Assembly (NCBI RefSeq): GCF_032854445.1
Contig: NC_088296.1
Location: 22,867,853 to 22,931,852, forward strand
From: Liolophura sinensis
Lineage: Eukaryota; Mollusca; Polyplacophora; Chitonida; Chitonidae
DNA: 64,000 bases
Direction of reading: 5' to 3'
Positions 1 through 64,000 of the stretch are shown in pieces. Within the stretch, counting starts at the first letter, position 1. Each line of letters begins with the position of its first letter. The notes under the pieces were generated by a model that saw only the letters and a program-made list of their open reading frames with translations, did not search any database and was not told the DNA's origin. Made by a program: the position numbers and the translations under genes.

Positions 1-2533
1 GTCACTGACCCCATTGCAGTCCCTTGTGTGTTCGTGGACGCTACTGTCATACCATTCCCAGCACCTGCTGTGGTCTTAGACATTGTAGGATGAATCCCTT
101 GCTGACCGCCTGGGGTGTTAGCATTGGATTGGGTTGAATCTGATTTCATGCCAGTAGACGCTCCTGTATACATGTTTTGGACATTTCCTCTGCCAACCGT
201 TTGTCCTGCCGAACTTCCTGATGGTGACATCGTGCTATGACCACTTCTTGTAGTCTGTGGTTTCGTGTTTGTGCTTACCAGCGTTTTTCTGCCTGTGTAC
301 AATTCCTTTGTTTTGTCCACACCGCCATTTGTGTGGTATTTTGTATTTCCTTCGCCATTTTGATAAGATCTTGTTGCGACCTTTGGCGTCCCGCCAACTG
401 TTGACGATAATGACTGTGTTGTTGCATCAACTTTTCCCTGACTGACTATTTGAGTCACTCCCTGGACTTGATTACTACCTGTTACGGATGGACCACTTCC
501 AGTCTGCCCTTTTCCTTTCTCCGAGCTTGCCTTAGAAGATTCAGTAATTTTGTCCACACCGTCAATTCCATTTGTTGAAATCCTGCCGTACACAGCCTTA
601 GATTTATTATAGCCATGGCTGGCGTATGTGTTTTCTGATGACGGTGTTACCTGGGCAGACGCAGGAGCCTTTGGCCCTGAAATATTGCTTTGCCCAACTG
701 ATGTACTCGTGCCGGCAGAAGGTGATCCTTCTGACTTGGGTCCAATGGACGATTTACCCGTTGTGGGCATCTCCAACGGCCTAACGGTTGTCATTTCCAC
801 TTTTACGCTCTCAAAGGGTGTAGTCCCATCAGATTTGGTCGGGATCGGGTTCTTTTCTGTTCTTGACATGGGTGATTTTGTTGTGATTTTGAAGTTTGGT
901 GGAGCCCCTGTTGTGTGTGATGGGTCGTCTGTCTTTGTAATACCTTGAGATGTCCCTGGGAACAATTTTTTTGAAGAAGCTTCAGTTTGTCCAGGAGCTG
1001 TCGTCTTATAAGACTCTTCGCCTTGTCTAGGGTACACAGTCCGACCAGAGGGAGCATTTTCCTCTCCAACAACACCAGAAGTAGCATGTGTGTTGATTTC
1101 CTTCTGTTCCTGAACCTTTCTATCACCGGTCGACCTTTCACCATTTTGCGCGAATACTGTTACTGATTCCGAAGCTGATCTCTGATCGCTTGTGCCCACA
1201 GCTGTATTGGTAATGACCCAGGGTCTCGTGGGACCTGTTTCCAGGGGAAGGATAGTTCCAGGTCGTTGCTGCTTTGTAACAGACGGAGCATCGGTAGGTC
1301 TATAAGCACTTTGTTCCTTGTTATACCCGGTGACGACACCCTTTGTGTGCATACCTGATGAAGGCGGTGTCATATACGTCACGTCCGTTTGGCTTCTTCT
1401 TCCACTTCCCGATGGATCTGTGACACGTTTATCTGTAGCAGGGCTAGAAGACGATGTCGTTGCCCCAGACACGTTACTACTTCTGTCCAACCCAGCAGTA
1501 GGTACATACACATTTTTATCCTGATCATATTCCGATGGTTTCCTGTCAGGTAATGGTTGCGTCTTTTCCACGCTTGCAGTTGGCGGCCGCGTACTTTCTA
1601 ATGTAATTTTATTCACTTCCGTCGCACCGTCACCAATACTTTTCTTTACAGAAGTAGCTCCCGAATTGTCGGTCCCAAGCTGTGGAGGAGACGATGTCTG
1701 TGTGTAGTCCCCATTTCCTTTTTCATATTTTACAGAGGACCCCAGTACAACCCCAGTACTTTTCCCACCAGTTTGTTGCTTAGGCGTTGTCATTTCATCT
1801 TTAACACTGTCGGTTTCTGTCGTCGAAGCTGCTGCTGTACCCATTTTGCTACGAGCTGCTGGAATCAGTGAGTCCACTTTGTCAGTTATCGGTATTTTGT
1901 TGGCTTCCGACACACCAGAGGTAGGACTGTACACATTTTGGTCTTTATCATACCTTTTAGTTACAGCATCAGTTGAGGTCTTTTTCTGCACTTTTTGGGT
2001 CGGTCTTCCTGAACCGCCAGGTTCAGTCGTAGGTGCTGAACGTATCGGTGGACCGTTTGGTTGTGTTGAAACAACACCCGATAAAACAGTTATCCTTGGT
2101 ATAAGGCGCGCTGTTGCACTAGGACTGGGCTTATCTGTTTGTTGCTGTTGATTTGTTCTAAGTACACCTGCGGTAGGTGTGTAAACATTTTTATCCTTGT
2201 CGTATCCCTGAGTTTGTGTCTCTACACCCTGGTTTCCTGGCTGTGGCTGCCCTGTCACAATCGTCGTCGCGCCTTCTATCCGACTGTAGGATGTAGAAGT
2301 ATTCCTTGATGTTTTATCGTACACATGAGTCCCAGAGCCCAGGGAAGTCTTTTCCTTGTGAGCCTTGTAGGGATCCCTCTTGTATCCTTGTCTGTCTGGA
2401 TTTACCGTGTACATCCTGCGAAGTTCCTCTTCCGTAAATCCTTCCCCGATCTGAATATCGCTGCATGCGAAGAAATATTCCTGAGCACCGTACCCTAGCC
2501 CGTAATTATTGCCTTCTTCTCCCCAGTTAGACC
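1..2533 (-). CDS. Gene C exon 3: end of AA15-like core and a >800-residue repetitive Ser/Thr-rich tail (runs off left edge)
   Basis: One frame stays open for all 2533 bases; I walked every codon and found no stop. It starts after TTTTCAG and completes the Gly codon split by intron 2, reading SNWGEEGNNYGLGYGAQEY and then FFACSDIQIG. This matches NNWG-GLGYGPQETFIACSDIAI of gene A. After a basic stretch (EEELRRMYTVNPDRQGYKR) the sequence becomes Ser/Thr/Gly/Pro/Lys-rich with no further Cys. A motif of the form G-Y-[DN]-K-[DE]-x-x-x-Y-x-P-T-x-G recurs at 2163-2207 (GYDKDKNVYTPTAGV), 1911-1955 (RYDKDQNVYSPTSGV), 1488-1532 (EYDQDKNVYVPTAGL), 1284-1328 (GYNKEQSAYRPTDAP) and, weaker, 573-614 (GYNKSKAVYGR) and ~1690-1735 (KYEKGNGDYTQT). 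Spacing is about 65-85 residues. The C-terminus lies outside the window. Confidence 0.85.
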
Positions 2534-5500
2534 CTGAAAATACATTTAGCATTTAATTAGACATATTGGGGAAATTTACACCACTGGCATTTTCATTTCT
2601 GTGGAAACGTTATGCTATATGACAACTGAGATCAATGTAATAAACTTCAAGTATTCTTTTTACTTAAGCTGCACACGGATGTCAACCTTGCTACTAATTT
2701 AGCATTTATATGAACAGTTAGAATAAATCTCTGACTGAGGTAAAATACCAAGAGGCCCTATTTCACCGGTTGTGTGTGACTACTTCCCAATCACCACACT
2801 GCAGTTGCTTCTTTGGGTTTTTTGTCTATGTTGTAATTCTTGTGTTATAAGAAGTGTTTTTCCGTTTTATTAGCATCTGTGCAGGTATATTCTGTTCTGT
2901 TAGGTGAATGTAGGTATGCTCTCCTCCCCTTTTACTGTGTTGTACTATCTTCATTTTACTTTTGACACTAATGAGCTTTGTTGTCACAAAGAGACCACAG
3001 TTAAATAAAATCCAGATAAATCCAGACAGGCGACGATAAGGTGGTTTTTGATAAATGGTCTAACGTATCCGGTGAAATTCGGTTTTCTATAAATTCTTGG
3101 TGAGAATCCCGTTGCATAAACCAAGTTGCTAGTCCTACGTGTAAATGATTTAAACATGATAAACAACGAATAGTAACGGCTATTTCTGTGTTCACATCTT
3201 GCCTACTATACGTGTATGCGCTGATCAAGTTTAATTGGCTTACACATAACAAGCAGCAGTTTTAAAATTTGGAATTAGACCACCAACACTTCTGCTTTTT
3301 TTAAGTTGCTCGCTGCGCACAGGCGTTGAATTACGGCCTGATGTCAAAGCCAACGTGTAAAGTGCAACTTTTTACCGGTTTTTCAACTCTCACGTTGGAC
3401 TAATAACATTGAATGGGCATTTCAATGTGTTTCTGAACATATGTCTTCAAACCACATGATCATGGTTTGAATAAAGTCACAATTATTCGTGAGCTAAAAC
3501 TTACAAAATACATACTACATTCCATATCCTGGTCTTTTCTAGTATATTTGTATTGAAACCTTAAGGTCTAACTTAATATGGAAAAAAAATCTCAAATTGC
3601 ATTTATTTGTAAACTGAACCATTTCCCGGGGCTTTAAAATTACAGTGGTGCAAAGTAATCAATTAATCTACAATAACTACTGACCTTTTTTTTTAAAACC
3701 CCACCACCGAATTCTTGTACGTATGTGAAAACCTTAAAGACTGGCATACTAAACAGATGACTGATGTTCTATTATGTGTCAAGCAAAAGGCACGCTTTGA
3801 TTGGAGCTTGAAGCCCGGCATATGTGAGATCTTAGTACATAACTAGCCTCACAGCTATCCTTCACAATTTTCACTTAAGACTTTGTAAACTCGTTTACCA
3901 CCTCAAGGTGTTTGCCGTCACGCCTTTATTCATAAATCAAGGGTTATGCTTAAGGGCAATCAGCTCTTTACAGACTGAGGAATACTGTTCAGACAGATTG
4001 CTCGAGATCTAACCTCTGATAGTGGTAAAAAACGTTCAGAAGATTTAATGAGAGTAGACGCGCGGTTAATTAGGAAAAATAATCATATTATATTCGTTGT
4101 GATAAGAAAAGCAGAGTACTGTTGAATCCATTCAATGTTTTAGTGGTTAGTCGGAAGGATTAAAATACAGCCTGCAAACCTTAACTCGCAGGAATAAATC
4201 TGTATGCAGATTTTTTATTTATTGGGAGCGATTCATTCAACAGGAATTTTTCGTTTTGTTTTTCGGTTAATTAAATATTTATGTGTAATGTTAGAAAACA
4301 AGTGTTCCAGCTGACGAGGGGATTTTTTTACACATTCTTCTTTTATTGACTATTGGCCGCAACATAGAGAAATGTATATAACAACCCATACAATTTAAAA
4401 ACAACCAAGCGACTTAAGAGTCCTTTAGGTTTCGGATCATAGCTTAGTATATTTTGAAAACTTTATTACTGAAAGAGCCGCCATCATGAAACAGACTATA
4501 TTTCTTTTTTTTAGTTTCACAAGGGTAACAATTTAAACACTATTTTTAATGGGAATTATGTTAGATTAATCTCCATGGGATATTCTTCTTTTGGTTATCA
4601 AAATGGTGTCAGTGGCATTTTAAACATATGAATTGACTTGTAAATATTATCATAAACTATTCTAGATATTACACTAATCTTTGCACCAGCCTGCAAAAAA
4701 TCTTATCTTTTAAAATTGACGACATTTTGGCGATGTGGTCTACTATGTGACTTGTCAGAAAGTCATTCAACTGTTTTCGTTTATTTATTTGGTTGCTGTT
4801 TTACGCCGTACGTAAGAATATTTCATTTATACGACGGCGTTCAGCATTATGATGAGAAGAAACCGCGCCAAGCCCCGGGGAAACCCAAGACTATCCGCAG
4901 GTTGCTGACAGACCTTCCCACGTGCGGTACTCTAACCACCTAAGCCACGGAGGCCCCCAACTGTTTTTAATCATATTTACTATGACCAGGTCACGTTTGA
5001 AGAAATGTTCACAAAAACTCACTAAGAGCAGACAGACAATGCAGGAAACTGAGGAGCTGAGTTTGCGAATTTAAGAATGGCTCGAAGGAAATGGATGTCA
5101 CTTGTGCTTCCGCACAGGTCGAGTGAAATGATCTGTAAATTAGTGTCAAGAAAATATGTCTAACATCATTTTTGGCAAGTCACAAGATACAGTAGAAATA
5201 TTTTTTCTTAAGTGATAAAAGAATTGATCTCTTCCGGGTGTGTGTTCTTTCTTTTTAAAATTACAACGAAAATGCTGGATCAACTCCAAGTAGTTACGGA
5301 AATCATCCCCGTGGTAAACTGCATCCGGCAGAAGTCTGATCATACTGACCTGTCCGCCATCGCATCCTGAAGACACACTGAGCACATTTTAGTCCCTCCG
5401 GGAGCTGAAGAGGTATATGGTAATATCCATGGGCGGTATTGTCCGTCTCGGGGACGTACCACTTATAACCAACCACCGTCCCATTCAAAGGCAGGAGTGG

Positions 5501-8500
5501 ATGATCATTCATACATTCCACTGTGGCCGGAGCGGAGAAATTGTTATTTGGGCAGACGTGAAATTCGATATAGCCTTTCCTTGACGCCATTATTTCGACG
5601 ATGGCCACGAGTTCGTCGGAGACATTAAATGTGGCGCTTATCCTGCTAGTTGCGTACATTCCCCCGGCCTCGTTCGGGTAACTCTGGTTGATCATGTACA
5701 TGTGCGCTCCATCTATCACCGTCAAGTTGTCACCGCAGACCCCGCACATAAGATCTACCTCGAAATAGTCCTGAAAGATAAGAACAATTAGAAAATAAGT
5801 TCTTTCTGTTAAAGTTTAAACATGAAAGAATGATAGTTAACGGCTATGAAACCGGTACATACTTTTTAATTATTGTTACAAAACCTTTATATTCCCATGA
5901 CAACTGCACACATTTATATACATCCTAATCGATGCGCATCAGTGCATATGTGTCGGTTTGGTTCCAAAACAAATCCGTGCAATGCAATTTGCCAATCTCT
6001 GCTGACACCTGCAAAACTAATCTCACAGGTGTGCTTCTGTTGTAAACGTTAGCATTTTAGCAATTATAGAAGTATATGTTCGTAACAAAGCTGTTAAACG
6101 TGTCAACACATCCATTTTTCAGACACAATGTCCAAATCATGTAGAGAATGATGCATACATTTAATGAAGAATAGCTGACGCCAGATGAACGCCTACAGAC
6201 GTGGATAATAGATAAATGTTGTAGTCGTGCATGTTTTATAGAACGCATGTCGCATAAGACATATGTCTGAACAGGCTATGCAGCGATTAATGACATTAGC
6301 TCATCATGTAACCAGCACGCAATCATATAAAAAAGTGTGTCAAGCAGCTGCATTTTCCTTTTTATTCTTATATTTCCCGTACGTTCTATGGAATAGATTG
6401 ACGCAGTGCCAAGTTAGGTCACTGCGGAATGTATATGTCTCATGATGGTCAGTATCCACAAAATAGCCTGACCTCATATGTAATTTTATTTAAAACAAAA
6501 AAGTTACATAACTTGCCTATCTCCTTAATTTTCAAATTCCGCAGTTTGTTATTATTTGCTACTTCTAATCTACTTCTAATCCTCACCAACCCAATAATTT
6601 TTGTTTGGCTGGAGGAGAGGGCAACCACATTCTGAGGGCATTATGACATGATCTGCAATAGATTCATTTGTTTCACATACTCACGGACAAGGCGACTTTT
6701 AGAAAGCTGCTTATCGCAACTGAGAAGCGAAGGTGCACGTGAACTGAGAAAAAAAGTGGAACAATTTGACTATTATCCGCGTATATATTGGCTCTTGCAA
6801 TCTGTTTTCAAGCGTTTTTCGAAGGCCACAAGTAAATACTAGTCCCCTGCATCCATAAGCAACAGTGTTATTAACTGTCAATAACACAGTGGAAAAGGTA
6901 CCAATCATAACGTAAATACTAGTCAGTAGACCACATTCACATAAATGGTACGACTACAGATTATGTCTAGCCTTCCGACGGTCGTAGGCTCTGCCCGGTT
7001 GGAATAAAAGACCAATCCAAAAATTGAATAAAACATTTATATCTAATTCGGCAGTAAATAACCAAGTCATACAATGACCACTGTTCACGAATTGTTTACA
7101 CTTCACATTTCAATGTATCATCAGAAAGATTAAGTATGTGTACGTGCAAGACTTACAGGTTCGTGTACAATGGTTACAGACCAAATTGGCTCAAGGTAAC
7201 AAGTCCAAGCTAATTAAACAAGTAGATTAAATAATTAAGGTCAGCTTGTCAGGAATGGGGCATCGTACATGCAGAACCGGTTAGATGTCTGGTTTCTGTG
7301 TCGTCTCTTGTAAGATTATTTCTGTAGGCTGGAGAAAGGGGGGCAATCCTAAAAAAAACATGTATAAGCTTTACACTGTTTCAAAACCGATCTGCGATGA
7401 TGGGAATATAGGTATTCATGCTATGTGGTAGTGATAATACGATACTATGAATGTATGCTTGGGGTGTTACCTCGTACTTCACACTTTTTCAGTCATAAGA
7501 CGACGAGGAGTCATTACGCGTGTTTACATACAATGCGTCTTCTTGCGGCAAGGAGAGTCAACGCCGCCAAATTATTGCCGCCACTGCATACAAGTACATG
7601 TATCATACCGAGGACACCAGACATGACACCCCACCCAGTCACTTTATACTGACACCGTCCCAACCAGTCCACCATCCCTCACAAAAATATGGCGCTACAA
7701 CGCGACGTTACAGTACTACGCTACAGTACTATGGGGACGGAGATAGTCAGCTTTCATAGTGTGTCTGTCATAATAAAAATTGTCTATGCAGACAACAAAT
7801 GTCAAGTGTCGTTTGACCATCACATCTTACTGTTCGTCCACACCTGTTTATATAAGCTTCGTATTACGACAGTATATATTTACGTGGACGTCCTTTTATA
7901 AGCGTATAAAAGTTACGTTTCATGACATATGTCACCATTAGTGACGTTTAATAATGTGTAAGTATATACTGTTATTTTTAGTCGCAAGCGTTATATTAAA
8001 AATAATAACAAGTGCGCGAAAGCTTACGATTGACACACCACGAGAAACTTTAACCCTTGTGGAATGTTCACCCGTAGGGTAACATTTGTTGTTCTATGCT
8101 GGCAATAGACCGCGCGCAGAACTCACTGACCGAGAAACATACAGAATGGCTGTAAACATCTGATACATATATAACAAAGTTAAAGAGAAAAGGTGTTGAA
8201 GCACAAAATCCATGTAATTTATACTTTAATAGACTACTACATTGGGTGTAATTGACATTTGATGGCTTATACTACCAAAATGTCAACTTTCTTTTGTTTG
8301 TTCAAAAGGAGAAATCTTGTTTTATTACATTTTCAAATTTGAATTATACGGTATAGTATAAGGCTGATTAGGAATTTTACACAACATAATTTTACACAAC
8401 GTTAATGAAGGGGAAGGTGTTGAGGTTAAAAGTACACGTTAACACACTATCGTATTTAGGTTAATTGACATTTGATAGCTTACTCTACCAAACTATCTCT

Positions 8501-11500
8501 AGTTCTTTGTTTGAACTACAAATCCATTATGCCAAATTTAAAATCTGAATTTCAGTATCATAGCTCATTACAGAAGTGTATGTGTACTTTGTTTTCTTCC
8601 ACAACGGTAGTCATATAGAAGTTGTTAAAAGATTGCATCTCTGAGAACACACTATTAGATACTATCGAATTTAGGTTAATTGACATTTGGTAGCGTACTC
8701 TAACAAACTCTTTCTTTTTCCTTGTTTGAAATACAAATCCATTTTTGCCAAATTTTAAATACGGATTTTCATCATCATTGCTCATTAGGGAAATGTATGT
8801 ATACATTGTTTTTTTCCCCACAACTGTAGTCATATAAAAGGCGTTAAAACATAACAACCCTGGCAACACACTTTTAGATACTATCGTATTTAGGTTAACT
8901 GATATCTAATAGCTTGTGCTATAAACTGACTGTCTCTTTTCGTTGTTTGTTTACTTGACTTATAAATCCATTTTATCAAATTTCGAATTATCCAGTACAA
9001 CGTCTCATAAGGAACGTGTGTATGTAAGCGATATTTAAAACAATGTAGGGCGTTTCTTATTTATGTCTGTGTGATTTTCCCAGGGGATAAGTCAGGCTGT
9101 AAAGGTTCTTACTAAGATCTTGAACATCATTAATGGATAAAAAAAGAAACCAGTTTGACCTTAACAACACACTGAATAAGAGTGGTATTGCAAACATTTT
9201 GACAGCTAATTGAGCCTGACTGTAGTTCATGATAGACCCTGTATAGGTTTAAAAGAGCTGTAAAAAGAAAACAAAGTATCACAGCGTTGAAAAACGTTTA
9301 CCATTCATGGCTTTCTTCAGCACACATTTAACTCCCCGCAATAAAGAATTCGTTTTTCAAAACTGCTGTTTTTGTTCTACTGTGCTCTTTCTCATCGTCA
9401 TGGTAAATAAAACCTCAAGTATTCCCTTGTGTGGAACACCGCTATAATAGCAATGTATTGTAGTGTGTCCATTCCGATGACTGTTAAAATATGCTCTTTC
9501 ATATATATGTATTATATCAGACGGCACTTATAGAGTAAACTTAAACATACTTGTTTTGGCAAGAAATAAGGGATAAAGGTGTGACACAATACACAACAGA
9601 TGAAAATCTGTTTACTTTTCCATAGTTCCCATGGTATGAACTAGTTCATATTCCAGGTAACTCATCATCACACGTCAAGAGTTTTAAGGTAGAACTGACT
9701 GACAGCAGGCGGAAACTTACGACGAAATGTATCCACGACCATTGACGGAGACTTCCGATGATACAAATACATGTGTATAGGGCGATTGCTCTCTAATGGA
9801 TTACACTGTAAGCGCGCGCCAACATGCATCCTTTAAGCCAGCCTAGATTTGTTCCCGGTTAGGAAGGCGTACTTTGATGTCGTAAAAGGTGTTACTGTTC
9901 ATCGAAGCGTATCAGAACGATCCACAAACTATTGGTTAATGAGACATTTCTTGACAACAAAATATTCAAAGGGAACACAAGTAATGTTAAAACCTTTTTT
10001 AATGTCCCATTTTATATTATAAAAAATTTAAGTAGAATCACTAACTGAGGGGCCATTAAATTCAATCAAAAAGCCATAAAATGAAAATGAAGTGTAATGA
10101 TAGATACGTATCTTATCATATCCGGCCTGTAATACATAGTCATTAGATGGCTAAGGATTTGTGCAGTAGTGAAATATACTACCTATACAGAGCAATGTGG
10201 AAAAAAACTTTGGAAAGATATAAAAACATGCGATTTACGACGTTTGTTACATAACTGCAACACTAAAATTATCGTTTTATTGGTTTTATTGCCATACCCA
10301 AGACATATTCACTTAGATGACAGAAGAAAGATATAAAGGGAGACTAAACCAGAGACTAAACCAGAATACCCACAGTATAAGAGTGCAGCTTATCCATGCA
10401 TGGAGCGAGGCCTAGATTCGAGCTTGTAACCTCACTGGTTGCGACGAGAACATCGCTTTAGCAAAAAAAAATTCTAAAATAATTCCAATTAAAATCCATA
10501 TTTCAAAAAGAATCATATTCCTCAGTAAAAATACACTATTTAATCACTAGTTTTGATTCAATTAAACGAATCTGTGCTGTAATAGATGAATTGATATTAG
10601 CTGATAATGCAATACATAGCGAATAGGACATTTTACAAAGTTGTACTTCTGATTTAATTTAAGATGCATGGTTTGGGGGTAAAACTATATAAGAGATTGA
10701 GAGGATATATCATGCTATCACACCTGTGAGGCATATGCACGCCCCAGCAGGCTCCAAGCATTATGATAATAACAGTTGAGAAGAAAATATCGGGGCAGCA
10801 CGTGTAGTACGAAGTCTAATCTTTTTGTGCCAGCTCACGCTGGCTTCCTTTCCGGCTGTACGTGGGAAGGTTTGCAGCAACCTGCGGATGGTCGCGGGTT
10901 TCCCCCGGGCTCAGTCCGGTTTCCACCCATCATAACGTGGCCGCCGTCGTATAAGTGAAATATTCTTGAGTACGGCAGCCAGCATTATTGTGGGAGGAAA
11001 CCAGACAGAACCCGGGGGAAACCCACGACCATCTGCAGGCTGCAGGTAGGCCTTCCAACGTACGGCCGGAGAGGAAACCACCATGAGCTGGACAGGCTCC
11101 TGGACAATTACACGCAAACTATAAGTTGCAATAATAACAGGCACAAACATAACAGAAGCAAGTGTACCTCATATACACACCGTCTGCCATGATTACGAAA
11201 ACACCAGTATAAAAAGGAACAACTGTTAGCAAAACACATATTACGCTTGCAAGAATGTATATATCAAGTAGGCTTTAGGCTATATGCTGCTGTATGCAAG
11301 CACACAAAACTACATGTGTAGACATATATACTCAAGGAAAGTTTCCCCGCAATCAGCTAATTGTACAGCGCCAGCCTTAAAACTATTTAACAGCCCATAC
11401 ATACATGTATGTGCAACGTTTCCGTTGTTGTTGTTTGTCTTGCATTTAAAGCATTCCCCTGAATCCACCCTACGGCAATGTATTACTAATTACAGGACAA

Positions 11501-14500
11501 CAAATTACGGACTCTTTAACTTAAAATAGAATCACTTAAAACAGAACTCATTTTAGTCTTGTTATCGGGGAATCACTGTACAATAGTTACATTTATCTTC
11601 CTTTATGGGCAGTAAAATCATACACAAACGATCGAGTAAACAATGAAATTCTCAGGCCGAAGGCTAAACGACTAATTAAATGTTAATTGGTGTTTGTGTG
11701 GTGTGGTATAAAACAATTTGAAAATCTTTAGCTATCCCACCTGACCTATGCATTTTTTGACGTAAAAGAATTCAAGCTTTCATTCATCTGATGGTTCAGT
11801 GGTATCATGACCTTCTACATAACGCGATTTGATTTTTTTTTGAAAATACTGAATATACCGTTCAGGTATATGCATGACCGGCTTCCACGAAGCACACTTT
11901 ACATCTAACTATGCAATGACGATGGGCTGTATAAAACATTACGTCAGAATATTGCAAATTAATGTGCTCACGGTATTAAGATAGCATCGATTAGCTGATT
12001 AATCGTAAGAACTGCTGACGCATCCTGGAAGATAAATGAATACATATATATTTTTTAAAAATATTTGCATAATTTGCAATTGTCTCTACTAAGGTTTGTA
12101 TCTTAATATTACATCTCCTATAAGTCTAACCAATCAAACGTGCTGCGTCTCCCACTGAAAAGAAGACTTGTTACCACGATTGTAGCGACTGATGATGTGG
12201 ATGACAAAAATGCTCCGACATCTGAAAAGGCATGACGATATATCTACGCCTAGACACCCACGTCAACCTATAATATATGGTTATACAGTGGAAACTTCAG
12301 TATACCGGTCACGAACCTGTGACAGGTCCATGCATACCTTACTGGTACAAGTATATACTACGCCCCACACTTCAAAGGGCTTGTACATGGTACATCTTAA
12401 TCACTAGACCATATTGATATGGTGACACTTTTTTCTTCGCCGTCTACCTAGTTACTTATTTCATTAGGAAACGTTACGACCTACACACAGAAGATGTTGT
12501 TCACATATGTGTGATAGATATCAAAGGTGATCAGAGTACATTGGTAGATACCCCCAACCACCTACCTAATGTATAAGAGCGAGGCCAGGCCAGCATGATG
12601 CATTCTTTTGTCATCACTGTAGCAGACAAGGCTCCTAATAATGTCATCTTTATCTGCAAGAATTATTATCATGAAATTCTTGTTCAAGAGCTATGTACAT
12701 CTACAACAACATCCACGTATTCTGCTACTACATGTACTCTGGAGGAACTATTTAATAAACACAGAACCTTTCTTAAATAATGGCGCCTAAATATATCTAC
12801 CCGTCACACAGAAATACCACAACTTTACTGGATTCCTAAAATGCATAAATCCCCATACAAGGCTCGATTTATTGCGAATTCAAGAACTTGTACCACCAAA
12901 CTCTTGTCAACCCTACTTACGAGAGCGTTACAAGAAGTAAAGTCATTTTGGAATAAGTATTGTTGTGGCACAACAAAAAATTCAGGTGTCAACTGCATGT
13001 GGATTCTTACAAACGTCAAACGTCTTACAGAAGAACGTGATGCTCATATGCATGTACCGTACAAAGACGTATCCACATGGGATTTCTCTACTCTCTGTAC
13101 TACAATTCCTCACAAACATCTTATCGAAAGAATATCGTCGTTAATTGTCTAGGTATTTATTAAAAGAGGTAACCGTTACATTAACACCAGAAGCAACAAG
13201 GCTTTCTTTAGTTCTACTATTTATAAACGTTACCACTCATGGGATGTTATATTATTTTTTGAATTACTTGAATTTCTCAATAAATAGCATCTATGTGAAT
13301 ATCGGGGATACAATTTACCAACAGTGCATAGGTATTCCAGTGGGTACCTATTGTCCGCCTCTTTTGGCAGACCTATACCTGTTTTCATATGAATACGACA
13401 ATATGCAGAAATTACTTAAAAGTAGTATCTTTAAAGATGGATCCTTTTCATTTACCAAGCGGTATATTGATGATCTACTGGCGTTAAATAATCCCCATAT
13501 TGCTGAAGCGGTGAAGAAAATCTATCCGCCTTCATTGGATTGAAAGGAGACAACAGATAGTCCTGATGGTACATCTTATTTGGATCTATATCTGTACAAA
13601 GACGAATTAGGTCTCTGTTCGCGCCGCTTTTACGACAAAAGGGATAATTTCAATTATGATATTGTAAATTATCTATATTTGGATAGCAATATACCAAATG
13701 GTCCTGCATATGGCTTATACATATCTCGTTATGTAGCATTTGTCAGATCTTACGTTAATTGTGATGACGTCTGTGTCACAAGTTGTTAGTTCAAAAACTA
13801 GCTTGTTTAGGATATTCCATCAAACGCCTTCATTCTGAGTTTTTCAAGTTTTACAATGAGTATAATACCCTTGTTGGCAGGTAGACTAACTTCAGAACCT
13901 CTGACGATCTGCATTATGATCAACCACATAGACGGCGCTGTTATCCTTATGTACATATCTATCGAGTACATGGCGTTTAACAACATAGATGGCGCTGGTT
14001 GACGAGTGTAAGCGTCTATCTTGTAGACAGCTTTTATGCAGATCAGCATGCCAAATGTAACATTATGGATGGCGCCTCTTGTAGTATGAGGTCCTTACAT
14101 ATTAACGGGAAAGACGTAATCGTTCGTTACTTTTGAATCACAATCTGTTGGTTTTAGGTCTGTAGCGCTCGTCATGTTCGAACTGTATTCAATACCGCTT
14201 AACCTTGGGCTAGGGACCGTAGAGGTAGCCTTGCTCATTACATCTGCAGGATGCCTTTAGGAACAGTAGCAATCAAAACGCGATTGAAATACCTTGTTTA
14301 ATTGTTATTTGACCTGGAACTCATCCATGGACTACAAATTTGAACTTTGATATGGAATTCATGCCTGGAATATCCACTGTCTGCCCGGCATCACTGAAAA
14401 CTGATGACCGCTTCTCTCTTATGTGTAACCGGGTTTATATCCTATTTATATAATTTCTTACATGCCTTTGTCTTTTGGGAGCTAGTGTTAAACGTTGTTT

Positions 14501-16716
14501 TGGAAATGGATCTTGCGATTATCGACTTGGAACGCCTGCATTTCATTGCATTGATGAGGGATACATTTAGGGATGCATTTAGGGATGCATTTAGGGATGC
14601 ACATACAGAATATAATATGTCGACGTGATTTCCGCCGTTGTTTTGGGTCATCTGTAACATAATCATTACTTCCAAAATTTGTCTAAAGATGAAACCAATT
14701 AAATGTTAAATTCTCCCCATTACACCTATTTTAAAGCATCCTAACTGGCACTATGCTTGTGTCAAGTCTGAAAACATAGTAGATGTAGTGGACTGCCCTT
14801 TTTTTTTTTTTTTTTCCTAGTTTTATTTCACTTTTGGGATTGGTGAGTCAAAAGTCTAAAAGCCTATTATCAAGCTGAAAATGATCGTGTAACCTTTAAC
14901 CCTAGGGCTTTGTTCATGTATTCCATACCATTGGCTGATGTGTCCGCCATATCTAAACAGTCTAAACAATGCACAACTTGTACAACGCAACTAACACATA
15001 TCCAGACGCAAAAATACCGCAAAAGCTGGATTTCAAAATGCGAACAGCTAAGCCAAATGCTGGCAAACTTTCAATATAACCCGGTATTTTCTTACACCAG
15101 CGAGAGTGTCACTCCAGTATGTAAAGCTGTAGCTAAGTTAGCGTGAGGTGGATTTGAACCCTCAAACTTCTGGCAGCACGTTAATGCCTTTGTGTGTTAC
15201 CTGCTTGTGTTATACCACATGGAGGGCGCAGCTGGATTCAAAATATCTTGGAATAAAAATGACTCATTTGGAATTCATCAATGAAACCATGTGAAACACC
15301 TATATATTTTCTTACTCTGAAATAAAAGAGGGCAAGGAGGTCTTTTTCTTTGTAGGCACTTCACGTAGACTGAGCGTATCATACCCATGTAAATTCACAG
15401 GGACGTACGGTATGTATGTAGGCACCTTGACCTAATTAAATCCAAACATCTGTTCATTAACATGAAACTGATAGCAGATTTGCTTGAATGCAATGATGAG
15501 CATCTATACGTCCTTCTTATATATGCGTGTGCAGATGATCTTAGATGCAGCCTAATTTGAGTATAGTAAAACTACAACAGCTGGATAAAGAGAACCAACC
15601 TGTTTTACATTGTAGTACATTTTATTAGATTTATGGTCCTCTGCGATCTAAACCATCCACTTGCATTTCACAGGTGTCCGATGTGCCGTTATACATGTAA
15701 GACGTGCAAACTCCCATAAACGTACGAGTCTAGACAATCCAAGTACCGGTTCTGTTCCGTGCGTGCAAAGGGTAAAGAGCACATTGTGAATCTCTGAAAG
15801 CTGCTTTAGCTGTCAGGCGTTTTGAGTATATTAATCACGCCTCATCTGTATGAATGATAAACTGTATATAAACAGAGACAATACCGGGCTAAGCTGACTG
15901 ACTACATTGCATTAAATCATATTATAGCATTCTTTGTTGTCGACATAGATCGTGTAAACAATGTGTCTACACGCAATTCCACATTATAATATGTCCCTCT
16001 AATTTATCAACAGCCCTAAGATTACAGGGTGCACAATGTAGGGCGCATAAATCGGTGGGTAGGCAATGGCTTAGGCATATATGTATTCCAGTAGCATTTT
16101 TTTAAACGACATGCTTTATACTAATTCTATACAGCGGAAATATACTGCAATTGTATGGAGTACTAAAAAAAAGTAATAGTGTGGACCATGCACTTTAACA
16201 CATTTTACCCATCATACCAGCCACTTGAAGTTTTAAAGATGTTGCAAAAATCCCATCACAAATTACTGCTAGAATCTATGCGACGAAACCGACATTTGTG
16301 TACCAGCCGTCAATCAAAGTGGACCATCCAGATCAATAACCGCAAGGCCAATTACCCAAAGGACGTTTAACACAAACTATACGAAAGAACTAAAAAGTAT
16401 ATACATGCTAAGTGTGAAAATAGGACGGGATCATGCAAAGATAAGCGTTGTTGATAGCTTAAAGTCATTTAATGCACAGATAAAAAAAAAGAAAGAAAGA
16501 ATAATAACTGACCATATACATGCCACCACAGTTGACCAGATGGTCCTCAAAGTTTTCAGGGGCGTCCCATTGTTCCCGCCATCTACTGGAACGGCCAATA
16601 GGAAACATAAGCCTTGCTTGGGCGTCAACGACATCTAGTACACCAGACGCCAAAATCACAGACAGTAAAATCCACTTGGATTTTAAAGGGTCCTTCCGAC
16701 CCTTTCCTAACACCAT
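1..16716 (-). CDS. Gene C: AA15 LPMO-like secreted protein lacking both copper histidines, with a giant repetitive tail (3' end outside window)
   Basis: Three exons join in frame: 16513-16716, 5350-5770 and <1-2533, giving at least 1052 residues. Introns are phase 0 and phase 1, as in genes A and B. The protein starts with a signal peptide (residues 1-32, ending VVDA), followed by QARLMFPIGRSSRWR and a FEDHLVNCGG block, the AA15 N-terminal pattern. AA15 enzymes bind copper through the amino-terminal His, a second His and an axial Tyr. Here position 1 of the mature chain is Gln33, the second His is Arg132 (ASRKGYIEF) and the axial position is Trp206. The cysteines shared with A (NCGG, MCGVCGD, HVCP, CAQC, ACSDI) are kept, so the fold is probably intact while copper catalysis is not expected. 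The tail is Ser/Thr/Gly/Lys-rich and has no Cys. ATG 16716 is chosen because it has a good context (aagATGG) and no earlier ATG lies in frame. Family assignment is strong; loss of activity is inference. Confidence 0.85.
1284..2207 (-). repeat. Recurring Tyr-rich 15-residue motif within gene C tail
   Basis: Four clear and at least two weaker protein-level repeats sit in the long exon. Two tyrosines seven residues apart are flanked by Lys/Asp and followed by Pro-Thr. The DNA between the motifs is not obviously repeated, so selection or an old repeat structure, not recent tandem slippage, keeps them. Confidence 0.75.
2534..5349 (-). other. Gene C intron 2 (phase 1, about 2.8 kb)
   Basis: Bounded by donor GTCAGT and acceptor TTTTCAG. 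Apart from one internally deleted SINE at 4780-4958 I see only AT-rich sequence and short chance ORFs. Confidence 0.75.
4780..4958 (-). mobile_element. tRNA-derived SINE copy, internally deleted
   Basis: Reads on the plus strand as the reverse complement of the window's common SINE: tail TTTATTTATTTGGTTG, then TTTTACGCCGTAC, the GGAAAC/CCGGGGAAACCC body and a terminal AAGCCACGGAGGCCCCC head. Most of the tRNA-like region is missing. Confidence 0.8.
5350..5770 (-). CDS. Gene C exon 2: AA15 core with Arg in place of the second copper histidine
   Basis: Encodes residues 69-208 plus one base. It opens DYFEVDLMCGVCGDN, matching GKCGVCGD of A and B, and carries NEAGGMYATSRI, aligned with NEGGGMYGRGMI of gene A. 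The segment aligned with TANHMGFFEFSLCP (A) and TWGHRGWMEFRLCP (B) reads MASRKGYIEFHVCP. The end, CVFRMRWRTG, aligns with CVLQWKYHTG of gene B, so the axial Tyr is Trp. Donor is GTCAGT, as in exon 1. It is four to five times richer in Met/Asn than its neighbours at the start of the exon (AHMYMINQ), a small insertion relative to A and B. Confidence 0.85.
7490..7690 (+). repeat. Interspersed repeat family 2 (GACGACGAGGAGTCATTA type)
   Basis: Starts with gacgacgaggagtcatta and runs through gtcttcttgcggca, gccgccactgc and accagacatgacacccc. The same order of motifs occurs at 46828-47110 and a short piece at 32243-32275, so it is an interspersed repeat. The class is unknown to me. Confidence 0.65.
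8225..9050. repeat. ~215-bp tandem repeat, about 3.7 diverged units
   Basis: The string cgtatttaggttaattgaca recurs near 8451, 8666 and 8885, with an earlier, more diverged unit near 8240, giving periods of 213-219 bp. Each unit also shares a tacaaatccat block, a catagctcatta block and ccacaa-gtagtcatata. Divergence is substantial, so the array is old. Confidence 0.8.
10829..10976 (+). mobile_element. SINE copy, left arm of an inverted pair
   Basis: Carries ccagctcacgctggcttcc, cgtacgtgggaagg, the cccccgggctc body and gccgtcgtataagtgaaata up to tacggc. It lacks the A-rich tail and is joined directly to a copy in the opposite orientation. Confidence 0.85.
10977..11105 (-). mobile_element. SINE copy, right arm of an inverted pair
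   Basis: Begins at agccagcattattgtggg with no tail and runs through ggaaaccagacagaac, accatctgcagg and ggccggagaggaaacca to aggctcctgg. With the copy at 10829-10976 it forms an inverted repeat with arms of about 130 bases and almost no spacer. Confidence 0.85.
12590..13880 (+). mobile_element. Decayed Penelope-like element reverse transcriptase remnant
   Basis: In order: FVITVADKAPNNVIFICKN, YWIPKMHKSPYKARFIANS, CTTKLLSTLLTRALQEVKSF, YKDVSTWDFSTLCTTIPHKH, GIPVGTYCPPLLADLYLFS, RYIDDLLALNNP (catalytic YIDD core), YLDLYLYKDELG, RFYDKRDNFNYDIVNYLYL and LGYSIKRLHSEFFKFYNEY. This order is that of a reverse transcriptase of the Penelope-like type, as I remember the family from other marine invertebrates. 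The copy is spread over several frames and is clearly dead. I could not find an endonuclease domain or element ends. It sits in intron 1 of gene C in the opposite orientation. The alternative is another non-LTR-like RT lineage. Confidence 0.7.
14558..14602. repeat. 12-bp tandem repeat (atgcatttaggg), about 3.7 units
   Basis: Near-perfect units of atgcatttaggg; a chance ORF over it repeats FRDA. Young and short. Confidence 0.85.
16513..16716 (-). CDS. Gene C exon 1: signal peptide and AA15-like N-terminus with Gln at position 1
   Basis: Encodes residues 1-68. A hydrophobic stretch (WILLSVILASGVLDVV) and a VDA cleavage context leave QARLMFPIG as the predicted mature N-terminus, where AA15 proteins have HGRLM-like sequence. 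The exon ends NCGGMYM at donor GTCAGT. A pyrimidine-rich TTTCTTTGCAG lies 17 bases upstream of the ATG and could be the acceptor of a 5'-UTR intron, so an untranslated exon further upstream is possible. Confidence 0.8.
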
Positions 16717-19243
16717 CTTAGCCGTGTTCTTCTGCAAAGAAAACGACGCGACAAAATCAGCGCCTTGAAGATGATACCTTAACCTGTTAAATTTGCGATA
16801 AGAGCACGGTACTGATTATAGAAGCAAGTTATTTCCAGTATATATCAGGTATTTGTACAATTATGCGAATAGCGCAGACGAAAAAAAAACTGGTTTGGTT
16901 AAGAAGTCTAATCTTTTCAGAAGGTCAATGATCAGCAACTGACCGTATCCGCAATTACGTTCCTCGGCGTCTCCGCCTTTAGTTTTTAAATGGTCATTTA
17001 AGTAACAAGAGAGGCACTGTTGAGAGTTGTTAAGATGTCTTTTGTCCCTGTATAGTATGACGCTAATTGCTATTTCTGTCGTTTTAAAGCGTTTGACTTG
17101 AGAAATAATAACTTCTTGCAGCTGGAACAGATAAAAAGACACTCAATGATCACAGAATGATCACTTTCCGAAATGGCTAATTTATATGGATTATAAATTC
17201 TGACAAGAAAAAAAAAGAGTCATACAATCCAGCTAGAAACTCAAATACAGGCATTGATGGAATGTACGCAACAAAACATTCCTTATTACGGGAGATAATC
17301 GTCTTACAAGCCTCTAAACATATCATTCATTATTCTGGGAATCATTAATGTTGATGTATATCTTTTTAAGTGCAAATAATTCGCATAAGTTTTTGTCATG
17401 TGTCTCTGGAGTGAAGAAAGGCACTAAATGAAAAAAGCTTTATCACAGCTTGAAACAAAGCCAGGCACACCTGGGGTGTATCACCAGAAAAAAAGCGAAA
17501 ATTACAAATTTAAACAGACAGCAGTCAAATTAGGACTTCTTGACAACAGTATAATTACCAATTCAAAGACTTAAGCAATTAAAACTTGAAATTTGCATGA
17601 CTATCATGACTGAAGTGTTGGCACAACACATTTAATTTAGCATCATTTGGCACTCATCCTTTCTTACACTGCAATAAATGCATACACAATTCTTACCTAT
17701 TTTTCCAAGAATGAAATCAGGCTAGGTGGCATCGTTGAAAATAATCCATGCTCGAAATATCCATGCTGCTTCTAGTGACACTTGAAGTTGTAGGACCCAC
17801 GGGAAAACATAACGGGCCTACATTAGACGTGCATCACAGGACAGGCGTACTCATGTCTAGCTTTTCTCAAAAGTCCCTATCAACTGAGAAAGTACGTTTC
17901 TCAATATTGCCTATTTAGAAAAGAAAAAAAACCATAAAGACAGAGAGAGAGAGACTGATTAGCACTAGAGGTAATAAACTCTGAGAACCACGAAGGCGAA
18001 AAGGGAAGAGGTACACTGGCGACTCATGCGAATATCAACTGTTTTTACCAGCACACAGTTACACGGCTTTTTTATCCTACTACATTACTGAGGCCCCTCA
18101 AAATCGTCACGCTTGAAAGGCTGTCCTAAAACCCGTAGCGATTCACCAAAACAAAAGCTACGCATTAGGTTTAGTGTTAAGCCCACGGAGTCCAGTCAAA
18201 CACAACCTTTATTAATTACAGGTAACGACTTCCAATTTCCTCCGCTAAATTAATTACAGGTAATCTTTTAAAGTTCAACAGGTGGGTGGGTGCGTTTGTT
18301 GTGTTTGACACCCTGAGACAGTTTAGCGAAAACGCCTAAACGCTTTCGTTTTAAACATCACACGGAATTCATCACGAGTTCGCCACGATATGACTTAAGT
18401 ACTGCCCGCGTGGTTTTAATCCATGTATTCAGTCATTCAGTCAAGTCATTTTGTGGTGATTTTTGTTTTTCTTTTTATTGGAAAGCAGTAACTTTTTCCA
18501 TTGTTATCAGCTTTCTCAATACACTTTCGAAGTGAGGAGAGCTTTTTCTGTAGTCTAACTGTAATATTTTATTATTTATTTGTTGACACAGCGAAAATAT
18601 CTCTGTAAAGGGACTCATTACCCTTAATTCGTTTAAATGCATTATGCATAATAAAGCAATTACATGTGTGCTAGTGGTAAACTATTTAGTCCGGCTATTT
18701 ACAAGTAAATTTTCTGATTGATTGTTAGCCAAAGAATCGTGTAGGGCAAAAACATTTATAAACATGATTTTTGGCAAAATGACAGATTATAGTTATTTTG
18801 TGCTTCATTTCATTTGCTGCATGGACGGTGATTTAAACTCGTGTACAATAACATGTCTTTCAAATAAATGTTAATTTTAATCTCATACTGGGGTTTCTTA
18901 ATAAGACAACGTGTGTGTGCAAAAATTCAACACTGCCCTCTTCAACAGCACGTGTTAATATGAAGTCGAATCTACCATGTGCAACAAATCTAAAGTACCT
19001 AGAATACACACAGATCTATCAAAATCGAGATAGGTGACATTTAATTAGGTCCTTTTTCAAAAAGCAAGACATATACAAGATTATTTGTGCCAACGAAAAC
19101 ATGGCTTCGTAGCCAAGCCATAAACAACACCAGAAGTTAACAAATAACTCGGGAAGCCATATAAAAGCACAAGATCTAAACAATAAAAAACAATAATTGA
19201 TTATTTCAGTCGTAACTTGTCCATGCTTCAGTCTTGTTCGTAG
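16717..19243. other. Upstream region of gene C, no gene seen
   Basis: AT-rich, with no recognisable gene or repeat apart from short homopolymers. Any promoter or untranslated exon of gene C should lie here, but I see no convincing TATA box tied to a start. Confidence 0.4.
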
Positions 19244-19394
19244 CGTCGTACGTGGGAAGGTATGTCACCAACCTGCGGATGGTCGTGGGTATCTCTAGGG
19301 CTCTATCCGGTTGCCCCGCACCATAATGTTGGCCGCCGTCGTATAAGTGAAATATTCATGAGTACGACGTAAACCACTAATCAAATTAAATAAA
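19244..19394 (+). mobile_element. SINE copy, 5'-truncated
   Basis: cgtacgtgggaaggt, caacctgcggatggtcgtgg, gccgccgtcgtataagtgaa and the atcaaattaaataaat tail. Confidence 0.85.
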
Positions 19395-20947
19395 TCTTAG
19401 CAGCAAGAATTCTATTTCGAAAGTTTGACTCAGTGTCATGCATGGTTTACAAATAAAAACAAAAAAACACCCCTAAATCTTTGGAATGTCATTCTCTCAG
19501 TTCCCTCATTCTAAAATAACTTTATTTCATAATTTTAATGAGTAGATAAAATATCCTGCGGCGCGATTTGTCCTGATGACAGTTTTAGTGTGAGGCCTAA
19601 AACGAGTATATTTCACTTTATGTGTGTCACACCTGTAAATTTATTGATAAATCCTGCTTTTGTATAAAACTTTGAAAAAATTATTTGAGGACTGTTAAAC
19701 TAACTATTGTGGACTAATTGTATTTAGCCTTAGCACTGGGGTTTATAGGATCAGTTGAAGAAGGCTAAGACCAAACCGTAAAAAAAACTCCTACATATCT
19801 CGGATCCCTACCCCCATCCCCACCCCCACATCCAGTTAACCTGTCCTTCACACCTGTCCTTCAGGTACATGGTGCCAGTTTCTGTGATATGTAGAACAAA
19901 TCACAGTAATTGCGTGGTGCAAAACGTCACCATAACAGGAGTTTTATTAGACGCAAATGAAGGGCCTATAATACCATTCTGGCGGTTGAAACTCCTTTGT
20001 GTTCGCTAGGGTATTATCCAGCGTTCAAAACAACTCCCCACCCCACCGCACTTCACCCCACCCCACCCCTTCAATTGTTTTTTTTTTTTACCAAGTTAAC
20101 TAGAACTCTTACAATCAATCAAAATGATCAACAGTCATATTCGAAAATTTTGATCAAACACAACATAATTCATGGCCAAACTGTGTACGCTTACCTTATC
20201 AGTGAATTCACATCAGCAAAGTGGCTCTCATTGGAGTAAGATTGGACTGCCATGACATCTGCGGAAAACGTTTTGTCACCTCCCACATGGCAACTTCGGG
20301 CAAATTCAACACTGTCTAAACATCATGATTTTAAAGCACGATCTCCTATTCAGACTCTGAATTAAGCTTTCCTCAAGAAATGTCGACTTTTTATACTAGT
20401 ACCAAACAACACGCACGTCCGACAGACCACCAAGACATGTTTGTTTCAAACCATTGTGCACTGCAGTTCAAAGGTACTACATTATAGTGGAGAAAGACTC
20501 GCAATACAACAACTATCAGTCGACAATGTTTAATTATAAGCGGTAATTAAACGAAGTTTCTTATAACCACTATGACATTGTACATTTGTGAAGAAAACAC
20601 TCTCAGAGCGTTTGACCACCTTGCCGTAGTGGCATACATCATCAAGGGTATTGTTCGCTAAATAACGAGTCACAGTTGAACCATGTGATAAACTACATTC
20701 ACCATACAAACCGTGACAGCATGAAAACCATTGTTATGTAGATGCTCATAACAGGTTTAGAACGATGTAAGTCGGTTAGTGTTCATGTAATACAAACACA
20801 TGGTTAGAGAGTTACCGTGAGTTGGTTGACTTTGTCTTAACATACACTGATATTCAAAAATATGCGAACCCGTTTACCAAGTGTGCAGGAGTGCACCGTA
20901 CCTGAGCCTGTACACCATCTGAGTCACCCAAAGGCTTTCATGTACAT
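19395..20947. other. Intergenic, nothing recognised
   Basis: Contains a C-rich cccaccccac run near 20035-20070 and short chance ORFs only. Confidence 0.4.
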
Positions 20948-21090
20948 TTATTTATTTATTTATTGAGTTTTACACAGTATTCAAGAATATGTCTGTTATA
21001 CGACAACGCTTATGGTGGGAGGAAAACGGGCGGAGTTTGGGGGGGGGGGGGGGAAACCAACGACCATTCGCAGGTTGCTGGAGACCCTCA
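20948..21090 (-). mobile_element. SINE copy, 5'-truncated, with a poly-G expansion
   Basis: tttatttatttattgag tail, attcaagaatatgtc, tatggtgggaggaaa, a run of about 14 G, then gaccattcgcaggttgctgg. Confidence 0.8.
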
Positions 21091-21129
21091 TCTTCAACAC
21101 CTTCATGACGGCTATTTTATTTATTTAGT

Positions 21130-21346
21130 TTTTTTTTTATTTATTTCATTGGTGTTTTACACCATACTCAAGAATATTTCACTTATACTTCGGCGGTTGC
21201 TGGCAGACCTTCCCACTTACGGCCGGAGAGGAAACCAGTATGAGATGGACATGAACTAACAGCGACTATCAGCGACCGCATTGGTGAGAGGCTTCTGGGT
21301 CATTACGCTGCGCTAGCGCGCTAACCAACTGAGCCACGGAAGCCCC
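21130..21346 (-). mobile_element. SINE copy with intact head and tail, centre deleted
   Basis: Tail attggtgttttacacc, cttatacttcggcgg, then a jump to gttgctggcagacc, ggccggagaggaaacca and a near-consensus tRNA-like head (gcgctaaccaactgagccac). The central body is missing. Confidence 0.85.
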
Positions 21347-22498
21347 TTATGGCGGCAATTGTTCTCTATATTAATATTCTAATAAAAATATTATATTATT
21401 ACACATATAGTGGCTTTATAAAGAACACACAATTAAGGTTAGTTTTGCAGATGCTTGAACGAACACATGCATGTGTATACATGTAAAGTTATCAATATAC
21501 ACAGAAAGACAAATGTTATTTAAATTTCATTATGTATTAAACTTTTTATCGCTCTTTTTTCTCACTCTCATTGTCTTTGCAGTGACGGAATGTGGTTTCA
21601 TGATGTCGCTATGCAATAATTACGATGTGCCTCTAGGGCTACTTTAAGTCTGAGACAATTACGGGGATCAAGACCGGGTCGTGGCAAGGCAAGCGTGAAA
21701 AAATAAGATCGTCACGGAACTTGAACTCACCGGCTCAGCCTTGAAAAAATGTTTCTGGTCACTTGATGTATGAAATGAATTAAATTGTGACAAAATATAT
21801 TGCATTTCCGTTATAGTTCTTTTATATTTGCCTAATTTAATTAACATTGTACAAAAAACACGCTTAAACGGGTAGTTTAATATGTATTAGACATACGATG
21901 CTGAGAGGTGATATTCTACAAAAAAAAAACAGAAAAAAAAGGAGATAGAAAATAAAATTTCTCTGGGCTCTTACATAATGTTGTTTATCAGTAACTTTTT
22001 CTGCGAACGTGTGTTTCATAGAGATAATAATTATGAAATATGAAATTTTGCAGTATGTGGATTTGTTGTATCAGCAGATTATCTCGCGTCATCTCATAGG
22101 GCACTGATTTCTTCAAAATCTGCCTCTTGAAAGTGGAGAGAACATAATCATTGCACGAAGTTTAGTTGAAAGAGTTGGAAAAGCTAGCTATGAATAGTGT
22201 CCTAAATATTTTTTCTAATTTTCTTTAATGAGAAAAAGACATTTGCAAATAATTTGTGTATGCAGGGTATTTGGAAGCACTCTGGAGGAGAAAATGTTAA
22301 AGACCAAAAGAACTTTTCACGCTGATTCATCTTATATTTTAATGATTTTTATGTTTTCTTCTTCTTTAAGGTAAGGTCAAGTCATTTATCAGGTTTATTA
22401 ACATATTACACAAATCCGAACCTTCTCGTGTCAAATAATCTGAAGTGTGTCAAAAGTTACAGAAAAAATTGACATTTCACCTCGTATTTTAAGCACCA
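21347..22498. other. Intergenic, nothing recognised
   Basis: AT-rich sequence without a supportable ORF. Confidence 0.4.
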
Positions 22499-22644
22499 CT
22501 GCGGTCGCTGCGGGTTCAAGCCCAGCACATGCTGGCTTCCTCTCCGGCCGTAAGTGGGAAAAGTCTGCAGCAGCCTGGAGATGTTCGTGGGTTTCCCCGG
22601 GCTCTGCGCGGTTTCCTCTCACACCCAATAAATAAATAAATAAA
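22499..22644 (+). mobile_element. SINE copy, lacking the conserved 3' body
   Basis: gcggtcgctgcgggttcaag (B-box-like), agcacatgctggcttcctc, gggtttccccgggctctg, then directly (aata)n. Confidence 0.8.
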
Positions 22645-23155
22645 CCTTGTTTTAAGAAGGTTTTTTCCTCATAAATTAGTAAGATATATGTAATTTAACA
22701 GCGTTTGGTTACGCGAAGGTGATCCAGTAACAAATTAAGCGTCCTGGGGAGGAAATGTGGTAATCTCCGTTGCGCAATCAATCGTATAAATTACCATTTC
22801 GTTTTAGATAAGTAATGGTTATCTCCGGAGTGCAAAATGTCTCATCGTAGTCATACATCTGATAAGAGGTTGCATAGAAGAGCAAGGGTCTATTATGTTT
22901 CCGCTAACCAGGTGTATAACACTGGGTGAACATCAAAAGCGAATGGCGATATCCAATTCAGATAATGATGCTTTCAAGCTGTCTTCTCAAATCTGTAGTG
23001 CACAGTCTGGTTTGGACCCGAATCAAGCTAATGTCGACACTTATAAACTTATAAATCAACACCGTTTGGAAAATACATGTATATATACTTGTGTACTCGA
23101 GTCCACCTCATGATGGATCCCCCCCCCCCCCACCTCCCCACCGACCCCCCCGATC

Positions 23156-23191
23156 GTACGTGGGAAGGTCTGCCAGCGATCACCCGCTGAA
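23156..23191 (+). mobile_element. SINE fragment
   Basis: gtacgtgggaaggtctgcca only, following a poly-C tract. Confidence 0.6.
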
Positions 23192-23773
23192 AATCCTAAA
23201 AGATGCATATCTTACCCTTTCTGTTAGTTTAGATTTCATATAAAAGGGAATTTCGGTTCAAGGGGTATAACATAACTTATACAAGTTTTGCTTCGTTCTT
23301 ATCGTTTGGCTAAAACAGGATAATTCAAATTAAACCACTGAACGTTGTTATGAAAACGTCGCCTATCAGTGAAAGAAGACAGTGTGTGGTCTTCCCCGGA
23401 ACTTAATATTAACTTAATTGATATAATAATTTGCATTGCTGACAATCATCTGATCAGAATGTAATTAACTCTTATTGTAAAAAGAGCAGGGGGATGATCC
23501 AGCCCGGGTTTTTCATTGTTCTTGGCTGATGATGGCTGAAGATCAATCTTTGATATAAGAAAGCATCCACACATATAGGCCTATATTTATCATTTCAGAA
23601 ATTTTCAAGTGTGGGCTACCTTAAAGAAAATAAGGTGAAATTTTGTCAGTTTCCAAGTTATTTAAAGCATGCAGGAGCAGAGTGGGATTTATACCGCAAC
23701 ATGGGCCTCAGATGTGTAGTAATCTCCAATTTGTTTTGATCTATGTATATCAGATTTGCCTTTGTACCGTAAA

Positions 23774-23840
23774 AATGAATGAATGATGATGGCTTAACGC
23801 CACATGGGCAATATTTCAGCTATACTGTGGCGATTGTACC
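23774..23840 (-). repeat. Family-3 repeat tail (gccacat..caatatttcagc)
   Basis: On the minus strand this reads gctgaaatattgcccatgtg and ggcgttaagccatcatcatt, the same tail as the plus-strand insertion at 40149-40205. Confidence 0.6.
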
Positions 23841-24307
23841 GTCATGAGAGCCTTAAAATTTGTGTCAAGTCCCACCTAGGTTTACACCAAAATGCCCCAT
23901 CACCCCCCCCCCCCCCCTTCCACTCCACCACACCACAGATTTCACATCTCATCCAATGAGATCGCGCTTATGATAATGAAATCATTAATCACCATGGTTT
24001 ACCGAGCAACCAAATATGACGCTGACACCGCAACTTTCTCAGCAAACTGGAGAGTCAACCAAAAGGCCATATTTGTCACCTGGACGTGATACTTAGACGT
24101 ATTATGATTGATAGTATACTAATTATTAAGGTAATTCGTTTAAGCTAAAGGCATCACTGTATAGCGGTGAACCTAATTTGAACTACAACATTAATGGATG
24201 TGTTTTTAAAAATATACATCCTAAGATCAAATCGTGCGATTGTGGTGAAAAAAAAAAACACTACCTCAATCAGTTACAATAATACTGTGATTAATGTAAA
24301 ATGTAAA

Positions 24308-24968
24308 CTTACCATGACCCAGCGGTTATGTGCTACCATGATTCACACTTTATAACATGTGGATTATTTCCAAGATCCACCAGCGATGTTTCGCCACGGC
24401 TTACCACTTAAGCCTTACATGCACCATGATTATCCTGTATCACGATTCAGTGTGTTACCATGATTCACCTATTACGTGTTACCATGATTCCCCGGTTATG
24501 CACGTGTTGCCATGATTCCTCGGTTTTACACCTGCTGTCATGATTTCCCGGTTATACACGTGCTACTCTGATTCCCCGATTATACACGTGTTGTAATGAT
24601 TCCCCGATTATACACGTGCTGCCATGATTTCCCGGTTTTACACCTGTTGCCATGGTTCCCAGGTTATACATGTTACCGTGACTCCCGGTTATTTACGTGC
24701 TACTATGATTCCCCGATTATACACGTGTTACCATGATTCCCCGGTTATACACATGTTACTATGATTTTCTGGTGATACACGTGTTACTATGATTTTCTGG
24801 TGATACACGTGTTGCCACGATTCCCCGCTTATACACGTGTTTTTTCTAGTGATACACGTGTTGCCATGATTCACCAGCTATGCGTTTCCTTCATTCACCG
24901 CTTATTTGTCACCATCATTTGCCGGCTATGTGCATTTGTTGCCATGATTCACCGGTTATATGTCACTA
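24308..24968. repeat. 28-bp minisatellite, about 22-24 diverged units, rich in CACGTG
   Basis: Unit of the form cacgtgttgccatgattcc + ccggttata. Units vary by 1-4 bases in length. The palindrome CACGTG is kept in many units (for example near 24482, 24558, 24587, 24613, 24721, 24777, 24805, 24834, 24856). Confidence 0.9.
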
Positions 24969-24988
24969 TATTTATTCATCTTCTTTAT

Positions 24989-25028
24989 TTTTTTATTTGG
25001 TTGGTGTTTTACGCCGTACTGAAGATTA
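24989..25028 (-). mobile_element. SINE 3'-tail fragment
   Basis: tttatttggttggtgtttta + cgccgtact, next to the minisatellite. Confidence 0.7.
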
Positions 25029-26202
25029 ATGTCACCACAATGAACGCAGTTAAATTTTTCTGCGTTTCATCGGACACATGTATATGTGTTACCTTGACTC
25101 ATCCTTTGTTTGATAATTTTCACACCGCATCGTATAGTTCTTCGCAATAGGTATTTATTTCTTCCTGGTTCATGGGAAAAGCCACCAAAAGCAGCCAATA
25201 GAAAATGGAGCGACATATGTTTCCACTTTACGCATTTCTTTACCACCATAAAAGAAACACCATATGAAGTAGTTTTAAATAACAATCAAACAAAACACGA
25301 TATATTCCGGTCTTCCTCTTTTCTTCTGTAAAACCCAGTCTCAGACAGTCCCTCTATCTCACAGAGAGGCTGAGCTATATAAACATATGGACACGCATAT
25401 CAGTGTGGTACAATAAGATGCACTACTAACAAAAAGTAACGCCAAAAAAAATTACCTGTACAACTTATGATATCTTTTCTTGACACCCTGTAAATCTAAT
25501 CTCTCTTAGGCCAATGGATCGTGGAATAGAACCAGTACGCCTTAATGAAAGTTGACTGTAACATTTATTTCCCATGTAGTGAGTGGCAGGAAAAAAGTCA
25601 ACATACTGTGGAAGAATTGTATAGCGAAGTGCAACAGTGTATACAGCGCCTGCTGATCAACCCGGGATAGACCGTGGCATTTAAATGCAGAATGACTGTC
25701 ATAAAAACATATACCTGATATCTTCATCAGTATGCGGATAAAGATAATGCAGAAAAAAAATGAAGATAATGATAGAAAAAATAGCTGCACACAATACAAC
25801 TGGAGATCAATATAATTGTAAGGGAGTTGTGAACATTTTTTTCAGGTTAAGGTGATTGTAATGAACTTAGTCACTTGATTCGGTAAGCCCGGGGTTCAAT
25901 CCCGTAAAACGTTAATACGCTTTATTTTTCTGATTATAAATGAGTGTAGCGGCGTGGTGCTAGTATAATGTGACTGGAAGGGTAGTTATATCTTGCATAA
26001 GTCAATGTTATAACGTTCCCTGAGTATTCGTGATATTGGCACAATAAGATTGAAAACGACGTGGGATAGGATGTTCAGGGACGGGGATTTATGTCTTGCA
26101 TGTGAGTTTGGCATAGCGTTTCATTGAGACACCACCATACATATGACGGTGTTTGAATCTGCCTTTCTTTAGGGAGTTTCGTCACGATATTGCCGCAGTA
26201 AG
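25029..26202. other. Intergenic, nothing recognised
   Basis: Only short chance ORFs; a tRNA-like B box (gggttcaatccc) near 25892 is isolated and does not fold into a tRNA by eye. Confidence 0.35.
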
Positions 26203-26287
26203 ACTGCGAGTTTAAGGCCAGCTCATGCTGGCTTCCTCGATGGCCGTGCGTGGGAAGGTATGGCAGCAAAAAGCGGATGGTTACGTG
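26203..26287 (+). mobile_element. SINE fragment
   Basis: ccagctcatgctggcttcct, cgtgcgtgggaaggta, cggatggtta. Confidence 0.75.
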
Positions 26288-27197
26288 AAAAGATTGTGGA
26301 CTAACTTTATTAAGTGCTCCTGTACTATATGGCAACAAATGTTGAAGACATGTGTTACGATGCATGATAGCTACAAACAGTTTTGCCGATGAGCGCTTTT
26401 CGGCACAAGGCTCTAAATGTGCTTCCTGCAGCAGTTCTAATAGTCAGGCGGATGGGTGGCGTGGGGGGGGGATGAGGGGACACACGATGTGTTTTGTATG
26501 TTTCTCCTTGACATGTCTCAACACGACACTAAATGCAGAGATCTAAATGCAGCAAAACTGGGCAGTTTGTTCATGCCTGTAAAGAGCAGAACGAATGACC
26601 GACGTCACGCATGGGTGGTCCCGGACCAGGTAACGTGCGATTCCCCGAGTAGGCACTATTTTTTAATCGATGCTTGAATAAGGCTAATGAGTGGTTTACC
26701 TCCCACACGTAAATATTTCACCGCGGTGTGAGGTGAATTGATAATATCAGAGTAGGGCGACATTACCTGTTCGTAACCCGGTAGTCTCCGGTATATGAGC
26801 AGGCTCTTAACGTAGTCACTGAATCGACCCGACTGTATTACACACAAAAACCCCTCCTTGTTCAAACAATGTTCCCAAAAGTTTCACATAGGAAAATTCA
26901 TATTATATAAATAATTTTAAGTAGATATATAGATAACAACAGAAACATGTGACATATTTGTCACTGTAATCAATAGATAACGTTTGGCATATGAATATAC
27001 ATATGGAAGTTTTACATTTCCAGTCGATTTCAACGAGTACTTGTCCTGTGTAAAAATCATATGTTCATAATCATATGTTCATAAGTCATATATTGCTGCA
27101 TGTGTTTTAAAAAACATTGCTATGCCTATGCATATACATTGCACAGAAGGAAAAGTAATGTAGCGTGCTAGCGCGACATACGTGTAATGAACCATCG

Positions 27198-27385
27198 CCA
27201 TGAGTTCAATTCCAACTTATCCTGGCTTCCTCTCCGGACGTACGTGAGAAAGTCTGTCAGCAACCTGCAGGTGATCGCGGATTTTCCAGGCCTCTGCTCG
27301 GTTTCCTCCAGCCATATTGCTCTCTGTCGTGTAAGTTAAATATTCCTGGATACGCCATAAAATACCAGTCAAATAAACAAATAAG
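27198..27385 (+). mobile_element. SINE copy, 5'-truncated, old
   Basis: atgagttcaattccaac, ggcttcctctccgg, cgtacgtgagaaagtctgtc, caacctgcaggtg, ggtttcctccagccatatt and a tail of caaataaacaaataa. Confidence 0.8.
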
Positions 27386-27811
27386 CAATAATGCACATGC
27401 GCATAGCGTCGAAGGCAATACACATTTTTCTCATCATCTCGTGGTAGATTTAAAAAATTGTACTTCTTGTAGCCTCGTTTGACACTCAGCACTTAGAGGT
27501 TATACAGAGGAAGGGAACACAACTGGTTGGCCCGGTGTCAGTTTAGTGTGACGTGGGAAGAGGGGGGAGGGGAGTTGTCATGTCTGGGGTCTTGGGCATA
27601 CTATTTCAGTGTAGATAACACTTTTGCGGCAAGGACTTGCCTCACCGCAGGAAAGAAGGTATGGATTTACACACGCCAAATTATTTCTCATCGTCATATA
27701 CCTAAACGATTTTAAGGTACAATGTAAAACACAATGCTAATACATCATCTCTGCTGGTTATTGCGTGTGTCCAGGTACTATATTAGTATTACCACAGGCG
27801 GATCGCGCTGA

Positions 27812-27836
27812 CAAACAACAACAACAACAACAACAA
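27812..27836. repeat. (CAA)n microsatellite
   Basis: Eight clean CAA units. Confidence 0.9.
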
Positions 27837-28179
27837 AATAATAAAAGCGATTAGCACTCAATCATAAGATTTGTCGCACTGCATATTTATAGTTATGCAC
27901 TTATCTACCTGGCAAAAGCGATGGATATTTCTGTTGTACAATGTCAACAATTGAAAGAGACCTGCGCCGGTTATGCCAAGGGCGCCGAAGAAATCTGCTA
28001 ATTGTTTTAGCGGCTGTCAAACAGAATGTAATTAATTAAAGCACGACTATTTACATTACGTCTCATCATATAGTCTGAACAACACATCCTTCTCAAAGCT
28101 GAATGTCTGGAGTTCCAAGCTCTCTTTGCCCGTTGTGATTTGATGGCAAAAAGCTGTCGCTGGCGCAATGGTGTGGAGG

Positions 28180-28340
28180 TTTGATCAGTCATTTGTTTGA
28201 TCAGTCATTTGTTTGATCAGTCAATTATTTGATTATTCATTTGTTTGATCAGTCATTTGTTTAATCAGTCATTTGTTTGATCAGTCATTTATTTGATCAA
28301 TCACTTATTTGATCAGTCATTTGTTTGATCATTCATGTGT
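28180..28340. repeat. 16-bp tandem repeat (tttgatcagtcatttg), about 10 units
   Basis: Units tttgatcagtcatttg with point changes. Each carries the palindrome TGATCA. Confidence 0.9.
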
Positions 28341-28399
28341 TGGAGATCACATAACAACACAGCATTAACATGCATGGTGCTCATATGATTTCATGATCT

Positions 28400-28533
28400 C
28401 CGTGCTTACCTTGTCAAAGGTCGGTGGTTTACGCCGGTCACTCTAGTTTTCGTCCACACCAGAATGACCACCATGATATTAAGTGAATAAAATATTCAGT
28501 ATAGGGCTAACGAACAATAATAAATAAATAAAT
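28400..28533 (+). mobile_element. Old SINE-like tail
   Basis: gtttacgccggtcactctag, gaccaccatgatattaagtg, aaatattcagtatagggc and (aata)n. Resembles the SINE 3' half but is a diverged or different subfamily. Confidence 0.5.
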
Positions 28534-29155
28534 ATGGCCTTGAGTTCGAATATCGCTGGCCCAACAACCGCTAGTAGTCAAGGAAATGGTCAGATATATA
28601 AAGAGGTACGGTGGATTCCTCAAAATTTATAAATCTACAAGATAAATAGTAAATAAATTATACAAAATGTTCTGTTTTAAACGGATTATTCAATGGGTTT
28701 TTAGTAAGTTCTACTCCATCAAAATTCAGGAATGGTATTTTGAGAGATTTTAGAGCTCTTAACCTAAATAAATAAATAAATAAATTAAAGCCGCGGTTGA
28801 ATTTGCGACTGTTGAATTCAAACATCCAACCTTGCTGGTCAGTATGGCCTATAGCCTGGAGCGAGAACATTTGGCTGTACGAGTCAGGGAAGAAGGACGA
28901 TGCACCGAAAAAAAGACACGTCATAACAAAAATGACAATATCTGTACGGGATTTTTTCCTGTCTCTTTTTTTTCCTGTGAATTATTGATATTTTATATAA
29001 AAATTATCTGTGTGTTTCCTTGAAGTCATTGTTGTCTTATCTTCATTTTTTCCAATCCACTACGATGTTTTATTCTTTCTGGACACGTATGTTTTACAAA
29101 CTTCTTCCAGATATACACTGCAATGAAACAGCTTTCTTATATGTCAAAAAATAAT

Positions 29156-29367
29156 TCTGTTAATGTTAATAGAAAGTCTGTTGTCCGAGTAATGCTAGAA
29201 TGTATTCTGTTATTGGAACAGATTATTCTGTTAAATATAACACATACATTCTATTATTGCAACGTAAACACTCTGTAAGACCAACAGGATATCATGTTGA
29301 ATATGACAGAATTTGATGTGCATTATGCCATTACTCAGACAACAGACTTTCTGTTAAAATTCACAGA
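29156..29367. mobile_element. MITE (TIR element), 212 bp
   Basis: Left end tctgttaatgttaatagaaa, gtctgttgtccgagtaatg. The reverse complement of the right end is tctgtgaattttaacagaaa, gtctgttgtctgagtaatg. This gives terminal inverted repeats of about 40 bp with no coding capacity between. The same ends occur at 63149-63516. Confidence 0.8.
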
Positions 29368-32300
29368 TTAGGGTTTTTTTGAGTGTTTATAGCAACTATA
29401 AATCGCACGATCACTTGATGGTTAGTTTAATGGCTGTTGTATTGTTTTTTAGAACATTAAATGACATGGCGAAATATAATAAATCATAACAAAAGTAACA
29501 AATACACTGTGTTCTATTTCATTGTCCAACCGTTTTACGTAGCATTTCTAAGCAAACCAAAAAAAAAAAAAAAAAGTCCCACCCTCTCAGCGAGTCTGCT
29601 GTTACCTTTGCATGATTTATGTTATTGGTTTCATTTGGCAGTATAGTATAAGGGTATATTTAATTAACTTTTTGTCGAGGCGTTTAATGCTAGTATGTGA
29701 GGGGTTTAGTGCAACGCTACATCACACCCCTAGTGAAAGCTACAAAAAAGTAAGAAGATACTGGAGAAAGAAAAATTCCCCCCCCCCCCCCCCCAAAAAT
29801 ACCATTTGCTATGCAGTTATTTTGTCCGATCTTTATGAAAGCTATCGCCAAGACACGTGATTAAAAATTAAAGATAGTTTCTAAACGAACTTGATTTTAC
29901 AGCCTTTAAATTTGAAATCCGCCCTGCATGGATGGCCAAAAAAAATCAATTAAATGTTTTGTGATAGGTCTGTAATAATTCACGAATCACGTCACTGGGT
30001 ACGGGTTAATAGGTGTAATTAAGCTTTAACCCATCTGACGCCACTGATAAGAGGATATTAATTTGATTACACTACTCCCGTACACCTCCTGATCTACATC
30101 AGTACCTGTTAAATGCTATGGTTTATGTAAGCAAATTACTTGGGACACTAAACGTTTCTGTGTTTTAAGTGACCTTCTGTTTGTCACTCAAGTCTGTGTC
30201 GACGTCACTGTGGTAGGTCGTTCGAATTGTTGATTATTACGCGTCATTAAGTTTGCTTGTAACGTTTTTACATGCGCTAATTGTTTAATTACTGTATACA
30301 ATTGAGCAATTTTAATGAGTTGGCTAATGAAAGGCTTTACAACCGGATTTAAGCGCAGCGATACTGTGCGATTCCTAAAAGGGACTTCAGGGTGTATTTT
30401 CAGGAGACGAAAAGGCGTCGGCAACGATGTGTAGCCTACGCCGAACTGAAATCAAAGACTGAAAACACGAACGAAATAAATCCATCCACAATATATACTA
30501 TACTTAGAAATAAGGAAACTAAGGGAAATAAGCCCTCAATAATGTCATCAATTCTTTATATGCCTGTAAACAATGTTTCAGAATGTAAGAAAGCTGGGCC
30601 CGGTTGTTCAAAACTTGTTTACGAATTCATACCAGATTTAAGTTTGAGGCAAGTCTTCAATTTTGTGCTTAGCCTAAAGAAAGTTGTGTAACATTATATT
30701 AAAAAACATGAATTAGAATTCCTGCTGTTATACTTTGATTTTGGAGACCTGCATTGGCTACTGAGTTTGGCTAAATATTTAAATATGAAATATGATTTAA
30801 TACCAGTATTAGCTAATATACTTGGAACAAGAACTATGGATCACTGATGGGAAATATTGCCCGCACAAGTAACAGATTTAGACACATTATTGATACCTGA
30901 AGTGTTATATTCCATCTTCTCATAATATCTGTGAATGCTTTTGAAGGCCATGAGAGCTTTTCCCCCAGTATTACATTGTCTGTATACATGAACTACCCAC
31001 ACCGCGAAATATTATCGTGATGACAAAATGCCGTAAACTCGCGTGCTACGGAAATTGTTAAAAAAATAGTATAAAGGACAATTCCATAGGCTGAATACTC
31101 GATAGGTTGTACGTAAAAGTGGGCGATACACGTGGCGTTTTTTTTTTTTTTTTTTTTTTTTGACTTAAAGATTTAGTAACTGAACTTTTGGAAGTTGATG
31201 TTGGTTATGAAAGGGGCCACCGGTAACTATGTACCAAATATTAAGCTTAGGAACCTATTTAAAGTCAAATTTTATGAAGTCGAGATACGAGAGTTAACAA
31301 TTATAAACAGACAAATGATTTATTGCACAGGCCTTTTTTGACAATTACTCATCTGTCATTTTCTTAATAGGTTGTAGAACAAAAGTTGCCCACTACTTAG
31401 CATCACACATAAAATGATCACGTCCGGTTACTAATACAAATATGCGTCTAAATAACCTATACATTAGGGTATATGCAGCACAAGGGACATAACTCTTCAG
31501 GGCAGCATACATTTCTTGCTGATTAGCATCATGTTAAAAGAAAAACGTAACAAACGTGACAGACGTTAAGCGGATTTGTTCATTCAGAAGCTAACAAAAA
31601 ACAAGAGACACACGAAAAAAAAACAAAAAAAAAACAAAAACTCCGCTGGTAATTTTATATACAACCATATATATATATTTTTTTTTATTTCACGTGACAT
31701 GGTTAGAAATCCAGATCTTATGTACATGTACATATAACTGTATAAATATAACTGTATAACTGTAGATAAACTGATTGTGCAGAGGATGCAGTATGAGACA
31801 TGCTACGTATGACTATTATTATGCGGGTGTGAATAGCTTTATTCTCCTCGTGGGACCATGACAGGAAACATAAAACATACTGGGCATGTAAAAATAATAA
31901 TATAAGAATGATGATTTTTTCAGACTTGAAGTGTCAATATAAAATATCCAACACAAAAACTGAAAAAAAAAACCACATAAAATTAATGACAGAGACAACA
32001 ACTTTGGTGCAGATTATACGAAGTTGCTTAAATATGTACAACCGTATAAACAACACATTATGGCATACGACAACGCTATAGTACGATATAACAATTGTGA
32101 CATTATTGCAGTGTATGTGGATATCAAAATGCCAGCGTGAATTGGATCCTTGAATACAAAAACACTTGGTAGTTTATTTCATATTGAAATCTTAAATGAA
32201 TGACTGCTCGAGCTAAAACGTCGTACTTAAAAATTTTTCAGCCATATGACGACGAAGAGTCATTATTGAATTAAGAAAACTGCAAGATGATGACATTGCC

Positions 32301-32747
32301 TCCTCAGACATGGAAACGATGAGGGTTCAGCTAAATGACATAGGGTATGCCGTACGCCCTCGGAGGTCCTTATACAGGTATGCTTACTCTCGGATTTACA
32401 AGCTCAGTAGGTTTGAAAATATCATACAAAGGGAGGTAACTTGTGAAATGAAATTTCGTGGCTCAGTCAAGTCTTGTATGAATAGCAATAGGTAAACAAT
32501 GACATCAACAATGATTTAAACAAATTGCTAGATTCGTTTCTCTTCTTAGCTGGCATGTTTTCTCAAACCGATGGAGACTGTAACATGTTACAGAAAAAGA
32601 TGTACAGGACGTGATGACAATTATAATCGACCTGATTGCGCTTCATATCCTAACACACCCTCATTTTGGGCCTATGAGTGATTGCACCGTTATAAAAAAA
32701 GGACACAACATATCTATTACGAAAACATATGTCTTTTTGAAATGTTT
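29368..32747. other. Intergenic downstream of gene A, mostly featureless
   Basis: Poly-C (~29777), poly-T (~31140) and A-rich tracts. A GGGCCCGGTTGTTCAAAAC string at ~30596, typical of one end of small invertebrate MITEs, has no clear partner. A family-2 fragment (gacgacgaagagtcatta) sits at 32249. The nearest AATAAA on the minus strand after the gene A stop is at about 32173-32178. Confidence 0.4.
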
Positions 32748-33181
32748 TCAGCAATTACAACAGCAGTGTGTCGCAGGACAGTAGCCTCGTGCACAGTTCG
32801 TAACGCACCACGCATCCAACCCGCCGACAGACCGCCATATTCCAACAGAACGGCATTGAGAATCATCCGAGCTTCTCGACCCAGCATCAAACGCGATCTC
32901 TGGAATAGATCTATCTGAATCTTCTGAATCCTCTTCGTCTCTGTGACGATGCCACTCCCTTCTTCTCGGCGGTGTTACTGGTGTAGTTGTCGTTGTCGTT
33001 GTTGTTGTAACCGGTCTGGGTCTACCCACCAATGGTCTTCTGCCCGGACGTCGTGCGCTGGCCGCCGAAGACACGACTCGGGTTTCTCCGGCATGGATCG
33101 CGATGTCCGAACAAGCAATGAATGTTTCCTGAGGCCCGTAGCCCAAACCACTGTGTCCGTCTTCTATTCCCCAGTTGTTAC
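32748..33181 (-). CDS. Gene A exon 3: end of LPMO core, charged linker, Cys-rich C-terminal module
   Basis: Opens at TTTACAG and completes the Gly codon from exon 2, then NNWGIEDGHSGLGYGPQETF and ACSDIAI. The last ~35 residues are CRSVGIW, DAWCVTNCARGYCPATHC and CCNC with a TGA stop. The pattern C-x(n)-D-x-WC-x2-NC-x4-CP-x3-C recurs in gene B, so this is a real module, possibly for carbohydrate or matrix binding; I cannot name it. Confidence 0.88.
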
Positions 33182-36100
33182 CTGTAAAGTAACATCAAAC
33201 AGATAGGTATATCATTAAAAATGTATGATTGCAATTTGTTTGAGCATTTTTTTCGATTGGTGTGGTGCGCTGTAATCAAGAAAATTCCACATATAGGACT
33301 GGAGCCAGCATTACGGTGTGAGGAAACTGGAAAAAGCCCAAGTGAATTTCACAATCATCCGCAGAGTGTTCATAATTTTTTTCATCCATAATTTTTTTTG
33401 TATCTAAAATGAAACAGAAAAGTTTGGCCTAATAGAAGGCAACATTGTAGCCTACCGGTAGCTGAAATATTATCCTAATTTTTCCCTGTTAATTGTATCT
33501 CGTGAAATTGTAAGTTAATTGGAGTAAAACGCCAATTAAATACATAAATCAATAGAAAAAGAAATAAACATCTGTGTGGATACCAACATTTGTAAGTTTC
33601 AATACACTTGCACGAATTAATAGCGTTCCTCAGAAAAATCACGCTACATGTTGTCATTTATCACCGCTTACCTGATTTCCAGTACCACCGGAAAACGCAT
33701 TGCGTACACGTCACATCCGCCGGAAGTTTGACGGCGATCTTGTATCTCTTTGGAGAAACATCATTGTGTAGCGGCCAGCGTGTTCCTGATCCATCCGCCA
33801 GTTCTAAAGGTTGAAAACAATCCTCTGTTGCTGGTACAAGGGGACTATTATGAGGACAGAGACTGAACTCGAAGAAACCCATGTGATTGGCGGTGATTTC
33901 TACTTCCGTTTCGATTATCTCGCCTTGTGAGTACTCTCTCACAATCATCCCTCTGCCATACATTCCACCACCCTCATTGGCTCTTGGCTGACTGTCTCGA
34001 TAGTTATCCCCGCACACTCCGCATTTTCCTTTGTTTCGTCCCCAATGGTTCTGAAACAAAAGCAACAGACAAATGGCTTCACCATATAAAGTCTGGCCCC
34101 AATTAGTTAAAATCTGTGTTATTAGTCGAGAGAGTTCGTATTTTCACCCATAAAGGCCCGGTGTTAGGCATATGGGTCAAGGTGATTACGATGATTCGAA
34201 TACCAACGCTAAGGCATTGCAAAATAACTGGTTTAATAACATTTTTATGGGGCCTCCGTGGCTCATTTGGTTAGCGCGCTAGCGCAGCGTAATGACCCAG
34301 GAGTCTCTCACCAATACGGTCGCTGTGAGCTCAAGTCCAGCTCAAGCTGACTTCCTCTCCGGCCGTACGTGGGAAGATCTGCAGCAGGTCCAGGTCTGGT
34401 CGTGGGTTTCCCCGGGGCTCTGCCCGGTTTCCACTCACCATAATGCTGGCCGCCGTCGTATAAGTGAAATATTCTTGAGTACGGCGTAAAACACCAATCA
34501 AATAATTAAATAAATAACATTTTTATTACTTGACTCTTTATAAATTTACGACCCAAACATTGCCTCAGAATCGCTAAATATTCTTTTACATTTAAATTGC
34601 AAAATTCCTAAATTTTATTATATAATAGGAAAAGTTCGACGTGCCTCTGCATCCGCTAAGCTCGGAGCCACAGGACACAAAGTGCTCTCTAACAGATGTT
34701 ACAAGAAATGCTACATGCTACGTACTCTCACACAAATTATTTCACTCGGTGTCAATTTTTCTGTTTTTATTCCAGAATGTTTACTATATATATGTAAAAT
34801 ACTTTTGACTGGCTCTAAAGATATAATTTACGATGATGTTGTACATGTTTTATGTTTTTCAATGTGTACATATTTTATTAATGATAGAGAAAGGTTTCAT
34901 GACCATGGTAATGGTAATAACGATGTTAACATTGTAAATAATAATTAATTTATTTCAACTTATACTCTGTTATCTGAAATATGTATTCCCATACTTATAT
35001 GTATGTACTTTGTTAGCTATTATGTTGTGAATTGATGCTTTGATGAAATCTCTTTAAATAAATAAAGAATGAAATTACGTCCGAACATAATGTAATGGAA
35101 TTTAGGTCCAGCTCATGCCTTGAGTTCAAGACCAGCTCATGCTGGCTTCCTCTGCGGTCGTACGTGGGAAGGTTTGCCAGCAACCTGCGGATGGTCGTGG
35201 GTTTTCCCCGGGCTCTGCCCGGTTTCCTCCCACCATAATGCTGGCCGCCGTCATATAAGTGAAATATTCTTGAGTACGGCGTAAAACATCAATCAAATAA
35301 ATAAATAAATATATAAAGGAATTTGTCCAGGAAGTTGGTGCGTTGAAAATTGATTATGATACTTTACTTCGTGTTTGTAGGTACATGTAAATATAGGCAT
35401 GCACCATGGGTTAAATGCAGCAATTTTTGCACAGTATTTACAATAATATAGCACCATGTATACTACTATTCAATACAATCTAGGTTTCGGACAGAAACTT
35501 AACCCAAACACAGCGTGAACACTATAGTGTGTGCATATCTGTATGTCACCCCTACCATCTACTTAACTGTACTTGAGGAACATTAAGTAGCATTTCCTAT
35601 GTGACAAAACTGGCTTACCACAGTAACACGATGGTACCAGGGTCAAAGCTAAATTTGTGACTTAACACTGCGGCTGTCCTACATTGGTCAGCACATAAAC
35701 AGTTCCGTGAGAACCGTGTGGCGTGAATGTCTATGACGAAAGAACCCCAGCTTCTACTTTTTTGTCAGATAACAGCTGGAGTAAATTTCATCAGTTACAA
35801 GGAATCAAGACCTTGTTTTCACTTCCGTTTTTACGAATCGAACTCAAGTCTCTGTATTTTAGGGTGTAACGGATTATTTTTTGTGCCAGGCGGCCATTTT
35901 GGTATACAGGTTTATGTGTGATATGCAAAACAATGAACAATGTTTGAACTCTGGACGGGTGTGAGTTTTACTGATCAAAATTCGAAATTCCTGGCGATCC
36001 GGCACACCGTGTCGGGATAAGGAGGTCCCTTTGACGTTGCGGGGTCCCACAGCCAACTGCCAGCTCAGGCAGGTCCAACTCTTAACGATCTCTAGTGTGT

Positions 36101-38551
36101 CAATATTTTCACGGCCGCTGCCTCACATGGACATGTGGTCAGTAAGTGGCGTCGTATGGAGGTAACCTGCTTGCCGTCATGGGTTTCTTCCCACAATAGT
36201 GCCGCCGTCGCATAAGTCAAATATTGTTGAGTACTGGGTAAAACACCAATGAAATAAATAAGTCTCGCAGGTGGGCAAAGTTAGGCCTCAGTGCTTAATC
36301 CCATGGAACTATATGTAACTGAATGTCACGTTATAGAGATAGTGTATATTATGGGATATCAGGAATTGTCAGCTCGAGAGAAGTGATGTTCAACGAGTTG
36401 CTACAACCATCTGTATGATAACGAAACTTAATGGAGAACTATTCTCATAATCAGACATTGTTGACAACTCCAGAGTAGCACCTCGCAAAATACTGACGAA
36501 TGCTTTTGGTAACGAGATACTTAAACTTGTTAATGACATAAACTGCCTTTTTTTTGCTCAACTTGGTCTGGGGTGGCCATATTTTTCTTGTAATATGTGA
36601 TTATCACGTTACCATTATAATCACTGCCATCGCAAAGACAGGAAGGTATGGAGATTGGACACGAATTAATTTTAACGGTAAAGATTCCACAATGGTTTGG
36701 CGATCACTTATAATAGGGGTTGAGTTAATGGGTGACTGTAATCACATGTATCATGCGAGCTGGCAACAAAGTGTCTAACACAACACAGCACATATAATAT
36801 GAATTTAGTCATGAAAATTTCTGACCTTCGCGTGACCCTAACCCATACATATCCGTGAGGAAAAGTATATCTGTACGGTCAACTTTCTCAGAATACATGT
36901 ACTTAAAGATACTTAGGAAATGTTAAGTATCATTTCCTGTTAGACACAACTGACTTACCGCAGCATCGCAAAGATGCCTAGGTCACTACTAAATATATAT
37001 CCCCGCGGCACCTGCCCTACTGCGAAAAGCATACAAAGCTCCGTAAAAACTTTACTATCTTTATGACACAGAAACGCCATGGACATCTGGCGCGAGAACA
37101 TAGATTTCCAACGTAAGTAAAAACGTGGGTCAGACATCTGGGAACAGGCCTTGCGATTACTGACTTGGAAAGTGCACACTGGTTGACGGCGGGTTTACGA
37201 ATGTCTGTTTTAATGCATACAACCATACATTCTTTAATTCATGTTTAATGCCGTTCCCAAGATTTTTTCACTTATGTAATGATAATCATATGTAAAGTAC
37301 TTGGTGAATATCATGACTCCAAAACAAACAGCCACAACTGCACAATTTGGATTCAAGCGCGAGGCCTCACTCATAAAAGGGTGGATTGTTGCAGCGAGCA
37401 AGCGCATAGCTCATATGCGACAGGGAGATGCCCTTAGTCACCTTGCAAAGAGACGGTGCAACCGCGTTGTGCTGGGTAAACTCTTATTCAGTGCACACGG
37501 TCACCTGCTTGACTTACTCTCAATTTACACAAAGTGTAAATGGTTTTCAGCAATATATACTGGAATGTATTCCACAGGGCTGTATTCACACTTGTTAAAC
37601 ATAGTAGGTTGTGCAATAAAGAAGACACAAGTACGTTAAGTCTATAACACACAGGCAAGTTAATTTAACGGTTACGTGAAACACGCAGCCTACAACAATC
37701 CGTCACTGAAGGTTTTCATTATTTATACATAGACCCATTATAAAAAGCAGTTTCTAATTTACAGGTCGGTTACCACCAATTTTTGTAAACTTCATTTCTT
37801 CTCAAAATGTGTGAATTGCATCCCAGACAGTTTTTCAATGTCGAGTAGGCCTACCCTTTGTCGTCCACTGGGCACATGCCTTTAGCTCCAAGCTGGATTG
37901 ATTATTTTCCCCCTAATTAATCAGTTATACGTTACAAGTTGGCGTGATTGGAAATATTGGAATGAACAACAGACTACACGGTATAGATCCAAATTATTTT
38001 TGGGTAGGAAATAGTCAACAGTGCGAAAACAAGAACCTTTGTAAAAAGGTCAATTTGACATTGTAAAAGGTTGGAAATTAAAAGAGTAAAACCAGACAGT
38101 GTTATATTGTGCATGTACATGTAGTTGGCATGGTCAAACGAAACCGATCAAATATAGTTACTTGCCATTCTACGTCACTTTTGTTCTGTCTGCCATGTAA
38201 ATTCTTAAGTCGCAGTAAATTTCAGGCTCTCTAAAACAACTGCTTAGGCAGATTGAGGAAAAATAGCGCACCGTTGCTGTTTTCTACTATTTTGCATGTA
38301 GAATTGCTCACAATGGGGTGTGGACATCACGTTTATTACTTGGGGTGGTTACCGTCTAGTGTACTTACGGAGAACCCGCCGCAGTTCAGTTCATGGTCAT
38401 TGTAGTTGGGGGTAGAGGCGAAGCCATACCTCCACATGGTGGACCGTGAGGGTGGGGCTCTGAGACGACCGTGGCCAGAGATCCCAGGGTACTGAAGGAA
38501 CACCAGGAAGCAGAGAAACAGGATCCAAGCCACGTGTTTGTTCGACTCCAT
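32748..38551 (-). CDS. Gene A: secreted AA15 LPMO with both copper histidines, axial Trp
   Basis: Exons 38369-38551, 33672-34050 and 32748-33181 join in frame to 331 residues; introns are phase 0 and 1. Residues 1-26 are a signal peptide (WILFLCFLVFLQYPGISG), leaving HGRLRAPPSRSTMWRYGF as mature N-terminus. This is the AA15 signature: His27 is the copper-binding amino-terminal His. The second copper His is His117 (TANHMGFFEF). The position normally held by the axial Tyr is Trp185 (FRWYWKSG). The core ends at ACSDIAI. A basic, Pro- and Thr-rich linker (PGRRPLVGRPRPV, nine Thr), an acidic patch (DEEDSEDSD) and a C-terminal Cys-rich module follow. AA15 enzymes cut chitin or cellulose oxidatively outside the cell with a copper centre. 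Activity is plausible, but the axial change is a caution. ATG 38551 is the only in-frame ATG in front of the signal peptide. Confidence 0.9.
33182..33671 (-). other. Gene A intron 2 (phase 1, 490 bp)
   Basis: Donor GTAAGC, acceptor TTTACAG. Holds an old minus-strand SINE fragment (33248-33366). Confidence 0.85.
33248..33366 (-). mobile_element. Old SINE fragment in gene A intron 2
   Basis: tcgattggtgtggtgcgctg, gccagcattacggtgtgagg and catccgcag, heavily diverged. Confidence 0.6.
33672..34050 (-). CDS. Gene A exon 2: AA15 core with second copper histidine
   Basis: Encodes residues 62-187 plus one base: NHWGRNKGKCGVCGD, NEGGGMYGRGMIVREYSQGE, EITANHMGFFEFSLCP, then CTQCVFRWYWKSG at donor GTAAGC. 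The acceptor TTTGTTTCAG is strong. His117 lies in the NHMG motif. Confidence 0.92.
34235..34526 (+). mobile_element. Full-length tRNA-derived SINE (34249-34512) with 14-bp target-site duplication
   Basis: The head ggggcctccgtggctcattt, ggttagcgcgctagcgcagc is tRNA-like, with a B-box-like gtgagctcaagtcc. The body (cgtacgtgggaaga, gggtttccccggggctctg, ccgccgtcgtataagtgaaa) is shared by every copy in this window, and the tail is caaataattaaataaat. Flanks repeat aataacatttttat at 34235-34248 and 34513-34526. From memory the 3' body resembles the widespread lophotrochozoan Meta-domain SINEs; that name is tentative. Confidence 0.92.
35105..35310 (+). mobile_element. SINE copy, 5'-truncated, near-consensus body
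   Basis: Starts ggtccagctcatgc, repeats ccagctcatgctggcttcct, then near-consensus to caaataaataaataaat. A possible short duplication ggaattt flanks it. Confidence 0.88.
35566..35665. repeat. Diverged duplicated segment, copy 1
   Basis: tacttgaggaacattaagta, gcatttcctatgtgacaaaa and ctggcttaccacagtaac match 36897-36995 with substitutions and small gaps. Confidence 0.6.
36111..36262 (+). mobile_element. Old SINE fragment
   Basis: cgtcgtatggaggtaacctg, gccgccgtcgcataagtcaa, gtaaaacaccaatgaaataa. Confidence 0.7.
36897..36995. repeat. Diverged duplicated segment, copy 2
   Basis: tacttaaagatacttaggaa, gttaagtatcatttcctgtt and ctgacttaccgcagcatcgc; see 35566-35665. Confidence 0.6.
38369..38551 (-). 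CDS. Gene A exon 1: signal peptide and LPMO N-terminal histidine
   Basis: Residues 1-61. The N-terminus after cleavage is HGRLRAPPSRSTMWRYGF, then NDHELNCGGFS at donor GTAAGT. One continuous hydrophobic segment precedes the cleavage site. Confidence 0.92.
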
Positions 38552-38990
38552 GCTAGCCACTGATTACGTATCTTCAAAGATGAGGATCTATGGAAAGGAA
38601 GCACTTGGATACGGTTGAGAGTTGATTAAGATTTCAGATGTTGTCAAGAGAAGGAATCCAGTTTCTACCTTCAGTATTTGAATGTTTTGCTGATCCTTTT
38701 AGTCATGGGAAAAATGAAGAATTTTGTCATCAAATGCAACACAAAAGTTTTGTAGCAATCTTGTCAAAATATTTCTCAATTCAGGTACTGCAAGTCTAAC
38801 TCGATCCGTACCCCGAAGATGTGAACAGTAGCTTCACTGGAAACACATTCTCCAAGGGTAGACAACTTCCAAAAACGGTGCTAAACTGGCGTTGAGTTTT
38901 ATATGAACTCAAGTACAGAGCAGCACAGAAGTTTTGCGTGTTCACTCGCGCAGCTTCTGACGACTAATTCTCATCATCATACACTACAGC

Positions 38991-38998
38991 CTTTTATA
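38991..38998 (-). promoter_or_regulatory. Candidate TATA box of gene A
   Basis: Reads TATAAAAG on the minus strand about 440 bases upstream of the start codon. This implies a 5' UTR of roughly 400 bases if used. A second candidate (ATATAAAA) lies near 38899-38906. Position is inferred only from sequence. Confidence 0.4.
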
Positions 38999-39854
38999 CT
39001 CTACCGGTCCTTGTAAGAGCAATTGTGACAAGGAAAACTGGACTTTACTCTTTGGAAAGCAAAACCACAGATAAATAAACGCTTCAGTTTTAACTTCCGG
39101 GGAAGGAGAGAATGACGGGGTCACGCGAGAGATCGCGGAAACAGCGAGAGTGACTTCAGTCCAGGTCGAGTGCAGATGTGTGGTAGTTACACGGAACATA
39201 TGGTTTGAAAGCAGGACGTGTGACAGCATTTAGTGTGAGTTCATATATACAAGGCGAATGAGTAATCCCGCCCCATCACAATGATTCTGACTGTTCCCAC
39301 ATAGTTCACCACAGAAGAAGCCCATTTTCTTTTGGTCTTGATAAAAAAAAAGTAAAATAAAATATTTAACCTATTTAATATGTTCTGCGCACAACTTTAT
39401 TGAGCCTTAGTTTCACTCTACAGAATGTTGGTATTGTTAAGGTATATGGCGTTGCTCACAGATCCCCTTTCATATTATGTAGCCTGTATAGACAGCCTTG
39501 TTATATAGGTTTATAAAATAACTATTGTATTTAGCTTGGTAAAATCAACACATGGTTCAGATGAGTTTAAGAATTTAATACTTGGGTAGAAGCTGCATCT
39601 CGTTCACAATCTCAGTTTATAAACAGCAGTGAACTGGATATGAAAACATATGTGGAATTTTTATACATGCTATCTTGAATAACCTAATTCAAGTGACTGA
39701 TGTAAAATACTCGCATTTTTACAGATAGCCGTAGTGAATATATTCAGTTTTGCCATCAAATGTGATTTTTAAAGTGATGTGTGTTAGGCATGTTAGACTA
39801 AGAAAAACTGTAGTTTGAGCGTTTGCATCGCACATAATTAGCATGATTTAATGT

Positions 39855-40430
39855 CTGATTTATCGATGTTTTTCTAATCCATGCTGCGATTTATTAGTTG
39901 AGGACAGGCTGGCGTTGATGTTTTAATGTTCCTCTAACATTGTGCAATTTAATTTCTCAGATTTAGAAATACATCGTTGATATTTCGGTGTTCTTCATAT
40001 CCCTTTATTATTTACATTATCAGTTTGAAAACACTTCAAATTTTGATATTCTTCTAATTCATCTACTATTTGCATTATCAGTTTTTAAAACACTTCTGGT
40101 GTTCTAATTTCTGTACTAATGACTTCATATCAGTCTCTAAGAGGGTTCGTCGCCACGATATGGCTGAAAATATTGCCGATGTGGCGTTAAGCCATAATCA
40201 CTCATTCTAAGAGGGTTCAAGGCTCGGTTTTCTTCTAACTGCCATTTATTTACTTTCTTAGTTTGTGGGTAACTTGAGTTGCTCCAGTCTCTGTCTTCTG
40301 GTACCTGTACAGTTTATTTAATTAGCATTCAAGCCATTTGGTTTGATTTTTCGTGGTTTTCTACTATCTACACTTTATTTTCTCATGAGCTTTGTTTATA
40401 TTTAGGAGCAGATGCGTTTGTTGTTACCAA
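39855..40430. repeat. Old T-rich tandem repeat, ~60-75-bp unit
   Basis: Recurring blocks such as tttattatttacattatcag, tactatttgcattatcag, aaaacactt and gttcttctaatt. It is interrupted by the insertion at 40149-40205. Confidence 0.5.
40136..40218 (+). mobile_element. 57-bp retroposed family-3 tail (40149-40205) with 13-bp target-site duplication
   Basis: tctaagagggttc occurs at 40136-40148 and 40206-40218. Between them lies gtcgccacgatatggctgaa, atattgccgatgtggcgtta, agccataatcactcat, the tail also seen at 23774-23840. A 5'-truncated retroposon insertion fits. Confidence 0.8.
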
Positions 40431-40814
40431 TCCCTGCGTTATTACTTTCTTGCCTTGTTTTTCCATATTTTAAAAAAAAAGATTTGAGTGTAGAAGTCAT
40501 GGTGTTTCTTTTTATTTCCTGTGTTGTTTGGAAGATATTTTAGCTGATGCTTTCGTCCTCTTGTAATTCCAGTGCACTGTTTAGTTCATTAGTTCACAAG
40601 AGGTTTTTAGTCGTCACGTGACTGAAGACTTGGTAAGTTCGAAAACGCCAAGCAAAAGCATTCATTCCAAGAGATTTTTTTCATTGCCGATCTGTTTAAA
40701 TACAAAGTAGAAATATTCTCCCGGGAAGTCAAATTTGCAAGACGCTGTAGCTGATCATATACATATGCACAGAGTCGCGTGTATCACTACCCGTGTTATT
40801 TTCTAAAGCTATTG

Positions 40815-41055
40815 AGGGGCCTGCGCAGCTCAGTTGGATAGCGCGCTAGCGCAGCGCAATCACCCGGGAGCCTCTCACCCATGCGGTCGCTGTGAGTTCA
40901 AGTGGAGCTTATGCTGGCTTTCTCTCTGGCCGTACGTGGGAAGGTCTGCCAGCAACTTACGGGTAGTTTCCTCCCACCATAATGCTGGCCGCCGGCGTAT
41001 AAGTGAAATATTCTTGAGTTCGACGTAAAACACCAATCAAATCAAATCAAATCTA
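40815..41055 (+). mobile_element. Near full-length SINE copy
   Basis: Head ggggcctgcgcagctcagtt, ggatagcgcgctagcgcagc, B-box-like gtgagttcaagtgg, body lacking part of the gggtttccccgggctc segment, tail (caaat)n. Confidence 0.88.
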
Positions 41056-42528
41056 AACCTGTCTCCGTTTGGTATTCGTCTATCGATGCACGTTACCCGG
41101 ATGTCATTTGCTGAGCCCACCAACTTTTCCTTTCGCAATTGTTACCAGGATTAAAATAGAAACAAACTGCGGAAGGCGTGAGAAGTACAGCTGTAATCGA
41201 CACATACATATCCTGTTACAATAATGCATTTCTGAGAGGTCGATTAACAGTAAATATATAGAGAGAAAGAGGAGTGGGGCATCAAAAATGATATCCATGT
41301 CATGCGGTTTTATTTTACAAGTGTGTCAACATCACTCACCTGATGCACGTGATGATGTTTTAGCGAAACTTGCTGCAACTCATTGTGACTGTTGAGTTCG
41401 TGAGCAATCTATTGTATTGTTGCGCCACTTGTTACGCGTGATGTTCCCTGGGCTACCGAGCAGATAGGCCATGCACAGGCAGTTAAAGAAAGTTCTAGGC
41501 AATTGTACTTTATATGAGCCGCGTTTCCCCGGAAGGTGTCATTTGCAACATGCCACTGATGTAACACCTCCCCACTCAGCTAAACGTCGAAAATGTCCCT
41601 ATGTAACACTTTAGGTACCTATGAACACAAAGCGTACAGAATAGCACCAGAAAAAATAGATATTTTCACTGAGTGTACTTAAACTCTATATCTGCATCAT
41701 TTTTGTAAATGGAAAACAGAAGCATTAAATATTTCTTTCGATATAATTAAATACGTACCAAATCAAAGTAGGCAAAATTAAAATGTACTTCAAAAAGGAA
41801 ACAAAAACAAGAATTTTCCTGATGTTGTGAAGCACCCAAGCTTTCTAAAAATTCTGACATTAATTTTAAATAGAGACGGTTAACAGTGACCAGATGGTAC
41901 AGATTGTTTTGTAACAATACGTGAATTTAATCCGCTACAGTGAACAACGCCCTTTTCAGGATGCCTCTTGTTTCGGAAATGAGCTTTTGGACAGGATTCA
42001 GTAAATATCCTGGGCGCAGTAACAGTCTTACAGAAAAATTGTTTTCTTGGACACCTGAATAAGGTGGAATTTTTTAAAATAAAACTAATATAAGCTGCTA
42101 CGTGATTTTTTATATATGTTTAATATTAACAAATTGCCCAACCTCTCAGAATTAAGATGATATTTTTTAAAATAAATTTCCTAGTTTGAATGACATGGCA
42201 TCGCCGATACATTTAAGTTTTTATTACATCTAGTTGCATTTATTCTGATTGACCGTTTTTTTTCATTGTACGTTATGTAACCAATCCCGTTCAATGCCTC
42301 ATTGTTACACAGGGATTAATTGACAGACTGATTGACCGCTTTATTTATTACTTGTGAAGATGTAAAAGATTTATATATTAAGTCATAATGCCTATCACAG
42401 GCCTCCTTGTACTATCGACAGCTCAGTTTGCATATTTTTGGCTTTCGGTCAATTTTTATGTTTAGGCCTATAGTCATACTGACGGTATGCAAGCAATCGC
42501 AATAGGGGCATTCCTGTTTGAAGTTAGT

Positions 42529-42680
42529 AGCATGCCAGCGCGGCGCAATGACACAGGAGCCTCTCACATAATAGTTTTGTTAATATTGGATTCGTCTCCG
42601 GGCGTACATGTTGCGGCCCCTTGCGGATGATCGTGGGTTTCATGGGCCCTTGCCCGGTTTCCTTCCACCATAATTTTGTG
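42529..42680 (+). mobile_element. Old SINE copy
   Basis: gccagcgcggcgcaatgaca, caggagcctctcac, ggatgatcgtgggtttca, ttgcccggtttccttccacc. Confidence 0.75.
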
Positions 42681-43943
42681 TCCCATTTTATGCTGTGCAT
42701 GAGATAAAGCCCATATACTTGCCGTACTTCAGGCACATCACGTTCGTTTTTCAGAGATGGCGAACACGCTCTGATGGTTTTCATCAATGCAATCATGAAT
42801 ATTTGATATTTTAGATAATATCATATTAATAAATAGGTCGCCATTCACAATTAAACACACACACCCCCGACCCCCCCTCCTCTCACCCCCAGAAAAAAAA
42901 GCCTCAAGAACAATTGTTGTTGCAGTTGTCACAATGCATGTGTGTACAAAACTATTTTGTAAAACAGTTTATATGTACGCTAGGAAAACTTAATTTCAAC
43001 TTTTCTGTGATTTAACTATAGTTTATTTTAAGGACAACTGTATATGGCTGTATATTGGACTGCATGTGTATAAAGCCCACAGTGGTTTAGGTTTCAACTG
43101 ACTTTCACTGAAAAGATACGTGCATATCTAATATTGCCCCGGGCAGTACATGTATAACTCATGTTACCACGGTTCATCTATAGGCTACGTGAAGCATGAA
43201 ATTCATGGTATAGCGCTTGAGTACCGATTGTGGGTCATTGTACTTCAATACTTACCTTAATATCGTTTGTATCAACAAACGCCGCACAATGTAACAATTT
43301 TTCGTTGTGGTAAAAAAAAGTTACAAATTGTGGTCATGTTAAAATTTGCATATATTTGTCAAAAATAAATTTCTCGTGTCAGTTTGAATTAGTCTCGTGC
43401 CTAAAACAATTTCCAGTATATTTTTTGCGTCGGCGAGAATCTGCACGAACTTGCGATAAAAGTTCGTGCTCTTTGATCGCACTGACAAAGACTACACAGG
43501 AGCATAGCTTGTGGTCCTCTACCACAGTAATTACCGCTATACCATTTAACTTAAAATGTTTTTTTTTCTTTTAAATTTAAGATGATCTACATGTATTTTG
43601 AATCCTTGCCCAATCGAGGTTTCCTTGTACAAATCTACAACAGTCTGATTGTAAGCGGACACATTCTTTTGATTATGCAAAGCCATGGTTATAAAATAAC
43701 ATTTCAAATTCACAGTTTTATTCCAGTTTTATACATGGAGTTAGCAGGTATTAGTCATCACTGAACTAATTAATATGTCAGTTGTCTGCAAGGGAAAATC
43801 GTCTGTCGTTAATATCAGGGAGTTGGCGGGTACGACTTTGCACGTTATTATAACCTGCATATCATAAAGGGTGTGTCAATCTGGGGCATTTCATAATACT
43901 GATTGTGTACAGGACGGACTCACGGTCTGTTTAATTCCATGTT
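42681..43943. other. Intergenic, nothing recognised
   Basis: Only short chance ORFs and a C-rich tract near 42862-42892. Confidence 0.35.
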
Positions 43944-44022
43944 GTGACACATGCCGTGACAAATGTCGTGACACATGCCGTGATAAATGTCTTGACACGT
44001 GCCGTGACACATGCCGTGGCAC
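43944..44022. repeat. 12-bp tandem repeat (gtgacacatgcc), about 6.5 units
   Basis: gtgacacatgcc alternates with gtgacaaatgtc, so a 24-bp higher-order unit is also visible in the first half. Confidence 0.9.
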
Positions 44023-46070
44023 TAGCCTAAGAAAACGCTAATCATACACCGGAGGGAACCCATTAAAACTATTCTCATATTAGTTCGATTTAATATTTTA
44101 GAAATTTTTTCAGTCTAGTTAAATGTCTTCGAAGAATTTTTGACATAACACACCTAGACTGCTATGTTTCATCATTCAAAATACATACACATATAGATCT
44201 ATTACTGCAATGGCGGAATGGACATTGAAACGAACTAATTCAATTAAAACATACGAGTATGACATCATCTACAGACCCCTTTCGAATCTAATGGCGATAC
44301 TACCGAGCTGCAGGATTTTGTCTTAGGTTAAAATTTGAAACCTAATTCTAGCCTTTATTCTCGGACCTTATATGAGTTGAATTTGGGTGCGCCAAAATGA
44401 TTTCTTGTATGATCATAATATTAAGATCATGCACGAAATATGCGCAGAAAACGAGCGGTAAACATATGTAATGTCATTTTTTGAGCTGACAAAGGACATT
44501 TTTGTTCTATCACTCCCCCCCCCCCCCTTTGCATCCTTGCATTGATTCGCATGAATGTTACCAGACAAAGTCCGCGTTATACCATTATACGTCACTTCCG
44601 AGTTCGAACATTTTCATGGTAAAGTTAAGAAAATCCTAGTTCATCATGTGACCTGTCAGAAATGTTAGGCGACTATATCTGGTCATATTTACCATATCAT
44701 GGGTAAAGAACATAACAAAAGTAATTTTGATTAGGCCCACACGAACGATGCAGAAAATTGATGAGCTAAAGATCTGTGAATTTGAGAATTTCCAAAATGA
44801 AATAGGTATCACCTATTCCTCTGGAATACGATGAGAAAGGTCATCCTTACATTAATGTCGGCAGCGGTTACCTAACATATATCACAAGTCACGTGATACA
44901 GGAGACGTATTGTAATTGACGACAACAGGGCTGGAGATCGTTAGTTCTTTACTACATGTAGAAGTTGGGAAGAAAAGGGAAATAAATAACAACAAATTAA
45001 TCAATAAAAAAGGATTGCTTGAGCCCACAGTGTTGAAATTATAATATCACTCTTAATTTTTATATAATGAAAAGTAACAACTGCTTGGTATATACATTTA
45101 CAAAGAATGTTTACGGTTATATGTGTTGTGTGTGCCAGTCTTTGAGTGTGTGTTAGGCCACAGGTATATCTTTCGCATTTCTCTAAAATCGCGTTCCCAG
45201 ATCCATTGAACAACCAGGTGACCAGCGATGAAAATTTACTTGTAGTTCGATTAAAGCGGAAATGCCAATCAAACTGGCAGTGGATTTCTTTGTGTAGAGA
45301 AGGGTATAACCTCAAAAAATGTAGTGTTGAGCGGCTTGTAGAACATGAGTAGATCCGGCATGGTCGGAAGTGATCAAACATCGAAAAAATGTAACATTTC
45401 TCTGATATCGTCAGTTGCCTTTGGCGCACCTTTAATCTCATCCCCTTTCAGTCTTCTATTCAATACACAATATTTTTTACCCGCAGGAATTTTAAAACAC
45501 TACTGTATTACTTCTCTTTTGTTTATATTTCGTTTGTAAAAACATTGTTGTTACAGTTTGGAAATGCGTACTGGTGTTTATTTATGAAAATTATGTTCAG
45601 CAATTAAAGATAGTCGCGTATTTTAGAAAACACGTGATACGTGTTATGTAAACATGTCACGAAAGTAAACGCTTTTACACGTTGATCGGGTGTTACCCTT
45701 AATAACACAAAATTATGTTTACTACGACATTATCCACTAAATTGCAATGTAAACATTTCCCACATTTGTACTAATAAACACATCTTTTTATTTCTAAATT
45801 TTTACGAATAAAAACCAAGATGTATCTATAAATTGTAACAGAACTGTTTTTAAAAACGAAACACTTATAATAAAGTACATATATGATAAAGTTTACAGCG
45901 AATAACGGCAAAGGATATAGTGATACAATATATTGTATTATAACAAGTAAAATTCTACATTAACCCTTAAATAGAAGACGTAACGCACTGCTATGATGTG
46001 GGTGGTAAACAAAGCTGTATGTATATTTTAGTCATAACTGAAATTAGCCCCAGTCACTTGGTGCAACCTG
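44023..46070. other. Intergenic, nothing recognised
   Basis: The 146-residue minus-strand ORF at 45001-45441 is compositionally unremarkable and matches no family I know; I do not call it a gene. Confidence 0.35.
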
Positions 46071-46229
46071 AAGTGATTTATTTATTTATTTGATTGGTGT
46101 TTTACGCCGTACTCAAGAATATTTCACTTATACGACGGCGACTAGCATTATGGTGGGTGGAAACCGGGCACAGCCCGGGGAAAACCCACGACCATCCGCA
46201 GGTTGCTGTCAGATCAACCTTAAGTGATT
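46071..46229 (-). mobile_element. 5'-truncated SINE (46079-46221) with 8-bp target-site duplication
   Basis: aagtgatt flanks it at 46071-46078 and 46222-46229. Tail and 3' body are near-consensus (tttgattggtgttttacgcc, gaccatccgcaggttgctg); the tRNA head is missing. Confidence 0.88.
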
Positions 46230-46349
46230 GATTGATAGTATGATTTAGTGATGCATTTCGTAATATGATAGGGAGCTGCATATGTCGTCTATATTCTACT
46301 CCATGGTTACCAGTGACAATAAGACGATGACATGGATCTTACATGGAAA

Positions 46350-46465
46350 TGTATGATACACACCAAATGTAAGATACACACTAAATATAATATACTCACT
46401 AAATATAGGATACACATTACATATAAGATACACACTAAATATAAAATAAGACATAAGATACACCC
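46350..46465. repeat. 18-bp tandem repeat (gtaagatacacactaaat), about 6 units
   Basis: Units gtatgatacacaccaaat, gtaagatacacactaaat, ataatatactcactaaat and so on. Confidence 0.88.
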
Positions 46466-46667
46466 CCAAAAATCATTTATAAACACATTTCTGTTACAAA
46501 TAACAAAAACGATCTTGTGTTTCATTATAAAGAGCATGTTTTAATATTTAAATGGATAACTTGTCCACATAATAAACCTGTATCATTTACTATCTAAACA
46601 TGTAACAAATAGACTAATATTAACACGTGCATCTGCTTAAAGACTGAATACAAGACTGCAGCCCCTC

Positions 46668-46827
46668 ACCGACGAAGTTGCTGTGAGGTCAGGTCCAGCT
46701 CATGCTGGTTTCACTCCTGCCGTACTTGAGAATGTCAGCTAACAACCTGTGGGTTGTTGTGGATTTCTCTCAGCTCTGTCAAGCTTTCTCCCATCGTATT
46801 GCTGATCGCCGTCGTATATGTATGCAT
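46668..46827 (+). mobile_element. Old SINE copy
   Basis: gctgtgaggtcaggtccagc, tcatgctggtttcactcctg, gccgtacttgag, gatcgccgtcgtatatgta. It joins directly to a family-2 repeat. Confidence 0.7.
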
Positions 46828-47130
46828 GATTGGCGTTTAACGACGACGAGGGGTCATTAGGTGTCAGTACCTGTACTGTGTCTTCTTGTGGCAGTACATG
46901 CTACCAAAGTGCTGCCGCCACTGAAGTATCATGCCGAAGACAACAGGCATGACATCCCATTCAGTCACATTATACCGATATAATGATTCATGTGCCCTTG
47001 CTCTAACCTCTCAGTGATGAGTGTCAAGCAAGGCATCAGCAAGTACGATACTGTTGTTTTACTTTTTGCTATGACCCGACCCGGGTTTTATCCCGGGTGT
47101 TCGGCCTTCGAGCCGTTGCAGATAACAATT
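46828..47130 (+). repeat. Interspersed repeat family 2, longest copy
   Basis: gacgacgaggggtcattagg, tgtcagtacctgtactgtgt, cttcttgtggcag, gctgccgccactgaagtatc, gccgaagacaacaggcatga, then gacccgggttttatcccggg. The last part looks like a tRNA-like T arm. Confidence 0.65.
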
Positions 47131-47195
47131 AGGCTCGCTGTCATATAAATGAAATATTCGTGTGTATGGTATAAAACATTAATAATAAAAAAAGG
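47131..47195 (+). mobile_element. SINE tail fragment
   Basis: gctgtcatataaatgaaata, ttcgtgtgtatggtataaaa, cattaataat. Confidence 0.6.
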
Positions 47196-48067
47196 AAATA
47201 GGAAAACATAATGGTTAAAATAGAAATACGAAAAGAAAGACAAAGTGGTGAATAAAAGTGGACGGCAATAAAGATATATTTGGTGCTGATGGTGGTGAAT
47301 ATTTTCTTCTTGTTCACCTCACTTGAATCGCCATTTTGCTATCGCCGCGAATAAATCCCATGTAGGTGTTAGTGTTTATTTTCAGAGCCGCAGCATGTGT
47401 TTTGCAGCTAAAACGAATCTAAGGCAATCGCTGTGACACGCCTAAAAGCATATGCGTATACACACTAATTGCGCCCTTCCTCAAATGCATATCCTGGATG
47501 ATGATGATTTTACTGCTAAAGTAATCTCATTAGTAGTTAAGACCAACGCCTAGTAGGCTAATTAGTGAACACAATCTTCCCGTCATGCATGAATGGTAAA
47601 CAACGCTCTGTTCTGTAGTACCTTTACAACGCTGTTAAGTACTGGTGATCTCATCACTTCGTTAACATATCTACGTATACGTTGATTACCCTCCATTCTT
47701 CACGTCATTCTTTTGCCCCTGGGCAAATCAAGAATAGCTTTACTACTGTTGTCTCTCCAGTGCAGCTTGTTACTGCCTTCCGATTAAACCATAACGCGCA
47801 TGACTCAAACATTGTATTAAAATAAGCCTCCCAAAATCCACACATAGTTATGACTTCTATTGGATAAACCGTAACCTAGTTGCTTTTTTTCTCCAGCGAA
47901 TGTAGATACTATAAAAGCTTACTCACACATTCAACATGTGACCCTTTAAAAGCGTAAGAGCATTGGGAGAGATTTTATCTGGCCTTAGACAAAGACGACA
48001 TATTCTGCAATTTCAGTCTGATGTATATTCAGACATATTGTTTTGTTTTTCCTTGTTTTAATTCACT

Positions 48068-48334
48068 GGGTTTTTTTTTAATTGGTGTTTTACGCAATAT
48101 TCAGGAATATTTTACTTCTGCGACGGAGCTCAGCATGGTGGTGGGAGGAAAGCAGGCTGAGCAGGGAGGAAACTCAAGGCCCTCCGCAAACTGTTGGTAG
48201 ACTTTCCCACGTACGACCAGAGAGGGAGCAAAGGAGAGTTGCACTTGAACTGGAGCAGCGACCGCATTGGTAGGAAGCTCTTGAGTCATTGTGCTGAGCT
48301 AGCGGGTTTTTCCCACTCGGCCGCGAAGCCCCCC
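48068..48334 (-). mobile_element. Full-length but old SINE copy
   Basis: aattggtgttttacgcaata, cagcatggtggtgggaggaa, cccacgtacgaccagagagg, gcgaccgcattggtaggaag and a head ending ggccgcgaagccccc. Confidence 0.85.
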
Positions 48335-49673
48335 TGTTTGCCCTTGTTTTACAGCCAAATAGTACCAGGACTTTTGTCATCCTGTAATGTTAGAATGGTA
48401 GACATGCACATAGGTAAGGGGGCGGGTTACAGCTTAGCTTTCAGTCACTATACAAAACGGGATACGTGTGCGCTCTAACTCAACCTTGAACAGGGAATGT
48501 GTAGATTCCCCCTGCCTCACTGAAACGTCTGGAGTTTTATACTCTAAAAAAAAAAAATCCTTAGCAAAGTCCACACTCCTTACACGACATGTTCTCTATG
48601 CTCCATCATTGTCACTACCAGACAGCCTTGACCATTGAAGCCTGTGATACCCAGGCAGGCTTATTCAGGTTTAACCTCATCACTAGTGTCTTTGCATGGG
48701 ATTATTTAATGAGCATTCTTCGATAATTTTTTTTCTGTATATCGGTCACACTGATGCTGTGTAAACTTTATATAAAGACAATACGTGCGTATAATGTATT
48801 GATAGAGTTTTTGTGTTTTCTGACGCCACTTCCTGCATCATCACCGTGACCTTGACGACATTGGCGTTGGTCAAGATTTCTAATCAGTTAAATTTGCAGT
48901 GATGTAAAACGAGCGTTGGTCAAGAAGGGCTTGTGCGCTATAGGGAGTATGGTTTCTTGGGCTACCCGAGATCTCATTTTTATGAGAAAATTCTAAAAAC
49001 ATTATTTTGTTTGTGCATGTATATAGGGGCCATTCAAATAAAAACGATAACCAGTGAGTGTTAGTCACACTTGTGTTCTGATCATCGTCTATTCGACATA
49101 ATTTCTTTCAAGAGGATATATTTGAGATTTTTGGCTAAATCCCTAATAGAAAACCCAATTTATTTTTCTCTATCTACCAACAATTGCTCAAATCAGATCC
49201 TAAACACAAATCTAAGTCTATATTTTGTCGGCTGACAACACGAACAGAAAGTGAGTACAACCTTTTATGCAAGCCATGCATAGACGCTGTGAAAAGTCTG
49301 AGGCCAGATGTCAGAAATTTACACAAGTCTTTTCTGTCAGTTTTATTTAGTGACAGAAGATAAGTTTCTAAGTGGGAGTGTTTTATACATTTTACATATT
49401 TTTCAACTGAAATGCGATTCAGTATTCTCGATTTCCCCATGAACTATAAAGTTTGGAGTTGACCCTTTTATTCCCAGTGTACGTTTACAAAATTGTAAGT
49501 GAAATGATGTAATTTCGTTAAATTTTTCAAACCTCAATTCTTCACAGCCATACATAATAATTAGGTATAATGAATTTGTCAAAAGTCACAGTTGCAGGTA
49601 AATAAACACACAGATGAGTTTCTATTCTCATATCAATGCTATTCAGGAGGGCGAATAGACTGACCGACAAAAC
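48335..49673. other. Intergenic, nothing recognised
   Basis: Short chance ORFs only. Confidence 0.35.
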
Positions 49674-49782
49674 GGACTCAAGAATATTTCACTTTTACGA
49701 CAGCGGACAGCATTATGGTGGGAGGAAACCGGACAGAAAACCAGGGAAAAACCCATGACCAATCGCAGGTTGCTGTAGACCT
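49674..49782 (-). mobile_element. SINE fragment
   Basis: ggactcaagaatatttcact, gcattatggtgggaggaaac, ccaatcgcaggttgctg. Confidence 0.8.
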
Positions 49783-49861
49783 ATTTTATTAAACATCAGT
49801 CATATATGTACATGTATACATAGACAAGGTAGCACTAAAGTTGACTCGACTAGAAAGTATC

Positions 49862-50380
49862 TCAGGACTGTTGAAAACTCAACACGTCTTCGTCTTCAAG
49901 GCACTGGCTCCGTCGCTTGCTGTTGTTGACAGAAGATGCAGTCCTGACAAATCCACGCAGTGGAGCCAAGATGGCGGCAGCAGAAGCAGCGGAACGCCGA
50001 AGATTCTGCTGAACTTGTTTCCGTCTCGGTGGCTTCGGTGGGGCGACACGTGATTGTTCTTGTCCAATCACCTCTCTTTCTCTTGTTTGTTGTGCAATGG
50101 CTGCCATAATGACGTCATCCGGGTAACTCTGAGCGGCCTGACCTCATTTTCCAAAAACGATTGAGGAAAATCTGCACAGCTGATTCTGTGAGAAAATATC
50201 CGGATGATTCTCCGGAAATAGCTGTTGCTTCTCTTCTAACAATGTCGTCTGCTCCACTTGAGGGCTGCTGTCCACTTTGTCTCCTCGCTAGCTCTCAGGT
50301 CTTGCCTCAGTAAAATCATGACAACAGTTGATTTGGGCAGAGATGTCATCATTCTCTCAACAGTCGACATCTGATAAATT
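49862..50380 (-). pseudogene. Unrecognised coding-like block on the minus strand, broken or spliced
   Basis: Three adjoining stretches look protein-coding but lie in different frames. First is a start near 50370 (MSTVERMMTSLPKSTVVMIL). Next is DDIVRREATAISGESSGYFL, which continues TESAVQIFLNRF. Last, from about 50140 to the stop at 49862, is SYPDDVIMAAIAQQTRERE, then APPKPPRRKQVQQNLRR and an Ala-rich, basic C-terminus. The middle stretch has the alternating amphipathic look of a helical domain, and a histone-fold-like segment is one guess. I do not recognise a family. It may be a decayed single-exon copy of a host gene or a small gene with unusual introns. Its upstream flank is partly duplicated at 52437-52600. 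Confidence 0.35.
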
Positions 50381-50600
50381 TGCAAGTTTTGTCGAAATTT
50401 ATTCACTCTATTTCATTTGGTCACACAGACACTGAAATCTGTTCACGTCAGTGATGACAGGGGCACGAAGTCACATAACAGTCATCAACTGTTACTACCC
50501 CTACGGGTGGCTTAAATAAAGAGCAAAGGCTGGTGGGCTGGGGGTGGTGAGCTTTGAGAGGGAGGTGGGTGGGGGTGTAGGGTGGGGCTGGTGGGGTTTT
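50355..50600. repeat. Segment duplicated at 52437-52635, copy 1
   Basis: cagtcgacatctgataaatt, tatttcatttggtcacacag, acactgaa, then ggcacgaagtcaca and a G-rich stretch recur in the same order about 2.1 kb away. Confidence 0.7.
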
Positions 50601-52436
50601 TGATGATAGTGGTGGTACGGAGTGGTAACTGAGAGGATTATTTTCAAAACCAATACCTCATTATGAGTGGATTAGGGAAGAGGTACGTTTCTGATAGGTA
50701 TATTTACCTCCCGTTTGATTTGTTACGAGATTTGTTTTTTCCAAAGTGTGAATTAGGTACTCAGTTAGTTAAGGTACTTATGTTTCACAACCGTCGAACG
50801 TTCTGTTTTGGGGAAAGACTAACATTTTATCTCTTTTAATTGATCAATTATATTTAGACAATTATATCCACTCTGAGGTAGAACGGATGGTGTTACATTG
50901 CGCATTACCCATGTATAGTTACTGTATTTTTTAAAAAATGCGCATTTAGTGAAATGATATGAAAGAAATGTTTCTTTTTGCCATGAAACTTAACAATGAA
51001 AAAACTGACCAACGCTCAGTCTACTGGAAATAAAGGAGTTTTTGATAAGCTAATATATTCAGTTATAGCGGTTTAAGGGGATTCATATCAGATCTGAGAA
51101 GTGAAATAATATTCTAACTTGCTCCTACGGTGAAAAAGTAAACAGCAAATATGTTCAAAAGCATGGCCGCCGCCATATATTAAAACGACGACATCTTTCC
51201 AAATAATAAATAATTCTTTAATAGCAATAGTTCTTTTATTTGGATATTACTTTTTATGTTTAACTAGAATGATCCTGGTTTTCCATTGGCCAATGCACGG
51301 TCACATAATATTCCACAAAAGGAATTGTACCACGGCCACGCGCTCAAGCGAAGCATCGTCAGTGATGTCCCACGTTCACATGGCAAGAGACAACGATAGG
51401 GCGGTAGGATCCACTAGTCTACTGTAGTTATCTCCCTTTGTATGGTTGCAATCGTCTACTTTTGTAAAGAAATCAACCGCACGACCGTTAGCTGCGCAAT
51501 CAACGTATAAACTCAGCAATTTAAAGCACCCACTAGTATAGTCAGTAGTCAATATAGGAAAGCATATGGTGCACGCTGTGGGATGGGATATAAGGAGTTG
51601 TCCGCTCTCCACAAATGATGTTCAACTCCTTCTACGACTTTTTTTATTGATGTCACTCTCCTCAATCCGACTGTATGCATGCTGTATAGTGACACCACAT
51701 TCATACCATTCTGCTTGAATCAGACGTGATTCCAAAAATTTAAGTAGTTTCTGTTTTATACCATCTTTTTTTTATTTTCACTTGTGCCGAAGTCAGCTGC
51801 ATTGAGTCTAGATTTTTAAGGGTTTTTAAAATATAAGTTGGGGAAAATACAAATGCACGAACAACATCTTCATCATGTCGGTATGACGTGACGTCATGTG
51901 GAGGAACATTGTTTGCTGTCAATGCTGAAAGACAGACACGATTTTTATATGTAGTTTTGGGCTTGCCAAGCTGTGTACGCGGTCATGCTGTGGGGATAGT
52001 ATGCCTGTGTTTAGAGCACGTGGCAGGGTGATTTGCAGTGGTGCTTTTTTATTTTGACGTTCAAGTATCATTTTTTTTTACCTGCATTTGAACTTAATTA
52101 ACAATATGATATGCTCTTTGTGACCTACCACCGAGGATGCGCCTTATGTGGAGCAGGGTCGCGCTCATTACGATGGCAATACAACAGGTAGGAATATAGC
52201 AGACAACATGATTATCACTTGTCTACAGAAGCCGATAGTAAACGTTTAGCAAGATAGCAAGGCAAAGAGGCAGTGCTATTGCAGGGTAGATGATTTGAAT
52301 TCGGGCTTTGCTCTGTTGTATTATCTAATGTCAGTATTTTCAAAGGTAATTCTTGAAAATGGTTTAAATGAAATCGAAATGTTAAACCATTTCTGACTTT
52401 GAATCATTTGTTTGCTATAGTACTGTACTCCATACT
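50601..52436. other. Intergenic, nothing recognised
   Basis: No supportable ORF. Short chance ORFs at 51376-51612 and 51740-51922 have no recognisable features. Confidence 0.35.
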
Positions 52437-52635
52437 TTCTCACAGTCGACATCTGACACATTCCCAATTTTATTTCATTTTGTCACACAAACACTGAATT
52501 TTTCTTCACCTCAGAGGTGATAGGACACGGAGCCACGTGACGGTTTAGCCCCTGTGACTATCGCTGGGGTGGCTGATTCAGGGAGCATTGCTATGTGCGT
52601 TTGATGAGTGGGGGTGGGCGTGCTAGGTAGGAACA
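52437..52635. repeat. Segment duplicated from/with 50355-50600, copy 2
   Basis: cagtcgacatctgacacatt, tatttcattttgtcacacaa, acactgaa, then ggacacggagccacgtgac and ggggtgggcg. Diverged, with gaps. Confidence 0.7.
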
Positions 52636-52810
52636 CTTACATGCACCATTGTTATCGTGTCACGTGTGAGTCCAGTTGAAGTAAAACTCCTTTATCTCCA
52701 TAAGGTGCTGTTACTTGCGTTATCATATGAAGTTGTTTAATGTGTAACTGTTTCACGCGATGCCTGTACATACTTTTCCGGTTTGAAAATTGAAAATTCT
52801 CCGTCCCAAA

Positions 52811-52852
52811 TCTAATAATAATAATAATAATAATAACAATAATAATAATAAT
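52811..52852. repeat. (AAT)n microsatellite
   Basis: aataataataataataat with one interruption (aac). Confidence 0.9.
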
Positions 52853-53159
52853 TTTCCCCGTAAGTTGGCTGGGGTAGGGTAGGGGTGGGGTGATTGATAA
52901 ATCAGTGCCAAATTTAAGAGGAAGGTTGGTACTGGTCTTTCTTTGATTGTATAGTATTAAGCTATTTCAAACATATGTAATATGTGTTACTACAGTCCTT
53001 GTTAAGTATTAAGTTTCTAAAACATATGTAATATATAACAATAAATCCAGGAATTGTTATCCATAAGTAATGCCTCTGTCAATCTACTACAGTTCTTGTA
53101 TAGTATTAAGTTATCTCAAATATATGTAATATTGCAATGTTTTTCTCCCTTTATCTTCG

Positions 53160-53600
53160 CCATTGTTGACCAATAAATGGGCCATACCAAAGCCCTCATG
53201 CACGACGTGCAGGCCGCACTATTACCACTGTAACTACATGTGTGATAACAATCGGGTATATCTGTCACGCACGTGAGGCAAACCGTAGGGTTTCCGGTGT
53301 ACCAGTAAGAACACTCAGGCGAATATGTCATACACCAGATACAAGCCATAGTTTGTATTTTGTATTCACAACAACACTCTGGTAATATTGTATGCAAAAA
53401 CCCAGTTCACGCCAAAAGTTTTCCCAGTATACACGTGGGAAATCACTCATACACCAGGTATACACAGTAGTTTTGTCGAAATATCCTAATATAAACTCGG
53501 GTAAATAAACAAAACTCGAGGTACAAACAGCATTTTTCCCTGGGCACGGGTGAGAACGCCCATGTAAGTCGGTCATATACGCGGTTCAAGACGTATGTTT
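53160..53600 (-). repeat. ~62-66-bp tandem repeat with Cys-rich coding-like units
   Basis: On the minus strand about seven units occur near 53571, 53508, 53447, 53389, 53329, 53266 and 53199. In the longest frame they read ACIWCMTYSPECSYWYTGNP, TVCLTCVTDIPDCYHTCSYS, AACTSCMRALVWPIYW, with upstream units NAVCTSSFVYLPEFILGYF and TVYTWCMSDFPRVYW. The approximate unit is [AT]VCTxCMTDxPECYxxYSGx. One frame change separates the upstream and downstream units, and I find no signal peptide or splice signals. It may be an exon of a decayed Cys-rich secreted protein, or a satellite whose unit happens to be open. Confidence 0.5.
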
Positions 53601-55725
53601 GTCAATGTAATCTTGAGAACACTAAAACGAGTCTTTAATACCCGCGAAACAACCTTACGTGAAGAATTTTGTAGAATGAGTTAAAGGCATTCAAATGTTT
53701 GAATTCTAAGGTGGGTTTTATGGATCATACTATCAGAGTTTATGAACTCTGACGTCATGGCAAGTTTTTCCAGCTCTAATTACTACACTGAATGCTGGAA
53801 TAACTCTTCTTACCCATGAGTGAAACATTATTGAAATATTGCTTTCCAAAATGCTTTCCTTCTGATGAACATCAGGGAAAAGGGTATTGATAATTTAGAG
53901 ATCCTAGATACCGTCAGTATGTCTCACAGAGACCACGGTAGAATTCAGATATGCGAAGGCCTTTCAACCCGCTTTAAAAAATGTAAAAAAAATTAATGAA
54001 AGTATTTTAAAAAATTGTTTCCACTTGTCCATACGGCGAGCCTTACTTCATGTTTTCGCTCTTTTTTTAGTTTAAAACGACTTTACATGACATGATGCAG
54101 GCAGTATGGCTGTATCTTTACTATAGTGTATAAGTTGCTACACAATTCATGGTCAATGTAAAAGTGCTTCTTTATTATGAGACACACCTTTAAATGTCCA
54201 CAGTGCAGAGTAGATGAAAATATACAATAGGCTATATCTTTAAATGAAATTTGGTAATTACTTTTCTTCCACTTTTAGATCTTAAAGTAAAAAAAAAAAC
54301 AGAAATTAACAATTTTCATTGTTTTACTTTAAAATTTTCAAAGTCGGCCCGTTTCTCAAATTTGACCAAAATTTCACTCAAGTGTGGCCATTTTAAAGCA
54401 TCTACTTAAAATCCCTGGAGTAAAATTTTACTCAATTTTGGCGATTCAAATTGCCTTATTTGAGTAAAATGTCAGTTATGTTTGAGAAATTGACCAACAT
54501 TGGAAATTTTCATGAAAATGATAGAGAAATATCAGTAAGATCCCCTGTTATAATTTAAAAAATTCCTGTTGCATAGAATCGTAATGCTTCTTTTAGCTGA
54601 GTACTGGGTGGGATCGGGTTTCCTCGCTTGTCAGTCGGCTCGGGTAAATCCTCTTGTAAGATGTCCAAAATCAGTGCGAATCGTTCTCTAGTAAATCAGT
54701 ATGGTTTTTTGAATTTTCGATCATTCCTATGTTAATCACGGTCAAACACGAATCTTTGGACTCCGCAGTGCACCAATATTGTTGATATCTTGCAGCCTCA
54801 CGGCGCTTGCACGACGATTATAAAAGTCATCCATGTCGTTGTTTTCAAAGCCCCGTGAAAACTTACCGATTCAGATCGGTGTAGACGCTTTAAAGGTTGA
54901 CCCAGACCAACCTTGAGAATAAAAGATTTCCTAAGCGGAAACAAAGATTTACTTCTAACAACTAAACCGACCTTTCGATCGGTAGAGAGAAAAAAAGGGT
55001 GGACTTTTCCTAAAAATATCCTAATATTGCAAAAGGCTCACCTAACTTGAGAACAATAGGCAAAAGGCTGACCTGTAGACTTAAGGAGGTTTCTAAAATA
55101 CCACCCATTATCTTAAGCAGGACGTAAAACACTAAAAGAAATAAATAATTAAATCGAAGGGGAAGCAATTGGACTGGATAACAGTCATTTTTGTCGCAAT
55201 TGTGAGAATAAAAGCTCAAAACGACAGTCAACCCAGAGGTAATGGTCCTTCGCAAGTAATAGAACAATTTCTATACATTTAGCTTTGGTGGAAGCTCTTA
55301 CACCCGAAGTTATATGCCCAAAGATGACAACGACAGATTTCGTGATGTTTTAACTCAGTGCAGAATACTTGTAGATGCCAAGATATTTTTCAATCATACG
55401 AAACCGTCCAGGATTCTCCCGTTTTCTCCCCCGAGCAAACAGCCATCGTATCAGTGAAAGAGAACTCTTCAGTGCGTTGTTTTTGTTTTGGAATTTTGTA
55501 CCCCTGTTGGTAGGTAACGTCTAGACAAATAACAACTAAAAGTTTTTTTTGTAGTTACATGGGTAACTGGTATTCATATAATATTATCCAAACATAGCAT
55601 GGTTACTATTTCTGTTTCCATGGTGACTCAACGCTAGTACCTGGATCTCAGCTGACTTGTCATTGTTGGATGTTTGCACCAGTCAGTCACTGACTCTTAG
55701 TTATGTTGCATTGAATGATGTCAGC
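53601..55725. other. Intergenic between gene B and the Cys-rich repeat
   Basis: Apart from the small fold-back element at 54346-54492, nothing recognised. Confidence 0.35.
54346..54492. mobile_element. Possible fold-back MITE
   Basis: Left end gcccgtttctcaaatttgac and right end gtttgagaaattgacc are inverted with respect to each other (tttctcaaa / tttgagaaa). The centre has the palindrome gagtaaaattttactc. No coding capacity. Confidence 0.4.
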
Positions 55726-55731
55726 TTTATT
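55726..55731 (-). terminator. Candidate poly(A) signal of gene B
   Basis: AATAAA on the minus strand, about 210 bases past the gene B stop codon. Confidence 0.4.
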
Positions 55732-55939
55732 ACGGCGTGTAACATTTTAGTCTGTGGAAATTTACGTAATATAGTTATTGAATGATGCCTCTGAAGATGC
55801 TGTTAGATAAATAGTATGGCGAATTTTAGTGCTGTGTCAACCTAAGACATAAATTATATTTAAAAAAAATTGGTACAACAACAGGAGAGTAAACCGTTTA
55901 GAAACCACTGCCGGACGTCCGATAGCATTCAGGAGTTTG

Positions 55940-56436
55940 TTAATATGGCTTTAGGCGCTGACAGTCGTCGTTACAAAATGACCTCGGGCAGAACTGCATT
56001 CTACAATTGCCACGGCACCAGTTGTCGTAAAACAGACCTCTGTTCCCAATGGCTCGGCACGCCCACACAAGCGCCTCATTTTCCTCTCTGGATCTAGTAG
56101 TGCGGTCCGTGATTCTCCTCGTAGACGTGGCTGTATGAGAAATTGCTGGAGAAGGTGTTAAAGTCGTTGTTGGTCGCCTGGTGGATGTCGTTGTCGTTGT
56201 TGCTGCTTTTGTGGGAGATGGTATGGTCGTTGTTGTTACAGTCCTTGTTATTGTTTTTGGAACAGGTCTAGTCGTCTTTCCTGCTGTTGTTGTTGTTGTG
56301 GAAACCAAAGTAGTCGTAGTCGTCGTCATTCTAGGGGTTGAGGGATCTATAGCGATATCTGCGCATGTGTAGAACTCTTCTTGGGGCCCGAGCCCCAAAC
56401 CACACTTTCCTGTCGGTTCACAGCCCCAGTCTTTGC
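55940..56436 (-). CDS. Gene B exon 3: core end, Thr-rich linker, Cys-rich C-terminal module
   Basis: Starts after TGTGGTAG and completes the split Gly: KDWGCEPTGKCGLGLGPQEE. The linker is dominated by Thr with Pro, Lys and Arg. The final module, CRAIGNRGLF, DNWCRGNCRMQFCPRSFC, NDDC, aligns with the end of gene A. Confidence 0.92.
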
Positions 56437-58405
56437 CTACCACAGAAAAAAAAGATACATTTTATTTCCTTATTTTTTCATTATTTGGTTGTGCTGAATG
56501 TTTTGCCACTTATGAGAAGGCGGTCAGTTTTGTGGGGAGACTTGAGTGCTCCGGGGGTAAATTGTCCACATTTGATAACATAGTTTCTAGTGTTCGACGT
56601 AGCCTACTTATATTTTCTTATATTTAGCCTTCAATATTTAGTGTCCAACGGAAGTTAGATTGATTGATTGGAATATTTCACTTATACCACCAGCTTTATG
56701 GTGGGAGAAAATCGGGCAGAGCCCACGGGCAAAAACCCACGACCATCCGCAGGCTTGCTGCCAGGTATTCCCACGTACTGCCGAAGAGACAGACGGCATG
56801 AGCTGGCCTTGAACTCACAGCGACCAAATTGGTGGGAGACAATTGGGATTGCGCGGTGTTGCTAAGCATGCAAAAACCCTCGGGGGCTCCGTGAAAGTCA
56901 GACTTAGTTCGGTTATTACTCGTACAAACTCGCAAAGCATAGCGGTGGACGACAAGTGGCTTTAAATGGACGTTAATGTAAGAAAACTGTTAGATGCGGG
57001 CCATGGATCTATCGCTCCCGAAGCGGACACTCTACCAACTGAGCCTTAGGGCCCGGTCTAATAAATTGCAATTAACATCAAGCGCATATTGTGCTTAAGC
57101 GATGCTGCTAGGGAGGCGTGTAGTTTACTAATTTTTAAGCATTTTCACCAAGAGTAAGAATAAAACCCTTACTGAGGAAACACTGATTACATGCGACCAT
57201 TTACCAGGTATCGCACTGTTTGATACACACGATCTCTGATTTGATACATACGATCTCTGATACTTGCATATCGCCTTACCCGTGTGGTACTTCCACTGCA
57301 GGACACATTGGGAACACACGAGGGTCGTGGGTAAGTCCAGGCTTAGCCGTATTATCTCCCTCTTCCCAAATGCCTCAACAGCCATTCTTGTTTCGTCAGA
57401 CCCAGACTTGCTCAGTAGGTACTTGTCCAAGCATTCCTGTGTGGGAGGGGTATTCTTGTTGTCAATGGGACATAACCGAAACTCCATCCATCCTCTATGG
57501 CCCCAAGTCATAACCACCTCGACATCGAGTTGTCGCCCCTGATTGTACCTCTTCACTATTGTGCCCGTGGCGAATTTTCCATCCGGGGCTTCGTGTTGTC
57601 TTGGATACACGTCATACGGATCTCCGCACACACCACATTTCCCGCTATTTTTTGTCCATTGTCGCTAAGATAACAACAAAATGATGCACTGACTTTATCT
57701 ACAGGTACAGTATATTTCTTACCAAAAAAACAAAAAAACAAAAAAAAAAAACAAAAAAACAACGCCAACATTGTGCACTGTGTTGTTACATTTAGCATTG
57801 ACCGAGTAGGTAAGATTTAAATTATATGTGGAAACAGATATACCTTTCAAAGCCAATTTGAATAATTGTTAATTCATTCCGCACCAGCGAATTTTTTTGT
57901 TTTTTGACCTAAAACTTGACTGTAATCTAAGTTAAGCTTAAAAAAAATAAATGCATCGAATCGATAAAAGTTTTACCACTGATTATGTACTCTAGTAAAT
58001 AAATTTCAACCGGGTTTGAGCATCCATTTCCAATTAGTTTACTTTAGGACAAAATGGCTTTGAACCTGCTGATACCCATGGGCTAGCTCTGGGCTCTCCC
58101 TGGTTTCTTCCCACCATAATAATATGAGTGAAATTTTCTTGAGAGCGACGTAAAACACCAATCGCATAAAATAAATTAAAATGCTTTGATAAAACCCTCT
58201 TGTCACTACTTACCAACTTTCCTCCGCAGTTCTGGCCATGTACATCATAATTCACGGCCGCATTCTCGTATCCGAAATCTCGCAAAGACCCGCGGCTCGG
58301 AGGATACTTCATGTATCCATGGCAACTGGCAGAAGAAGCAAAGTAAACAATTACCTTAAATATCAAACATATGGATAGTTGTATACAGCTTATGTTGGTC
58401 TTCAT
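55940..58405 (-). CDS. Gene B: secreted AA15 LPMO, canonical copper site
   Basis: Exons 58214-58405, 57280-57664 and 55940-56436 join in frame to 357 residues; introns are phase 0 and 1. Signal peptide is residues 1-28 (IQLSICLIFKVIVYFASSASC), leaving HGYMKYPPSRGSLRDFGY as mature N-terminus. His29 is the amino-terminal copper ligand, His120 (TWGHRGWMEF) the second and Tyr190 (QWKYHTG) the axial residue, as expected from AA15 enzymes such as the firebrat protein TdAA15A. The core ends GLGLGPQEEFYTCADIAI, with a CEPTGKC pair that A and C lack. A Thr-rich linker of about 95 residues follows, probably O-glycosylated, then a Cys-rich module ending CNDDCQRLKPY. It is the most compact gene of the cluster and the one most likely to be an active enzyme on chitin or cellulose. 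Confidence 0.93.
56663..56893 (-). mobile_element. SINE copy in gene B intron 2
   Basis: tgattgattggaatatttca, tttatggtgggagaaaatcg, cacgaccatccgcaggcttg, gcatgagctggccttgaact, cagcgaccaaattggtggga. Confidence 0.85.
57014..57056 (-). repeat. tRNA-like head fragment, not the common SINE
   Basis: The minus strand reads gggccctaaggctcagttgg, tagagtgtccgcttcgggag: a D-arm/A-box and anticodon-arm pattern, but no T arm follows. Probably the head of another SINE family; not a functional tRNA. Confidence 0.5.
57280..57664 (-). CDS. Gene B exon 2: AA15 core
   Basis: Residues 65-192 plus one base: RQWTKNSGKCGVCGDPYD, KFATGTIVKRYNQGRQLDVE, MTWGHRGWMEFRLCP, VCSQCVLQWKYHTG at donor GTAAGG. Acceptor TTATCTTAG. 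Confidence 0.93.
57665..58213 (-). other. Gene B intron 1 (phase 0, 549 bp)
   Basis: Donor GTAAGT, acceptor ATCTTAG. Holds an (A)n-C tract and a plus-strand SINE fragment. Confidence 0.88.
58064..58176 (+). mobile_element. SINE fragment in gene B intron 1
   Basis: gggctctccctggtttcttc, ccaccataataatatgagtg, cgacgtaaaacaccaatcg. Confidence 0.75.
58214..58405 (-). CDS. Gene B exon 1: signal peptide and N-terminal histidine
   Basis: Residues 1-64; ATG 58405. After cleavage HGYMKYPPSRGSLRDFGYE, then VHGQNCGGKL at donor GTAAGT. Confidence 0.92.
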
Positions 58406-60589
58406 GATTTTAGGCAGATATTGTTGCGGAGAATCGACCTGTTGCTATGTACAGGTTTTATCGGGAAAAAAGGAAGAGCGGGCAAAAGTTTGGGTTTTAT
58501 CCTGTGTTCTGTTTGAAGAAAACGTGTTATCTTTGGCACACCTGGCGCTAAATCTTCTTTTCACTTCTTCAATAGTCGTATACTGGGCGTTAAACAGAGG
58601 TGTGAGTCATGGACTATAGCTGAGCAAGTTTTGTATATTTGAAAAGACTCTGCCTCCTCCAAAGCTCATTCTTCAGCCAATCACATGCGCTGTTATAACA
58701 GGGATTCGATTTATTTTTACAAAGTAAATGTTCTTATAGAGAACACACGTAACGACAATAAAACAGTAGTTAACTAAAAGCATCTTAGCTAAGACTCGAC
58801 AAATTTTCTCAGGTTTATGTCATTTCACACATTAGATATCTATACATAAATACTTAGGATGGATGTTTTAAGAGTTCAAGCTGAGAGGAAAAGAAAATAT
58901 GCTATATGCATCTGTCTGTTAAGGCCTTATCTTATTGTGCTTTGGTTCCCCCTGGCACAGCGAGTTTCACATCGATCGCAACACACCGATCGCATAATAG
59001 TAATTGTTGTTTCTCGTGTGAAGAGAAAAACTTTGTAAATGGAGAAACCCTCGTCGGCTCTATTCCCGAAAGTCTTCTTCTGATCGTAGATCGGGCGTGA
59101 CACATGAGGTCACAGGCAAGAAACTAGCCCTCGCTGCAAAGTAAAAAATAATTAGTAAATCAACGATTAGGTAAGTCTTTTTACTATCACAGAAGTATTA
59201 ACATACAACGGTAAATGGTGTATCTGGGCCATTGTCGAGTGCTTAAGCTACTCCTCTTTCAGACGTTGGTCGTCAGATGACTGAAAAAACGTTAAGTACG
59301 ATGTTAAACCCTAAGCACTCACTCACCCTTTCAGAAGATGATAAACACTAGATGCTGGTTTAAATTCGGTCTGCTTGTGGGGCTAACATGATAATAAACG
59401 TTTGACGAAGTTAGCGCTTTCTAACCAGCTCTCTTACAACTACGTCACAAGTAGTAAAGCTCGTCAGCAACTTGCCGAAGATGAGTGGTTTACCACGCAC
59501 ATTCCGGTTTCCTGCTCCCATGAAAAATTGACCATCACCGTGTATGTGAAAAATTCATCAGTATAATTTAAACAGCAATAAAACCATTGTATTTAGTATT
59601 ACCGCTTGTCTTCTTTAGATCATTGCATTTTACGTGTCAAGCTAAAACGAACATTTTAATAAGACAGGTACCACATGCTCTACGCCCATATTTTGCAGCG
59701 CCGCACTGGGAACTTTTAAATCCTAGTGCAATTGCTCACTGTCCATAAAGCTCCATGGCAAATATTTTTCCATTGTTTTTTTAACTTGTTATACAAAATA
59801 AAGAATCTGTCACCTAGGCGAAAATGGAATCACTTTCTTCAAATGTAATCGAATTATAGTGAAATTGACTCAAAACTACAAATAGGTATCTTGGTATTTC
59901 TCACAAGATAGTTCTAATCGGACAATTACCGGCGCATTTGGGAGATGTGAAACGTACCCTGGTTGTATGGGGTGTTTAGTTTACCTGTTACCTTTACACT
60001 CATTGGATTTGTTTGCATGTGATAATGTCTTTTGTCAACACTGGGAAAAGATCAAACGGAAGTTGGCCCACACATACAGCGGTACCCGACAACCGCAGGT
60101 ACCGTACTGAGGAGTCACACACCTCCTCCGTTAAATTTGTCAGTACTTAATAAAAGGACAGGTATTACCAGGTGAACTTGCGCACGTCTCCTAATTTGGA
60201 TTTATATGAACATGTTACGTTCTCTTTTTTATGCATGCAAAAGGTCGAGGTTTCCACGTGTATGGGCGGGAATAAGTTAGCCCAATATTTGATCAGCTGT
60301 CAGTATTATATATGTACAGCTATGACGGAAGACGGTATTGCCAGAGCACAAACGTACAAATACATAGCACACGTATGCAGTAGGTTGGTTATTCGTTGGC
60401 CTACATGCACTAGACCGCTAAATACGCACAATAAACAAGTGCGTAGTCTTCGCTGCGATCGAAAACTAGATCACCGTGTTGAATTTCTTTAGCTACAGAA
60501 CTATGACCTGTGGTAAACATTTATGATCTAACAAACGGCGTATGAGGACGGACGAAAACACAACTACATATACGCTTATACGCTTCGCC
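58406..60589. other. Space between two divergent genes (B and the right-edge gene)
   Basis: Gene B is transcribed leftward and the right-edge gene rightward, so this is a ~2.2-kb divergent promoter region. GATAAAA strings on the minus strand near 58452 and 58497 could serve gene B weakly. A family-3-like tail lies at 59265-59327. The 106-residue plus-strand ORF at 60172-60492 shows no recognisable features. Confidence 0.45.
59265..59327 (+). repeat. Family-3-like repeat tail
   Basis: gttggtcgtcagatgactga, aaaaacgttaagtacgatgt, taaaccctaagcactcactc. Confidence 0.55.

Positions 60590-64000
<3,411 letters not shown>

Follow-up and report, generated by a model that had tools for sequence, protein, structure and literature searches.

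Gene models and exon structure at the locus

Three AA15-type genes lie on the minus strand of the window (the whole 64,000-nt stretch of DNA that was analysed): gene A at 58405-55940, gene B at 38551-32748, and gene C, which begins at 16716 and continues beyond base 1. Genes A and B retain both histidines of the copper brace and an axial Phe. The gene models are as follows.

55940..58405, minus strand: gene A, canonical AA15 (His1, His91, axial Phe); exons 58405-58214, 57664-57280, 56436-55940
32748..38551, minus strand: gene B, canonical AA15 (His1, His91, axial Phe) with a 6-Cys C-terminal motif; exons 38551-38369, 34050-33672, 33181-32748
16513..16716, minus strand: gene C exon 1, likely signal peptide (residues 1-32), then QARLMFPIGRSSRWR...NCGGMYM; GT donor, phase 0; placed by AA15 exon-1 similarity
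5350..5770, minus strand: gene C exon 2, central part of the AA15 domain; placed by tblastn to P0001-P0007 and by the AlphaFold2 exon model
1..2533, minus strand: gene C exon 3, end of the AA15 domain, then 814 Ser/Thr-rich, Cys-free tail codons; crosses the window end

All three genes (gene C in its visible part) have three exons each; the first intron is in phase 0 and the second in phase 1, their positions are equivalent, and the borders are GT-AG throughout. This agrees with an earlier sequence-only reading of this DNA, which had matched both intron positions of gene C to those of genes A and B. The gene C introns, of 10742 and 2816 bases, also agree in position with the AA15 family, and exon 1 resembles AA15 exon 1 (e.g., that of the retrieved protein P0001, E 2e-7, tblastn). 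Both gene C donors read GTCAGT, and those of genes A and B GTAAG. A hydrophobic segment and a V-D-A|Q site directly before Gln33, read by eye in the translation, suggest that the protein may be secreted with Gln33 at its mature N-terminus.

The gene C frame was counted at 1052 open codons in the window, with no stop or frameshift; the earlier claim of an intact frame of more than 1000 codons thus holds as a window-limited count. None of the usual marks of a pseudogene (stops, frameshifts, broken splice sites) was found in these 1052 codons. Since the window end truncates the frame, gene C is incomplete here.

Copper site of the gene C domain

When spliced, the gene C domain matches TdAA15A (5MSZ) with an E value of 7.3e-29, and it scores 29.8 bits against the Pfam family LPMO_10 (PF03067; cut-off, 23). 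Of the features of AA15 by descent, gene C shows the sequence similarity and the conserved cysteines; of those expected of an AA15 enzyme, the axial Phe/Tyr is present, and the N-terminal His1 and the second brace His are absent. In TdAA15A (PDB 5MSZ), the copper is described as held by His1 and His91, with Tyr184 axial and Ala89 near the copper, and the binding face as carrying the coplanar aromatics Tyr24 and Tyr166 (PMC5823890). His1, His91, Tyr184, Ala89, Tyr24, and Tyr166 align with Gln33, Arg132, Phe229, Ala130, Phe56, and Trp212 of gene C, respectively, the placement of Gln33 resting on the alignment with other AA15 rows because the printed 5MSZ match begins at residue 4. The codons concerned, all located by alignment, are listed below.

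16618..16620, minus strand: Gln33 codon CAA, His1 position, expected mature N-terminus
5579..5581, minus strand: Arg132 codon AGG, His91 position of TdAA15A
5357..5359, minus strand: Trp206 codon, not the axial position
2523..2525, minus strand: Trp212 codon, aligned with the surface aromatic Tyr166 of TdAA15A
2472..2474, minus strand: Phe229 codon TTC, axial position (Tyr184 of TdAA15A)

Conservation was judged against a reference of 46 canonical AA15 rows; this excludes 5MSZ, genes A and B, and the brace-less rows, as well as nine that are fragmentary or chimeric (P0006, P0052, P0054, and P0056-P0061). The sequence-only reading had claimed three changes at the active site, namely Gln33 for His1, Arg132 for the second His, and Trp206 in place of the axial Tyr. 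The alignment bears out the first two (CAA at 16620-16618 and AGG at 5581-5579) and corrects the third: Tyr184 of TdAA15A aligns with Phe229, and Phe occupies this column in 46 of 46 canonical rows, so that Phe229 is the usual residue. With a normal axial position, two of the three claimed changes are therefore real. Trp206, rejected as the axial residue, is the tryptophan within RWRTG, with which exon 2 closes, and precedes Phe229 by 23 residues; the Trp of SNWG is Trp212, aligned with the surface residue Tyr166. An aromatic residue is found at the Phe56 position in 44 and at the Trp212 position in 40 of the 46 canonical rows. Because both copper ligands are replaced, by Gln and Arg, the gene C protein should not oxidise glycosides, and copper chemistry with neither ligand present is, as judged from these residues, very unlikely.

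Conservation of the AA15 domain

Gene C keeps 28 of the 36 near-invariant columns (those at least 95% conserved in the 46-row reference); gene B keeps 35, gene A 32, and the canonical rows never fewer than 33 (median, 36). The residues lost are H33, P40, G49, G110, T129, H132, Q203, and W204, the six outside the brace being changed as P40I, G49Q, G110S, T129M, Q203R, and W204M. All eight near-invariant Cys columns are occupied, as the earlier statement that the core cysteines are kept would have it. Ten conserved cysteines are described for the Thermobia AA15 proteins (PMC5823890), and the Cys pair before the QE motif is absent, among 59 rows, in gene C, gene B, P0001, and two others that carry a deletion at this place. 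Retention in gene C drops with the conservation class of the family (28/36, 20/33, 14/35, 7/38, and 6/47), which at the sequence level is as expected of a domain evolving under family-like constraint.

An AlphaFold2 model of exon 2 alone, built on a 28-row alignment, has a mean pLDDT of 71; block means reach 84-93 across exon residues 51-140 but stay under 50 across residues 1-32 and 34-45. The model may in part add to the evidence for a retained domain. Between genes C and B, pS is 0.91 and pN 0.42 over 188 codons, with silent sites saturated. Taken on the alignments, an AA15 domain that has lost the histidine brace yet retains most conserved residues is well supported. Of the earlier interpretation of gene C, the part that stands is the loss of the brace with 28 of 36 columns kept, backed in part by the exon 2 model. 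Two further features of the domain were noted: five N-glycosylation sequons (residues 83, 96, 117, 145, and 164) in window 5350-5770, and, following CGVCGD, an insertion some 10 residues long.

The mucin-like tail

The tail frame of gene C contains no stop over 814 codons in the window, against 26 and 49 stops in the other two frames; under independent bases, the chance of 814 stop-free codons would be 9e-20. Its composition is 14.9% Thr, 12.5% Ser, and 10.7% Gly, with no Cys. A motif, Y(D/N)(K/Q)(D/E)(K/Q)xxYxPT, recurs at residues 319, 403, 544, and 612, and in weaker form at residues 478 and 850. The four clear copies are as follows.

2166..2204, minus strand: tail repeat copy YDKDKNVYTPTAG, residue 319
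1914..1952, minus strand: tail repeat copy YDKDQNVYSPTSG, residue 403
1491..1529, minus strand: tail repeat copy YDQDKNVYVPTAG, residue 544
1287..1325, minus strand: tail repeat copy YNKEQSAYRPTDA, residue 612

The best 13-residue self-match of the tail has 11 identical residues, and at most nine were reached in 300 shuffles. For the four clear copies, pS is 0.63 and pN 0.21 (0.75 and 0.34 for all six), as compared with 0.73 and 0.72 for unrelated tail windows, a test that is biased because the copies were chosen by amino-acid similarity. Silent divergence near saturation combined with a lower pN points, as far as such codon comparisons go, to long protein-level constraint on the tail, which tells little about the AA15 domain. 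When the first 388 tail residues were compared with Pfam, one match was returned, with an E value of 0.032, under its cut-off; blastp of the tail against the 61 retrieved proteins described below gave nothing below E 1.

Homologues and other brace-less AA15-like proteins

A protein search with 291 gene C residues gave seven matches of 590 candidates, at no more than 36% identity; a search for long full-length orthologues gave none among 452 candidates; and an alignment-based search listed 60 matches, with 7999 candidates scored. Orthologues with the same Gln/Arg pair, for which the sequence-only reading had proposed to look, were absent among the matches listed in three protein searches.

In the 61 proteins retrieved, 49 align as His/His (P0060 with a doubtful N-terminus), and the second His is missing in eight, being replaced by Leu in P0007 and P0046, by Asn in P0047, P0049, P0050, and P0059, by Asp in P0051, and by Gln in P0057. 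Five of these eight, with a readable N-terminus, also lack His1 (Gly in P0046; Gln in P0047, P0049, P0050, and P0051). In the remaining rows, P0006, P0052, P0056, and P0061, the second His is present, and the N-terminus is either missing or chimeric. As gene C and P0007 were part of the query alignment, these counts should not be taken as representative frequencies. P0057, with Gln at the second His position, is a 149-residue fragment missing its N-terminus.

Gene C is thus not the sole brace-less AA15-like protein. Four Mercenaria/Ruditapes-type (bivalve-type) proteins, P0047, P0049, P0050, and P0051, combine Gln at position 1 with Asn or Asp at the second His. Between pairs of them, identity is 63-86% in the domain, 26-64% in the linker, and 69-93% in the part of the C-terminal region that they share; since identity in the domain exceeds that in the linker, the brace-less domain has stayed better conserved than the linker of the same protein. 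In each of the four, the brace-less domain is followed by a linker with dibasic sites and then by a Cys-rich C-terminal region. For this region, no Pfam family was found in P0047 and P0051 at E up to 1, and a comparison with solved structures gave three matches (E 0.79-0.95), all aminopeptidases; on visual inspection, the region resembles a secreted cystine-rich ligand. The second group is a snail pair, P0046 and P0007 (Batillaria and Pomacea), in which Leu stands in place of the second His; P0046 has Gly at position 1, and P0007 lacks its N-terminus. P0046 has no LPMO_10 match at E up to 1 and P0007 scores 34.8 bits, their mutual identity being 74% over 185 columns.

Phylogenetic placement of gene C

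The main tree held 59 of 65 rows (the 61 proteins, the three window genes, and 5MSZ), the fragments P0056-P0061 having been dropped; for a reduced tree of 51 rows, gene A, P0055, P0039, P0041, P0006, P0045, P0007, and P0046 were also dropped. The end branch of gene C, at 2.25 changes per column, is the longest of the 59 rows and, at 1.97, again the longest in the reduced tree. In the free tree, the brace-less rows stand at three places, requiring three changes: gene C alone, P0047/P0049/P0050/P0051 (support 100/100), and P0046/P0007 (100/100). Several unions were not rejected, namely gene C with the snail pair (p-AU 0.20), the snail pair with the bivalve-type group (0.15), and all three together (0.32).

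By overall identity, the best match of gene C is P0003 (42-43%), which is also the nearest by path in the reduced tree; by path in the full tree, gene C lies closest to P0001 and gene B. In one comparison with eight other rows, gene B was the most similar (39%). A union of gene C with gene B was not rejected (p-AU 0.35; 0.41 in the reduced set), nor was one of all three window genes (0.46). The Cys pair missing in gene C, gene B, and P0001 leans towards an origin of gene C near gene B, and gene C is probably a local duplicate.

Comparison with known systems

Gene C shares with AA15 LPMOs such as TdAA15A (5MSZ) the domain by sequence, the near-invariant cysteines, the surface aromatics, and an axial aromatic, and its neighbours, genes A and B, are typical members; it departs from TdAA15A in having Gln33 and Arg132 in place of the ligands, in lacking a further Cys pair (as do gene B and P0001), and in carrying at least 814 Cys-free tail residues. 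The four bivalve-type proteins resemble gene C in their AA15-like domain, Gln at position 1, lost second His, and long extension, but differ in having Asn/Asp rather than Arg, an axial Tyr, a linker with dibasic sites, and a conserved Cys-rich C-terminal region; in gene C, no Cys occurs in the 814 tail residues within the window, beyond which the gene continues.

LPMO relatives with an incomplete brace have been described in fungi. Brace-less LPMO-like proteins are known in fungal AA9: there are AA9 proteins with Arg or Lys for His1, no activity having been identified for the Arg protein that was characterised (PMC6950343), and LsAA9B, a protein of this kind, lacks the brace (PMC10354095). These are likewise LPMO relatives without a full brace, but they are fungal AA9 proteins for which, in those accounts, the change lies at the N-terminal residue, whereas gene C is an animal AA15. 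The Egh16-like family (PF11327), described as a distant, fungal LPMO relative that retains His at the N-terminus, with Asp at the second position (PMC6950343), is likewise incomplete in its brace. For insect group I LPMO15-1, AA15 proteins with 6-cysteine C-terminal repeats are reported, the three proteins described keeping the brace and acting in moulting (PMC9156745). Gene C shares with these an AA15 domain followed by an extension, but in the insect proteins described the brace is kept, and no 6-Cys motif was found in the gene C tail within the window. One such motif, C-X15-C-X3-C-X4-C-X4-C-X-C, stands at the end of gene B (window 32757-32855), and P0008 has five copies. Disordered Ser/Thr-rich tails are reported as common in LPMOs, including AA15 (PMC8615602). 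Among the matches listed in the literature searched, a coverage outside which most subscription papers fall, no description of a brace-less animal AA15 was found.

Possible function and alternative explanations

The retained residues, the pair of aromatics on the face, and the mucin-like tail are together suggestive of an anchor that would bind polysaccharide within mucus or the extracellular matrix. On balance, gene C is somewhat more plausibly read than not as a diverged AA15 gene whose copper site is gone and whose product would bind polysaccharide, without catalysis, through a domain joined to a mucin-like tail. An N-terminal Gln in a mature protein often forms pyroglutamate by cyclisation, and Gln33 might do so once the signal peptide is removed. 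The N-terminal domain, with its conserved cysteines and with Phe56 (for Tyr24) and Trp212 (for Tyr166) flanking a flat binding face, could bind a chitin-like polysaccharide without cutting it, and the long repeat tail, putatively glycosylated, could then tie a secreted matrix or mucus to that polysaccharide. That selection has kept the gene for another role, as the sequence-only reading had proposed, is plausible; for gene C itself the support is indirect, no Gln/Arg orthologue having come up in the three protein searches. Selection on gene C is indirectly supported by the 28 of 36 columns kept, the 814-codon open tail, and the repeats with near-saturated silent sites. The binding anchor also draws on the existence of other brace-less AA15-like clades, in one of which the domain exceeds its linker in conservation. 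The longest branch and the six additional conserved residues lost speak against it and are compatible with relaxed constraint; the GTCAGT donors and the lack of an orthologue among the matches listed weigh on the same side.

Relaxed constraint or early decay of the AA15 domain, with the tail alone, or nothing, still under selection, is the most serious alternative, though we consider it rather improbable. Besides the longest branch of 59 rows, it would account for the loss of eight of 36 near-invariant residues (including Q203, W204, P40, and G49), the departure of the gene C donors from GTAAG, and the lack of an orthologue among the matches listed in three protein searches; it fits poorly with 1052 codons free of frameshifts and stops, with eight of eight near-invariant cysteines kept, and with retention graded by conservation. 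A single older loss, placing gene C in one Gln1 brace-less lineage with the Mercenaria/Ruditapes-type proteins, is unlikely: Gln1 and a long C-terminal extension are common to both, and their union as one clade withstands the AU test (p-AU 0.40; reduced set, 0.20), but the second ligand is Arg in gene C and Asn/Asp in the others, the axial residue is Phe as against Tyr, and the tails show no similarity at E below 1 (blastp). Furthermore, gene C, like gene B and P0001, lacks the Cys pair that those proteins keep, and the free tree needs three changes among the brace-less rows.

There is little to recommend metal binding through other ligands with some redox activity left. Ala130 and Phe229 of the site are kept, but neither brace ligand remains and Arg is a poor copper ligand. 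Hardly credible is an origin of the odd residues in assembly error or in the use of a His-bearing first exon. Gln33 (CAA) is one change from CAC, but the Arg132 codon, AGG, differs from CAT and CAC at all three bases, and a single-base error was rejected as its source. A second first exon, or a second exon 2 with His, was not found for gene C by tblastn (matches with E below 5) or by pattern scan, the former being the better test because the pattern scan missed gene B's own exon 1; the alternative His1-bearing first exon that the sequence-only reading had named as a check on its claim was thus not encountered by either method. Exon 1 of gene B (His1), on the same strand, also ends in phase 0, and a chimeric splice to gene C exon 2 is conceivable; since a single exon 2 was found for gene C, such a chimera would still lack the second His.

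With gene C read as a binding anchor, a broader and more tentative proposal is that brace-less AA15 domains are a recurrent animal invention. Among the proteins examined, up to three lineages would then have lost the brace separately, in two cases with Gln, which can cap itself as pyroglutamate, as the first mature residue, and the domain would have been reused as a non-catalytic polysaccharide sensor or anchor. In gene C it is joined to a mucin-like tail; in the bivalve-type clade it precedes a linker with dibasic sites and a strongly conserved Cys-rich region that may be ligand-like. If the domain is indeed retained as a binder, surveys of AA15 genes over-count chitin- or cellulose-cutting enzymes, and such proteins would be a natural means to separate binding from catalysis on the AA15 fold.

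Other features of the window

Rfam and tRNA scans returned no matches. In intron 1 of gene C, at window 12781-13543, two overlapping open pieces resemble a broken retroelement reverse transcriptase; they have no Pfam match and may be related to Penelope-like elements. Tandem arrays occur at 24452-24841 (28 bases, 14 copies), 28179-28341 (16 bases, 10 copies), 63264-63487 (75 bases, three copies), and 8446-8913 (219 bases, two copies).
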